From: a virus
Virus record (IMG/VR): IMGVR_UViG_3300042691_007255
Location: 1-43,876 of that record
Length of the DNA: 43,876 bases
Reading direction: 5' to 3' (one strand)
Shown here: in pieces, positions 1 to 43,876 of the stretch
Position numbering within the stretch: the first letter of the stretch is position 1
Layout of the letters: the number at the start of each line of letters is the position of its first letter
Notes under the pieces: model-generated
What the model saw: the letters and a program-made list of their open reading frames with translations, nothing else
What the model was told of the DNA's origin: nothing
Databases searched by the model: none
Program-made: the position numbers and the translations under genes

Positions 1-184
1 TGTCAGCTTTTGCTTTAATTTGGGTCTTGGATGCTTTCAGCGTTCAACCATCCGTCAAGCGTTGTTACGCAATGATAAAAAGGCGGCTATGGAATCGTTA
101 GTGAAATATTGTCGTGCAGGTGGTAAAATACTCAAAGGTCTACAAACTCGTAGATTGGATGAGAAAGCTTTATTTGAAAATTAA
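1..184 (+). CDS. Endolysin, GH24 (T4-type) lysozyme, C-terminal part
   Basis: Reading in the frame that stops at 182-184 gives about 60 residues with no start in the window, so the gene is cut by the window edge. The visible part begins VSFCFNLGLGCFQRSTIRQA and contains RAGGKILKGLQTRR, followed by a short tail. This is the C-terminal half of phage muramidases of glycoside hydrolase family 24, which hydrolyse the MurNAc-GlcNAc bond of peptidoglycan at lysis. The N-terminal catalytic Glu region is outside the window. The next gene starts 3 bases after the stop, so the lysin belongs to the late plus-strand operon with the tail genes. Confidence 0.85.
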   Translation, partial: VSFCFNLGLGCFQRSTIRQALLRNDKKAAMESLVKYCRAGGKILKGLQTRRLDEKALFEN

Positions 185-186
185 AC

Positions 187-2364
187 ATGCCATTAAGTAA
201 ACTAGTTTTTAAACCAGGTGTTAACCGAGATCAGACTGATTATGCGTCTGAGGGTGGCTGGTACTCAATGGACAAAGTTCGCTTCCGTTCAGGATATCCT
301 GAAAAATTTGGTGGTTGGACTGTTAAAACCTTTGAACAATACGAAGGTTCAGCACGTAGCATATTTACTTGGATTACTTTAGATGGCAGTAAATTAGTTG
401 CTGTTGGTACTAACGAAAAAATATACGTTAACTATGGTACCGCTCTAAACGACATAACACCCCTTCGTGTTACTTATACTTCAACGACTGTTCCATCAAG
501 TGACAATTGTTTTCAAACAACAGCAGGGTCTAACTTAGTTCAAATATTAAATATCACATCAGGTCTTACTGATGGTGACTGGGTTACATTTAGTGGCGTT
601 ACCACTGCTGTAGGTGGCGTTCCTGCTGCTGACTTTAATAATGAATTCCAAGTAACTTTTGTAGGTGGTACACCTTTTATTACTGTAGCTACCACCGCAT
701 CTTCAACAGCAACTTCTACAGGCAACACGGCGATTGTTGCAGAATTTCAAATTAACATCGGATTAGCTACTGTAACATTAGGTTATGGTTGGGGAGCTGG
801 TGGTTGGTCTAGAGGTTCATGGGGTTCAGGTTCTACTGTACCTATTAACTTCCCTGCTAGATTAGAATTCTTTGATAACTTCAACGAAAATTTATTGTTT
901 AATATTGCAGCAAGTGATATTTATTACTGGGCTTTTGATAATACTTATACTACAAGGGCTGTTACATTACGATCTGTACCAGGTTCTATCGCAGTTCCTG
1001 AACAAGTTGACTTTACTTTGTTTGCATCTAGCGGACACTATGTAGCTCTAGGCTGTACAAACTATACAGCTACAACAGTAGCAGGCGCTACTATATCAAC
1101 CATGACTCGTGGTGGTACAGGTAATCTAACTGCAACAGTAACAACTACGTCTGCTCATAATTTAAGATCAGGTGATTATATTACTGTAACAGGTACAACA
1201 CCTACTGAATTTAATGGTACTTTCCAAATTACTTATATTGATGCAACACACTTTAGTTATACCATGGCATCAGCTCCAGCAGGTAATGCTTCACCTGTAG
1301 GTACATATGTTTACAATAACTATACAGGTTCTTATGACCCCCTTCTTATTCGTTGGGCTAACGTTGATGCAACTGTAGGTCCTGAACCAGAAGTATGGCA
1401 GCCTACTGTAACTAATACTGCAGGGTTCTTAAGATTACAATCAGGTTCACAAGTAGTAGCTGCATTAAACTCAAGACAAGAGATGTTAATCTTTACTGAT
1501 ACTGCCATTACATCTATGCAATTCTTAGGTACTACGGAAGTGTTTGGTTTACAAGAGTTATCACATAATATTTCTATTGCAGGGCCCAATGCAGTGGTAG
1601 GTATTAATAACGTAGTTTACTGGATGGGACGAGACAAATTCTATACCTACTCAGGTCGTGTAGATGCCTTACCTTGTACATTACGTCAGTATATATTCTC
1701 AGATATTAATAATAACTTGCAACAACTTTTCTTTGCAGGTACTAATAATCAGTTTAATGAAATTATTTGGTTCTACGTTTCAAGTGGATCTACTGAGATT
1801 GATCGATATGTAGTTTATAATTACTCAGAAAGTATTTGGTATTATGGTCAATTAGAAAGAACTGCTTGGATTGATTCTGGTGACTTTACAAGACCCATTG
1901 CTTTCTATGATGGCTGGGTATACGACCATGAATCAGGTACTGATGATGGACAACCTTTAGGTGCTGCACCATTACCTATTTCAGCTTATATTCAGTCTGC
2001 TGACGTTGATATTGATGATGGCGATAAATTTATGTTAATACGTCGTATTCTTCCTGACATTAACTTTAGAGGTTCTGAAACTGTTAATCCAGTTACAAGT
2101 GCAACCCTTATACCTGAAGCTACAATTACCGTAGGTGTACGTAATTTCCCTGGTGCTGCGGTATCATATACCAATGAAGAAAATCAAACACTAAGTAGAG
2201 ATATTGTGACTGCAACAGCTACTGTAGATCAATACACTAACCAAGTATTTATTAGAGCTCGTGGTCGTCAAATGAACTTTAAAATTGCTTCAGATACATT
2301 AGGTACTCAATGGCAACTAGGTATGCCAAGAGTTGACGCACGTCCAGACGGAATGAGGGCATAA
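187..2364 (+). CDS. Tail accessory / packaged-DNA stabilisation protein (P22 gp10-like)
   Basis: 725 residues. The N-terminus (KLVFKPGVNRDQTDYASEGG, then SMDKVRFRSGYPEKFGGW) is the characteristic opening of phage stabilisation proteins related to P22 gp10, which plug the portal-tail junction and hold packaged DNA. The rest is beta-rich and full of Thr, Gly and aromatic residues, as expected for a beta-propeller or beta-sandwich tail protein. A Thr/Ser-rich insert lies around residues 100-190, and a second similar stretch around 300-400 looks like an internal repeat, each with a SGDYITVTG/DGDWVTFSG-type phrase. ATG follows the lysin stop by 2 bases. Its TAA overlaps the next ATG (TAATG), suggesting coupled translation. 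The family assignment rests on motif memory; the virion location is inferred from family and context. Confidence 0.75.
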   Translation: MPLSKLVFKPGVNRDQTDYASEGGWYSMDKVRFRSGYPEKFGGWTVKTFEQYEGSARSIFTWITLDGSKLVAVGTNEKIYVNYGTALNDITPLRVTYTSTTVPSSDNCFQTTAGSNLVQILNITSGLTDGDWVTFSGVTTAVGGVPAADFNNEFQVTFVGGTPFITVATTASSTATSTGNTAIVAEFQINIGLATVTLGYGWGAGGWSRGSWGSGSTVPINFPARLEFFDNFNENLLFNIAASDIYYWAFDNTYTTRAVTLRSVPGSIAVPEQVDFTLFASSGHYVALGCTNYTATTVAGATISTMTRGGTGNLTATVTTTSAHNLRSGDYITVTGTTPTEFNGTFQITYIDATHFSYTMASAPAGNASPVGTYVYNNYTGSYDPLLIRWANVDATVGPEPEVWQPTVTNTAGFLRLQSGSQVVAALNSRQEMLIFTDTAITSMQFLGTTEVFGLQELSHNISIAGPNAVVGINNVVYWMGRDKFYTYSGRVDALPCTLRQYIFSDINNNLQQLFFAGTNNQFNEIIWFYVSSGSTEIDRYVVYNYSESIWYYGQLERTAWIDSGDFTRPIAFYDGWVYDHESGTDDGQPLGAAPLPISAYIQSADVDIDDGDKFMLIRRILPDINFRGSETVNPVTSATLIPEATITVGVRNFPGAAVSYTNEENQTLSRDIVTATATVDQYTNQVFIRARGRQMNFKIASDTLGTQWQLGMPRVDARPDGMRA

Positions 2365-3029
2365 TGGCTATCATAACTACATTTCCAACTAAAGCACCTG
2401 CGTTAGCATTAACACCTACACAGTTTTCTCAACAACACTTTGATTTGTTTAATTCACAACTACGTATTTATTTTAATACTGTTGATGCGTTTACAGCTAC
2501 ACTAAGTACTTCCGCTGGAGGTTCTGCTTTAAGCTTTCCTCACATATCTGCACTTGATACAACTACTCAATATGCTACGGCTAATAACACACCTACAATT
2601 GTTAAGTGGAATACATTAGATTCTAGTTTAGGATTTACTTTAGATCCTGGATATTATGCAACGGCTGAATATCTTGGCTTTTACAAAATAGACTATAGTC
2701 TTCAATTTGCTAATTCGGATAATGCGCCTCATGATGTAGTAGTATGGTTAAGAGTTAATAATGTAGATGTACCGGGCTCTGCTAGTAAAATAACTGTAAC
2801 TTCTCGTAAAAGTGCTGGTGTTCCTAGCTACGTATTAATGTATTCAACTGTGCCTTTTGTAGTTGACGCAGAGGATGAAATAGCACTATGGTGGGCTACA
2901 GATCAGGCGGCTACGTCTGGCGGAGGAGTAGGCATTTATATGGAGTATGCACCTGCTCAAACTGTGCCTTATGCTCATCCTTCAATACCATCGGCAATTG
3001 GCGCAATTACTTTTGTTTCAAGACTTTAA
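2364..3029 (+). CDS. Jelly-roll (C1q/TNF-like) virion protein, probable tail fibre or head fibre
   Basis: 221 residues, starting on the TAATG overlap with the gp10-like gene. Residues about 85-215 have the pattern of the phage jelly-roll domain: GFYKIDYSLQFANSDNAPHD, then VVVWLRVNNVDVPGS, a Tyr/Leu-rich strand, and the end EYAPAQTVPYAHPSIPSAIG with a final hydrophobic strand. Such domains usually form trimers on fibres or spikes and may bind the cell surface. The N-terminal 50 residues would be the anchoring part. There are no transmembrane segments. It is small for a main receptor-binding protein, so the main spike could be in the missing segment of the genome. Confidence 0.65.
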   Translation: MAIITTFPTKAPALALTPTQFSQQHFDLFNSQLRIYFNTVDAFTATLSTSAGGSALSFPHISALDTTTQYATANNTPTIVKWNTLDSSLGFTLDPGYYATAEYLGFYKIDYSLQFANSDNAPHDVVVWLRVNNVDVPGSASKITVTSRKSAGVPSYVLMYSTVPFVVDAEDEIALWWATDQAATSGGGVGIYMEYAPAQTVPYAHPSIPSAIGAITFVSRL

Positions 3030-3066
3030 ATATGTTAACATTACACTATATTAAAAAGGACGTTTT

Positions 3067-4431
3067 ATGGCAACACATCAACTAGCTAAAGGCTTAGCCT
3101 CCCTCGGTAGACATGGTGATTCCATGCTTATGCACGTTAGCCCTTCTGAAGTAGAGGGTTTAAAAGCTTTAGGTGCTATGACTGGTCGTAAGGTATCTAC
3201 TAATCCTCATACAGGTATGCCTGAAGCGTTTGACTTTGGTGACTTTTTTACGTCTCTTTTACCTACCCTTGCAGGTGTTGCATTAGCTCCTTCAACAGGA
3301 GGTGCATCTTTAGGTTTAACAGGTATGGCTGCTCAAGCAGCTCCTATCGTAGGCGGTATGGCAACAGGTGCTTTAGTTGCTGGTGCTAAAGGTGATGATC
3401 CGTTAATGGGTGGTTTAATGGGGGGTCTTGGAGGTTTTGGTGGCGGTAACTTAGCTAAAACATTTAGCGCTATGGGGGCTAATGCTGCTAATGCGGCTAA
3501 TGTTGCTAATACTGCTACAGCAGCTGGTGGGTATTCAACTCCAGCAATGGAAGAAGCTTTGAAACAAGGCGTTGCTGGTCCTATATTACCTAACGCACAA
3601 GCGGCTAATACAGCTTTATTACAACCCGGCACATATAATCCAGCATTATCTCAAGCTATTCCTGGTGCTACTGTAGCTACTATGCCTACAGCAAGTGAAA
3701 ATATGTTGGCCGGTATAAAAGAATTAGCATCAGATCCGTTTGGTAAAGGGTTTGAATCGTTTAAACAAGCTGGAGGTTCCGGTTTTGACTTGGCAGCGCC
3801 TGTAGGTATGGCAGCTTTGTCTGGTGCACAAGAAGATTTATATCCTGAAGGTGATACTAGTTTAGAAGAAAAACGTAAAGCTGAAGAAAACAAATATAGA
3901 GACCCTAAAACAGGTTTATTAAATCTAGCGCAATCGTCTCCAGGTTTAAGACTTATGGCAACAGGCGGATCAGTAAATACTAATACAAGCACTATTGCTA
4001 CTGGCGGTATACAAGATTTATATGGGTCTAATGATAGTACATCAGGTACAAAGGCTTTAAGTCGTGATGGATATGGTATTGGTCGATTAGATACATTAGC
4101 GTCAGAAGGTTCCCGTGCTAAAGCAGCTGATACATTCTATGCTATGGGTGGTCCTATTGCTTTTGCTAAAGGTGGACATCAAGGTTATTTAAATGGTGAT
4201 GGCGATGGTATGTCTGACTCAATCCCTGCTACAATAGAAGGTAAACAACCGGCTCGTTTAGCAGATGGAGAATTCGTAATTCCTGCTGATGTAGTAAGTC
4301 ATTTAGGTAATGGTTCTTCTAAAGCAGGATCAAAAAGATTATATGCGATGTTAGATCGTGTAAGAAAAGCAAGAACAGGTCATACTAAACAAGGTAAAGA
4401 AATTAAACCAGAAAAATACATGCCTGCATGA
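3067..4431 (+). CDS. Glycine/alanine-rich virion protein, probable internal/ejection protein
   Basis: 454 residues. The ATG is preceded by AAAAGGACG. Residues about 55-130 are a long run of small and hydrophobic residues (Ala, Gly, Met, Leu) that could form or cross a membrane when ejected. The middle is low-complexity Ala/Asn. The C-terminal 110 residues carry a recurrent phage-virion motif: GGPIAFAKGG, YLNGDGDGMSDSIPATIEG, ARLADGEFVIPADVV and SHLGNGSS. This tail recurs in virion proteins of podoviruses, but its role is not known to me. Position between tail genes and the giant PLxRFG protein suggests a DNA-ejection or tail role. The stop overlaps the next gene by 4 bases (ATGA). Confidence 0.6.
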   Translation: MATHQLAKGLASLGRHGDSMLMHVSPSEVEGLKALGAMTGRKVSTNPHTGMPEAFDFGDFFTSLLPTLAGVALAPSTGGASLGLTGMAAQAAPIVGGMATGALVAGAKGDDPLMGGLMGGLGGFGGGNLAKTFSAMGANAANAANVANTATAAGGYSTPAMEEALKQGVAGPILPNAQAANTALLQPGTYNPALSQAIPGATVATMPTASENMLAGIKELASDPFGKGFESFKQAGGSGFDLAAPVGMAALSGAQEDLYPEGDTSLEEKRKAEENKYRDPKTGLLNLAQSSPGLRLMATGGSVNTNTSTIATGGIQDLYGSNDSTSGTKALSRDGYGIGRLDTLASEGSRAKAADTFYAMGGPIAFAKGGHQGYLNGDGDGMSDSIPATIEGKQPARLADGEFVIPADVVSHLGNGSSKAGSKRLYAMLDRVRKARTGHTKQGKEIKPEKYMPA

Positions 4432-4841
4432 GACAAATTAATATAGTAGCACCGGACTTTATATGTCAGTACTGGAGTAAAATAGAACCTTTTTTTGATT
4501 CATCATTTAAATTTAGTACTGATGATTATAGCGTTGAACAAATAAAGTTTTTATTAGTAAGCGGAAAACAAACTTGTCTTGTTGCAATAGACGAAAACAA
4601 AGAAATTATTGGGGCGTCAGCAGTAGAAATAAGTAACTACCCAAATCATAGAGTTTTACACATTACATCTATGGGAGGTAGAGCATTAATAGAACCTGAT
4701 TTAATTCAGCAGTTTGAAGGCTGGGCTAGATCACAAGGTGTCACAAAGATAAGGGCTTTTGCACACGATGCACAAGCTAGACTTTATAGAATGAAAATGG
4801 GCTTTGAATCTGTAGCACAAGTTGTGGAGAAAAACATATGA
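4428..4841 (+). CDS. GNAT-like acetyltransferase-fold protein
   Basis: 137 residues, starting in an ATGA overlap with the preceding gene. A short N-terminal alpha/beta part (INIVAPDFICQYWSKIEPFF) is followed by LVAIDENKEIIGASAVEI, a beta hairpin, and AHDAQARLYRMKMGFESVA near the C-terminus, which resembles the last helix and strand of GNAT N-acetyltransferases. The classical acetyl-CoA loop (Q/RxxGxG/A) is weak, with GGRALIEPDL in that place, so catalytic activity is uncertain. Similar small genes sit between virion genes in many podoviruses, where the protein may be a structural or assembly factor. The fold is inferred from motif order. Confidence 0.55.
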   Translation: MRQINIVAPDFICQYWSKIEPFFDSSFKFSTDDYSVEQIKFLLVSGKQTCLVAIDENKEIIGASAVEISNYPNHRVLHITSMGGRALIEPDLIQQFEGWARSQGVTKIRAFAHDAQARLYRMKMGFESVAQVVEKNI

Positions 4842-5944
4842 AATTATTAGACGGCTTTAAATGGTTCCTTAATCCTGTATGGGTTATGGATACTTTTTTA
4901 ACTTTGTGGGGTGGCGGTGGAGGTCAACAAACTTCTACAGGCACTACTTATACTTCTAACTTACCAGAATACGCAAAGCCATTTTTTGAACAAGCTTTAG
5001 TTTCTGCAGGTAAAAATGTATTTGAAACAGATGCTTCAGGTGCTGTTACAGGCGTTAAACCTATGCCTACTTATCCAGGTGAAAGAGTTGCAGGGTTTAC
5101 TCCAGGTCAAGTAGCTGTTCAAAGAGATATTTCAGGTTTAACAACACCCGGTGGTTTTGCTGATGCAAGAACTGGGTTAGGTATGGGTTCAGGTTTAGGA
5201 TATGGCACAGCCGGTGCTGGTTTAACAAGAGCATTAGGTTATACACCTAGAAGTATTTCTACCGGCACATTTAGTCCTGCCGCAGCATCTTATTACATGT
5301 CTCCATATGCTACTAATGTCTCTGATATTGCTGCTCGTGAATTAAGACGTCAAGGCGATATTGCTAAAGCACAAGGTGCTATGGGAGCTATTGGCAGAGG
5401 ATCATTTGGTGGTGCACGTCAAGCTTTAATGCAAGCTGAACAAGAACGTGGCTTACAACAAAATATTGCCGATGTTTATACTAAAGGTCAACAAGCAGCC
5501 TTTGAAAATGCACAAAAGATTTACGGTGAAGATACTGCTCGTGCACTACAAGCACAACAAGCTAACGTAGCTGCAGAACAAGCCGCAGCACAACTTGCCG
5601 CTCAAACTGGTGTTAGTGGACTACAAGCAGGCCTTGAAGCTTCTCGTGCTCAATCTGCTACAGCAGCTGCTGAACAAACAGCTAATCTTGAAAGACTTAA
5701 AGCTCAAGCTGCAAGTGAACAAGAAAAACAAGCGCTTGACCAAAAAATACTTGATATTAAATATCAACAAGCTATGGAACAAAGAGATTGGGAAAAGAAA
5801 CAACTCGAGTTCTACAATGCTATGCTTCGTGGAAATGCTGGTTTGGCTCAAACACAAATTCAATATGCCCCAACCCCATCAGGTATTTCACAACTTGGTG
5901 GACTTGGTTTAGGTGCTTTAGGTTTAACAAAAGCGTTAGGATAA
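4838..5944 (+). CDS. Internal virion protein with long alanine/glutamine-rich helix
   Basis: 368 residues, again in an ATGA overlap. An aromatic N-terminus (GFKWFLNPVWVMDTFLTLW) is followed by a five-glycine run, a Gly/Ser/Thr-rich section and the motif MSPYATNVSDIAARELRRQG with GAFGG-like GRGSFGGARQ. Residues about 190-330 are rich in Ala, Gln, Glu and Lys and predicted as one long helix or coiled coil (EQAAAQLAA, KQALDQKILDIKYQQ). A short Gly/Leu-rich hydrophobic end follows. This layout is typical of podovirus proteins packed inside the head and ejected with DNA. I cannot assign an exact P22 or T7 counterpart. Confidence 0.55.
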   Translation: MKLLDGFKWFLNPVWVMDTFLTLWGGGGGQQTSTGTTYTSNLPEYAKPFFEQALVSAGKNVFETDASGAVTGVKPMPTYPGERVAGFTPGQVAVQRDISGLTTPGGFADARTGLGMGSGLGYGTAGAGLTRALGYTPRSISTGTFSPAAASYYMSPYATNVSDIAARELRRQGDIAKAQGAMGAIGRGSFGGARQALMQAEQERGLQQNIADVYTKGQQAAFENAQKIYGEDTARALQAQQANVAAEQAAAQLAAQTGVSGLQAGLEASRAQSATAAAEQTANLERLKAQAASEQEKQALDQKILDIKYQQAMEQRDWEKKQLEFYNAMLRGNAGLAQTQIQYAPTPSGISQLGGLGLGALGLTKALG

Positions 5945-5947
5945 TTT

Positions 5948-7336
5948 ATGAACATTATTAAGATACAAGACCAATTAAGAGGTGTTCCTGATAATACATT
6001 AGTAGGCTACGTTCAAAATCCTACAGGCCAAGTACCTACTTACTTAGCTTTAAGTGAACTGCAACGCAGAAAAGAAATGCGTTCTAAATATCAAGCAGCA
6101 AAACCTGAAGAAAAAACTGTAGCTGAAGATTTAGTACAAGAGACACAACCAGGTGTTATGGGATTGCCTGCGGGTCAACCTATGCAAGAAGCAATGCAAC
6201 CTCCTCCAGAAATGCCTATGGAACAAATGGCACAAGGTGGTTTAGCTGAGTTAGACGTAGGCAACATGTATGATGAAAATAATTATGCTAATGGCGGTAT
6301 TGTTGCGTTTGCTGACGGCGGTGATACATCTATTCCTTGGTACAAACATATGAAACTATTTGGTACTGACTATAGTTTAGTTCCTCCATCCCCTGATGAA
6401 ATAAGAGCATTACAAGATAAAGTAAGTCCTAATCCTTTTTTAGGTGGCATGCCTGAAACTAATAGTTCTTATGTTCCTTACAGTATCGCGGAAAAACCTG
6501 CGACAAAAACAGAAGCTAAACCTGCAGTTAAACCAGAAACTAAACCTAAAGCTGAGGCTAAAAAAGAAACTAAAGCTCCAGCATCTACAGGCAGTGTATA
6601 TAATTTAGAAAAAGTTAAAGGCATCGGTGACTATGCTAAAGAGCTTCAAGACTATATTGGCCCTGACGAAGGACGTAAAGCACTTAACGAAAGAATTGCT
6701 AAGATGGATGCACGTGCGGCTAAGATGGAAGAACAAGCTCCATGGCTAGCATTAGCTCAAGCTGGGTTTAAAATGGCAAGTCAAAGACCTGAATACGGTA
6801 AAGGCCAAAGTGCACTTGCAGATATTTCAGAAGGCGCTGGAGTTGGTTTCAAAGCTTACACTGAATCTCAAGATAAGATAGCGTCATTAGAAGAAAAACG
6901 ATTTAACTTATTAGCTGATTTATCTAAAGCAGATCGTGCAGAAAAAGTTGCAGTTGCTAAGTATGGTGCTGACAGCAAGCAAGCTGTTGAAGAACGTAAC
7001 TTTAAGCGTAAACTACAAGAGCAACATGATAGAGTACAGATGCAAATGAACGACGCAGATAATGCCGCAGCTCTTGCTAAAGCTATGCTTGCAAATAGAT
7101 TAGATCAAAAAGATGTACTAAAATATAAAAACGATTATAGATCTAACCACCCAGAATATTTAGCATGGCAGAAAAAAGTCATTGACGATAAAGGTAAGAA
7201 TGTAGTCAATACTAAAGAATTTAAAGATGCTTCTGATGCGTTGTTAAATCAATTAATCACAAGAGACCTTAATCAAACAAAAGGTACAGCGTCTTCATCT
7301 ATGATTGATACTTCTCAGTGGAGTTTAGCAAGCTAG
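5948..7336 (+). CDS. Virion protein with N-terminal LRGVPDNTL motif, probable ejection protein
   Basis: 462 residues. The N-terminal 60 residues (IQDQLRGVPDNTLVGYVQNP, then YLALSELQRRKEMR) form a conserved head found at the start of several phage internal proteins. The middle is Pro/Glu/Lys-rich low complexity (about 175-215), suggesting a flexible linker. Residues 240-420 are strongly helical and charged. The phrase ANGGIVAFADGG resembles the IAFAKGG motif of the protein at 3067-4431, so the two may share a small binding element. No lysozyme or transglycosylase motif was found. It directly precedes the giant protein, and the two may be ejected together. Confidence 0.5.
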   Translation: MNIIKIQDQLRGVPDNTLVGYVQNPTGQVPTYLALSELQRRKEMRSKYQAAKPEEKTVAEDLVQETQPGVMGLPAGQPMQEAMQPPPEMPMEQMAQGGLAELDVGNMYDENNYANGGIVAFADGGDTSIPWYKHMKLFGTDYSLVPPSPDEIRALQDKVSPNPFLGGMPETNSSYVPYSIAEKPATKTEAKPAVKPETKPKAEAKKETKAPASTGSVYNLEKVKGIGDYAKELQDYIGPDEGRKALNERIAKMDARAAKMEEQAPWLALAQAGFKMASQRPEYGKGQSALADISEGAGVGFKAYTESQDKIASLEEKRFNLLADLSKADRAEKVAVAKYGADSKQAVEERNFKRKLQEQHDRVQMQMNDADNAAALAKAMLANRLDQKDVLKYKNDYRSNHPEYLAWQKKVIDDKGKNVVNTKEFKDASDALLNQLITRDLNQTKGTASSSMIDTSQWSLAS

Positions 7337-7342
7337 TCAGTC

Positions 7343-10300
7343 ATGGCTCAATACACAATCAATACACCTCAAGGCCCTCTTGTCGTTAATGGACCCGAAG
7401 GCGCAACTCAAGACGAAGTATTTGCTGCTGCAAAACAGCTTATAGTAGACCGTCAAGAAGCAGAAGCTATAAATCTAGCGAACGCCCCTGTAGATTACAC
7501 TATGGGAGAAGCTGCATCTAAAGCACTTACCCGTGGTTTTAAACAAACAGGATCTGCGTTATTTGATGTATTACCAGCTATGGTTGGCAGTGCTGTTGGT
7601 GCAGATGAGTATGCTAAACGTCAAATGCAGGAAGCTGCTGAAACTCAAAAAGAAATTCAAGAATCATACGCCCCCGAAGTTAAATCATACAAAGATGTAT
7701 CAGGTCTTGGTAGCGCTGCAAAATTTGGTGTTGAGACTGTATTAGAACAAGTTCCAAATATATTAACTTCAATCATTCCAGGTGTTGGTGGTGCAGGACT
7801 TGCTGCTAGAGCAGGTTTATCTAAAGCCGCGGGTGCAGGTGCTGGATTATATCTAGGTTCTTATGCACAAAATGCTCCTGAAGTTTTCCAAAATATTTAT
7901 GAGTCTACTGGCAAATTAGAACCTGGTGCTGCGGCATTAGCAGGTACTTTAAGTGCTGCGTTAGATACAGCATTACCAGGTTACTTACTTAAAAAATTTA
8001 CTGGTCCATCTAAAGCTTTATTTGTTGAAAGACTATTAGAAAAATCTGGTATGCAACCAGGTCTAGCTAGGAAAGCTATTTCAGTATTACCTGAAGCTGC
8101 AGGATTAGAAGGCTTAACTGAAGGCACTCAAGAAGCAATTAGTATTGCTGCAGAAAAATACATCGCAAACAACCAAGATAAATTTACATCAGAAGATTGG
8201 AACCGAATTATAGAATCGGGTATACGTGGTTCTGTTGCTGGTTTTGGCTTCGGTTTACCTGGTGCAGTTGCAAGTAGAGTGCAAGAACGTAGAGAAGAAA
8301 AGGCAGCGTTACCTACAGCTACTCCGACAGCTGAACCTACACCAACTCCTGTCGAATCTGATATAGTAGGCATAAAGAAAGAGGCTCCAATTGATAGAAC
8401 AACTACACCCCCAGTTTCAGCAATTGACGAGGCAAGAGATAGAGAACTTGCTGAAGTATCTGCACGACCCGTTAGCGAACAGTTTCCCGGAGGAGTTGAA
8501 GAAGGTGTCGGAACTGGAACTCTTGGGGCTACAGTTACTCCTGCAGAACCTATTAGACGAGATGAAACACAGCCAAGTTCACTAGAACAACCAAGTATAA
8601 CTCAGCCCGAACAACAGGCATTTAAAGAAGTTGAACCTAAGATCACTGATCCTATAGTGGTAGATGCAAGAAATAATTGGGAGACAATAAGCCCAATTAA
8701 ATGGGATAAGTTATCTGCCCAAGATCAAAACATGCTTGTGGATGCGCACAAGAATAATGCAATTACCCCTGAATTAGCAGAAGAAATTAAATCTAATCAT
8801 CCAGCGTTTTCAGAAGATATTTATTCTAGACAGACAGAAACAAGTCCTCATACTGATAGCACCCGCAATCTTGATGTTAAAAATGTAGAATTATTTAAGT
8901 CGTTAGCTATGGCTGATACTTTAAAAGATGCATTAACCGCAATTAAAACTGATCTAGGTAGTAAATTAGATGAGCCCCAAAAAATATTAATCAATAGGCT
9001 TACTAACCTTAAAAAAGCATCGAATGCCAAGTTTGTCATGTTTGATAAGACGTTCGCCGAAATAACAGGTAGAGAAGAAGACTATCATATTGTAGGTTCA
9101 TATAATACTATTAAACATAGAGTTGCAGGATTTATTAATTCAGACGTGGCAGACATCTTACATGAAGGCGTTCACGCAGCTACCTTCCAAGAATTACAAA
9201 GACACATTGAATTTAAACCTAATACTTGGACAGATAGTGAAACTATTAGAAAAGCATTACCTACCGATCATAAATCTAAATCAGCATTAGGTAATCAACT
9301 TCTAAATATATATGATCGCGCGGTTCAAACTTCGTTTGATAGAGCTAGAGAATCTATGAAACCTGGTGATCAAAGTTATAAATGGACTCCACAATATGGC
9401 TTTACTGATATGCACGAGTTCATAGCTGAAGCATTCACTAATAAACGATTCCAAGAATACTTAGGCACAATACCAAGTATCACTAAAAATAAAGATAAAA
9501 GTGTTTGGGATGATTTTATTCGCCTAGTTAGAGAAATGTTAAATCTTCCTCCTTCTACAGAAACTTTATTAGACGACATTATTACTATTTCCGATCCTTT
9601 ATTCAAAGGTAAACGCGGAAAATTAGATCAATTTATTGATAAAATTAGAGGTAGAGATACGGAATTACGTTCTGAACAAGGCGAAATAAAACCTATTACT
9701 ATTGTTGATAAAGGTAATGCAATCAAAGTAGTTAACTCATGGGGGGACACTATAAAGAATCTTCCTGGAGGGTCTCAAGAAATTTATGAAGGCGCTAGAA
9801 ATGCTTTATCTAAAGTTCCTATGGGCGCTAAAAAAGTTGCACTTGCATTCATGTCATTGCCTAATAAAATTGAACTATACGGTAATCGATTGCCACAACT
9901 TAAATCGCTTTTAAATAACCTAGAACAGCGTGCAAGTAAAGCAGATCAACTACGTTCTGAGGTAGATAAATTAGTATTTAAGGGCGTTAACTTAATTAAA
10001 AAATATCCTAAGTCTGTTGTAGATAAGTTTAATAAAGTTACTCTTCAGTTATCTGCAGAAAATATAGACCCTAGAAAAAAATATGCGGACGGTACAACTA
10101 ATCCTGATTACGATCCTAATAATCCACTTGTTAAAGCGTACGAGTCTTTACCTAAACCTTTATATGATTTAGGCATAGAATATACAGAGCAATATGAAAA
10201 GTATAGCCGAGATATGCTTGAGATTATTAAAGATATACTCGGTGTTAAAGAAAAAAATAATAAGGTTGGTATTGCGTTATCTCAACGCTTTGAATCTAAA

Positions 10301-12406
10301 CGACTCAAGTTCTATCATCCATTAAGACGTAAAGGTGATTACTGGCTATCTTATAATGATAAAGACGGCGAACTTGTAGTTATATCTAGAGGTAGCCCAA
10401 GAGAGATTGAAGAAGCCATGAAGCTTGCAACTCAACAAGGCGCCACTGATTTAAAACGTTATAACAAACTACAAGATATTAACTATAAGAATGCGCCACC
10501 TGTAGGTTTTGTAAAAGATGTGATTAATGTACTCGATGATAAATTAAAAAATACATTACTGACTGCAGAAGCTAAAGACGGTATTAAAAATCAAATTTAT
10601 CAAACTTACCTAGACTTATTACCCGCTGAAGCCTTGCGTCAACAATTCAGACATCGTGAAGGTATTCCAGGTTATATTGAAGATGTTGTAGGTGGTTACG
10701 CAGATACTGGCGCTAAACTTGCAAATCAATTAGCTAACATGGAATATAGAATTAAAATTGATTCTGACCTAGCTGATATGAAAGTTAGATTAGAAGAGTT
10801 ACAAGGTGCTCCAGATAGCGAAGAACTCACTGCTGTTGTGCAAGATATATATAAACAAAAACAATTCTTAGACAACCCTGTTGCTGATTCTATATCATCT
10901 AGATTAAGTTGGGTAAGTTACATGTGGAATATTGCAGGTAATGTATCATCTGCTTTAGTTAATATAACCCAAATCCCCATGGTTGTATTCCCTATGCTTG
11001 CAGGTAAATATGGTTATGCTAAGGCAATGAAAGTATTATCTAATGCGTACAGCACATATACAAGTGGTGATTTCGATGATAATAGACAATTCTTTCCTGA
11101 TTACACATTTGGTAAGAATGCTAAGTTATCACCTGGTCATAGAAGACTTTATGAAGCTGCAATTAAACAGGCAGCGGTACGTCGGGGCGTAGGATATGAA
11201 CTATCTGAAATGCGTCGTACGACCGCAGAAGACTTTACAGGTCGATGGGCTAAAGTAGAAACATTTTTAGGATGGACATTCCAAAATTCAGAACGTATGA
11301 ATAGAGAAGTAACACTTCTTGCTGCATATGATTTAGCTATTCAAGATGGTAAAACAGAAGAGCAAGCTATTCAAGAAGCATTAGATTTAACTATGCGAGC
11401 TCACTCTCATGCACTATCAGAAGCTGGTCCTGAAATGTTCCAAACCGGTATCGGTAAAGTTGCATTTACGTTTAAACGTTTTGCACAAGCTCAAATTTAT
11501 AACGTAGCTAGATTATTTTATCAATCAGTTAAGAGATTTAATCCCGATGATGAAACTAGAAAATTAGCTCAGAAACAATTGACTGGTATTTTAGGCATGA
11601 CTTATGTATTCTCTGGCGCTCAAGGTTTACCGCTTTATGGCGCGGCTAATATGTTTACATCTGCGCTTGCAGCTATGTTTGGTGATGACGATGAACCATA
11701 TGATTTTGATGAGTCAGTTCGATCAGCAATCGGGGATCTTGGTTACAAAGGTCCAATCAATGCGTTAACAAATGTTGATATTGCTTCTAGAACTGGTTTC
11801 AATGGTATGGTATGGAGAGACGATCCACGTCGATTATCTGAAGTTGGATTCACTTCTTACTTTGTTGAGCACTTCTTTGGTCCAGCATTCCAAGTAGGTG
11901 TTAACGTTGAACGTGGTGCTAAGCTTTTAAATGAAGGCCATTCATATAGAGCGTTAGAAACTGTATTACCTACAGCACTTAGAAATCCATTAAAGGCCAT
12001 GAGGTTTGCAAATGAAGGTGCATTGACTACTAATGGCGCACCAATCGTAGACGACGTTAATGCAATGAGTGCGTTTTTGCAAATCTTTGGATTTAGTAAT
12101 GCCGAATTAACTGAAGCTTATACAAGAGCAAGCGCTATGAAAACGGCAGAACAAAAGATTCAAGCTCGACGTACAGCTCTATTAGATTTGCATTTCTTAG
12201 CTAAGAGCAATGGTGACTTAGACATGATGTCTGAACTAAGAGATAAAATATCTGCCTACAATGATGCTAATCCTAGCTACAAAATATCAGGTGATACATT
12301 AGCTAGATCCTACCGTGGTCATATGCAACGTATACATGATAGCGTGGATGGTGTATACCTCAACAAAAAACTTAAACGCAAACTTATAGAAGAATACGGC
12401 GAATAA
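7343..12406 (+). CDS. Giant PLxRFG-type polyvalent internal virion protein with HExxH motif
   Basis: 1687 residues, the largest gene here. The N-terminal 40 residues (TPQGPLVVNGPEGATQDEVF) form a small domain common at the start of ejected phage proteins. Residues about 120-320 are Ala/Gly-rich and hydrophobic, then a Pro/Thr/Glu-rich linker follows. At residues 607-611 the sequence is HEGVH, an HExxH zinc-metallopeptidase signature preceded by a hydrophobic helix. At 993-998, PLRRKG followed by Asp-Tyr-Trp is a variant of the PLxRFG motif. The C-terminal third has AGPEMFQTGIGKVAFTFKRF, typical of this family, and several hydrophobic helices. These proteins are packaged in the head and enter the host with DNA; the peptidase activity is inferred. 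The stop codon directly abuts the stop of the opposite-strand gene. Confidence 0.75.
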   Translation: MAQYTINTPQGPLVVNGPEGATQDEVFAAAKQLIVDRQEAEAINLANAPVDYTMGEAASKALTRGFKQTGSALFDVLPAMVGSAVGADEYAKRQMQEAAETQKEIQESYAPEVKSYKDVSGLGSAAKFGVETVLEQVPNILTSIIPGVGGAGLAARAGLSKAAGAGAGLYLGSYAQNAPEVFQNIYESTGKLEPGAAALAGTLSAALDTALPGYLLKKFTGPSKALFVERLLEKSGMQPGLARKAISVLPEAAGLEGLTEGTQEAISIAAEKYIANNQDKFTSEDWNRIIESGIRGSVAGFGFGLPGAVASRVQERREEKAALPTATPTAEPTPTPVESDIVGIKKEAPIDRTTTPPVSAIDEARDRELAEVSARPVSEQFPGGVEEGVGTGTLGATVTPAEPIRRDETQPSSLEQPSITQPEQQAFKEVEPKITDPIVVDARNNWETISPIKWDKLSAQDQNMLVDAHKNNAITPELAEEIKSNHPAFSEDIYSRQTETSPHTDSTRNLDVKNVELFKSLAMADTLKDALTAIKTDLGSKLDEPQKILINRLTNLKKASNAKFVMFDKTFAEITGREEDYHIVGSYNTIKHRVAGFINSDVADILHEGVHAATFQELQRHIEFKPNTWTDSETIRKALPTDHKSKSALGNQLLNIYDRAVQTSFDRARESMKPGDQSYKWTPQYGFTDMHEFIAEAFTNKRFQEYLGTIPSITKNKDKSVWDDFIRLVREMLNLPPSTETLLDDIITISDPLFKGKRGKLDQFIDKIRGRDTELRSEQGEIKPITIVDKGNAIKVVNSWGDTIKNLPGGSQEIYEGARNALSKVPMGAKKVALAFMSLPNKIELYGNRLPQLKSLLNNLEQRASKADQLRSEVDKLVFKGVNLIKKYPKSVVDKFNKVTLQLSAENIDPRKKYADGTTNPDYDPNNPLVKAYESLPKPLYDLGIEYTEQYEKYSRDMLEIIKDILGVKEKNNKVGIALSQRFESKRLKFYHPLRRKGDYWLSYNDKDGELVVISRGSPREIEEAMKLATQQGATDLKRYNKLQDINYKNAPPVGFVKDVINVLDDKLKNTLLTAEAKDGIKNQIYQTYLDLLPAEALRQQFRHREGIPGYIEDVVGGYADTGAKLANQLANMEYRIKIDSDLADMKVRLEELQGAPDSEELTAVVQDIYKQKQFLDNPVADSISSRLSWVSYMWNIAGNVSSALVNITQIPMVVFPMLAGKYGYAKAMKVLSNAYSTYTSGDFDDNRQFFPDYTFGKNAKLSPGHRRLYEAAIKQAAVRRGVGYELSEMRRTTAEDFTGRWAKVETFLGWTFQNSERMNREVTLLAAYDLAIQDGKTEEQAIQEALDLTMRAHSHALSEAGPEMFQTGIGKVAFTFKRFAQAQIYNVARLFYQSVKRFNPDDETRKLAQKQLTGILGMTYVFSGAQGLPLYGAANMFTSALAAMFGDDDEPYDFDESVRSAIGDLGYKGPINALTNVDIASRTGFNGMVWRDDPRRLSEVGFTSYFVEHFFGPAFQVGVNVERGAKLLNEGHSYRALETVLPTALRNPLKAMRFANEGALTTNGAPIVDDVNAMSAFLQIFGFSNAELTEAYTRASAMKTAEQKIQARRTALLDLHFLAKSNGDLDMMSELRDKISAYNDANPSYKISGDTLARSYRGHMQRIHDSVDGVYLNKKLKRKLIEEYGE

Positions 12407-12607
12407 CTAATTTAGTCGCCATGCCCTGACACCTAGGCATCCATCCTTTTGAGTGACGTAAGCTTTTACTTTTACCCCCGCACGTTTACCCCCTGACTCG
12501 ATTGCATAAATCATAGGCGAAGGCTTCAAGGTGGGGATAAAAAAACTATCCCCAATATCCATATTCTCAAAGGGAAATACCCATTCTGGTTCGTTAAGCT
12601 GACTCAG
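12407..12607 (-). CDS. Small conserved phage protein (IGDSFFIPT family), probable CTG start
   Basis: A 66-residue protein. The conserved part reads WVFPFENMDIGDSFFIPT, then GVKVKAYVTQKDGCLGVRAW. I recall this pattern from many small phage proteins of unknown role near replication genes. There is no ATG, GTG or TTG before the conserved part. The only initiator candidate after the in-frame stop at 12620-12622 is CTG at 12605-12607, which has AAAGGAG 6 bases upstream. The first in-frame ATG (inside NMDIG) would delete the conserved N-terminus. The gene overlaps the end of the primase-helicase by 14 bases. It is last in the minus-strand operon, and its stop touches the stop of the converging plus-strand gene. 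Confidence 0.7.
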   Translation of the reverse strand: MSQLNEPEWVFPFENMDIGDSFFIPTLKPSPMIYAIESGGKRAGVKVKAYVTQKDGCLGVRAWRLN

Positions 12608-15437
12608 GTTGTACTCCTTTTAATAACTCTGTTATTTTAGGTAAGGTTGCCATATTAAGTTTATACGCACTTGTACCTGACTTACTGAAGTCTTTCCATC
12701 CTGCATTCATACGTTTCTTTTCTTGGCTAATTTCAATATTAGACATCTTCATTTGATATAAGAACTCTTTCTTACTTACTGACATCTCGTTCAAATACTT
12801 ATCAAACTCGGTTTTAGAAATCCACATTGTGTCGCTATCGTTTTCTACGCGGATAACAAATGCCATACGCGGTTCCATCATAATTTTATTATCTGCAAAT
12901 GCTAGGATACCTGATTGGTTTTTATTGATGTAATCAGATAACACAGACTCATAATCAACGCTATTAACTTTAACTACGTGGTCTTTGATTGCGATCATTT
13001 CGCCTACAATGATTCTATAGATTCTTTCTAAATCAAACTCAGTAATCTTAGCTTCATTTGCAATCTCACCTGCAGTCATTGAAGCAGCTACTAGGTTCTC
13101 ATAAAATCGATATGATGTATCATCACCAAAGTCTTTTTTGAAGCGTAGGCACCAACGGTCGATCATTTCGCTAACACCTTGTTCGCCTGTTCTATAAACA
13201 GCTTTGACAAACTCTGGCCCTGCCCATCCGTAGTTAAATCTAAATGAATCAAATATCTCACGACCTAGCGCAGCGTCATCTCTAAATACACTTGGTTTTC
13301 TAATTGTCATTTCGATTAACCGTGCTACCTCTCCGTTAGGATCTTTCTTTAACGTGGTTAACTTATCGTACAAAGAATGATTCGATGTAAAGATTGCAAC
13401 TAAACTTGCTGACATCTCGTGATCTCTTTCTGCATTCACTGACGCTTGCATACGGATCTTAGATTTACCTTGTGAAATCTTGTGGATTAACTGAGATAAT
13501 GTTTTAGGTAGTATATTACCCACCTCGTCAAGACCAAATGGGATATTGTGTAGACCTAAGTATCTACCTGTCATACCATTTTCTGTTGCGTCTAACACAG
13601 ATAAATCCTTAGGATTGCCCCATATACTTAGTGCGCTATATAAGGCACCTGTCTTCGCTGCACCTGATTCCCCCGTTAAACAAATTGTCACACCTGATGT
13701 TGATGTGTAATCCATCAAAGCTGAACCAAACCCTGCCAACATTGTAAATGCATGTAGTTCTAGGCTTGGTTTATTAAGTTTATTCGCTGCAATTTTCCAA
13801 TCTTCGTATGTACCTGCAGGTGTTAAGTGTTTAGCAATACCCTTGCATAGTGGAGAAGTAGGAGAAGATATATCCTCAAATTTCCTTGTATACTCGATAC
13901 CGCCTATCACAAAAGACTCTCTATTAAGAGTCCAACCCATCTGCATTCTCATTACTTCTGCTGAACTTTTGTTCATGAGGTATTGACCCCATTTAATTAT
14001 GTAATTCATAAGATAACCTACTTCCTTATTTCCTGGATTAAATAACACGCCGTTACTAGCAATGACCTCTTTAAATCTTTCTACTGCATACACATGCTTA
14101 AGTGGTAACAAGAATTCTCTTTCAGGATCGTTGGGTAACATGGCTTTCATAAGTAAGCATTCGCCATCAGCGACACTAAAAATTCTTTTGGTAGGGTAAA
14201 CATCATAAAGCGAAACAACGATAGGCTCTTTTGGTATAGGAGCGCCATCAGAGTCGTACTCCATAGGAGGAAGATAATAAATACCTCCATTCTTACCATA
14301 TACAAAAGGTTGTAATTCTTGTGGTAGACCATTTAACCTTGTCATAGACTTAGAGGTTATAGGGTCTTGGATTTCTTGTAGCACTGTTTCTTCTACAGGT
14401 TGTGCGGTCTGTAGTTCTTTCCCTAATGCTAAAGGATTAGTAATTTTGCCTCGATGTGGACATCCATCACAACCGCCTGGATTAACATTGTTAAATGTAT
14501 CACAAGAGTGGGGCATATTTTGAGTAGCTTGAGCTTTTCTAATCGTGGCTTCTCTGTTATATCCTGGATGCTCTTCTGACATCATGTGGATCGCTGTATC
14601 ACGATCAGAACAATGTTGTGCAATAGATAGACCAGAATACCAAATAGGTTCCGATAGAGTCTTCGCATTCTCTAAGATAAACTTAATTTGATTACAGCCT
14701 TTACCTTGTAAAGACTTAATAGCAATATCAGAAAACTTAGATTGGAAATTATCCAACTTCATCATCTTACGTTGATCTTCACTAAGTCCTGTCTTAGGTA
14801 ACGATGCAATTAATTGGTCATGCGAATGTGCTACTTCACCTAAAAAGTTTTTAAACTCGTCAAATGAATATACTGGGATATCACTGCCAATTAATTTAGT
14901 AGGGATTGGTGGATCGGTCTTTTGATTAAATGTGTCAGGACAACGTAGAATCCTAGCTAGATCTGCTGTAACTACAGGATCGATGTTAAGACCATGTGTT
15001 AAACAAAAGTTTTTAAACTTCTCCGCATAAGGTTTCCACTCGGTTGCAGGCACATCTTTATCAAACAACCAATAGGCATGAACACCGCCACCTGAATCTA
15101 TTTTAACTGGAGGCGGTAATTCGTTATCTAAAATAAATTTATCGATGGCATCAAGAGCTTCTTCTTTAGAGTTATACCCTTTGCCTTCGCCAACATCTAA
15201 ATCTACAAAGAAAGATTTAACTGCCTTAGCTTCCTCTGCCTTACGACTATAACCATTGAATGAACTAAGTGCTACAAAAATATTAGTCTTCGTATTCTTC
15301 TTAGATTCAACAAATGATTCTAACTCATCTATGTTTTCTACAAACTTATGTCTTGTAACTTTGACAACCGGATCTATTGTAGCTATACAATACACGCCAG
15401 TTGATGGTAATGCTTTTTTATAAAATTCTCTAATCAT
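12594..15437 (-). CDS. Primase-helicase: N-terminal PrimPol-like domain plus DUF927-type helicase
   Basis: 947 residues. An archaeo-eukaryotic primase-like part spans about residues 1-200: FFVDLDVGEG gives the catalytic pair D79/D81, and SGGGVHAYW (115-123) holds the conserved His, then ARILRCPDTFN. A Cys cluster (C312, C323, C326 with H328) follows and probably binds zinc. The C-terminal half is a DUF927-like superfamily 3-type ATPase with Walker A GESGAAKT (589-596), Walker B-like GLDEV (D637, E638) and IFTSN as the sensor strand. Alanine at 594 replaces the usual glycine before Lys. The protein should unwind DNA and make primers at the phage fork with the polymerase at 22253-24118. A palindrome lies in its leader. 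Confidence 0.82.
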   Translation of the reverse strand: MIREFYKKALPSTGVYCIATIDPVVKVTRHKFVENIDELESFVESKKNTKTNIFVALSSFNGYSRKAEEAKAVKSFFVDLDVGEGKGYNSKEEALDAIDKFILDNELPPPVKIDSGGGVHAYWLFDKDVPATEWKPYAEKFKNFCLTHGLNIDPVVTADLARILRCPDTFNQKTDPPIPTKLIGSDIPVYSFDEFKNFLGEVAHSHDQLIASLPKTGLSEDQRKMMKLDNFQSKFSDIAIKSLQGKGCNQIKFILENAKTLSEPIWYSGLSIAQHCSDRDTAIHMMSEEHPGYNREATIRKAQATQNMPHSCDTFNNVNPGGCDGCPHRGKITNPLALGKELQTAQPVEETVLQEIQDPITSKSMTRLNGLPQELQPFVYGKNGGIYYLPPMEYDSDGAPIPKEPIVVSLYDVYPTKRIFSVADGECLLMKAMLPNDPEREFLLPLKHVYAVERFKEVIASNGVLFNPGNKEVGYLMNYIIKWGQYLMNKSSAEVMRMQMGWTLNRESFVIGGIEYTRKFEDISSPTSPLCKGIAKHLTPAGTYEDWKIAANKLNKPSLELHAFTMLAGFGSALMDYTSTSGVTICLTGESGAAKTGALYSALSIWGNPKDLSVLDATENGMTGRYLGLHNIPFGLDEVGNILPKTLSQLIHKISQGKSKIRMQASVNAERDHEMSASLVAIFTSNHSLYDKLTTLKKDPNGEVARLIEMTIRKPSVFRDDAALGREIFDSFRFNYGWAGPEFVKAVYRTGEQGVSEMIDRWCLRFKKDFGDDTSYRFYENLVAASMTAGEIANEAKITEFDLERIYRIIVGEMIAIKDHVVKVNSVDYESVLSDYINKNQSGILAFADNKIMMEPRMAFVIRVENDSDTMWISKTEFDKYLNEMSVSKKEFLYQMKMSNIEISQEKKRMNAGWKDFSKSGTSAYKLNMATLPKITELLKGVQPESA

Positions 15438-15477
15438 ATGCAGTGACTTTCTATTTTTTTAGTCAACAGTACCCCGC

Positions 15478-15492
15478 CGTACAAACTGTACG
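15478..15492. promoter_or_regulatory. Perfect palindrome in leader of primase-helicase, possible operator
   Basis: CGTACA-AAC-TGTACG is a 6-bp perfect inverted repeat with a 3-base centre, followed on the plus strand by six T. It lies in the 97-bp gap between the HTH regulator gene (upstream on the minus strand) and the primase-helicase start. It could be the operator of the adjacent HTH protein. Alternatively it could act as a short terminator for antisense plus-strand transcription running past 12406. On the minus strand no U-tract follows, so it should not stop the replication operon. Confidence 0.4.
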
Positions 15493-15534
15493 TTTTTTCA
15501 ATTCACATCGGAGTATTTCTATTTTACTACGTTT

Positions 15535-15846
15535 TTATATCTTGTCGATAACTTTAGTATCAATAAATTTTTTAGCATCAACTAATGACATAGCAGGTAA
15601 TGCGCCGATGTCAAGATCTGCCTTTACTAAATCAATAAACTTAAGTATCTTTTCATAATTTTTTTCTCTTACGTATTGACCTCTGAACCAACTATGTATA
15701 GACATTCTAGACACATCAAAGGCCTTTGCAACGTAGGAGGTAGGTAGGTTTGCTTTTACACAAACCTTACCCAGTTGTACTCCGATTCTTGTTGGATCTG
15801 CTTTATTTAAATCTAATAAGAATCTTTCGCTGTATGGTCTCGCCAT
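15535..15846 (-). CDS. Small HTH DNA-binding regulator
   Basis: 103 residues with a strong ribosome site (AAGGAG, 6 bases before ATG). Residues about 18-55 have a helix-turn-helix of the XRE/Cro type: GKVCVKANLPTSYVAKAFD, then VSRMSIHSWFRGQYV, where the Ser/His/Trp helix would read DNA. The C-terminal half is a helical hydrophobic/acidic region that may dimerise. It lies between the ssDNA-binding-like gene and the primase-helicase, with a GTACA/TGTAC palindrome just downstream, so autoregulation or control of replication genes is plausible but inferred. A host-transcription or DnaA-like role cannot be excluded. Confidence 0.65.
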   Translation of the reverse strand: MARPYSERFLLDLNKADPTRIGVQLGKVCVKANLPTSYVAKAFDVSRMSIHSWFRGQYVREKNYEKILKFIDLVKADLDIGALPAMSLVDAKKFIDTKVIDKI

Positions 15847-15855
15847 GTTATCTCC

Positions 15856-16740
15856 TTATGACTTCACAGACCATTTATTGATGATGCTACTAACATCAGC
15901 TTTAGGTGCCTGTGGTTGTTGAACAGTAGACTCTCTTAATACGGGTTCTGATACTACGTCAGCTTGTGGTGCAGCTTGTGTAGGAGCCGGTTGTGCTGGC
16001 GCTACATTAGGAACCACTGGATCAGCTAACATATCTTCTTCTTCCTTCTCTTGATAGACAGAAAGCTTGACATAGTTTTGTGCTTCTTCTGTATTAGCTA
16101 ATTCATTTAATACAGGAATTAAATCAAGAGGCACAGGTGCACTTGGTGCAAATAATAACTTCTGATATGTCGCCGCAGGATCAAAGTACATCTTAGTTAC
16201 AGCAGCGTTGTTATTAATACCACTTGCAGCTAAGAATCTAATATACGTTTGGAACGGACGACCGCCATTAACTTCATCACCAAAACATGACTTAGGTGAG
16301 AGAATTAATTGAATCAATTCTTTAGGTTTATTAGGCGTCACAACTGCAGTTCTCCATGTGAGCTTACATTGTTGCGCTGCACCTTTAATACTGTGGGGAC
16401 ATTGATTACATGCAGGAGCTTTCTTATCTTTTACTTCTGCATCAGGAGTTCTAGCATCGCTTGCCCAGCAAATAATTTTAGCTTTCTTGCCTGGAGTGTA
16501 GGTACTATCGTATAAAGTTCTGCATGGTGTATGCGCCATCTTCACGAAGATAATATCCATCTCGCCATTTACAGGAGAAGATGCTACCTCATTACCATTT
16601 ACAAGCATGGTGAACTTACGTCCTTCTGTTGAAATTTTTCTACTATTAGCACGACCTGCAACAGCTAATGTATCTTGGTTAAGCCCGTTAGGGGATGCTA
16701 ATGAATTTTGTTGTAACTGTGATATTAAATCGGTACTCAT
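15856..16740 (-). CDS. Probable ssDNA-binding protein with Cys cluster
   Basis: 294 residues; ATG has AAGGAG 6 bases upstream. Residues 40-215 look like a globular OB-type core: RKFTMLVNGNEV, then ICWASDARTPDAEV with cysteines C91, C111, C114 and C125 (CNQCPHSIKG between), a likely zinc site. After an acidic patch (QEKEEEDMLADP, about 230-242) comes a Pro/Ala/Gln-rich linker and a short conserved end (SSIINKWSVKS), like SSB-type proteins that use a flexible tail to contact replication partners. Direct homology to T4 gp32 or T7 gp2.5 cannot be shown here. The replication-operon position supports the call. Confidence 0.5.
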   Translation of the reverse strand: MSTDLISQLQQNSLASPNGLNQDTLAVAGRANSRKISTEGRKFTMLVNGNEVASSPVNGEMDIIFVKMAHTPCRTLYDSTYTPGKKAKIICWASDARTPDAEVKDKKAPACNQCPHSIKGAAQQCKLTWRTAVVTPNKPKELIQLILSPKSCFGDEVNGGRPFQTYIRFLAASGINNNAAVTKMYFDPAATYQKLLFAPSAPVPLDLIPVLNELANTEEAQNYVKLSVYQEKEEEDMLADPVVPNVAPAQPAPTQAAPQADVVSEPVLRESTVQQPQAPKADVSSIINKWSVKS

Positions 16741-16749
16741 ACTTTCTCC

Positions 16750-17187
16750 TTATTTACTTGTTGGTTTTCTTACTACAACACTATATTCTCGAACTGAGTT
16801 AATACCTGGTGGTAATCCCTCGCCTTCTCGACTTGCCATATGCTCTTTAAAATTGCCGTTGTGAATTCTTTGTTGCAGTAATTCAAGTGCATTATGTTCA
16901 ATGATGTATGATTTGAACTCATCCCAATTTGTGCAAGAGAATTGTTCTTTGATTGTCTTAGTGATAGTGCCACTATTTGTTCTAACACTTTCAGCATTCA
17001 TAGTGTTACATTCATCTAGCATCACTAACTCTAGTTGTTTCATTTCATTTTCTAATTCTTCTCTTTTCATCATATATTGCCTGTACAGATTATCATGCGC
17101 TGTACGTATTGTCAAGTACGCTTTGACTAATTCATCAAGTTTGGGCGCCTCGGTTACAGGTTGATCTATTACTTGTTCTTCACTCAT
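16750..17187 (-). CDS. Conserved phage protein with coiled coil, unknown role
   Basis: 145 residues. Residues about 15-60 are helical and charged (RTAHDNLYRQYMMKREELEN) and probably form a coiled coil. The second half has TITKTIKEQFSCTNWDEFKS, NALELLQQRIHNGNF and PPGINSVREYSVVVRK, an order I recognise from replication or recombination regions of many phages, but without a proven function. The start codon overlaps the stop of the upstream sigma-like gene by 1 base (17187), so translation is probably coupled. A nucleic-acid-binding accessory role is possible; no catalytic motif is visible. Confidence 0.6.
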   Translation of the reverse strand: MSEEQVIDQPVTEAPKLDELVKAYLTIRTAHDNLYRQYMMKREELENEMKQLELVMLDECNTMNAESVRTNSGTITKTIKEQFSCTNWDEFKSYIIEHNALELLQQRIHNGNFKEHMASREGEGLPPGINSVREYSVVVRKPTSK

Positions 17188-17759
17188 TAACGTGCTCCTT
17201 CTAAAAATGGTTTTAATAAACTACTTACGCACGGATGCCTTAATTTTCGTAATGCTACCGCTTCTATTTGTCTTATTCTTTCTCTTGTGACGTCATACTT
17301 TTCAGCTACCTCATCTAATGTAAGCCCTTCTTTGTAACGTAAGTTTAGAACCTTACGATGTTTGTTATCTAATGTACTTAATGCCGCATTCATAACTTCT
17401 TCTAAATCTTTCTTATCAAAGTCTTGTATATATGTGGTTTCTTCACTAGGTAAAAGTGCCATGACTTGTTCTTGCGTCATATCTAATTCTGTAAAATTCT
17501 TTTCTAAAGGTCTTATCTGATCATTACTCCATAGTTCTTCAGGTAATTTACCTAATACATCGCAAAGCTTTTCAGCGGTTAACGATAGCGCGCCTGATCT
17601 AAGAAGTGGTGAGTCAGTCATTTTAATTAAATTGTTTACATACCCATAGTTTAAATTGTTGGCTGTACACCATTTATGACCGGGTTCTCCGCCAGCTTCT
17701 TTAATAGCTTCTAAAATACGATTGTTTCTAACTTTAATAGTGACTTTATAATCATGCAT
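17187..17759 (-). CDS. Transcription factor: N-terminal HTH fused to sigma70 region 4
   Basis: 190 residues. The N-terminal 75 residues resemble an XRE-type HTH: CTANNLNYGYVNNLIKM, then LSLTAEKLCDVLGKLPEEL. The C-terminal part is a textbook sigma70 region 4: STLDNKHRKVLNLRYKEG, LTLDEVAEKYDVTRERIRQI (146-165) and VALRKLRHP, the helix-turn-helix that reads -35 boxes. Sigma region 2, needed for -10 recognition, is absent. It should therefore work with host RNA polymerase as an appropriator or anti-sigma-type switch, possibly for late genes. The start overlaps the SNF2 helicase end by 8 bases. It is the only obvious transcription switch in the window. Confidence 0.8.
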   Translation of the reverse strand: MHDYKVTIKVRNNRILEAIKEAGGEPGHKWCTANNLNYGYVNNLIKMTDSPLLRSGALSLTAEKLCDVLGKLPEELWSNDQIRPLEKNFTELDMTQEQVMALLPSEETTYIQDFDKKDLEEVMNAALSTLDNKHRKVLNLRYKEGLTLDEVAEKYDVTRERIRQIEAVALRKLRHPCVSSLLKPFLEGAR

Positions 17760-19320
17760 CTCCTAACTCCTCTCTATATAAATCAACTAACTTAGTATGC
17801 AAATCTACTTTACCTTGTAGCATGGCATACATTTTCTTCTCTACTTCTGATCCTTGTAAGTGAACTACCGTCATCTTATTCTTTTGTCCTACACGATCCA
17901 TACGTGCAATACATTGTAGGTACGTCTCAACTGACATCACAGGTGACCAAAACACTACGGTATTGGCTGCGGTTAGAGTAACGCCATGTGACGCAGCTTG
18001 TGGTTGAATTACTAAAACTCTAGGTTCTTCCATGTTTTGAAATTGATTGATGATATTAGCACGTTGTGTTGCTGTTACATCACCTTGAATAACTTCGTTA
18101 GTAATATGTTTATCTGTTAAATACCGTGACACAATCTCAATAGTATGTCTGTATGGAACAAAGATAATTACTTTGTAATCTGTTTCGTCAATCACTTCCA
18201 TCAACGCATTGAGACGTGGTTGAATATCAAACTCTAATACTTCTCTACTATCTGTATATACTGCACCGCCAGAGATTTGTAATAACTTATTAAGCCCTGC
18301 TGCAGCGTTGACTGCACTAATCTGTGTACCGGCAGCTTCAATCATCATTTGCTCTTTAAGTAACTTGTAATACTTTTGAACTTGTGGTGATAGTGGTACT
18401 TCTCGTGTTGTATAAAGTACATCAGGTAAGTCTAGACATTCGTCTTTAGCAAAACGAATCGCGGGTTGTAATGCCTTAAATACTTCTACTCTTGCATTAC
18501 TTTTTGGTATCCATTTAAATCTTGTGACTTGATGCATGACTTTGTCACGCCATGCCATAGAGAATTTAGGTACGTTCTGTGGGCAAACAAGTCTTGCCAA
18601 TCCATATGCATCTACAGGTGATTGAGATGCAGGTGTACCTGTTAACATCCATAATCTTGTTTCAGGTTTAAGTATTTTAGCCAGCGTCTTCCAGCGCGCA
18701 GTTGAAGGACTCTTGTATGCGTTAGCTTCATCAATTACAATCAGGTCAAATCCGCCGTTAATGATGTCGTCCTTTACAATAGCTACACCATCATAATTAA
18801 TAACTACAAAGTCATAACCGCCACTAATAATCTTTTGTCTTTTATTAGCAGGGCCGTGGGCTACTGCCACAGATCGATGCATTGCTGTATTCATTACATC
18901 GTTTTGCCAAGCAGAATACATAATAGATAATGGACAGACCACTAAAACTCTTTTGACTTGCTTTTGCTCCATCAAATAATCCGCAGCCCATATGACAGAC
19001 GATGTTTTACCTGTACCTGCTTCGTTAAAACAAAATGCTCTATGATTAATACTTAAGAACTCTGCGGTAGTACGTTGGTGATTAAATGGTTTATATAGCC
19101 CAGGATATTTATAATCTCGTGCAATCGGTGAGGGTAGATTGTTTCGGAACGAAACAAGTTGGTTGAGCCTGGTCATCTCTGGTATACCCCAGAATACAAC
19201 CATGTCTGCTAAGTTGCCACGCCATTCGACAACCTCAGACTTCTCAATGTTTTTAGTAATATGCGGAACAATGTGTTCCGGAACGGTAAATTTTAAAGCA
19301 GTGTTTTGTATTATTTCCAT
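17752..19320 (-). CDS. SNF2-family DEAD/H helicase
   Basis: 522 residues, close to the minimal size of phage SNF2 ATPases. Motif I (Walker A) is NEAGTGKT at 99-106, motif Ia VLVVCPLSIMYSAW, motif II IDEAN (DEAN at 197-200), motif III LTGTP (226-230), and in the C-terminal RecA lobe VLVIQPQAASHGVTLTAAN and QCIARMDRVGQ (motif VI). These ATPases translocate on double-stranded DNA; in phages they are linked to replication restart, recombination or removal of bound proteins. It is the first gene of a sub-operon with its own promoter (19327-19355). No nuclease domain is attached. The function beyond ATP-driven DNA translocation is inferred. Confidence 0.88.
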   Translation of the reverse strand: MEIIQNTALKFTVPEHIVPHITKNIEKSEVVEWRGNLADMVVFWGIPEMTRLNQLVSFRNNLPSPIARDYKYPGLYKPFNHQRTTAEFLSINHRAFCFNEAGTGKTSSVIWAADYLMEQKQVKRVLVVCPLSIMYSAWQNDVMNTAMHRSVAVAHGPANKRQKIISGGYDFVVINYDGVAIVKDDIINGGFDLIVIDEANAYKSPSTARWKTLAKILKPETRLWMLTGTPASQSPVDAYGLARLVCPQNVPKFSMAWRDKVMHQVTRFKWIPKSNARVEVFKALQPAIRFAKDECLDLPDVLYTTREVPLSPQVQKYYKLLKEQMMIEAAGTQISAVNAAAGLNKLLQISGGAVYTDSREVLEFDIQPRLNALMEVIDETDYKVIIFVPYRHTIEIVSRYLTDKHITNEVIQGDVTATQRANIINQFQNMEEPRVLVIQPQAASHGVTLTAANTVVFWSPVMSVETYLQCIARMDRVGQKNKMTVVHLQGSEVEKKMYAMLQGKVDLHTKLVDLYREELGDA

Positions 19321-19326
19321 CTAGTT

Positions 19327-19355
19327 ATCATAGCAATAACCTAGATGTGTGTCAA
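19327..19355 (-). promoter_or_regulatory. Sigma70-type promoter for SNF2 operon, nearly leaderless
   Basis: On the minus strand TTGACA (19350-19355), exactly 17 bases, then TATGAT (19327-19332). This is a near-consensus host sigma70 promoter. Only 6 bases separate the -10 box from the ATG at 19320, so transcription should begin at or within a base or two of the start codon, giving a leaderless message. No Shine-Dalgarno sequence precedes this ATG. Confidence 0.75.
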
Positions 19356-19366
19356 GTCTTAATTTA

Positions 19367-19678
19367 CTATTTCTTTTTTTCTCTTTTTGAGACTTCAGAA
19401 ACTAACTTGTGTTGGGAGTTACGTTTGAATGATCTATTGGCACTTGCAGATTGGACACGGACACCATCTTTGTTAGAGCCACCTTTAGATAAAGCTTTTA
19501 CATGTGCTACATCTTTACCTTCGCGGCCATCAGCTTTACCGTTTTTATTTTTGTCAACACCTTTTTTATCCAGCGCACGTCGAGCTCTCTGTCTTTCCAT
19601 GCGAGCTTCGTGTTCACCCCTTGCTTTCTGCAATTGGTATTCGTGTTTGTACGGTCTAGGTTTAGTAGTATAAGGCAT
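19367..19678 (-). CDS. HNH-like basic protein (GKDVAH...NRSFKR family)
   Basis: 103 residues, very basic. The conserved part is DGREGKDVAHVKALSKGG, SNKDGVRV, then SASANRSFKR. DVAH (56-59), N69 and N81 fit the His-Asn-Asn order of a zinc-free beta-beta-alpha-metal (HNH) nuclease core. The N-terminal 45 residues are a charged helix, and the C-terminus ends in a Lys/Arg run suited to DNA binding. I recall this family as a frequent small phage gene, sometimes annotated as HNH, but nuclease activity is not established to my knowledge. It sits between the SNF2 helicase and the Cas4-like nuclease, in line with a DNA-processing role. Confidence 0.6.
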   Translation of the reverse strand: MPYTTKPRPYKHEYQLQKARGEHEARMERQRARRALDKKGVDKNKNGKADGREGKDVAHVKALSKGGSNKDGVRVQSASANRSFKRNSQHKLVSEVSKREKKK

Positions 19679-19690
19679 GTGAGTATTATA

Positions 19691-20347
19691 TCATCCCCTG
19701 TTGAAGTCACAACTCTTTACTGGACAATATTTACAAAGAGGTGTAGGGTTTGGCGGCCATGAATCTTCCTTATATGACATCTCTAATCTTGTCAATGGCC
19801 CCTTAAACTTTTCCCAAGAATTGTCAATATCTTTTCTTTCGTACTCTTCTGTGATAAACGATCCATGCATTATGAATAATAAACCTGCTTTAATTTTATT
19901 GACCTGTGGGAAGTGAGCAAAGGTCATGAGAGACATAAGTCTTAACTGCTTAGGGTCGGGATACTTATTAGAGCCAGTCTTATAATCCACGATAAAAGCG
20001 TAATCGTTATCAACAATAAGTAAGTCAACAATGCCACGCACCCAACGATTACTATCGCTGAAACTACACGGCGTACGGTCTTTATAGAGAGCCATTTCAT
20101 ACTCGGCATATTTTGTACCAGGTATTGCTTTAAGAGAATCAATCGCAGGTTTAAATCTAAGATAATTGACGGCAAGTTCTTTACCATCTTTAACATAATC
20201 TTCAAGTGCTTTATGAACTTCTGTTCCATATATCATTTGCTCCGAAGGAATAACTTCATAATTTTGCGCGACTTTAATTTCATAGTATTGCTTAGGACAA
20301 TTTTGATATTGCTTCAGCGATGAATATGACCATGTAAAATCAGCCAT
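19691..20347 (-). CDS. PD-(D/E)XK exonuclease, RecB/Cas4-like
   Basis: 218 residues. SYSSLKQYQNCPKQYYE at the N-terminus is the signature opening of the PDDEXK_1 RecB/Cas4 group. H45 in GTEVHKALED, D108 in RGIVDLL and D121-Y-K123 (IVDYKTG) give the catalytic H-D-DxK set. C17 together with C205, C208 and C213 (LCKYCPVKSC) matches the four-Cys Fe-S cluster that stabilises Cas4 and AddB nucleases. Such enzymes resect DNA ends for recombination or replication. The stop side is close to the HNH-like gene, and the start overlaps the stop of the 72-residue upstream gene by 1 base. Confidence 0.85.
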   Translation of the reverse strand: MADFTWSYSSLKQYQNCPKQYYEIKVAQNYEVIPSEQMIYGTEVHKALEDYVKDGKELAVNYLRFKPAIDSLKAIPGTKYAEYEMALYKDRTPCSFSDSNRWVRGIVDLLIVDNDYAFIVDYKTGSNKYPDPKQLRLMSLMTFAHFPQVNKIKAGLLFIMHGSFITEEYERKDIDNSWEKFKGPLTRLEMSYKEDSWPPNPTPLCKYCPVKSCDFNRG

Positions 20348-20565
20348 TAGTCTTCTTTCTTTTGAACTTCGCCTGTTGATTTATTAAGTTCGTACTCGGG
20401 TAAAACTTCTTGCCCTACAGGTTTCATTTGATCCCATTCTTTATCTATAGGTAATTCTTCTTTCTTTTTTCTAAAAATTAAATCAAAATTCTTTTCAAAC
20501 ATTTCACTATTAGGTTTACTATGCAACCAATCACCTGTTACGTCATTTTGTGCAGTTTTTTTCAT
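20347..20565 (-). CDS. Small conserved phage protein (NDVTGD family)
   Basis: 72 residues. It begins with NDVTGDWLHSKPNSEMFEKN and continues FDLIFRKK, a compact pattern that I recognise from many phages next to Cas4-like or replication nucleases, without an assigned function. The second half is charged, rich in Lys, Glu and Pro, and probably unstructured. It overlaps the nuclease start by 1 base, so it may be made in step with that enzyme. The 95 bases upstream hold no other gene. Confidence 0.6.
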   Translation of the reverse strand: MKKTAQNDVTGDWLHSKPNSEMFEKNFDLIFRKKKEELPIDKEWDQMKPVGQEVLPEYELNKSTGEVQKKED

Positions 20566-20660
20566 ATTGTTTTCCTATTAATATTATTAGATATAGTATC
20601 CACCATACCCAATGTGCTTCTAATCTGTATAAGGTAAAGGCTACGAGTAATTCTAACATA

Positions 20661-21806
20661 TTATTTAAAATATGGCCCAACCATCCAAGTTACAATAGAA
20701 TATCTAATGCCTTTAGTTATAGGCTCTACACCATGTGGCATAAATGAAGGAAACACTAATACCGATCCTTTTGTTTGTTCAGGATACATTCTTTCATGTC
20801 CATTCGCAATGTAAAATTTACCGCCTTCAAAGTCATCATTTAAAAATACTAATACCGTTAGCTTTCTTGTTTCATTTGTTCTTTGATGAAATGTATCGAC
20901 GTGTGTTTCGTATTTACCTTTTACATCATACATTAAAAATTCAGATTGATTAGAATGAGTAATATCATATTTCCATAACTCATGATTTACGTTTAAACCT
21001 ATAGCTGTAAGCGTTGCACCAATACCAGCGTACAAGGGGAGTTGCAGTCTTTGAACGTTTCTAATATCAAGATTAATATTTCTTTCTAAGTCACGACCTT
21101 CTCCAATAAAAGGAAGTTCTTTTTCTACTTCAGGTTTAGAATATTCTTGAATAAGTTTGTCACAGAATGCTGAAGATACGGCGTCACGCACAATATAACA
21201 ATCATCAAAAGCTGGTAGTTGATTACTATCTGTTTTACTTATACCTAAAGCTTCGCGCTTATCATATTTCCATTCAGCATGGGGACCATTTTGATCTACA
21301 TAATGTAAGAATACTTGAGCCTGCCACTTACCTTCTTTATAAGCCTCACGCCAATGATATATATCACAACCTCGATACATAACAGCATCACCAATCTCCA
21401 TCTTAATTTCTGTGGCATTAGATTTATCTTCATTAGCACCCATATAAATAGGCCATACATCACCTTCAAAATCAAGGGTTAGTGTTGCAGATATTTCACA
21501 CGCGGGTCTATCTCTATGGTTCTTTAGTTCTTCGCCTTGAGTATTATATAGTCGTGCATATGAATAGGTAGGAAAGAGTTTAAGTCCCGATGCTTGTTCA
21601 AAGTGTGGTGTTAAATCTTCTAATAACTTATCAAAAGTTACTGTGCCATGCACTGCTTCTGACAGAGGGCATTGTTCATCTTTAACTGTTTTCTTTTGGT
21701 CTACTAATCTTTTTAGTTCTCTAGTTAATTCTTTACATGAATCTTTATGTAAGAAATCTTTTAAATGAACATAACCTTTTTCTTTAAATTCTAATACGGT
21801 ATCCAC
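20661..21806 (-). CDS. Tandem-domain 2OG-Fe(II) oxygenase
   Basis: 381 residues with two successive double-stranded beta-helix dioxygenase domains. Domain 1 (about 1-190) has H97-R-D99 (KNHRDRPACEI) and a distal H151 in YRGCDIYHWREA. Domain 2 (about 200-381) has H302-V-D304 (YETHVDTFHQR), H358 (MPHGVEPI) and R368 in GIRYSIVTW, the full HxD...H...R set of the prolyl-hydroxylase-like group. Each domain should bind Fe(II), 2-oxoglutarate and O2; the hydroxylated substrate is unknown (protein side chain, nucleic acid or lipopolysaccharide sugar). The start is GTG with AAAGGAG upstream, 1 base past the stop of the HNH gene. Phage 2OG oxygenases are common, but two full domains in one chain are not. 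Confidence 0.85.
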   Translation of the reverse strand: MDTVLEFKEKGYVHLKDFLHKDSCKELTRELKRLVDQKKTVKDEQCPLSEAVHGTVTFDKLLEDLTPHFEQASGLKLFPTYSYARLYNTQGEELKNHRDRPACEISATLTLDFEGDVWPIYMGANEDKSNATEIKMEIGDAVMYRGCDIYHWREAYKEGKWQAQVFLHYVDQNGPHAEWKYDKREALGISKTDSNQLPAFDDCYIVRDAVSSAFCDKLIQEYSKPEVEKELPFIGEGRDLERNINLDIRNVQRLQLPLYAGIGATLTAIGLNVNHELWKYDITHSNQSEFLMYDVKGKYETHVDTFHQRTNETRKLTVLVFLNDDFEGGKFYIANGHERMYPEQTKGSVLVFPSFMPHGVEPITKGIRYSIVTWMVGPYFK

Positions 21807-21807
21807 C

Positions 21808-22263
21808 CTACTCTCCTTTGTATGTATTTAATATCCAATTTGCAAATTTAATAAGTTCTTCAGGTGATGCATTAGCTTTCATCGTATTGGCTTGATGACT
21901 AATTACTTGCACGTTACCTTTAATATATCCTTTAGTGTTATCTATTCGGTCTAATGACGGCGAGTTAGGAGTGGGTCCAGCTTTCTTCCCTTCTGTATAT
22001 ACTTTAAGAATTGGTATGTTTAATATAGGACATACGGCAGGTATATTGATGTCTGATACTTCTATATTAAATTTAAGCCCTTTATCTTTTGCCCTTCGTT
22101 TTGCAGAGTTTAATAATACTCTTGCCGGGCATCTCTCTTTATACATTCGACTACGTGCAGACCAGCTACCATACTTTGATACCACATATTTCTCAATATG
22201 TTCAGCGTTCTTTTTACGCCACTCTTTTAAATACTCATTCTTTTCTTTGGTATTAGCAGTCGC
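21808..22263 (-). CDS. HNH endonuclease
   Basis: About 151 residues from the ATG at 22263. In-frame alternatives are ATG at 22278 and GTG at 22290, and none has a clear ribosome site. A basic N-terminal helix (KEYLKEWRKKN-like) precedes RVLLNSAKRRAKDKG. The nuclease core is CPILNIPIL, SPSLDRIDNTKGY and IKGNVQVISHQANTMK, the SLDRIDN...GYxxGNV arrangement of phage HNH enzymes related to endonuclease VII-like or homing types. It overlaps the 3' end of the DNA polymerase gene, a position typical of freestanding homing endonucleases, though a recombination or packaging nickase role is also possible. Confidence 0.8.
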   Translation of the reverse strand, partial: ATANTKEKNEYLKEWRKKNAEHIEKYVVSKYGSWSARSRMYKERCPARVLLNSAKRRAKDKGLKFNIEVSDINIPAVCPILNIPILKVYTEGKKAGPTPNSPSLDRIDNTKGYIKGNVQVISHQANTMKANASPEELIKFANWILNTYKGE

Positions 22264-24118
22264 CATAACTTGCGCCATGATGTGCTTCACACGCTACAGG
22301 TAGTCCGGTCGCCCAGCTAGGAGGCTTAGACATAGTGGACATTATGAAGGAGAGAGCTTCATCCACTTCTGTCTCGGGTACAACACAGACTACCGCATCG
22401 TGAACAGTGAGCACAGGTCGATACTTCTTATTAATCTCTAGCATCTGTTCGCCAATAATAATACGCGCTAACGCTTGCACTACATTCTCTACCACAGATC
22501 CTCCCCAAATAGATATCATGCCTCGTCTTGACTTGTATACAAATTTAGACTTAGCTTCTGATACATCCCATGTAAGCCCAGGGTATTGTATATATAATCC
22601 GTTTGGTAATCTTATGCCATTTGGTGTGACAAGTAAAGCCTTGCGCGAATCCAAATAATATGGTTCTTTACCTGCTTTCCATGAGGCCATATCTTGTAGT
22701 GCATCATCACATGCTTTCCATAAGTCAATCACTTTATTATTAACTTCGCGATAGACTTTAACTAGACGTTGACATTCTTGGTCATCCATAGTAACACCCG
22801 CAGATATCTTAAGAGTCTGTTGTAATTTACTCCATCCTGTGCCATAACCTAATCCCAAGATACATGTCTTACCTACGGCGCGTTCTGTCTTATCTGCTTT
22901 AGTAATAGGTTTGTTATAAACTTTAGTAGCAAACTCTGAATAAACATCTCGGCCTTCTTCATACCACTTGACTACATCGTTTTGTCCTGCCAACCACACA
23001 AGAACCCGCGCCTCAATCTGAGATGAGTCAGAGTTAATCACCTGATGTCCTTCCGGTGCTATGACCGCATTCTTTAAGGCTTTCTTTTTCTTATCTCTTG
23101 CTGGTAAGTTTTGGAAGTTAACCTTATCTGATCCTGCCCAACGTCCTGTGTGTGCGCCATAGTATTTAAGAGGGATAGGTAATTTGCCTTTGTTACGAGC
23201 ACCGATACCAATAAACCTTTCGATACGCGATTCTTCTATGGTTGATTTAGTACCCAACCTTACGCGACAAAGTTCTTGAATAAATGGATCTTCATGTTCA
23301 CATAAATTTAGAAAGCCTTGATCGCCTTTTGCCAAGGCATAGGTTTCTTTGTTGGTCGTAAGACTTATCTTTGTTGGTGGTGTAATGCCAAGCTCTATCA
23401 ATAGCTCTGCAAATTGTTTATTAGATGCTAACTTAGCGCGAACTTCTTCCTCAGTATTACATTCTAGTTTGGATTGGAGGGCGCTTAGTAGTTGCGACTT
23501 CTCTTGTTGGACTTCTTCTAATCTTGCTTGTAGTAATGCATCGTCGACTTCTAAGACAGGTTCTAAATACATACGCAGTGTTAAATCAATTAACTTAATC
23601 TCGGTCTCTGGAAACTTTGGTGCAAAGATCTGGAATAGTTTGTATGTCAGTTCTACGTCGTTCTTACAATAAGAACCGTATTGTGCTAGGTTTACTTGGT
23701 TAAAGTCTTCGAGTCGTTTGCCTTTGGCATCAATAACTTCGGTACCTTTAACTCCAAGATTGTATTTTTCAACCAAGAAAGCAAGGCTTCCACCGACGTC
23801 AACGCCGTGTAAAGCACGAGCCATACCAAGAGTGTCAAGATATAAATGAGGAACAATGTTAAACCTGAAAGACAGAATAGCACCGTCAAACTGAGTATTG
23901 TGACAGAGGAGTGCTGAGTCTTTCCAGTCAATCTTATTAAGCGCTTCTGCGATGTCTTGGTGTGACCCCGTAACCCAATACGTTTCTTCTTCATTGATTT
24001 TAATGCCAACGCCAATGACTTGGAATCTTTCATGTCTTATATATTCTTCCGTGGTTAAATTGGAAAGAGAAAAACCTACATCGTAGTAGGTCTCAAAATC
24101 TAGTGTTACTAGTTGCAT
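22253..24118 (-). CDS. Family A DNA polymerase with 3'-5' exonuclease
   Basis: 621 residues. Proofreading domain: Exo I DFETY (D7, E9), Exo II CHNTQFDGA (D78) and Exo III YCKNDVELTY (D154). Polymerase domain: HTGRW and NFQNLPAR (323-341), motif A INSDSSQIEAR (D364), motif B TERAVGKTCILGLGYG (R413, K417, Y425) and motif C VLTVHDAVV (H573, D574). All catalytic residues of both activities are present. The enzyme is shorter than Pol I because it lacks the 5'-3' nuclease. It replicates phage DNA with the primase-helicase and SNF2 protein. A structured leader (24143-24237) precedes the start. Confidence 0.93.
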   Translation of the reverse strand: MQLVTLDFETYYDVGFSLSNLTTEEYIRHERFQVIGVGIKINEEETYWVTGSHQDIAEALNKIDWKDSALLCHNTQFDGAILSFRFNIVPHLYLDTLGMARALHGVDVGGSLAFLVEKYNLGVKGTEVIDAKGKRLEDFNQVNLAQYGSYCKNDVELTYKLFQIFAPKFPETEIKLIDLTLRMYLEPVLEVDDALLQARLEEVQQEKSQLLSALQSKLECNTEEEVRAKLASNKQFAELLIELGITPPTKISLTTNKETYALAKGDQGFLNLCEHEDPFIQELCRVRLGTKSTIEESRIERFIGIGARNKGKLPIPLKYYGAHTGRWAGSDKVNFQNLPARDKKKKALKNAVIAPEGHQVINSDSSQIEARVLVWLAGQNDVVKWYEEGRDVYSEFATKVYNKPITKADKTERAVGKTCILGLGYGTGWSKLQQTLKISAGVTMDDQECQRLVKVYREVNNKVIDLWKACDDALQDMASWKAGKEPYYLDSRKALLVTPNGIRLPNGLYIQYPGLTWDVSEAKSKFVYKSRRGMISIWGGSVVENVVQALARIIIGEQMLEINKKYRPVLTVHDAVVCVVPETEVDEALSFIMSTMSKPPSWATGLPVACEAHHGASYGDC

Positions 24119-24142
24119 AGTTTTCCTATGTTATTAATTGGT

Positions 24143-24237
24143 GCTATCTTGTGCAATCGGTAGATAGCGGTACCGCCCGAGAATGCTCTTACTTGCACTG
24201 TAAGCGAATGGTGGGCTACTCGCGGTTAATATATAGC
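24143..24237 (-). ncRNA. Structured RNA element in DNA polymerase leader (candidate)
   Basis: The 170-bp gap between the upstream gene and the polymerase has dense pairing. GCTATCT (24143-24149) pairs with AGATAGC (24162-24168), or its first five bases with ATAGC (24233-24237). GCGGTACCGC (24167-24176) is a perfect palindrome. CTTAC/GTAAG (24188-24192/24200-24204) closes a 7-base loop. CGAG (24178-24181) pairs with CTCG (24219-24222), and GCCC with GGGC (24213-24216). On the minus strand the element ends in ACCA, which recalls a tRNA, but there is no proper T-loop. It may be a cis-regulatory leader or a decayed tRNA-like RNA. The strand is assumed from the minus operon. Confidence 0.4.
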
Positions 24238-24288
24238 AAAAATACCATCACGAATTTAAACATATAAAAGTGCTTTCGCCCATTAACT

Positions 24289-24555
24289 TTATATGATCGA
24301 TAATACTATCATAATTAATACTACTACGGCAAACATTATTCTTTCGTTTCTTTTTTCGTGTTTATCTGTAAGATCAGTTTTATATGGTGCACCCCAAGCT
24401 TCTTTAGCTGAACGTGGTGTAGGTTTATCAAAGGCGTCGGGATTAAAGAATCTCCAACCTTTCTTAGCATTCTTTTTAAATACTTTCATTTGCCATGCTT
24501 CAAATTCTTTTATTGCTATTCTTGCGTTTGGATCAAAGTTACTTGTGTTGCTCAT
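24289..24555 (-). CDS. Small protein with C-terminal membrane helix
   Basis: 88 residues from the ATG at 24555, chosen because AAAGGAG lies 7 bases upstream and because a longer frame would overlap the zinc-finger gene. The soluble part has ARIAIKEFEAWQMKVFKK and GWRFFNPDAFDKPTPRS. The last 18 residues (IMFAVVVLIMIVLSII) form one membrane helix with a basic flank (KHEKRNER), so the bulk would face the cytoplasm. The function is not recognised. It follows the DksA-like gene with a 1-base gap. Confidence 0.65.
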   Translation of the reverse strand: MSNTSNFDPNARIAIKEFEAWQMKVFKKNAKKGWRFFNPDAFDKPTPRSAKEAWGAPYKTDLTDKHEKRNERIMFAVVVLIMIVLSII

Positions 24556-24556
24556 A

Positions 24557-24763
24557 TCAATTCTCCTTTTTCTTCTGATAGCTTTCGAATTCATTTCGGC
24601 ATTCAATCGAACACCAACGTCTGTCATCCTTAACCGGTTCTTCACACCATATACAGCTCCCTGTTTGATTAGAAGGTTTTTTGATTTGGTCATGCGCATT
24701 CCTTATCCCAACATTAATTGCATGTTGCATTAAATCATTGGCTACGTCGGCTTCATCGCTCAT
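24557..24763 (-). CDS. DksA/TraR-type zinc finger protein
   Basis: 68 residues. The C-terminal CIWCEEPVKDDRRWCSIEC provides C37, C40, C51 and C55, a C4 zinc finger as in TraR/DksA proteins, followed by a short charged helix. The N-terminal half (ADVANDLMQHAINVGIRN) is the helical part that in TraR enters the RNA polymerase secondary channel. TraR-like phage proteins change host promoter use without ppGpp. The N-terminal tip acidic residues (Asp-Glu in MSDEAD) resemble TraR. It overlaps the upstream gene by 4 bases. Confidence 0.7.
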   Translation of the reverse strand: MSDEADVANDLMQHAINVGIRNAHDQIKKPSNQTGSCIWCEEPVKDDRRWCSIECRNEFESYQKKKEN

Positions 24764-24999
24764 CGTACTAACATCTTATCTCTTGATTGAATATAAAAAT
24801 ATCTACCCCATGAACTATTTGATCCTTTAGGTAGTGGTGCAGGTAATCTAATTCTACCTTCTTTGGCTAACTTTCTCACTCTCTCTGCGCTCCCTGTAGC
24901 GTGTAATACAATTTGATTTCTTTTTGCATTAGGGTAAAGTTCAATATACTTTTTTACTGCTTCGATGAGTTGCTCATCCGTCTTTATCTTGTTATTCAT
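24760..24999 (-). CDS. Small HTH-like protein
   Basis: 79 residues from the ATG at 24999, which overlaps the stop of the upstream gene (TAATG). A GTG 12 bases earlier is possible but sits too close to its GGAG. The sequence TDEQLIEAVKKYIELYPNAK, NQIVLHATGSAERVRKLAKE and GRIRLPAPLPKG suggests a winged-helix or HTH-like DNA-binding fold. The partner and target are unknown. Confidence 0.55.
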   Translation of the reverse strand: MNNKIKTDEQLIEAVKKYIELYPNAKRNQIVLHATGSAERVRKLAKEGRIRLPAPLPKGSNSSWGRYFYIQSRDKMLVR

Positions 25000-25181
25000 T
25001 AATACAAACACTCTCCGACTAATTCAAATAAATTTTCTTTTACTACTATTGGTTTATCTAATTTTACTACCTTAACATGAGGATTCTTTTCTGTAAACCA
25101 CTTTGCCTCCTTGACAGACCATCTAAACTTGCGTATGAATTCTCCGTCATCATCTACTGTTGCGTATGTAAAAGGTATCAT
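24999..25181 (-). CDS. Hypothetical small phage protein
   Basis: 60 residues, mixed charge. It contains FIRKFRWSVKEAKWFTEKN and VKVVKLDKPIVV, a beta-alpha-beta pattern similar to other tiny phage host-takeover proteins. No signal or membrane segment is present. It overlaps both neighbours by a few bases (TAATG downstream, ATGA-type upstream), so it is part of the coupled array. The function is not recognised. Confidence 0.55.
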   Translation of the reverse strand: MIPFTYATVDDDGEFIRKFRWSVKEAKWFTEKNPHVKVVKLDKPIVVKENLFELVGECLY

Positions 25182-25375
25182 GGCACTAAAGTCTTTTGTT
25201 CAAAGCATTCAAGGTGCGACTTCACAAACATATTAGTTCTAACTTCTTCATAGAGTTCACCTTGTATACATTTAAGATTCATCTTGTATTTCTTTTGTAT
25301 GTGGTTATATGAACCTAATCCATACCCTGTCATTATTGCTATTACAATAATAATGCCCATAATTAATTTATTCAT
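25178..25375 (-). CDS. Small one-helix membrane protein, lysis-cassette candidate
   Basis: 65 residues. The N-terminus KLIMGIIIVIAIMTGYGLG is a single membrane helix with the short end inside, followed by a 45-residue periplasmic part with two cysteines (C37, C57). It directly follows a lipoprotein gene and lies in the same run as a SleB-type hydrolase. An inner-membrane spanin or a pinholin-like role is possible, but the periplasmic part is short for a spanin and coiled-coil content is low. Confidence 0.5.
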   Translation of the reverse strand: MNKLIMGIIIVIAIMTGYGLGSYNHIQKKYKMNLKCIQGELYEEVRTNMFVKSHLECFEQKTLVP

Positions 25376-25593
25376 TACACTCTCCTTGTTAAATAGGTTC
25401 TACTTATTCTACACATCTTATTACCTTTCATCACATTGTAAAAATTGCACTTCGTGATAGGTTTATTTTGTGATATTAAATACTGTTCGCCTGCATACTG
25501 CACGCCACTTTGTACGGCGAGTTGCGTAGCCATCTCAGCACACCCACTACTAAAGACCACTGTAAGCATCAGTAAGACGTTTTGTAGCCTCAC
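25375..25593 (-). CDS. Small lipoprotein, possible outer-membrane spanin
   Basis: 72 residues if started at the GTG at 25593, which yields RLQNVLLMLTVVFSSGC, a clean lipoprotein signal peptide ending in the lipobox Cys; AGGAG lies 12 bases upstream. An ATG at 25626 would add 11 charged residues and is less likely. The mature part (AEMATQLAVQSGVQYAGEQY) is small and has two more Cys. A lipoprotein after a cell-wall hydrolase and before a one-helix membrane protein resembles an Rz1-type arrangement. This is inference from order and signal only. Confidence 0.6.
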   Translation of the reverse strand: MRLQNVLLMLTVVFSSGCAEMATQLAVQSGVQYAGEQYLISQNKPITKCNFYNVMKGNKMCRISRTYLTRRV

Positions 25594-25801
25594 GATAACT
25601 TTTAACTCCTGTAATTTTTTCAACATTAGTTTCGTCCTTATATAAAGCCGTGATTGTTATATAGTGTTTCTTGGTAGGTAAGTCTCTAATCCAAGAAAGT
25701 TCTTTAGGGCGGAATTGTGTGATCGATGACCATACAAGCCTACCATTTATATCAAATTCTTCCGTTGCCCATGCGTATGGTTGTTTAGGGATTTCTTGCA
25801 T
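25550..25801 (-). CDS. Hypothetical phage protein
   Basis: 83 residues; the start overlaps the hydrolase end by 17 bases and the end overlaps the lipoprotein. It contains TEEFDINGRLVWSSITQF and TKKHYITITALYKDE, a beta-rich pattern, then a helical end (SYREATKRLTDAY). No catalytic or membrane motif is present. Its place inside the lysis-like group may be accidental. Confidence 0.55.
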   Translation of the reverse strand: MQEIPKQPYAWATEEFDINGRLVWSSITQFRPKELSWIRDLPTKKHYITITALYKDETNVEKITGVKSYREATKRLTDAYSGL

Positions 25802-26171
25802 ATTTACTTCCGCCTTGTTTATAAAATATTAGATTTGACCATTTTACTACAGGTTGCAATCCTGTCCACGATCTAGGTTTTCTTATAGATGTGTCATGAA
25901 AGTGCGTTGCGCCATATGAGTAATCAACTTCAAGTCTATGTAACACTTTGTATGCTATGTTTTTATATTCTTGTCGGATTACCGATGGTGGTTTAATTAG
26001 CCCGTACCAACTAAACTGCGCGGGTCTTTTCATCTCACTACATACGTTCTTATGTTCAAACTCTGCCCTACGCATTAAAACGTAGCCTACGGCAATTTGC
26101 GCTTCGCGTGGCTCGTGAGCGGACTCCATGTAAATGGTTGTGGCTAAGCACATCAATGCTTGATCTAGCAT
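25785..26171 (-). CDS. Cell-wall hydrolase, SleB (Hydrolase_2) type
   Basis: 128 residues, exactly the size of the bare SleB catalytic domain. ATTIYMESAHEPREAQIAVG (with the catalytic Glu at E16) and YVLMRRAE match the family opening. CSEMKRPAQFSWYG and GATHFHD match the middle and end. SleB-type enzymes cleave peptidoglycan glycan strands as lytic transglycosylases. No signal peptide is visible, so a holin or membrane partner would be needed. AAAAGGAGG precedes ATG. This is a second lytic enzyme beside the GH24 lysin at the window start, on the opposite strand. Confidence 0.85.
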   Translation of the reverse strand: MLDQALMCLATTIYMESAHEPREAQIAVGYVLMRRAEFEHKNVCSEMKRPAQFSWYGLIKPPSVIRQEYKNIAYKVLHRLEVDYSYGATHFHDTSIRKPRSWTGLQPVVKWSNLIFYKQGGSKYARNP

Positions 26172-26207
26172 ATGACCTCCTTTTCTCTTTAGAGAACTGG
26201 TTTCTTT

Positions 26208-26474
26208 TTAGGATTGGACTTCTTTGATGAGGCGATCGAGATACCACTTTGCTTTATGCAAATCCTCGATACCGTTTTTAAATTTCCATCGCCAAACGTA
26301 TTTGATAATGTTCGCAGTGCATACTGCTTCAATACCGAATAGTCCTTTGGTGGCTTCCTTGATAGCGTCAATACATTCGATTGCGCCTTGTGTGTAATGT
26401 GATGGGTGATTCACATTATCTTTTACTGCTTTACTTCCTACATAACTATGCAATATTTTCTTTAACCTAGTCAT
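26208..26474 (-). CDS. DUF3310 protein (T7 gp1.7-like)
   Basis: 88 residues. NVNHPSHYTQGAIECIDAI, IIKYVWRWKFKNG and EDLHKAKWYLDRLI are the complete DUF3310 signature. The T7 member gp1.7 is a nucleotide kinase acting on dTMP/dGMP, but this does not necessarily hold for all short DUF3310 proteins. The N-terminal 18 residues (RLKKILHSYVGSKAV) are a basic extension. The start overlaps the stop of the VRR-NUC gene by 1 base. Confidence 0.82.
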   Translation of the reverse strand: MTRLKKILHSYVGSKAVKDNVNHPSHYTQGAIECIDAIKEATKGLFGIEAVCTANIIKYVWRWKFKNGIEDLHKAKWYLDRLIKEVQS

Positions 26475-26761
26475 TAAATCTCCTTTACTAGAGTCAATAG
26501 TGTCTCTATATTACTCTCGTTTACCACGATTGACAAGCCACCTGACTGATTTATAAGTTTCATGTTGTGTTTTTGCAACAACGTTGGTTCGTTCTTTCCG
26601 GCTTTACATTCGATGCCAATAAACTTTCCCTTGACACAAGCAATGATGTCAGGCACACCACTCCTACCATAACCCGCGGTCATAGGTGAGAAATGATATG
26701 CACCAACATCGTCTAATACTTTCTTAACTTGTTTCTTTACTTTGCTTTCAGGGGTTGCCAT
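26474..26761 (-). CDS. VRR-NUC domain nuclease
   Basis: 95 residues, the usual size of a stand-alone phage VRR-NUC protein. GRSGVPDIIACVKGKFIGI, ECKAGKNEPT and LLQKHN give the PD-(D/E)XK-like core with D38, E51 and K53. Family members resemble Holliday-junction or FAN1-type nucleases and cut branched DNA. The gene overlaps the next upstream start by 14 bases. With the Cas4-like and HNH enzymes it forms a DNA-processing set. Confidence 0.82.
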   Translation of the reverse strand: MATPESKVKKQVKKVLDDVGAYHFSPMTAGYGRSGVPDIIACVKGKFIGIECKAGKNEPTLLQKHNMKLINQSGGLSIVVNESNIETLLTLVKEI

Positions 26762-27017
26762 CTCTAACCTCTATATCTATATCATCACTACTTTTAACTA
26801 CATCATCAAACTCTCTATCTGTGTTGGCTCTATAAACATAGTGCATCGCGTTCTTTTGAACTTCCCCTGTATGAATATCTAATGCACCATCAAATATGTA
26901 ACCACAACCTTTTAAAAATAATTCCATGTTAGCAAGTACATCACCTAGATCGTCGGAATCAAACTCTAATTTATTTCTGTATCCGTCGTCTATCATTTCT
27001 AATTTATATTTTGTCAT
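26748..27017 (-). CDS. Hypothetical phage protein
   Basis: 89 residues. A beta-strand start (KYKLEMIDDGYRNKLEFDSD) is followed by LGDVLANMELFLKGCGYIFDG, a pattern known from many phage hypothetical proteins that end with a short acidic tail. It precedes VRR-NUC with a 14-base overlap. There is no clue to function. Confidence 0.55.
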   Translation of the reverse strand: MTKYKLEMIDDGYRNKLEFDSDDLGDVLANMELFLKGCGYIFDGALDIHTGEVQKNAMHYVYRANTDREFDDVVKSSDDIDIEVRDGNP

Positions 27018-27026
27018 GGTTTGTCC

Positions 27027-27299
27027 TTATATTGTAGGTATCACATTAATCTCTGATTGACTTGATGTCCAGATACTACCGGCATCGTTACCCTCATCGT
27101 CACGCATCGCAATTATCCAATGACCATCAGTAAACTCAATGACAAGACCCGACTTATCCCAACCGATGTCTTCTCTCTCACGATCATTTAAATATCTTGC
27201 ACGTCTAATAGTTTTACCAACAAGAAAATTACTTGCAAGGTTTCCCCAATGTTCTCTTATCTCTGCATCACTATGTTCTATCACTTCGTATTGTTTCAT
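27027..27299 (-). CDS. Conserved small protein (DDEGNDAG family)
   Basis: 90 residues. GNLASNFLVGKTIRRARYL, VIEFTDGHWIIAMRDDE and GNDAGSIWTSS match a widespread family of small phage and bacterial proteins with a beta-barrel-like pattern. The function is not known to me. The ATG has GGAGAGAGACG directly upstream and overlaps the end of the neighbouring gene by 29 bases. Confidence 0.65.
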   Translation of the reverse strand: MKQYEVIEHSDAEIREHWGNLASNFLVGKTIRRARYLNDREREDIGWDKSGLVIEFTDGHWIIAMRDDEGNDAGSIWTSSQSEINVIPTI

Positions 27300-27435
27300 C
27301 GTCTCTCTCCTTTAGTTTAAATCGTTCTGATCCTTTGTTTACCATCAATGCATAAGCACACGCGTCTTCCAACGCACTATCCTCAAACATAGATTGTTCT
27401 TGTATCACATGCTCTAACTCTTGATTAATCCTCAC
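27271..27435 (-). CDS. Hypothetical small phage protein, GTG start
   Basis: 54 residues from the GTG at 27435, placed 4 bases after GGAGGT. A longer frame would run further into the upstream gene. It contains ELEHVIQEQSMFEDSALEDA and a basic end (RFKLKERDDETIRS). It is probably helical and may be a dimerising or antitoxin-like scaffold, but nothing specific is recognised. Confidence 0.5.
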   Translation of the reverse strand: MRINQELEHVIQEQSMFEDSALEDACAYALMVNKGSERFKLKERDDETIRSDRT

Positions 27436-27706
27436 ATACACCTCCGATACAAGCACGAGATATAATCTCATTCTCTAAATCATTGTATGCGTCTGCTTGA
27501 ACTAAATGGTCTCTATATTTTACTAAGCGTTCATAGAGTGTGTGGTCAGATTCTAGTGCCGAACACTTGACTACTAAACCTTTCTCTCGCATTGGCTCAG
27601 CAATAATGGTTGTAATATGATCACTTGGTTCTACCTTCCATGTCTCTACTTGTTTTAAATAATTCTCGTCCATCAATACTTCAACTACTACACTAAACTT
27701 TTTCAT
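27425..27706 (-). CDS. Hypothetical phage protein
   Basis: 93 residues, opening KKFSVVVEVLMDENYLKQVE. It is followed by a helical charged section (RLVKYRDHLVQADAYNDLEN) and the Cys-containing end RACIGGVCED. It carries one beta-strand-rich N-terminal half like the protein at 31438-31668, which begins in the same way (KKFYVKYTR). The two could be paralogues, though similarity is weak. Its end overlaps the GTG-start gene by 11 bases. Confidence 0.5.
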   Translation of the reverse strand: MKKFSVVVEVLMDENYLKQVETWKVEPSDHITTIIAEPMREKGLVVKCSALESDHTLYERLVKYRDHLVQADAYNDLENEIISRACIGGVCED

Positions 27707-27714
27707 ATACTCTC

Positions 27715-27933
27715 CTAATGTATAACTTCTTTATCTTCGTCACGCTTTTTCATTTCTTGTTCATCTATCCACGCGACTGCTTTGTCTTTACACTCTTGCA
27801 CTTCTTCATCACTTAGTCTATCTGCTATTACTTGGGCTATCTCCATGACCTCTTGTAATTTCTCAATGGGTGCGGTGATACCTAGTATCAAAGCATGAGT
27901 CAAAGCCTCTTTGTCGTTCTTAATAATTGACAT
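27715..27933 (-). CDS. Hypothetical small acidic phage protein
   Basis: 72 residues, mostly helical. DKEALTHALILGITAPIEKL is followed by an amphipathic helix (EVMEIAQVIADRLSDEEVQE) and a charged tail. This style is common in phage early regions, where such proteins often bind host enzymes. A function cannot be named. Confidence 0.55.
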   Translation of the reverse strand: MSIIKNDKEALTHALILGITAPIEKLQEVMEIAQVIADRLSDEEVQECKDKAVAWIDEQEMKKRDEDKEVIH

Positions 27934-27941
27934 GGTATCCC

Positions 27942-28118
27942 CTATCTAATAAATGTAATTAGAATCATAAACAACGCGATACCCCAAGCCACAAACTCTG
28001 AAATAATCAATCGTCTTAACCTCGCTTTTGGTATGGTCACATACTCACTCATATACACAGACCTATCGTAGTCCTCGATGTCAGACTTGGTTAGGTTTAT
28101 CTTGATGTTCTGTTTCAT
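27942..28118 (-). CDS. Small membrane protein
   Basis: 58 residues from the ATG at 28118, with GGAGG 10 bases upstream; a TTG 18 bases earlier overlaps that site and is rejected. After a polar N-terminus (NIKINLTKSDIEDYDRS) and a basic patch (PKARLRRLI), the C-terminus EFVAWGIALFMILITFIR is one membrane helix. A tail-anchored topology fits. It could be a lysis, superinfection-exclusion or membrane-targeting factor, without direct evidence. Confidence 0.55.
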   Translation of the reverse strand: MKQNIKINLTKSDIEDYDRSVYMSEYVTIPKARLRRLIISEFVAWGIALFMILITFIR

Positions 28119-28347
28119 TTTTCTTCGCCTCCTCAAAGTTTTTTAATGATTGCATATACTGATTTGTTGCATAGTTAATGCCTCTTACAATACCTAGTCG
28201 CATTGCATCGTAAAACATCTTTGCATCTTTCTCTGACCTTGTTCTCTTATGCTCATCGACATAGTGATAATACTCAGCTACTGCTACTTCTATAATATCT
28301 TCTTCAAACTTGCGTTTCTTTTCTTCGTTCTTCTGATGTTGGGTCAT
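28081..28347 (-). CDS. Hypothetical charged helical protein
   Basis: 88 residues. HQKNEEKKRKFEEDIIEVA is a charged helix, followed by YYHYVDEHKRTRSEKDAKMF and LGIVRGINYATNQYMQSL. The start is coupled to the gene at 28344-28508 (ATGA overlap). Its last 38 bases overlap the next gene. No known family is recognised. Confidence 0.5.
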   Translation of the reverse strand: MTQHQKNEEKKRKFEEDIIEVAVAEYYHYVDEHKRTRSEKDAKMFYDAMRLGIVRGINYATNQYMQSLKNFEEAKKNETEHQDKPNQV

Positions 28348-28508
28348 TTAAAAATTCTCCTTATACCATCAAAGATACCTAGCAAATCATTAGGTTTTAA
28401 ATCGTTCTTGTTAAATGAGAATGGCGTCTTTCTACCATTACCATGTATCACATAGCCTGTCACTACCACTTGCTCGACTATGTATTGCTTTTCTTTTTTA
28501 GTAGTCAC
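28344..28508 (-). CDS. Small hypothetical protein with GTG start
   Basis: 54 residues. GTG at 28506-28508 has GGGGAG 9 bases upstream, and the stop TGA overlaps the next ATG (ATGA). The product has a basic start (TTKKEKQYIVEQ), VVVTGYVIHGNGRKTPFSFN, and a C-terminal LLGIFDGIRRIFK. It fills an otherwise empty 150-base gap in a region where genes touch or overlap, in phase with coupled translation. The function is not recognised. Confidence 0.6.
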   Translation of the reverse strand: MTTKKEKQYIVEQVVVTGYVIHGNGRKTPFSFNKNDLKPNDLLGIFDGIRRIFK

Positions 28509-28734
28509 TGTCGGGTTCTCCCCATTTCTGTTGATGGTTTTGTATTATATCACAATTGGCTTCGTATTCTATTTCATCTATGAACGCGTCTAATTGAGGG
28601 TTATCTTTTGGTGCGTCAATTGTTTCTCGATAACCATCTTCCCATTCAACTTCAATCCAATATTTTTTAATACGAATATGGTCATATCTTGTGGGTTCGG
28701 GTGGGTCTATTTCTCTTTCTAGTTCTTGGCTCAT
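28498..28734 (-). CDS. Hypothetical acidic phage protein
   Basis: 78 residues, very acidic. RYDHIRIKKYWIEVEWEDGY is a beta hairpin with repeated aromatic residues, then FIDEIEYEANCDIIQNH. Its end overlaps the GTG-start gene by 11 bases, and its start overlaps the upstream stop by 4 bases. It may be a DNA-mimic-like acidic protein, but that is inference from charge only. Confidence 0.5.
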   Translation of the reverse strand: MSQELEREIDPPEPTRYDHIRIKKYWIEVEWEDGYRETIDAPKDNPQLDAFIDEIEYEANCDIIQNHQQKWGEPDSDY

Positions 28735-29027
28735 GCTGTTCTCCCATAAAATCTTTCAAAGTCTTCTTCGTAAAAAGTTCTAGTACAACCTCTTGAAACT
28801 CTAAGCCAACCATCTTCATCGTAATCATTACGAGTGATAGCAAACTCTATTGTGATAGAAGTAAGTAATGATTCGTCGCCATCTTCCTTATCATCTGCCT
28901 CTGTTTCATACTCATCTACCTCTGCCTTATCTACCTCAAAATCATGGTGTCCAAAAAAATACTGCCCTACATTTACACCCATACATTTTGCAAACTCATC
29001 TATGTCTTGTTCTTTTAAGAATTGCAT
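28731..29027 (-). CDS. Hypothetical acidic phage protein
   Basis: 98 residues with a long Asp/Glu run in the middle (AEVDEYETEADDKEDGDE) between a short helical start (LKEQDIDEFAKCMGVNVGQY) and a beta-like end with two aromatic clusters (RTFYEEDFERFYGR). The acidic tract could mimic nucleic acid, as in some phage anti-restriction proteins, but no specific family is recognised. The start lies 1 base after the upstream stop. Confidence 0.5.
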   Translation of the reverse strand: MQFLKEQDIDEFAKCMGVNVGQYFFGHHDFEVDKAEVDEYETEADDKEDGDESLLTSITIEFAITRNDYDEDGWLRVSRGCTRTFYEEDFERFYGRTA

Positions 29028-29198
29028 TTAGTCTTCCTCCTCTTCTTGTTCTCTTGCTCTTTCTTCTTCTATCTCTGTAAGATACGCATCGACATAGTCT
29101 GCTAGGTATTCGGGGAAATCTATCTCTTCAATCTCGCCATCGTCCCACTCTATATCCATTTTTAATTTCCATGACACTATACTTTTTGCTTTACTCAT
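29028..29198 (-). CDS. Small acidic phage protein
   Basis: 56 residues. The ATG at 29198 overlaps the upstream stop in ATGA, and the stop TAA is immediately followed by the next gene's ATG. The product reads SIVSWKLKMDIEWDDGEIEE, then FPEYLADYVDAYLTEIEEER, ending in a Glu/Asp run. A beta hairpin plus an acidic helix is likely. It fills an otherwise unassigned gap in the array, and the coupling on both sides supports it as a real gene. The function is unknown. Confidence 0.6.
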   Translation of the reverse strand: MSKAKSIVSWKLKMDIEWDDGEIEEIDFPEYLADYVDAYLTEIEEERAREQEEEED

Positions 29199-29389
29199 AT
29201 TGCCTCCTTGTGCATAAACTTCATTTGCCTATCTATCTCATCTAGTTCTTCTTCGTCTCGTAGTTCCATTGCAATGTCTTCCATTATCATATGGATTGTG
29301 TCATCACTCAATACACTTCCATTAAATGTTTTTATCTTTTTACCTTCGTCATATACATCTAAAGTAATTCCTATCTCAAAGTCTTCCAT
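29195..29389 (-). CDS. Hypothetical acidic phage protein
   Basis: 64 residues. DFEIGITLDVYDEGKKIKTF is a beta hairpin, then DDTIHMIMEDIAMELRDEEE, an acidic helix. It overlaps both neighbours (ATGA type downstream, 14 bases upstream). The beta-hairpin plus acidic-helix shape matches the protein at 29028-29198, suggesting the two are distant duplicates. Confidence 0.5.
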   Translation of the reverse strand: MEDFEIGITLDVYDEGKKIKTFNGSVLSDDTIHMIMEDIAMELRDEEELDEIDRQMKFMHKEAI

Positions 29390-29630
29390 GTTTGTTCGCC
29401 TCCTTTATGCGTTGCACTCTTGCTTGGTGTTCTTCCCATACTTTGTTGTCAGCTTCCCATTCATCAGGATATTTATCTTTAAACCAATCTTCAAAGTATC
29501 CTCCGTCTTCCAAGTAATGTAAAAGCATATCACCATTTCCAATCGGATAGTTATCGTAGAGATACACTAAAAACTCTTCTTCAAAAAATATCTGTGGGTC
29601 ATCTATCCCTGCTCTAAACTTTGGTTTCAT
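29376..29630 (-). CDS. Hypothetical acidic phage protein
   Basis: 84 residues. FLVYLYDNYPIGNGDMLLHY and YLEDGGYFEDWFKDKYPDEW are rich in aromatic and acidic residues; a basic end (RVQRIKEANKHGRL) follows. It overlaps the upstream gene by 17 bases. I recall similar short proteins with this pattern in large phages, but no function. Confidence 0.5.
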   Translation of the reverse strand: MKPKFRAGIDDPQIFFEEEFLVYLYDNYPIGNGDMLLHYLEDGGYFEDWFKDKYPDEWEADNKVWEEHQARVQRIKEANKHGRL

Positions 29631-30057
29631 CTTGCACCTCCTCTACAACCCATCGTTCTTCTGTTTCCCAATTACAATATCTGCAACCCGATAGAGTAAT
29701 TACTTCTTCCCAATCTTTATCGTGGTATGCTCTTCCTGCTTCAAAATACTTTTTAAAGTCTAAATAGTATCCCTCATCGTCATCATGATATTTACTACAT
29801 TGATGTTTGTTTCTTGTATCTTCGTCTTCAACTTCAAGATGTGGGCAATCGCCACCACAATACTCACACTTCTCATCGTCATCTAACTCTGTATAATTAT
29901 CGTCCATGCCCTCCATGCACCATTCAGCAACATCTTCTGCCGTATCCCAAAAGTTTAGATTGTCATTACAATCATCGTCCCATACATGAACCCATGTTTC
30001 TCTATATACTTTAATCTTTTTGCCTGTTGCCTCGTTTATATAGATGTCACTCATCAT
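29614..30057 (-). CDS. Acidic Cys-rich protein, possible zinc ribbon
   Basis: 147 residues, start ATG at 30057 or 30054 (ATGATG). It opens with DIYINEATGKKIKVYRETWV. CEYCGGDCPH around residues 63-72, with CRYCNW and a further Cys near residue 125, could bind zinc. The rest is acidic and aromatic. The start overlaps the upstream stop by 11 bases. A nucleic-acid or protein-binding zinc protein is possible. Confidence 0.5.
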   Translation of the reverse strand: MMSDIYINEATGKKIKVYRETWVHVWDDDCNDNLNFWDTAEDVAEWCMEGMDDNYTELDDDEKCEYCGGDCPHLEVEDEDTRNKHQCSKYHDDDEGYYLDFKKYFEAGRAYHDKDWEEVITLSGCRYCNWETEERWVVEEVQDETKV

Positions 30058-30244
30058 CGTCCTCCATCATAAGTAATGACTCTAATACTTCCCAACCTAA
30101 CTCGGTGAGTCTGTCTTGTATGCGATTCTCGTGGTCTTGTAGCCATTCCTCACACTTTTCCATAGTCCACTCGGGTTTCATTGTACTTACATCTTCTGCT
30201 CTCCATGTTACTTCTGCATAACCTTCACCATAAAATTTACTCAT
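30047..30244 (-). CDS. Hypothetical acidic phage protein
   Basis: 65 residues from the ATG at 30244, which lies inside the upstream gene's last codons. A longer frame from 30289 is rejected because it would intrude into the upstream gene and lacks a ribosome site. It contains GEGYAEVTWRAEDVSTMKPE and a helical section (EEWLQDHENRIQDRLTE), ending with MMEDDDE. The function is unknown. Confidence 0.5.
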   Translation of the reverse strand: MSKFYGEGYAEVTWRAEDVSTMKPEWTMEKCEEWLQDHENRIQDRLTELGWEVLESLLMMEDDDE

Positions 30245-30452
30245 CGTCTTCTTCCTTGTAGTTAATTGATTCTTTAATCGTGTCTTCAATCAAGTAATAT
30301 AATTCTTGTCCAAACTCTGTATTGCGTGTCCCCTCATCGTTATCAGGGTCATCAATAACACATCGGTCTACTGCGTCAAACTTATTTACTACCTCCCAAT
30401 ACACATCGTTTGCAAGGTCACATACTTCATCAAATGTTAATTTGTTATCCAT
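30237..30452 (-). CDS. Hypothetical acidic phage protein
   Basis: 71 residues from the ATG at 30452, which has AAAGGAG 7 bases upstream. LTFDEVCDLANDVYWEVVNK is followed by an acidic middle (VIDDPDNDEGTRN) and LYYLIEDTIKESINYKEEDD. Its end overlaps the next gene by 8 bases, and its start overlaps the upstream stop by 8 bases. A longer frame from 30497 lacks a ribosome site. Confidence 0.5.
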   Translation of the reverse strand: MDNKLTFDEVCDLANDVYWEVVNKFDAVDRCVIDDPDNDEGTRNTEFGQELYYLIEDTIKESINYKEEDDE

Positions 30453-30675
30453 GTTGTTTCTCCTTTGTTCTATTAGGTCTTTGTTTGTTGTAAGCATTTT
30501 GATATGCTAAATATTTCTCTCTGCTTGTATACCCATGAGTATCAACTTTTTTATATACATATGCTTGAATGCCCCTATCATTTAATGCTTCTAAAATATC
30601 TTCTAACCAATCACCACTACTTTCAAAAACATCACTTACTTCTACTACATAATCTTCTGTTTTTCTCTTGCTCAT
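30445..30675 (-). CDS. Hypothetical phage protein
   Basis: 76 residues, less acidic than its neighbours. EDYVVEVSDVFESSGDWLED and ILEALNDRGIQAYVYKKVD suggest a beta-alpha-beta fold, with a basic end rich in Tyr, Asn, Arg and Lys. It overlaps the upstream stop by 4 bases (ATGA). A nucleic-acid contact is possible through the tail; otherwise unrecognised. Confidence 0.5.
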   Translation of the reverse strand: MSKRKTEDYVVEVSDVFESSGDWLEDILEALNDRGIQAYVYKKVDTHGYTSREKYLAYQNAYNKQRPNRTKEKQHG

Positions 30676-30893
30676 TTTGTTTCCTCCTCGTAAGTATCAA
30701 TTTCAACATCGTCATATCCGTCCTCTAGGTATTCATTCTTGATTGCGACTGCGTGTTGATAGGTTAGATGTGTATGCTCTTCGCAACCACCGACCCAAAC
30801 TGAATAATTACCTAGTGGCATTACTTTATGATTGTCTTTGTTGTCTTTATAAATCTCTCGTGTTACTCGTTCTATTTCGTTAAACAAGTTCAT
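30672..30893 (-). CDS. Hypothetical phage protein
   Basis: 73 residues. The core GNYSVWVGGCEEHTHLTYQH, AVAIKNEYLEDGYDDVEID is a small beta-alpha pattern that I recognise from other phage early genes in which a protein begins with a short helix (IERVTREIYKDN). It has a 4-base overlap with the upstream stop. The function is not known. Confidence 0.5.
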   Translation of the reverse strand: MNLFNEIERVTREIYKDNKDNHKVMPLGNYSVWVGGCEEHTHLTYQHAVAIKNEYLEDGYDDVEIDTYEEETK

Positions 30894-31099
30894 TCTGTTC
30901 CCCTTATAACAACTTCGCCAAACTCTTCATACCCACTTGCACCTTGTTTATGTAGTTCAACGCTATCAATCCAAAAGTTAACCAAGAAGTCTTCGGGAGA
31001 CATCTCCTCCATCTCTTTTAAAGATTTGTCATACTCAATCCTTACATCGTAGTCCATCGGCATAACTTTTAGCTTTTCTATTAGGTCTTTTACTTTCAT
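30890..31099 (-). CDS. Conserved small phage protein (KVKDLIEKL type)
   Basis: 69 residues. VKDLIEKLKVMPMDYDVRIE is the recurrent opening of small phage and bacterial proteins whose remaining half forms a beta strand and an acidic loop, ending here with VELHKQGASGYEEFGEVVIR. It was probably duplicated across many phages, but no biochemical role is known to me. It overlaps the upstream stop by 4 bases. Confidence 0.55.
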   Translation of the reverse strand: MKVKDLIEKLKVMPMDYDVRIEYDKSLKEMEEMSPEDFLVNFWIDSVELHKQGASGYEEFGEVVIRGTE

Positions 31100-31263
31100 A
31101 CTGCCTCCTCGAAGTGAAGTTCATACATTTCTTTTAGTTCCTCGTCTGTCATATCTTCGTATGCCACCATGCCATATCTAAATAAATCAGCAAGGTCACG
31201 CATATCAAAATTATCAACATCATGTTCTACTAATTTATCAATCATGTCTTCTCTTGTTATCAT
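31096..31263 (-). CDS. Hypothetical acidic phage protein
   Basis: 55 residues from the ATG at 31263, which follows the upstream stop by 1 base; a frame from 31281 would overlap that gene. It contains REDMIDKLVEHDVDNFDMRD and an acidic helical end (TDEELKEMYELHFEEA). It is predicted to be all helix. Function unknown. Confidence 0.5.
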   Translation of the reverse strand: MITREDMIDKLVEHDVDNFDMRDLADLFRYGMVAYEDMTDEELKEMYELHFEEAV

Positions 31264-31264
31264 G

Positions 31265-31441
31265 TTAATTGCTCCAATCAAGTTCTTTTAATTGTTGATT
31301 TATTTCTGCTTTAGCTATTAGGTAGGCTATGATTTTTTCTAGGCTCGGTGCGATGACCTCATCGTAGTCTCTCTCGTCAGCTAATCTATAACTTAAATCT
31401 ACTAGTGTATTCACCATCTTTTTTATTTGTTTGTCTTTCAT
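31265..31441 (-). CDS. Small helical phage protein
   Basis: 58 residues. ATG at 31441 overlaps the upstream stop (ATGA), and TAA lies 1 base before the next ATG. The product reads KQIKKMVNTLVDLSYRLADE and RDYDEVIAPSLEKIIAYLIA with a short end KELDWSN, a two-helix pattern. It fills an otherwise unassigned gap of about 175 bases in a coupled gene array, which supports it. The function is unknown. Confidence 0.6.
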   Translation of the reverse strand: MKDKQIKKMVNTLVDLSYRLADERDYDEVIAPSLEKIIAYLIAKAEINQQLKELDWSN

Positions 31442-31668
31442 GCTAGTGCCTCCTTTATAAATCCCATGTCTTCTTCTGTCATAACTTCTACTTCATCGTC
31501 CCAAAACTCGTCCTCTACACTTCTATCGTATGTTTCCCAATTGACTTCTTCACCATCGCCTGTCTTGGCTTTCTCTAATGCCCACTCTTTGTTATCTGCC
31601 TCAACTGCGACTGTTACTGTTTCTAACTCGGTTACATACCTTGTGTATTTCACATAAAACTTTTTCAT
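31438..31668 (-). CDS. Conserved small acidic phage protein
   Basis: 76 residues. KKFYVKYTRYVTELETVTVA then VEADNKEWALEKAKTGDG: a beta-rich start and a helix, as in numerous early phage proteins of about this size. The acidic end has EFWDDEVEVMTEEDMGF. The start lies 1 base after the upstream stop, without a clear ribosome site. The function is not known. Confidence 0.55.
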   Translation of the reverse strand: MKKFYVKYTRYVTELETVTVAVEADNKEWALEKAKTGDGEEVNWETYDRSVEDEFWDDEVEVMTEEDMGFIKEALA

Positions 31669-31669
31669 A

Positions 31670-32116
31670 TTATTTCCCCAATTCTCTTTGATTAAATTTC
31701 ACGATGTGATAACCCTCGTATGCACTAAACCCCATGCGTTCTAATACATTGTGAGCCATAGGCGTAAAGTCGTCTTCTTTAGTCATCTCTTCAGACACTC
31801 GGTCAAACTCGGTTTCTAATTCTTTATCACCAAAAAACTCCACACTCTCATAGCTATCCTCTGCCGAATCGGTATAACTATCGCCATCAATGACAAACAC
31901 AATGTCATCTTCTTTCTCTGCGTTCATCATAAATTGGCGAGGGTCTATCCCTGTAAATGCGTGGTGGTATTCCAATGGCACTAAACTATAATCGTCAGTA
32001 ATGCCAATCTCTGCCCACTTCTGTTCACTAAAGACATAAACTTTCTTGCCGTCTTTACTAAACAACTCGGTGTCCCATGATGACCATTTATAAGGTCTGA
32101 TGTATTTTGTTTCCAT
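31670..32116 (-). CDS. Hypothetical acidic phage protein
   Basis: 148 residues, the largest of the promoter-proximal array. YIRPYKWSSWDTELFSKDGK, then KVYVFSEQKWAEIGITDDYS, a DIVFVIDGDSYTDS segment, a long acidic stretch and a final MGFSAYEGYHIVKF. The alternating beta strands suggest a globular domain. No motif points to an activity. AGGAGAGAG precedes ATG. Confidence 0.5.
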   Translation of the reverse strand: METKYIRPYKWSSWDTELFSKDGKKVYVFSEQKWAEIGITDDYSLVPLEYHHAFTGIDPRQFMMNAEKEDDIVFVIDGDSYTDSAEDSYESVEFFGDKELETEFDRVSEEMTKEDDFTPMAHNVLERMGFSAYEGYHIVKFNQRELGK

Positions 32117-32125
32117 GTCTCTCTC

Positions 32126-32362
32126 CTATAATTGATAAAGTTTATATGTGCCTGTGTATTGGCATTGCCACTCGTAGCCACCTCGTTTTGCTAGGTCGTG
32201 GAGGCTTGGTTTAAGGTCAACAGGATAATCGTAGTTAACATACTCAAACGCGTCCATGTTTCCTCTTTCTGATGTTAGGGTCACCATGTTGTCATGCTCG
32301 TTGATATATACATCTAAACCTAGCTTTTGTAATTCTTTTACCATTGTGTTTAGTCTTTTCAT
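32126..32362 (-). CDS. Hypothetical phage protein, first gene of the array
   Basis: 78 residues. KRLNTMVKELQKLGLDVYIN, a beta hairpin (DNMVTLTSERGN) and a Trp/Cys-containing end (GGYEWQCQYTGTYKLY) suggest a small alpha/beta protein. It is the promoter-proximal gene of the array, about 45 bases downstream of the 32411-32439 promoter, so it would be expressed first. AGGAGAAAT precedes ATG. Its early position makes a host-takeover role plausible but unproven. Confidence 0.55.
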   Translation of the reverse strand: MKRLNTMVKELQKLGLDVYINEHDNMVTLTSERGNMDAFEYVNYDYPVDLKPSLHDLAKRGGYEWQCQYTGTYKLYQL

Positions 32363-32410
32363 TTATTTCTCCTAGTTAATAAAGTTTTTGTTCCGTCTTG
32401 CTTAATTATA

Positions 32411-32439
32411 ACTATCCTCGCTTTTTCAAAGTATGTCAA
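32411..32439 (-). promoter_or_regulatory. Sigma70-type promoter for the small-gene array
   Basis: On the minus strand TTGACA (32434-32439), 17 bases, then GATAGT (32411-32416) as the -10; a TATAAT lies just downstream. The -35 is perfect and the -10 matches 4 of 6. Transcription would begin about 45 bases before the ATG at 32362. Because the genes behind it overlap and no terminator is seen until far downstream, this promoter may feed the run to about 24 kb. Confidence 0.65.
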
Positions 32440-32544
32440 CTATTATTTTACTAATTATAATTTAGTGGGGTTTTGGTCTTGGCGAGGGATTTGTCTGTGT
32501 AATACTTGATTGTTTTTGTCGGGTATTACTCGGTTTTTACTTAG

Positions 32545-32911
32545 TGTTCCGTGTTCCAATGTTCTGTTTTTACTAAGTTTACTAATTGATACTTGGAACA
32601 TGGATTTTAGTGAGATTGTGAGAGACTAAGTTATTGATTTATATATATATTATATTTATTATTATTATTATTATTGCTTACTTTTTGTGCAATGTTCCAT
32701 GTTCCAGCGTTTTGACGAGAATGAAAAGGTAAATGTTTCTGAATTGTAAATGCACTGCGAAAAGACCTCTCTTGACCACCAAGTTTCTCAAAATCTTACC
32801 TCGTGTCCTATGTAAAACTTATTGGAACATTGGAACAAACCTTGTTAATCAAGCACTTACCGAAAAAAACTTGGAACACGGAGTGAAACTTGGTTTCTCA
32901 AAATTGGAACA
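32545..32911. repeat. GGAACA/TGTTCC repeat array (iteron-like)
   Basis: Nine exact GGAACA cores occur in 370 bases: TGTTCC on the plus strand at 32545, 32552, 32693 and 32700, and units TTGGAACA at 32593, 32822, 32830, 32871 and 32904. A near copy TGTTCT lies at 32560. Several are tandem doublets 7-8 bases apart (32545/32552, 32693/32700, 32822/32830), and the 12-mer TTGGAACACGGA appears in both orientations (ending at 32559 on the minus strand, and at 32871). Most units extend to TTGGAACAYGG. Chance would give well under one such hexamer in this length. Confidence 0.85.
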
Positions 32912-32947
32912 TGGGAATTTCCCCGTCATGACTCGGTTGACTTGGTT

Positions 32948-32986
32948 AAATGAGCAGAATGCAGAGAGACCAGTTCCCTCCCCTAG
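32948..32986. repeat. Duplicated 39-bp intergenic element, copy A
   Basis: Starts AAATGAGCAGAATGC and contains GAGACCAGTT, ending CCCTAG. It matches copy B (34089-34127) at 33 of 39 positions with no gaps. Each copy is preceded by a GGGAATT(T)CCCC site (here 32913-32924, 35 bases before) and lies a short way downstream of a minus-strand terminator. It is not inside a gene. Confidence 0.8.
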
Positions 32987-33040
32987 TGTCGATCAGTACC
33001 CCTAAATTTATACTTGAGTAAATTACTAGGTTATTGCAAA

Positions 33041-33066
33041 AAGAAAAAGCCCTCCTAAGAGGGCTT
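33041..33066 (-). terminator. Intrinsic terminator after the GP88-like gene
   Basis: AAGCCCTC (33047-33054), loop CTAA, GAGGGCTT (33059-33066): a perfect 8-bp stem. On the minus strand it is followed by TTTTTCTTTTT. It lies 28 bases after the stop of the gene at 33094-33756 and should end that unit. Confidence 0.9.
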
Positions 33067-33093
33067 AGTCTAACTAAGTTAACTAGGTTTAAC

Positions 33094-33756
33094 TTAGTGG
33101 GCAAGGTACGAAACATTTGTAACTTTATTATCCCAGCATGCACGGCATGAACCGCATTTACCTTGTTGCTTAGGCGCTAAGCATTTAAACCCAGTGAGTT
33201 CTTTTTGACTATGTACAGTTGAGGTTAAGACATTGGCATAGCCTTTTAAACTACGTGGTAACTTAGCTGGCTGGTCGATGAACATCGAACTAATACGTAC
33301 AATTAAGTTAACTGGGATTGACTCGGTTTTTAAAAAGTCTTTAACAATGTTGGCTTCTCGTGTAGGCAACCAAAATAAAGTTTTATCTAGTCGTCGGGCA
33401 ACCTGTGCTATTTTAGATAGATGCTCTACGCTTTGAAGATCCCCCGAGTCATGCCAGCGGAAATAGGGCTTATTACCTATTAACTTAACCATAGCATCAA
33501 CCCATAGCGGATTCTTTAATGATTCAAGCCTTTTATACTGTAGAGGCTCGATCGTCTTAGCGAACCTATGATAATTACCTTTTAAGGCATAGCATCCCTC
33601 GCATACTGAACCCTTCACGTTGACAAGTTTAGACCCTGTTATGCATTCCTTAGCCGGTAGGCTATAGGATTCACTAGGCATTTTAGTCGTCTTAGTACAA
33701 CCCCCGCTAATCGCGAGGGCTTCCTTCTTGGTTTTAAATAGTTGGATCGGGATCAT
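33094..33756 (-). CDS. GP88-like phage protein
   Basis: 220 residues. MPSESYSLPAKECITGSKL, KGSVCEGCYALKGNYHRF, FRWHDSGDLQSVEHL, FWLPTREANIV and, at the end, CGSCRACWDNKVTNVSYLAH are the conserved parts of the mycobacteriophage gene product 88 family. The eight or so cysteines fall in two clusters (C20, C38, C52, C55 and four near the C-terminus), suggesting a metal or Fe-S site. I know of no proven activity for the family. It shares a unit with a 65-residue gene behind a Fur-box-like palindrome and ends at a strong terminator. Confidence 0.8.
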   Translation of the reverse strand: MIPIQLFKTKKEALAISGGCTKTTKMPSESYSLPAKECITGSKLVNVKGSVCEGCYALKGNYHRFAKTIEPLQYKRLESLKNPLWVDAMVKLIGNKPYFRWHDSGDLQSVEHLSKIAQVARRLDKTLFWLPTREANIVKDFLKTESIPVNLIVRISSMFIDQPAKLPRSLKGYANVLTSTVHSQKELTGFKCLAPKQQGKCGSCRACWDNKVTNVSYLAH

Positions 33757-33950
33757 TTATTTAGTTTCCTTAGTAGATCGCCAGCTGTCATTCTGTTGAC
33801 GTGGTTATTTAAAATCTTAGTGATCTTGTCTTGATCCTCTTGGGATAGATCAAACACTTCTATTTGCATTGCGGTTTCTAACTCATCGCCATTAACACCG
33901 ATACAAACATTAAGTACATCAAACAAACCTTTTACTTTTATATCTAACAT
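33753..33950 (-). CDS. Small hypothetical protein upstream of GP88-like gene
   Basis: 65 residues from the ATG at 33950, which has AAAGGG upstream. A longer frame starting at 33986 would begin inside the palindrome at 33971-33985 and lacks a ribosome site. The sequence has LDIKVKGLFDVLNVCIGVNG, ELETAMQIEVFDLSQEDQ and KITKILNNHVNRMTAGDLLR, probably a small alpha/beta protein. Its last 4 bases overlap the GP88-like start (ATGA), so the two are probably made together. The function is unrecognised. Confidence 0.6.
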   Translation of the reverse strand: MLDIKVKGLFDVLNVCIGVNGDELETAMQIEVFDLSQEDQDKITKILNNHVNRMTAGDLLRKLNK

Positions 33951-33970
33951 TTTTTTGCCCTTTATGTTAT

Positions 33971-33985
33971 TGAGAATGATTCTCA
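33971..33985. promoter_or_regulatory. Fur-box-like palindrome TGAGAATGATTCTCA
   Basis: A perfect 7-1-7 inverted repeat. It differs from the Fur consensus TGATAATNATTATCA only by one symmetrical substitution (G for T and C for A). On the minus strand it lies immediately after TATAAA (a possible -10) and about 20 bases before the ATG at 33950, the usual place for a repressor operator. Binding by host Fur or a phage repressor with a similar site is inference. Confidence 0.5.
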
Positions 33986-34088
33986 TTTATAAAATGTGTT
34001 ACGTGTTGCTCCAGTTAAAATACCACAACCACGTTAATAGTCAATAGATCTTTACTAATTAAAAGGGAATTCCCCCGCGCAAAAAACA

Positions 34089-34127
34089 AAATGAACAGAA
34101 TGCCGTGAGACCAGTTCTCTACCCTAA
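34089..34127. repeat. Duplicated 39-bp intergenic element, copy B
   Basis: Starts AAATGAACAGAATGC and contains GAGACCAGTTCTC, in which GAGA and TCTC form a small inverted repeat, ending CCCTAA. It is 33/39 identical to copy A (32948-32986). GGGAATTCCCCC (34065-34076) lies 24 bases before. It directly adjoins the U-tract of the 34126-34151 terminator, so it lies just past the end of the ArdC unit. Confidence 0.8.
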
Positions 34128-34151
34128 AAAAGAAAGGCGTCAAAAGACGCC
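34126..34151 (-). terminator. Intrinsic terminator overlapping a stop codon
   Basis: GGCGTC (34136-34141), loop AAAA, GACGCC (34146-34151). On the minus strand it continues as TTTCTTTTTT. The hairpin contains the last codons and TGA stop of the gene at 34140-34337, so translation to the end of that gene could compete with termination. Confidence 0.88.
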
Positions 34152-34337
34152 CTCCGCTTCTAACCTTTTGTTACCCAGTCGAATAAGTTCTTCGAGCTCT
34201 GCCTTGTTAGCAATAAGATAACCGTGTGGTGCCTGGTGTATGTTGAATTGGTACACCGCATAATCAACCGCATGTTCCCTCGATGCGCGTTCACCTAAAC
34301 TCCACACCATGTTCTCAGTTAATGCATAGTAGATCAT
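34140..34337 (-). CDS. Hypothetical small protein of the ArdC unit
   Basis: 65 residues. YALTENMVWSLGERASREHA and VDYAVYQFNIHQAPHGYLIA, then a Lys/Glu-rich helix (KAELEELIRLGNKRLEAEG). It overlaps the upstream stop by 4 bases and ends within the terminator stem. It may act with ArdC against host defence because it is always transcribed with it here, but no homologue is recognised. Confidence 0.55.
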   Translation of the reverse strand: MIYYALTENMVWSLGERASREHAVDYAVYQFNIHQAPHGYLIANKAELEELIRLGNKRLEAEGVF

Positions 34338-34624
34338 ATGCCCTCCCTATTAAATTGTTCTGCTAACTCATGACCGGATATGTTCTTGATCCAGCCCCAG
34401 CCATGCCAGGTGTTAACTCCAGCTCTACCCTTTTCAAGTGTTACCATGTTCTCGCCCCATGATATCTCGAACTGGACGTGGCCTCGACTGAGGCCCCTTT
34501 TAATTGCCTGGATGACTTGGTTCTCACTTGGTTTACGTCCGTCAAAATATTGTTCATACATGGTTGACGATCTGATTGTTACACCTTCTGATACTCGGTT
34601 ACTTGGATAAAAATAATCATTCAT
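34334..34624 (-). CDS. Hypothetical protein of the ArdC unit
   Basis: 96 residues. It contains YFYPSNRVSEGVTIRSS, GRKPSENQVIQAIKRGLSRG and HVQFEISWGENMVTLEKGRA, then a Trp/Gly-rich piece (NTWHGWGWIKNISGHELAEQ). GAGGAG of the upstream gene's last codons is its ribosome site. The Trp/Gly segment could be a small nucleic-acid or carbohydrate-binding surface. The function is not known. Confidence 0.55.
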   Translation of the reverse strand: MNDYFYPSNRVSEGVTIRSSTMYEQYFDGRKPSENQVIQAIKRGLSRGHVQFEISWGENMVTLEKGRAGVNTWHGWGWIKNISGHELAEQFNREGI

Positions 34625-34627
34625 GAT

Positions 34628-34777
34628 CTACTCCTCCTCGGTTAAAGATAAATAAAAATACAAGCTCGATGCAAATACTCCCACTGCTGCAGCTGTTGGT
34701 AATTTAAAAACAAATAATGCGATACCGCTAATTGCTAACATTGCTAAACCTTCAATGAATCTAAGTAATGATCTCAT
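34628..34777 (-). CDS. Small two-helix membrane protein
   Basis: 49 residues. ATG at 34777 has GGAG 5 bases upstream. The product has two hydrophobic segments, LAMLAISGIALFVF and AAAVGVFASSLYFYL, joined by KLPT, with Arg at the start and three Glu at the end. This is a hairpin membrane topology as in small holins or superinfection-exclusion peptides. It fills the 170-base gap between ArdC and the next gene with good ribosome sites on both sides. The role is inferred from topology only. Confidence 0.65.
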   Translation of the reverse strand: MRSLLRFIEGLAMLAISGIALFVFKLPTAAAVGVFASSLYFYLSLTEEE

Positions 34778-34794
34778 AATAACTCCAGGGAGGC

Positions 34795-35634
34795 TTACGC
34801 CTCCTCTGCCTCCTCAGTTTTGATTGTGTAATCTAGAATCTTTTGTGCTAACGCTGAAGCCTTAAGAATATTCTTAGGATCATCGCGTAACACTTTTAGC
34901 CAGTTAGCAATATAACTAGTGTGCTGTAATTGGCCATCTAGTTTTAAATGAGCGCATAACATCGCGCTACCTAACTCTGCAACTAGCTCCTCGAAGGCAT
35001 AAGCCTCGTTACCGAAACGGCCTGAGAAATCTCGATTCAATCGTGACTCGTGACCAGTCCAGTGTGATAACTCATGCAATGCGGTTGAATAATAGTCTGC
35101 ACTTGATTTGAATTGATCGAGTCCAGGTAATTGGATGTAATCCATGGAAGGAACGTAGAATGCGCGGTTACCACCAAACTGAATGCGCGCTCTCTGAGCT
35201 TTGATAAACTCCTCGCATGATGCAATCGTCTCATTCATGTTACGCTCTGCTGGAGCTGGTAACTCCAGGCCGTCAACTTGATCCGCATTAAATACAGTGT
35301 AATGCTTTAACATCGGGATCTTTTTAGCGTCGCCTGTTACCTTGTCAGTAACTTCTAACGGGCTAAAGTATACAACTGGAACGCCAACGGAACCCTTGCG
35401 AACCTGAGCGCCAACTGATTGAGCTTGCTTATATGTTACCCAGTAATCAGTACTTGCTGGCATCATGGATAGCTGTACGAAATTGATACCGTTATAGTAA
35501 CGCTTAGCTACTGGATTATAAGGTGCATCTACTCCGCGATTGTGCCAGGGTTTTACCCAGGGAGCGACACCTGATTCAAGAGACTTGATAACGTTATCGG
35601 TTATCGTCTGCGCTATTGATTGTTTACTATTCAT
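34795..35634 (-). CDS. ArdC-like antirestriction protein
   Basis: 279 residues, typical for ArdC. The N-terminal domain (residues 1-120: VAPWVKPW, YYNGINFVQL, WVTYKQAQSVGAQVRKGS) binds ssDNA in characterised members. The C-terminal zincin domain has HELSH (H187, E188, H191) followed by WTGHESRLNRDF and EELVAELGSAM, a second Glu-rich helix giving a third metal ligand. ArdC proteins are made early and protect incoming DNA from restriction. The gene stands behind a strong promoter and a 6-bp hairpin separates it from the next gene, so high early expression is likely. Confidence 0.88.
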   Translation of the reverse strand: MNSKQSIAQTITDNVIKSLESGVAPWVKPWHNRGVDAPYNPVAKRYYNGINFVQLSMMPASTDYWVTYKQAQSVGAQVRKGSVGVPVVYFSPLEVTDKVTGDAKKIPMLKHYTVFNADQVDGLELPAPAERNMNETIASCEEFIKAQRARIQFGGNRAFYVPSMDYIQLPGLDQFKSSADYYSTALHELSHWTGHESRLNRDFSGRFGNEAYAFEELVAELGSAMLCAHLKLDGQLQHTSYIANWLKVLRDDPKNILKASALAQKILDYTIKTEEAEEA

Positions 35635-36004
35635 ATTTGATACTCCTGTTTAGATAGTTAATTAAATACTGCAGGATCAAGGATACTTAATTAAATTTAA
35701 TATGTCAAGTATTATTTTACAAATAGAATAGAAAAGGCAAAGGCCTCCAGGATCGCAACCCACCCGGGCCCCACCCCCCAAAAATTTTGGAAGGAATTAT
35801 TTTTTATCTTATACACCAAGACTTACACGAACGACTAGATATAAAATGAAATATCGGAACCCACCCCCTAGTAAAAACAAAGAGGCATCAAAAAAATATT
35901 TTGCAAAAAAAGTTGAGAGTTTAGTTAGTAAAGTTTAAGAAATGTTGTGTAGCAAAAGTGCATAGCTACGCCGTAGCTTAGCAAAAACAAAGGAAAGTGC
36001 AAGA
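35635..36004. other. Gene-free region with C-rich tracts and a palindrome
   Basis: This 370-bp gap has no credible gene on either strand. It holds the ArdC promoter, two C-rich patches with shared AACCCACCC (around 35757 and 35859), a run of six C followed by AAAAATTTT, and the perfect palindrome AGCTACG-C-CGTAGCT (35964-35978). The palindrome is flanked by similar phrases, AGCAAAAGTGC before and AGCAAAAACAAAGG after. It may be a protein-binding or packaging-related site, and no U-tract makes it a terminator. The strand asymmetry (C-rich on plus) is visible against an AT-rich background. Confidence 0.5.
35680..35708 (-). promoter_or_regulatory. Sigma70-type promoter for the ArdC unit
   Basis: On the minus strand TTGACA (35703-35708), exactly 17 bases, then TATCCT (35680-35685). 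Transcription would start about 40 bases before the ATG at 35634, which has AGGAG upstream. A perfect -35 in front of an antirestriction gene fits an immediate-early unit read by host polymerase. Confidence 0.72.
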
Positions 36005-36349
36005 CTAAATAGCTTTAGGATCGAAGTTATATAACTCGGAATAGACTGCTTTAATACGTAGGAATTTAGGACCATGTTGATCAAAGTCATTGTCGCCCCG
36101 AACATAGAGAGCTAGATGAACCATTTCATGAAGAAGGGTTTGGAATATTGTGGTGAAATGCCCACAGGCATTAGAACTTATTTGAATTTCCATTTCAACT
36201 TCATCAAAACAACCGTAAATCTCAGGATTCTTAATGACTTTAAATCTAATTTTGGAGGACTTAGGCATTCTAAGTCGATTAAAAGGCGGCATCTTGCATG
36301 CCATGTCGTAGAGATGAGCTAAGTTTGTCGACGTTAACGTGGTTTTCAT
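36005..36349 (-). CDS. SprT-like zinc metalloprotein
   Basis: 114 residues. TTIFQTLLHEMVHLALYV holds HEMVH (H74, E75, H78), and H92 in QHGPKF is the third zinc ligand, in the SprT/Spartan arrangement. The first 60 residues (RFKVIKNPEIYGCFDEVEM) are the short beta part common to phage SprT-like proteins. Cellular SPRTN proteases cut DNA-protein crosslinks; in phages the target is unknown. It is the only gene between the ArdC promoter region and the divergent packaging genes. No ribosome site is obvious. Confidence 0.8.
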   Translation of the reverse strand: MKTTLTSTNLAHLYDMACKMPPFNRLRMPKSSKIRFKVIKNPEIYGCFDEVEMEIQISSNACGHFTTIFQTLLHEMVHLALYVRGDNDFDQHGPKFLRIKAVYSELYNFDPKAI

Positions 36350-36489
36350 TCAAAAAGACCAAGTTAGGATAATGAGTGCAACGTCGGGCTGAGTAAAAAG
36401 TAAGGTTATCATGGTAGTATTTTACCAAAAACTAGGTTAGAATAGCCGAATTAGCTGCAAATAATTTCACAAGGTGTAAACAGCGACAC

Positions 36490-37140
36490 ATGAATCAAGA
36501 AAATATCCAAGAAAATCAAGAAGATAGCGGAAATTTCAATGCTGTTTTAGTACCTCATATTGAGGAAAACATACCTATACCCAAAAATGCACGAGAAGCA
36601 CTAGCCAGCATGACAACTGAAGAAGAAGTTATGGTCAGAGCAACAACAATTAAGGAAATGAGTGACATTACAGGTCAAGAAATTGCGCCAGATGCAAAAC
36701 ATAGGCTAGATGCGGAAGAAATTGCGAGAGATATGATTACAAACCCTAGAAAAAAGCAGGAATTTGCGAATTATGCAAATGAAACAGTGGCATACTTAGG
36801 TGGTTTAGTAGGAACTTACAACCACATGATCGTAAATGACCTAGCAGATTTAAAGTTATACGTGGTAAACAAGTTAGTTGAGATCATACATGATAATGAG
36901 AGTAGTCAAAAAGAAAAAATAGCAGCACTTCGTTCAGTCGGAGAAGTAGATGGCGTAGATGCATTTAAGAAGAAGACAGAAGTTGTGCATAAAATGGAGA
37001 CAATGGAAGAAGTTGAGAAAGAATTACTCTCTATGCTTAGTGAATTAAAGGCAAAGGCATTATTAAAGCCTAAATCAGAAACAATAGATGCAGAAATAGT
37101 TGAAGATGACGGAAACGAAACCGAAATACACGATAACTAA
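36490..37140 (+). CDS. Probable terminase small subunit
   Basis: 216 residues. It is placed immediately before the large terminase and overlaps it by 35 bases, which is the usual TerS position. The sequence is helical and charged: NAREALASMTTEEEVMVRAT, then RKKQEFANYANETVAYLGGL and a long coiled-coil-like section (about 110-200), with an acidic end (IDAEIVEDDGNETEI). No clear HTH can be pointed out, so the identity rests on position, size and helicity. TerS binds the packaging site and stimulates TerL. The upstream 140-bp divergent gap likely contains its promoter. Confidence 0.6.
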   Translation: MNQENIQENQEDSGNFNAVLVPHIEENIPIPKNAREALASMTTEEEVMVRATTIKEMSDITGQEIAPDAKHRLDAEEIARDMITNPRKKQEFANYANETVAYLGGLVGTYNHMIVNDLADLKLYVVNKLVEIIHDNESSQKEKIAALRSVGEVDGVDAFKKKTEVVHKMETMEEVEKELLSMLSELKAKALLKPKSETIDAEIVEDDGNETEIHDN

Positions 37141-38653
37141 GAAAGAAATTGAAGAACTAGAAGCTCTTTTTCCGCAAGCAGACGAAGAGCAAAAAGTAAA
37201 ACTTCAAAAACTTCTTAAATTATATAAAAGCAAGGTAGTTGAGAAGTCAGGCAAAGAAACTTTTTTAGATTTTATACAACATGTATACCCAGGATATAAA
37301 GTAGGTGCACACCATGCAAGGCTTGCGAAAATATTTGAAGACATTGCCTCAGGCAAAAAGAAAAGAGTTATTGTTAACATTGCGCCGAGACACGGGAAGT
37401 CTGAACTTATATCATATTTGGCTCCTGCTTGGTTTTTGGGAAAGTATCCTGATAAAAAAATTATTATGGCGTCTCATACTGCTGATCTTGCTGTTAACTT
37501 TGGTAGGCGAGTTCGTAACTTGGTGGGTAGTGACGCTTATAAAGATATTTTTCCACAGGTAGAACTACAAGCTGACAGTAAATCGGCGTCAAGATGGGGG
37601 ACAAACTTTAATGGTGAGTATTTTGCAATTGGTGTTGGTGGTGCCCTCGCTGGTCGCGGCGCTGATCTTTTTATCATTGATGATCCACACTCCGAGCAGG
37701 ATGCAAAGCTTGGACGACCTGATGTATTTAAGCCTGCTTGGGAGTGGTTTCAGTCTGGCCCTCTTCAACGTCTTATGCCGGGTGGTGCGATAATTGTAGT
37801 TATGACGCGGTGGTCTAAGTTAGACCTGACGGGCGAGATTGTCAACCAGATGATTAAGAATGATGATGTAGATCAATGGGAAGTAGTGGAGTTCCCAGCT
37901 ATACTAGAGAATGCAGAAGGTGAAATGGAGCCACTATGGCCTGAATTCTGGCCTTTAAAAGAACTCTTAGCTAAAAAGGCGGCGCTAGATGTTCGGTACT
38001 GGAATTCTCAGTACATGCAGAATCCGGTGTCAGAAGAAGGTGCGTTAATTAAAAGAGAGTGGTGGAAGATATGGGAAGGTGAAACCCCACCGAGTTGTGA
38101 GTTCACCATAATGAGTTTAGATGCGGCCCAAGAAGCGAATAATAGAGCGGACTTTAACGCGCTCACTACTTGGGGCGTCTTTTTTAACGAAGAAACCAAT
38201 AACTATAATATAATACTATTAAATTCAATTAAAGAACGTATGGAGTTTCCTGAGCTCAAAGAAAGAGTCCTTGAAGAATACAAGGAATGGGAACCTGATG
38301 CGTTTATAGTAGAAAAGAAATCTAACGGCGCTGCACTTTATCAAGAGATGCGTAGAATGGGTTTGCCTATTGGTGAATTCACTCCGGGTAAAGGACAAGA
38401 TAAAATAAGTCGTGTTAATTCAGTGTCAGATTTGTTTAGAAGTGGTATAGTGTGGGCTCCCGATAGACGATGGGCTCACGAAGTTATTGAAGAGTGTAAT
38501 GATTTTCCTAGTGGTGCTAATGATGACTTGGTAGATAGCACTACTTTAGCATTGATGCGGTTTAGGCAAGGTGGCTTTATTAGATTACCTAATGATGAAC
38601 CTGAAGATATACCAGGATTTAGAAGCACACGAAACAAGTTGTACTTAGTATAA
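37106..38653 (+). CDS. Terminase large subunit
   Basis: 515 residues from the ATG at 37106 (a TTG two codons earlier is possible). ATPase: Walker A APRHGKS (93-99) and Walker B DLFIIDDPHS (D192, D193), with AGRGADL between. Nuclease domain: IMSLDAAQE, FIVEKKSNGAALYQE and NDDLVDSTTLAL supply the acidic residues of the RNase H-like fold. It cuts concatemers and pumps DNA into the prohead. The first 45 residues are a Lys/Glu-rich helix that may contact TerS. The next gene, the portal, starts 9 bases later behind AAGGA. Confidence 0.93.
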   Translation: MTETKPKYTITKKEIEELEALFPQADEEQKVKLQKLLKLYKSKVVEKSGKETFLDFIQHVYPGYKVGAHHARLAKIFEDIASGKKKRVIVNIAPRHGKSELISYLAPAWFLGKYPDKKIIMASHTADLAVNFGRRVRNLVGSDAYKDIFPQVELQADSKSASRWGTNFNGEYFAIGVGGALAGRGADLFIIDDPHSEQDAKLGRPDVFKPAWEWFQSGPLQRLMPGGAIIVVMTRWSKLDLTGEIVNQMIKNDDVDQWEVVEFPAILENAEGEMEPLWPEFWPLKELLAKKAALDVRYWNSQYMQNPVSEEGALIKREWWKIWEGETPPSCEFTIMSLDAAQEANNRADFNALTTWGVFFNEETNNYNIILLNSIKERMEFPELKERVLEEYKEWEPDAFIVEKKSNGAALYQEMRRMGLPIGEFTPGKGQDKISRVNSVSDLFRSGIVWAPDRRWAHEVIEECNDFPSGANDDLVDSTTLALMRFRQGGFIRLPNDEPEDIPGFRSTRNKLYLV

Positions 38654-38662
38654 GGATAAATT

Positions 38663-41110
38663 ATGGCAATAGATAAAAGTGTAGGTCAAGCCCCTTTAGG
38701 CATAGAAGAATTAGCAGCCACTCAACCTGATTTAAGTATTGAGATCGAGAACCCAGAATCTGTCACGTTAGATGATGGTAGTATGGAGATTACAATTACT
38801 CCAGGTAAAGAAACTAATGATGAATTTAATGCTAACTTAGCAGAAGATATGGATGAGGGTCAGTTGACAGAGTTGTCAGGTGATCTTGTTGGTGAATTTG
38901 ATGCTGATATTAATTCAAGAAAAGATTGGCTTACCACTTACGTAGACGGCTTAGAATTACTTGGTTTAAAAGTAGAAGATAGAACTGAGCCATGGCCAGG
39001 TGCATGCAACGTGTACCACCCACTACTTACAGAAGCACTTGTGAAGTTCCAAGCAGAAACTATGATGGAAACATTTCCAGCAATAGGCCCTGTTAAAACC
39101 CAAATCATCGGCAAACAAACTCCAGAGAAAGAAGCAGCAGCATTAAGAGTTAAAGAGGATATGAATTATCAGCTTACTGATATGATGCCTGAGTATAGAC
39201 CTGAACATGAACGAATGTTATGGGGTTTAGGTTTAGCTGGTAACGCGTTTAAGAAAGTTTATTATGATCCGTCACTAGAACGCCAAGTGGCGATGTATGT
39301 TCCTGCAGAAGATATCGTAGTTCCTTACGGTGCTTCATCATTAGAAACAGCAGAACGTGTGACACACGTGATGCGTAAAACAAAAAATGAATTACGTAAA
39401 TTACAAGTTGCAGGATTCTACCGTGATGTAGATCTTGGTGAACCGTTCTTAGATATTGATGAAGCGGAAAAGAAAATTGCAGAGAAGTTAGGATTTAATC
39501 CCACAGAGGATGACAGATATAAAATCCTTGAGATGCATGTTAATTTAGATTTAGAAAATGGTGATTCTGAAGATGGTATTGCGTTACCTTATGTAGTTAC
39601 AATTGAAAAAGGTACAGGCACTATATTATCTATTAGACGTAATTGGAATCCAGATGACGACCTAAAAGCTAAACGTAATCACTTTGTTCACTATGGTTAC
39701 ATACCAGGCTTTGGTTTCTATTGCTTCGGTTTAATTCATTTAATAGGTGCCTTTGCTAAGTCAGGTACTATGATCTTACGTCAACTTGTTGACGCAGGTA
39801 CACTAAGTAATTTACCAGGTGGTATGAAGTCACGAGGCTTGCGTATTAAAGGTGATGATACACCGATTGCACCAGGTGAATGGCGTGACGTAGATGTACC
39901 AAGTGGTGCGATTCGTGACAACATTTTACCGCTTCCATACAAAGAGCCAAGCCAAGTTCTCAATCAGTTAATGAATCAAATTATCGAAGAAGGACGACGT
40001 TTTGCTAGTGCTGCAGATATGAAAGTGTCTGATATGAGTGCTAACTCTCCGGTCGGTACAACCCTTGCTATATTAGAAAGAACTCTCAAAGTAATGTCAG
40101 CGGTTCAAGCGCGTATTTACTATGCAATGAAACAAGAGTTCAAACTTCTTAAAGGCATCATTCGTGATTACACTCCAAAAGAATATTCATACGATCCTGA
40201 TGTAGGTGATAGAAGAGCTAAACAAGCCGACTATGATAACGTAGATGTAATTCCTGTAAGTGATCCTAATGCTGCGACGATGTCACAAAAAGTTGTTCAG
40301 TATCAAGCGGTTATGCAGATGGCACAACAGTATCCACAGATCTATGATCTACCAGAACTTAATCGTCAGATGTTAGAAGTATTAGGTATTAAGAATATTG
40401 GTAAATTAGTTCCTGCCGCTGAAGATCAAAAACCAAAAGATCCAGTTTCAGAAAACATGGCAATTATTAATATGAAACCGGTCAAAGCGTTTATCTATCA
40501 AGACCATCAAGCTCACTTAGCTGTGCATATGGCAGCGATGCAAGATCCTAAACTTATGCAAATGATGAGTCAAAACCCACAAGCTCAAATGATTCAAGCT
40601 GCGGCGTTAGCTCATATTAACGAACATATTGCGTTTGAGTATAGAAAACAATTAGAAGAACAATTAGGTGTACCACTACCTAATCCGGATGAAACATTGC
40701 CTGAAGATGTGGAAGTTGAATTATCTAGGTTAACTGCAGCAGCAGCACAAAAACTACTAGCTAAAGATCAATCTGAAATGCAACAGCAACAAGCACAACA
40801 GCAGCAACAAGATCCAATTATTCAAATGCAACAACAAGAGCTACAACTTAAAGCGCAAGACTTACAGATTAAAGCTCAAAAAACGCAAGCAGATATTGAG
40901 ATTGAGCAACAACGTCTTGAACTTGAGAAAGAAAAAATGATGTCTCATGAAAGACTTGAAGGTGCTCGCCTTGGTGCTAAAGCTACACACGATAAACAAA
41001 AAGCAGAATCTGATAACGTAATACAAGGCATTAAATTAGGTATGGATGCTGAGTTTAAGAAAAAAGAAATTTCTTTAAAAGAAAAGGATCAACAAAAACC
41101 ACAGGAGTAG
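38663..41110 (+). CDS. Portal protein with Gln-rich C-terminal coiled coil
   Basis: 815 residues. The core (about 75-560) has WPGACNVYHPLLTEALVKFQ, GNAFKKVYYDPS, HYGYIPGFGFYCFGLIHLIG and NSPVGTTLAILERTLKVMSA, typical of the P22-like podoviral portal family that forms the dodecameric DNA channel. The last 130 residues are a Gln/Lys/Glu-rich helix with CAA/CAG codon runs (about 40780-40812), like the barrel or crown extension of P22 portals. The N-terminal 65 residues are acidic and probably flexible. Placement after TerL and before scaffold is canonical. Confidence 0.88.
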   Translation: MAIDKSVGQAPLGIEELAATQPDLSIEIENPESVTLDDGSMEITITPGKETNDEFNANLAEDMDEGQLTELSGDLVGEFDADINSRKDWLTTYVDGLELLGLKVEDRTEPWPGACNVYHPLLTEALVKFQAETMMETFPAIGPVKTQIIGKQTPEKEAAALRVKEDMNYQLTDMMPEYRPEHERMLWGLGLAGNAFKKVYYDPSLERQVAMYVPAEDIVVPYGASSLETAERVTHVMRKTKNELRKLQVAGFYRDVDLGEPFLDIDEAEKKIAEKLGFNPTEDDRYKILEMHVNLDLENGDSEDGIALPYVVTIEKGTGTILSIRRNWNPDDDLKAKRNHFVHYGYIPGFGFYCFGLIHLIGAFAKSGTMILRQLVDAGTLSNLPGGMKSRGLRIKGDDTPIAPGEWRDVDVPSGAIRDNILPLPYKEPSQVLNQLMNQIIEEGRRFASAADMKVSDMSANSPVGTTLAILERTLKVMSAVQARIYYAMKQEFKLLKGIIRDYTPKEYSYDPDVGDRRAKQADYDNVDVIPVSDPNAATMSQKVVQYQAVMQMAQQYPQIYDLPELNRQMLEVLGIKNIGKLVPAAEDQKPKDPVSENMAIINMKPVKAFIYQDHQAHLAVHMAAMQDPKLMQMMSQNPQAQMIQAAALAHINEHIAFEYRKQLEEQLGVPLPNPDETLPEDVEVELSRLTAAAAQKLLAKDQSEMQQQQAQQQQQDPIIQMQQQELQLKAQDLQIKAQKTQADIEIEQQRLELEKEKMMSHERLEGARLGAKATHDKQKAESDNVIQGIKLGMDAEFKKKEISLKEKDQQKPQE

Positions 41111-41116
41111 TAAATT

Positions 41117-41311
41117 ATGGACCAAACGCTAGAGCTATTATTGTCTCGAATAGATGATCAGCGCAAAACAGTTTTAATAAATTTAGGAGACGGAGCAGCG
41201 AAGGATTATGCTTCGTACCAAAATATGACCGGATATATACGAGGTTTATCCGTAGCAGAAAGTTTAATTAAAGACCTCGCACAAAGAATGGAGACTTATG
41301 ACGATGAGTGA
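41117..41311 (+). CDS. Small conserved protein between portal and co-chaperonin
   Basis: 64 residues. LELLLSRIDDQRKTVLINLG, GAAKDYASYQNMTGYIRGLS, VAESLIKDLAQRME: a helical hairpin. I recall this small gene right after the portal in related phages; it may be a head-assembly aid, but no function is known. It overlaps the next gene by 14 bases. Confidence 0.6.
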   Translation: MDQTLELLLSRIDDQRKTVLINLGDGAAKDYASYQNMTGYIRGLSVAESLIKDLAQRMETYDDE

Positions 41312-41747
41312 CATACTCACAATGAATAAAAATCTGGTTGATGCAAATGGTCGACCGATCCATATTCCAACTGTAGATGAAGTAGAAGCAGAAGATATAC
41401 CGATTGAAGAAAGAGGTTTACAACTGCCAGATCCAAAAGGTTACAGAATTTTATGTGCAATTCCTGAAGCATCGGAAACATATGAAAGTGGTTTAGTTAA
41501 AGCAGGACAAACTAAACATATAGAAGAACATTCAACTGTAGTGCTATTCGTAGTTCGTATGGGTGATATGTGTTACAAAGACGAGTCAAGATTTCCGACT
41601 GGTCCATGGTGTAAAGAGGGTGATTTTATTTTGACACGTGCATACGCAGGTACTAGATTTAAAATCCACGGAAGAGAATTCCGCATTATTAACGACGATA
41701 CTGTAGAAGGTGTGGTGCAAGATCCACGCGGCTACACTCGCGCATAA
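41298..41747 (+). CDS. GroES-like co-chaperonin
   Basis: 149 residues (an ATG at 41304 is an alternative start). After an N-terminal 45-residue leader comes the cpn10 pattern: GYRILCAIPEASETYESGL, a mobile-loop-like stretch (KAGQTKHIEEHS), TVVLFVVRMGDMCYKD, then FPTGPWCKEGDFILTRAYAG and KIHGREFRIINDDTVEGVV. The GDMCYKD...GPWCKEGDFI...YAG order is that of viral co-chaperonins acting with host GroEL, as T4 gp31 does for capsid folding. The loop lacks the usual GGI/L signature, so GroEL contact may differ. It sits between portal and scaffold genes, in line with capsid folding. Confidence 0.75.
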   Translation: MTMSDILTMNKNLVDANGRPIHIPTVDEVEAEDIPIEERGLQLPDPKGYRILCAIPEASETYESGLVKAGQTKHIEEHSTVVLFVVRMGDMCYKDESRFPTGPWCKEGDFILTRAYAGTRFKIHGREFRIINDDTVEGVVQDPRGYTRA

Positions 41748-41757
41748 GGAGAACTAA

Positions 41758-42795
41758 ATGGCTGAAGTTAAAGATGGCGATATTGTTTTTGAATATCCAG
41801 ATGATGACGAAATACCAGGTAGTAAAGTACCTGATGAAAAAGAAGTTGATTTAAGTCCTAAAGAAGCTGAACCTAAAGAAGTTAAGGTAGAAGCTAAAGT
41901 TAAAGATGATGATATTGATCTTGAAATTGAGGACGATACCCCACCACAAGATAAAGGTCGTGAACCCTTACCTAAAGAAGTGGTAGAAGAATTAGAGAAG
42001 GATAGTCTAGATGATTATTCTGAACGCGTTAAACAAAGAATGGCGCAGCTTAAAAAGGTTTGGCATGACGAAAGACGTGCTAAAGAAGCTGCAGACCGTG
42101 AACGTCAAGAGGCAATTAAATTTGCACAGCAAATTGCTGATGAAAATAAAAAGTTAAAAACTACATTAAGTAGCGGGGAAGAAACATACATCCAAACTTT
42201 AAAATCTGCCCTTGAAAATCAGTTAAATTTAGCTAAACGAGATTATCGAGAAGCTTATGACACGGGCAATACAGAGCAAATTATTGAAGCTCAACAAAGA
42301 ATGAACGATGCGCAATTTAAGCTAACACAAGCTAATAATTATGCACCTCAGTATAAAAACACTTTACAAGAGGCTGAAAAAGAGGTATATATACCACAAA
42401 GTCAACCTCAAGCACCAAAACCAGATACTAAAGCTCTTGCTTGGCAAGAAAAAAATGATTGGTTTGGCAAAGACGAAGAAATGACAAGTCTTGCTTTAGG
42501 TGTACATGAGAAATTAGTTAGGAGTGGCATAGATCCCACATCTGACGAATATTATCGTCGTATAGATAGTACGATGCAAAAACGATTCCCAGAATACTTT
42601 GGGGATGCAACGCTGGACGAGGAAAAACCCGCCGAGCGCACAAAACCTTCGACTGTAGTTGCTCCGGCAACGCGTAGTACCGCGCCTAAAAAAGTACGAT
42701 TGACGAAGACACAAGTAGCGTTAGCCAAGAAATTTGGTCTAACACCGGAACAATATGCAAGAGAAACTTTAAAATTGGAGAATGCAAATGGATAA
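41758..42795 (+). CDS. Capsid scaffolding protein
   Basis: 345 residues; AGGAG 5 bases before ATG. The first 90 residues are strongly acidic (DDEIPGSKVPDEKEVDLS, DDDIDLEIEDDTPPQDKGRE). The middle (about 95-220) is one long charged coiled coil (RVKQRMAQLKKVWHDERRAK). The end (about 290-345) is a basic piece, KKVRLTKTQVALAKKFGLTP, which resembles the C-terminal capsid-binding helix of P22-like scaffolds. It should direct coat assembly and then leave the prohead. No protease motif is present. Confidence 0.82.
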   Translation: MAEVKDGDIVFEYPDDDEIPGSKVPDEKEVDLSPKEAEPKEVKVEAKVKDDDIDLEIEDDTPPQDKGREPLPKEVVEELEKDSLDDYSERVKQRMAQLKKVWHDERRAKEAADRERQEAIKFAQQIADENKKLKTTLSSGEETYIQTLKSALENQLNLAKRDYREAYDTGNTEQIIEAQQRMNDAQFKLTQANNYAPQYKNTLQEAEKEVYIPQSQPQAPKPDTKALAWQEKNDWFGKDEEMTSLALGVHEKLVRSGIDPTSDEYYRRIDSTMQKRFPEYFGDATLDEEKPAERTKPSTVVAPATRSTAPKKVRLTKTQVALAKKFGLTPEQYARETLKLENANG

Positions 42796-43234
42796 TAGAA
42801 AAGATCGTGAATTAGAAGTAAGAGATGAATTTGTTCGTGGAGATAGTTGGAAACCCGCCTCACTCCTACCTGAATTTAAAAAGGTACCAGGCTGGGCATA
42901 TAGATGGGTTCGTACAAGCTTACTAAACGATGCTGATAATCTAAATGTATCATCCAAAATGCGTGAAGGATGGGAACCCGTTAAACTAGCGGACCACCCT
43001 GAAATGAAAATAATGGTTGACCAAAATTCCCGTTTTAAAGACGGTATTGAAATTGGTGGATTATTATTATGCAAGATCCCAGAAGAGTTTGTTCGTCAAC
43101 GTAAAGCTCATTACGAGAACTTAGCTAAGCAACAAGCTGAAGCAGTTGACAACAGCTTTATGAAACAGAATGATCCACGTATGCCTCTTTTCTCAGAAAA
43201 GAAAGCTACGACATCATTCGGTAAAGGTAGTTAA
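42788..43234 (+). CDS. Conserved head-region protein
   Basis: 148 residues from the ATG at 42788, chosen because GGAG is 7 bases upstream; the ATG 6 bases earlier has almost no spacing. It contains RVGWAYRWVR-like GWAYRWVRTSLLNDADN, then MREGWEPVKLADHPEMKIMV, GIEIGGLLLCKIPEEFVRQR and a charged helical end. I recall this protein in the same place (scaffold - this - capsid) in related podoviruses. A virion or assembly role is inferred from position. Confidence 0.6.
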   Translation: MDNRKDRELEVRDEFVRGDSWKPASLLPEFKKVPGWAYRWVRTSLLNDADNLNVSSKMREGWEPVKLADHPEMKIMVDQNSRFKDGIEIGGLLLCKIPEEFVRQRKAHYENLAKQQAEAVDNSFMKQNDPRMPLFSEKKATTSFGKGS

Positions 43235-43257
43235 TATAAAAAATTAAGGAGATTATT

Positions 43258-43860
43258 ATGGCTTTTCCAACAGTCGATGCTCCGTACGGATTTAAACCAA
43301 TTAACCGTTTTGACGGTATGCCATATGCAGGTGCAACTCAGTTGTATCCTGTAACAAGTGGTCAAGCTGTTTACAATGGTCAAGTAGTTGCGTTCGTAAC
43401 GGGTGGCACAGTATCACCAGTAGCATTAACAGGTTCTACAAGCATTTATGCTGTAGGCGTTGTTACAGGTGTACAATATACAAACTCATCAGGTCAAACA
43501 GTGCAAGCTCAATATGCACCATCATCAGGCGTTTCTAACGTTTATGCTTATGTTGTGAACGACCCAGCTGCAGAATTTAAAGTAGCAGTTACTAACGGTT
43601 CTGGTGTTATCACCCCAATCGCTGGTACATGTTTAAATTCAAGCGTTGGTGGTGTCACAGGCACTGGCGATGCTGATACAGGTAATATCAATTCCTCTAT
43701 TGATGGTTCTACTGCTGCTACAGGCACAACACTATTATTTAGAGTGACAGGTCTTGTTCCAGAAACAACAAATTCTTCAGGTTTATACACAGAAGTTATT
43801 GTTAAATTTAATGGTACATGGCATCAACAATTATCAACCGTCGGCACAGCGCCAGCTTAA
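43258..43860 (+). CDS. Small beta-rich virion protein, capsid decoration candidate
   Basis: 200 residues; AAGGAG precedes ATG. The sequence opens FPTVDAPYGFKPINRFDGMP and is otherwise Gly/Ser/Thr/Val-rich with no charged clusters, forming alternating beta strands (VTSGQAVYNGQVVAFVTGG, YAVGVVTGVQY). This family is found next to capsid genes and is likely to decorate the shell. It is too short and lacks the HK97 features of a major capsid protein, which probably follows just outside the window. Confidence 0.6.
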   Translation: MAFPTVDAPYGFKPINRFDGMPYAGATQLYPVTSGQAVYNGQVVAFVTGGTVSPVALTGSTSIYAVGVVTGVQYTNSSGQTVQAQYAPSSGVSNVYAYVVNDPAAEFKVAVTNGSGVITPIAGTCLNSSVGGVTGTGDADTGNINSSIDGSTAATGTTLLFRVTGLVPETTNSSGLYTEVIVKFNGTWHQQLSTVGTAPA

Positions 43861-43862
43861 TT

Positions 43863-43868
43863 AAGGAG
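43863..43868 (+). promoter_or_regulatory. Ribosome binding site of a gene cut off by the window
   Basis: AAGGAG stands 2 bases after the preceding stop, and 8 bases remain to the window end. An ATG at or just past the end would have normal spacing. The gene is probably the major capsid protein, from gene order only. Confidence 0.6.
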
Positions 43869-43876
43869 AATAGAAC

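Follow-up and report, generated by a model that had tools for sequence, protein, structure and literature searches.

The window analysed here is a virus record from IMG/VR, 43876 bases long, in which 24 consecutive ORFs, every one on the minus strand, occupy positions 32362 to 26748 (g01 to g24 in the order of transcription; Table 1). This region contains 26 ORFs of 50 aa or longer, which together occupy 99% of its coding strand; shuffles that preserve dinucleotides yield 3.0 +/- 1.5 such ORFs. A gene caller that had learned codon usage solely from the large genes in the rest of the window recovered all 24 genes. Shine-Dalgarno matches of 4 nt or more accompany 92% of the array starts but only 11% of those start codons in the region that were not called. 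That these are real genes is the common verdict of codon usage, Shine-Dalgarno sites and purifying selection (below). The initial annotation had described a dense run of tiny genes at 26748-32362 with overlapping starts and stops, and this was borne out: neighbouring genes overlap at 16 of the 23 junctions, with the form ATGA at seven. Five starts were moved inward (to 31263, 30452, 30244, 28118 and, as GTG, 27435), the shorter forms being favoured by relatives, Shine-Dalgarno sites or both.

Table 1. Features of the array and its flanks. "Other long arrays" are the long arrays besides this one.
Feature	Position	Strand	Description
leader	32363..33050	-	TGTTCCA-type repeats, AT-rich tract, terminator of upstream transcription unit
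promoter element GTAAAATAATAGTTGACA	32434..32451	-	array head; 17-nt spacer, -10-like GATAGT
g01	32126..32362	-	78 aa; relatives 79% and 55%; dN/dS 0.18
g02	31670..32116	-	148 aa, net charge -18; relatives 95% and 46%; dN/dS 0.33
g03	31438..31668	-	76 aa; recurring MKKF... family; dN/dS 0.11
g04	31265..31441	-	58 aa; called from codon score and Shine-Dalgarno site only
g05	31096..31263	-	55 aa; recurring G-[YF]-x2-[MFY]-[ST]-DEEL family
g06	30890..31099	-	69 aa; 91% relative; dN/dS 0.06
g07	30672..30893	-	73 aa; 3 relatives; dN/dS 0.09
g08	30445..30675	-	76 aa; 82% relative; dN/dS 0.26
g09	30237..30452	-	71 aa; relatives 85-86%
g10	30047..30244	-	65 aa; 3 relatives; dN/dS 0.24
g11	29614..30057	-	147 aa, net charge -28, CxxC cluster; relatives 43-91%
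g12	29376..29630	-	84 aa; C-terminal tails exchanged among relatives
g13	29195..29389	-	64 aa; ~50-nt shared tail/RBS element at end
g14	29028..29198	-	56 aa; homologue of g16 (hhalign 93%, E 4e-7)
g15	28731..29027	-	98 aa; 94% relative
g16	28498..28734	-	78 aa, net charge -14; conserved core; 14/16 other long arrays
g17	28344..28508	-	54 aa, basic; conserved core; 15/16 other long arrays
g18	28081..28347	-	88 aa; conserved core; 14/16 other long arrays; dN/dS 0.17
g19	27942..28118	-	58 aa; one membrane segment, C-terminal; 13/16 other long arrays
g20	27715..27933	-	72 aa; core but optional; 9/16 other long arrays
g21	27425..27706	-	93 aa; conserved core; 16/16 other long arrays, g21 being also one of the markers by which long arrays were defined; dN/dS 0.12
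g22	27271..27435	-	54 aa, GTG start; core; 10/16 other long arrays
g23	27027..27299	-	90 aa; 15/16 other long arrays; with g21 the most widely conserved
g24	26748..27017	-	89 aa; hypervariable slot between g23 and g25; phrog_935 E 3e-8
g25	26474..26761	-	VRR-NUC/Hjc-type nuclease; PF01870 E 1e-5, phrog_93 E 5e-17; 14-nt overlap with g24
g26	26208..26474	-	DUF3310; PF11753 E 5e-19; one-base overlap with g25

Most of the encoded proteins are rich in Asp and Glu, as the annotation had also stated. These two residues make up 23.7% of the array proteins and 12.4% of those of the 33 other genes in the window, the median pI is 4.56 versus 6.19 (Mann-Whitney p = 2e-5), and 19 of the 24 proteins have a pI below 5; the set also contains two basic proteins, g17 and g19, and two close to neutral, g08 and g18. 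Purine-rich DNA alone should push up Lys and Arg as well. Because Lys plus Arg is nearly identical in the array (12.4%) and in the other 33 genes (12.5%), such a base composition does not by itself account for the acidity. Array families in the relatives are also often acidic (51% of the family medians lie below pI 5), and a charge of this kind may be common among small phage proteins in general. No array protein could be given a usable function from scans of Pfam, PHROGs and NCBIfam, in which the matches below threshold were to unrelated families; the only significant family match, that of g24, is to a PHROGs family of unknown function, so that the array remains unassigned, as first described. 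Rfam returned nothing within 26000-36500.

The array is headed by a sigma-70-type promoter with its TTGACA at 32439. The underlying element, GTAAAATAATA[C/G]TTGACA, has two exact copies in the window, one before g01 and the other before the gene for ArdC (35703-35720), and a third match, with two changes, precedes a helicase-like gene at 17752-19320; three matches thus compare with 0.43 expected. The element recurs in relatives at array heads and/or before ArdC, and several of the IMG/VR contigs with an exact copy have it 86-90 nt before ArdC. As a motif it is not group-specific by itself: a relative of a query protein was encoded in 39 of 118 matching IMG/VR stretches, a few of the 39 resting on weak or single protein matches. 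Upstream of the array, on the same strand, are genes for SprT-like, ArdC (ArdcN plus MPTase-PolyVal domains, E 9e-30 and 3e-49) and GP88 proteins, and a terminator-like hairpin (33066-33047) sits between GP88 and the array. ArdC-type proteins have been linked to the protection of incoming DNA from restriction (PMC5512222). At its other end the array overlaps directly into the g25 nuclease gene, DUF3310 follows, and the operon runs on towards the DNA polymerase; terminators between the array and the polymerase were in no excess over shuffles. Because the array has a conserved promoter shared with ArdC at its head and overlaps into nuclease and replication genes, it is most likely expressed early, and early transcription by the host RNA polymerase would be the natural reading.

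With the DNA polymerase as the query, 75 related IMG/VR loci were found (47-85% identity), and the window is related to at least 75 contigs. Cultured phages are distant, with at most 36% identity over the full polymerase; a megablast search of 23.9 kb against them produced no match, none was found among them for g18 or g24, and a scan of bacterial genomes for g23 gave no confirmed hit. Relatives are known for 22 of the 24 array genes, and for g04 none was convincing. The pairwise dN/dS medians are about 0-0.5 in all 22, the values for genes with one or two relatives being based on a single pair. These genes are under purifying selection, and the variation without selection (dN/dS near 1) that the initial annotation had named as the contrary outcome was not seen.

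Gene order was compared in 48 distinct arrays and in 17 long arrays. The core order is g16-g17-g18-(f24)-g19-(g20)-g21-g22-g23, each family being present in at least half of the 17 long arrays and most of them holding this order there. The g22 slot is occupied by another family in some arrays, and in 33 of 36 arrays at least one of the three genes preceding g21 encodes a small membrane protein, either g19 or a member of unrelated families. Where inserts interrupt the core, the other core genes are retained, and core genes are lost singly. In the 5' zone (g01-g15), 107 families were counted, of which 64 are confined to a single array and two are found in half or more. The gap between g23 and the nuclease gene is empty in most arrays, and the remainder carry one of five different inserts, g24 among them. 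Besides the relation of g14 to g16, hhalign connected g03 (F88 96%, F75 92%) and g05 to other array families, in comparisons that each involved a family present in the window. The g05 family is present in 12 of the 16 other long arrays and has paralogues, and that of g09 has a second, diverged member in some genomes.

Exchange has also taken place inside genes, at their ends. The first 15 residues of g07, and those only, are common to an otherwise different family; g13 has nothing but its tail in common with other genes; and the ~50-nt element, consisting of the tail ELDEIDKQMKFMHEEA and the ribosome-binding site of the next gene, precedes several different genes in the relatives. The Cys-rich middle of g11 is absent in two relatives (L006 and L046). 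Gene-by-gene swapping and the exchange of ends indicate that the 5' zone is assembled one gene at a time, no combination being inherited as a unit. The idea of a uniform junction cassette, AGGAGGCAGTATGA, did not hold in general, since it was present at 6 of 320 junctions, and junctions with the same upstream and different downstream sequences, which occur outside the array as well, proved mostly to be gene replacements at gene ends.

From this anatomy, we consider it likely that a freshwater phage, probably a lytic one, has its early accessory region here, as the 5' part of its early/replication operon. Shortly after infection the host RNA polymerase would start at the 32439 promoter and transcribe the array alongside the anti-restriction unit of ArdC, which is under the same promoter, and translational coupling, through overlapping starts and strong Shine-Dalgarno sites, would lead to proteins made in quantity. 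Each protein would act singly on a target of its own, as a binding protein that blocks or redirects host enzymes and defences. Genes g16-g23 would make up a permanent core that almost all members of the close group retain, and g01-g15 together with the g24 slot would be an exchangeable set suited to particular hosts, its genes coming and going singly at gene ends. Fast-changing zones like g01-g15 usually carry host-takeover or anti-defence genes. The early role in host takeover or anti-defence suggested in the initial annotation fits the promoter shared with ArdC, the position ahead of the replication genes, the gene-by-gene turnover and the purifying selection; scans including Pfam, PHROGs and NCBIfam matched no array protein to a characterised anti-defence or takeover protein.

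A less probable alternative is that the core, g16-g23, supplies accessory factors for phage DNA replication or recombination and is co-transcribed with the nuclease and polymerase, the host-directed part being confined to g01-g15. The core directly precedes the nuclease gene in one overlapping run whose order is kept in most arrays, and the slot for a small membrane protein is filled in nearly all of them, as expected of a replication membrane anchor. However, no nucleic-acid-binding or replication family was recognised in any core protein, several of these proteins are acidic, and the more distant relatives keep the nuclease and polymerase while the core families are absent. Some core genes could nonetheless serve replication instead of host attack.

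It is unlikely that several of the acidic proteins imitate DNA and so inhibit DNA-binding proteins of the host, in the manner of Ocr, ArdA or Ugi, although Asp and Glu are high without extra Lys and Arg and ArdC is encoded nearby. Ocr/ArdA-type families had no Pfam or PHROGs match in the array, and the structures predicted for two proteins did not support the DNA mimicry that the annotation had proposed. The acidic, conserved g16 is predicted as a beta-hairpin plus a long helix (mean pLDDT 72.8; model mdfaeb7ede32a), without a PDB match below E = 1. The hairpin or helix shape ascribed to the array proteins holds for g16 but not for g23, whose model has the order helix-strand-helix-four strands, with two main helices and five strands (mean pLDDT 66.8; 80-84 over residues 31-70; model m265fb8feb01c). 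The best PDB matches of g23, which is likewise small and acidic, are Ugi and Ugi-2 (Foldseek probability 0.99 but E 0.07; VIA Z 6.1, 69 aligned residues, rmsd 3.2 A), a match barely above those to unrelated folds, and VIA warns that a Z under 8 can reflect a common arrangement. In Ugi and SAUGI, the inhibitors of uracil-DNA glycosylase, the first strand docks in the DNA cleft of the enzyme with a Glu-led motif, E-[ASVFHTNI]-[LVIFMTPWC] (PMC10303552). g23 shows no sequence similarity to them, and the first strand in its family is basic, reading TIRRVRYL/F or TIRRARYL in all 27 sequences where it is readable, with the Glu-led motif in none. Since this strand lacks the Glu that Ugi inhibitors need and the fold match is weak, g23 was not classed as a Ugi-type inhibitor; it is possible that it shares the Ugi fold. 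More doubtful still is that g16-g23 form a conserved takeover unit of this phage group, which would include a Ugi-fold g23 re-aimed at a different host DNA-binding enzyme, together with a membrane protein for which unrelated proteins stand in at the same position elsewhere.

Least probable is that a subset of the genes makes up one undescribed system of several proteins, for example a toxin-antitoxin pair or an assembled complex: the core order is maintained, and paralogy such as that of g14 and g16 and of other families can accompany hetero-oligomers, but shared ancestry explains the order equally well, no pair or larger combination in the variable 5' half is inherited as a unit, as a toxin-antitoxin pair should be, and insertions and single losses leave the remaining core genes in place. 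The joint system envisaged in the annotation was accordingly not supported. As an early accessory region, the array offers a ranked gene set: the eight-gene core, most of it kept across a widespread freshwater phage group, is worth testing for conserved host targets, the more than 100 exchangeable families are a source pool of candidate defence inhibitors, and the swapping at gene boundaries is a clean natural record of how such arrays assemble.

The closest known analogue of the array is the host-takeover module of Bacillus phage SPO1, whose 24-26 genes are mostly small, lie close together, have strong ribosome-binding sites and few recognisable relatives, and are positioned for expression early, and which includes the very acidic DNA-mimic protein Gp44 (PMC6873191, PMC8208478, PMC10531801). 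The genes of this module are small, early and often host-inhibitory (PMC6873191, PMC10531801). The array resembles the module in its many small genes, packed closely and preceded by strong ribosome-binding sites, and its genes vary between relatives yet are under selection; no sequence relation to the SPO1 module was found. The situation in SPO1 differs in that the module lies in the terminal redundancy, comprises several operons and has been tested for toxicity, whereas the array, known here from sequence, has one promoter found at its head and continues into the replication operon. Defence inhibitors have come out of screens of phage genes from variable regions (PMC12373910); the phenotypes of such accessory genes were measured in E. 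coli by Silas and co-workers, whereas the evidence for the array is comparative. In the Methylophilales phage Venkman EXVC282S, gp17 shares 39% identity with g23 across 75 residues and likewise belongs to a run of small genes, although the gene content of that phage is unlike that found here. In short, judged by the structural features that it displays, the array appears to be a further case of the early accessory regions already known in phages.

The non-coding leader upstream of the array contains eight of the 15 copies of TGTTCCA/TGGAACA found in the whole window, together with the AT-rich run ATAATAATAATAATAATAAATATAATATATATA. It may serve as an origin of replication or as an operator. Its layout is conserved in the related IMG/VR contig L078, and the leader motifs are weaker in three others (L003, L061 and L081). 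The two copies of a 38-nt direct repeat (87%) each lie directly downstream of a terminator-like, minus-strand hairpin. Within the array, an element of about 50 nt, also present in the related contig L046, encodes a common C-terminal tail and the ribosome-binding site of the next gene, and precedes several different genes.

A phage-encoded protein with sigma-70 region 4 (PF04545, E-value = 7e-19) is a candidate for the switch to middle or late transcription. The replication genes include those for a DUF927 protein (947 aa) and a PD-(D/E)XK nuclease, and another protein has a 2OG-Fe(II) oxygenase domain. One contig (IMGVR_UViG_3300031857_004238) is 99.9% identical to the window over 9803 bases, and therefore represents a second assembly of this phage or of one almost identical to it. 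Among the relatives, gene content past the DNA polymerase varies, with genes swapped in and out.

Coordinates of the features (window, except where L046 is named)
Feature	First location	Second location
DUF927 protein	12594-15437	
Sigma-70 region 4 protein	17187-17759	
PD-(D/E)XK nuclease	19691-20347	
2OG-Fe(II) oxygenase domain protein	20661-21806	
Tail/ribosome-binding-site element	29195-29265	L046:4664-4714
Near-identical contig match	31892-41694	
Leader	32363-33050	
Direct repeat	32948-32985	34089-34126

Follow-up and report, generated by a model that had tools for sequence, protein, structure and literature searches.

What does a dense array of short GGAACA repeats do in a non-coding gap of a tailed-phage genome, and which protein would read it? 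We addressed this question in an IMG/VR record of 43,876 b, analysed over its whole length (the window). The record is without terminal repeats, and its genes point leftward from 12.4 to 36.3 kb and rightward in the remainder. An earlier note on this DNA had described nine exact GGAACA/TGTTCC cores at 32545-32911, in both orientations and often as tandem doublets 7-8 b apart, as a possible replication origin or multi-site operator. We found all nine at these coordinates, with four on the minus strand (32545, 32552, 32693 and 32700) and five on the plus strand (32595, 32824, 32832, 32873 and 32906), and three pairs had the spacing described (32545/32552, 32693/32700 and 32824/32832). An additional, tenth core was present at 32389 on the minus strand, and the extended form TTGGAACA could be read at six sites. 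The array occupies a 731-b gap (32363-33093, 34% GC) between two minus-strand ORFs at 32126-32362 and 33094-33756. The sole ORF crossing it is an unsupported 90-aa plus-strand frame. When the hexamer was counted over the whole genome, the gap held 10 copies of GGAACA compared to 17 in the remaining 43.1 kb, and 8 of the 15 copies of TGGAACA compared to 7 elsewhere. None of 2,000 dinucleotide shuffles of the gap reached the observed count of GGAACA (shuffled mean 0.42, maximum 4), TGGAACA or TTGGAACA, confirming that the array is far above chance.

The gap is organized as a candidate origin cassette. Near its left edge is a leftward sigma-70-type promoter candidate, TTGACA-17-GATAGT (32411-32439, minus strand), assigned by consensus match only, with the outlying iteron CGGAACA (32389-32394, minus strand) close downstream of it. 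Further right come an iteron doublet with a spacing of 7 b (32545-32557, minus strand, exact core match) and a single TTGGAACA (32595-32600, plus strand). The AT-rich tract noticed earlier beside the array proved to be richer in AT than any other 60-b window of the genome (32627-32686); it is kept in relatives and is a candidate unwinding element. Beyond it lie two inner doublets that form a divergent pair, the left half (32693-32705, minus strand) adjoining a conserved TTGCACAAAAA element and the right half (32824-32837, plus strand) 124 b away, followed by TTGGAACA at 32873-32878 (41 b from the doublet) and at 32906-32911, both on the plus strand. At the right edge, a predicted intrinsic terminator (33047-33066, minus strand) would stop leftward transcription from the gp88-like gene. 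A terminator of the form GCCCTC..GAGGGCTTTTT or similar recurs in nearly every close relative scanned, at a distance of 335-430 b from the AT tract, and promoter candidates resembling TTGACA-17-GATAGT occur in most close relatives. The duplicated element that the earlier note had placed next to the array was weak, the best exact case being the 12-mer GTTTCTCAAAAT at 32783-32794 and 32893-32904, 110 b apart within the cassette. Comparison of the gap DNA with known phages revealed no similarity, and an Rfam search gave sub-threshold matches only, on the terminator hairpin.

The surroundings of the cassette show features of their own. A second motif, ACTNRGTT, is over-represented in the window, mainly at 31626-36438 (43 matches versus 15 expected). 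It occurs mostly as ACTNGGTT on the plus strand (24 versus 4), clustered around the putative origin, and is enriched in several close relatives and not in distant ones; an invariant 103-aa helix-turn-helix (HTH) protein would be a candidate partner. Two genes near the array are also kept in relatives, encoding an ArdC-like anti-restriction protein with a zincin-like metallopeptidase domain (34795-35634, minus strand) and a SprT-like protein (36005-36349, minus strand).

Relatives were gathered through the gp88-like gene, the ArdC-like gene, the DNA polymerase, the primase-helicase and the doublet, and the full contigs were then analysed. Motif classes were defined from k-mer counts, as unsupervised EM motif fitting was unsuccessful on the AT-rich repeats. 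Some 40 related phage contigs proved to carry an array, in most cases at one shared locus that has the start of the leftward early genes on one side and TerS/TerL on the other. The conservation on which the earlier note had staked the array thus held for its position and failed for its motif. The GGAACA class comprises the window, G002, G007, G011, G020, G021, G042, G048, G060, G070 and others, and a (G)AGAACA class comprises G003, G004, G005, G010, G051, G058 and G082, with CAGAACA in G073. Other contigs carry GGCAACA (G006, G008, G012 and G013), GTTACA (G026 and G027), GGTAACA (G069), GGACACA (G053), TGAAC (G009, G030, G033 and G068), GAACTGG (G064 and G065) or TTGGAAT (G038). Motif counts were strongly local, as with GGCAAC in G013 (10/17) and ATTCCA in G038 (11/21). 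The geometry recurred across several motif classes, since two divergent doublets 104-136 b apart were present by exact match in 26 of 43 arrays, and consecutive same-strand sites, pooled over relatives, favoured spacings of 7-9 and 10-12 b. In 13 of 17 genomes, irrespective of motif, no 60-b window was richer in AT than the AT tract. A detectable array was absent from some relatives that carry the primase-helicase gene. In two TGAAC-class contigs (G030 and G033, L099-type), extra repeat rows about 9 b apart extend beyond the core array, for example at 17585-17779 of G030, giving 20 or more sites altogether.

Closely related pairs revealed how the motif changes. The alignment of G010 (AGAACA) to G011 and G021 (GGAACA) runs through the array at 85-90%, and most sites have changed jointly. 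Over G066/G051 and G010/G011/G021 together, the flanks aligned at 82-90% and the AT tract was kept despite many joint site changes. Between G066 and G051 the AT tract was almost identical while five of eight array sites had changed, and both contained mixed (A/G)GAACA sites, suggesting that this step between motifs was gradual. A 462-aa late protein (window 5948-7336, plus strand) is strongly variable among otherwise close phages, with 62% identity between these two. In more distant pairs the scaffold TGCACAAAAAATAAGCA-(TAATAA)n-TATATA was retained and the cores were different. A motif that is coherent within an array and specific to a group, at one locus, implies that a sequence-specific protein must co-evolve with it.

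The protein that we propose is the 947-aa primase-helicase (12594-15437, minus strand), which has a primase-like N-terminal half, a DUF927 helicase (E=1.7e-20, above the cut-off) and a C-terminal winged-helix-like domain, and which also matched primase and helicase PHROGs. Its C-terminal 508 aa match the SCCmec helicase Cch (5dgk) and SaPIbov1 Rep (8tch) by sequence, and their predicted fold matched the same two structures over full length, about 520 columns (4e-14 and 6e-11, respectively), with nothing else below E=1e-3 in that search. The fold search with the isolated 110-aa C-terminal domain gave no E below 0.1, and its weak entries were dominated by winged-helix DNA-binding domains (HSF and TcpK of pCW3). 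In the model, residues 880-935 form a helix-turn-helix with a two-strand wing, where residue 889 is the first of the second HTH helix and residues 911 and 923 lie in the wing. These three residues co-vary with the motif and fall in the domain proposed to bind the iterons (residues 868-935; 12633-12836, minus strand).

In relatives, differences in motif are accompanied by differences in the C-terminal part of the primase-helicase, a comparison based on about nine lineages with array and gene on one contig. We split eight of them by motif position 2 (G versus C/T) and ranked proteins by within-class minus between-class identity. The HTH part (880-935) gave the largest contrast, 0.137, at rank 1 of 56 label sets; with this number of lineages a rank p cannot fall below 1/56, and the class split was picked with residue 889 already in view. 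This rank held after regression on core identity, and 12 other core proteins or parts ranked between 2 and 41 and showed no contrast above 0.048. Class-splitting columns were concentrated in the same part (11/56 versus 26/873 elsewhere, p=4e-6), as were the differences between the near-isogenic G066 and G051 (10/56 versus 32/893, p=8e-5). Furthermore, the core proteins of G069 are nearest to those of G005 and its HTH is nearest to that of G027, indicating that ancestry does not explain the match between HTH and motif. Residue 889 is K or R if motif position 2 is G, T if it is C or T, and S in the GGACACA class. The distant GGAACA phages G042, G048, G035, G060 and G070 have other residues at these positions, which argues against a universal code, and the rule for residue 889 would at best be a local one. 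The co-variation supports binding of the iterons by the C-terminal domain of the primase-helicase.

The earlier note had named the primase-helicase and two HTH proteins as possible binders, and the comparison of sequences favours the first and rejects the other two as specificity determinants. The recognition helix of the 103-aa HTH protein (15535-15846), VSRMSIHSWFRG, is identical in four motif classes. The 190-aa HTH/sigma-4 protein (17187-17759) is absent at that place in relatives. The latter, encoded on the minus strand, has a sigma-70 region 4 domain and is inserted between two conserved genes; its place in relatives is empty or taken by unrelated ORFs, and a 34% homologue was found elsewhere in G048 only.

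We then compared the locus with known replication systems. Phage lambda encodes an initiator, O, whose iterons in ori lambda lie beside an AT-rich tract; O is not a helicase, and its iterons are longer and lie inside the O gene. Phage P4 has a primase-helicase, the alpha protein, which also recognises iterons; these are short (type I), occur in both orientations and lie at separate places (ori and crr). P4 is a satellite and its iteron sequence differs. A closer likeness is to the SaPI/PICI origins, in which two sets of short iterons flank an AT-rich tract, a layout described as found in no other replicon (PMC6092414). SaPI Rep binds the iterons of its origin through its C-terminal domain, Cch is a DUF927-containing relative of SaPIbov1 Rep, and the C-terminal domain of Cch2 binds short direct repeats (PMC7581432). 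In the window, iterons at 32545-32600 and 32693-32911 likewise lie on either side of the AT tract, the proposed initiator is a SaPIbov1 Rep/Cch-like (DUF927) helicase by profile and predicted fold, and specificity differs between elements in both systems. These likenesses argue against the suggestion that the array represents an undescribed type of origin, since two iteron sets around an AT tract together with such a helicase are known from SaPIs and PICIs (PMC6092414; PMC7581432). The SaPI origin lies directly 3' of the initiator gene, whereas the window array (32389-32911) is 17 kb from it, and the window replicon is a phage rather than a satellite, with its own terminase, portal and structural and late genes. 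For these two reasons we do not file the window origin as a SaPI/PICI member. It further differs in the fusion of primase and helicase in one 947-aa protein and in having seven or more specificities at one locus in a phage family. SCCmec provides the best sequence and fold match, Cch (DUF927), but is a chromosomal cassette with only three iterons, next to the cch2 gene, and its Cch is without a fused primase. In the Vibrio satellites termed PLEs, RepA co-varies with the iterons in its DNA-binding domain and is conserved elsewhere, initiator and iterons have to form a cognate pair, and switching is selected for by a nuclease that targets the origin (PMC8263062). The co-variation of initiator domain and iterons is shared with the window phages; PLEs differ in their RepA_N-type initiator, their three iterons of about 30 b and their status as satellites of ICP1.

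Collectively, these data suggest that the array is the replication origin of the phage, recognised by its own primase-helicase and working like a SaPI/PICI origin, a reading to which we assign a probability of about 0.78. Of the two functions first proposed, the origin is thus well supported by comparison and the operator is less likely, although a double role is conceivable. Copies of the primase-helicase would bind the TGGAACA iterons through the C-terminal winged-helix-like domain, probably as two assemblies, one on each divergent inner doublet. The bound protein would melt the adjacent AT-rich tract and load as a DUF927 (SaPIbov1 Rep/Cch-like) helicase, its N-terminal primase would prime synthesis, and replication would depart from the site in both directions. 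Binding, melting, loading and bidirectional firing are steps that we infer from features read in the DNA, namely the array with its conserved position and geometry, the AT maximum, the terminator at the boundary, the joint switching of sites, the co-variation of domain and motif and the Rep/Cch-like predicted fold.

Strand composition was also examined. The minimum of cumulative GC skew had been predicted at about 32.5 kb and was found at about 35-36 kb instead. Cumulative skew mostly followed gene orientation, indicating that the plain minimum is confounded by transcription. When leftward genes only were considered, GC3 skew dropped from the left to the right side of the array in eight of eight genomes, with gene-permutation p values of 0.008-0.085 per genome; the genes are homologous across genomes, so the eight tests are not independent. 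The change fits a switch of fork direction at the array and provides modest evidence for it.

Among the alternatives, the one that ranks first, though improbable, is an origin with a different iteron-binding protein, either a small phage protein that escaped recognition or a factor of the host, the primase-helicase tip then co-varying as a secondary effect. Many small early genes are without a known family and too variable for the co-variation test, and motif switching could follow a change of host. These genes are patchily shared, however; no conserved protein tested tracks the motif as well as the tip of the primase-helicase does, and the fold of this protein is that of iteron-binding initiators. 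We regard as slightly less probable still an operator, at which a phage or host transcription factor would bind cooperatively and control the leftward early operon starting at 32362. The array does lie upstream of this operon, with the GGAACA site at 32389 just downstream of the promoter candidate at 32439-32411, and repressors with switching operators exist in general. Against this, the main array lies behind the terminator and 100-500 b upstream of the promoter candidate; a position within a segment that the terminator bounds, where the promoter candidate occupies the far edge, makes an operator less likely. In addition, the array surrounds the AT maximum of the genome, and no shared regulator co-varies with it, given the constant helix of the one HTH protein and the absence of the other from its place in relatives. 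A packaging start (pac or cos) bound by the small terminase, encoded 3.6 kb away, would suit a TerS-TerL-portal block less than 8 kb from the array in 28 of 28 contigs in which TerS was found, but is very unlikely, and TerS was rejected as specificity determinant, because G010 (AGAACA) and G021 (GGAACA) have almost identical TerS and different motifs, and a pac site would not be expected to include an AT-maximum tract. Integrase arm-type sites (attP) or a partition locus are equally improbable; short repeats in two orientations occur also in attP and parS regions, but no integrase or partition gene was found among the subset of window ORFs checked against Pfam or PHROGs.

Other phages and genomes were searched as well. 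A search for TerS homologues in phage isolates gave none, and one scan of a genome collection gave a single MAG contig with no clear host. A TGGAACATGGAACA match in prophage L195, beside an integrase-like ORF after tRNAs, was judged unrelated. Isolate homologues of the primase-helicase are distant, with 25% identity in Pseudomonas phage Rollin (95% of the query) and 23% in Rhizobium phages. In Rhizobium phage RHph_TM3_14A the AT maximum lies in a non-coding gap in which no clear array was seen. For Pelagibacter phage HTVC027P and phage DSL-LC04 (TerL 51-53%), the annotated primase is a different one, and an equivalent is not obvious. A blind scan of the 61-kb genome of Rollin (OR577172) revealed TTGCAT/ATGCAA as its strongest local repeat, with 8 of 18 genome copies at 261-678. 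The AT maximum of this genome, at 519-578, again terminates in AATAATAATAAT and has three of the sites on either side of it, arranged in rows of 22 and 9 b; no gene is annotated in the stretch. This array (L599 261-678) is a probable origin of a cultured phage and lends the layout independent support.

A PICI-type layout is seen here in tailed phages of a widespread group that has no close cultured member in the phage collection searched, and a likely origin can be named for phages known only from metagenomes. A wider scenario is possible, although we think it more doubtful than not. Ordinary tailed phages would carry SaPI/PICI-style origins split from the initiator gene, in seven or more mutually incompatible specificity groups. 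Concerted iteron replacement, matched by a few residues at the tip of the primase-helicase, would result from the pressure of parasites, defence nucleases or competing phages exploiting the origin, in the way that Odn exploits that of PLEs. Selection by parasites or competitors behind the motif switching is in itself plausible. At one locus, a nearly constant scaffold carries seven or more iteron sequences and a short protein domain changes along with them. This forms a natural data set for an old question, the joint switch of specificity by an initiator and its dozen scattered sites, which becomes directly testable. For assays of binding and of replication the system offers cognate as well as non-cognate pairs, and Rollin is available as a cultured distant relative for bench work.
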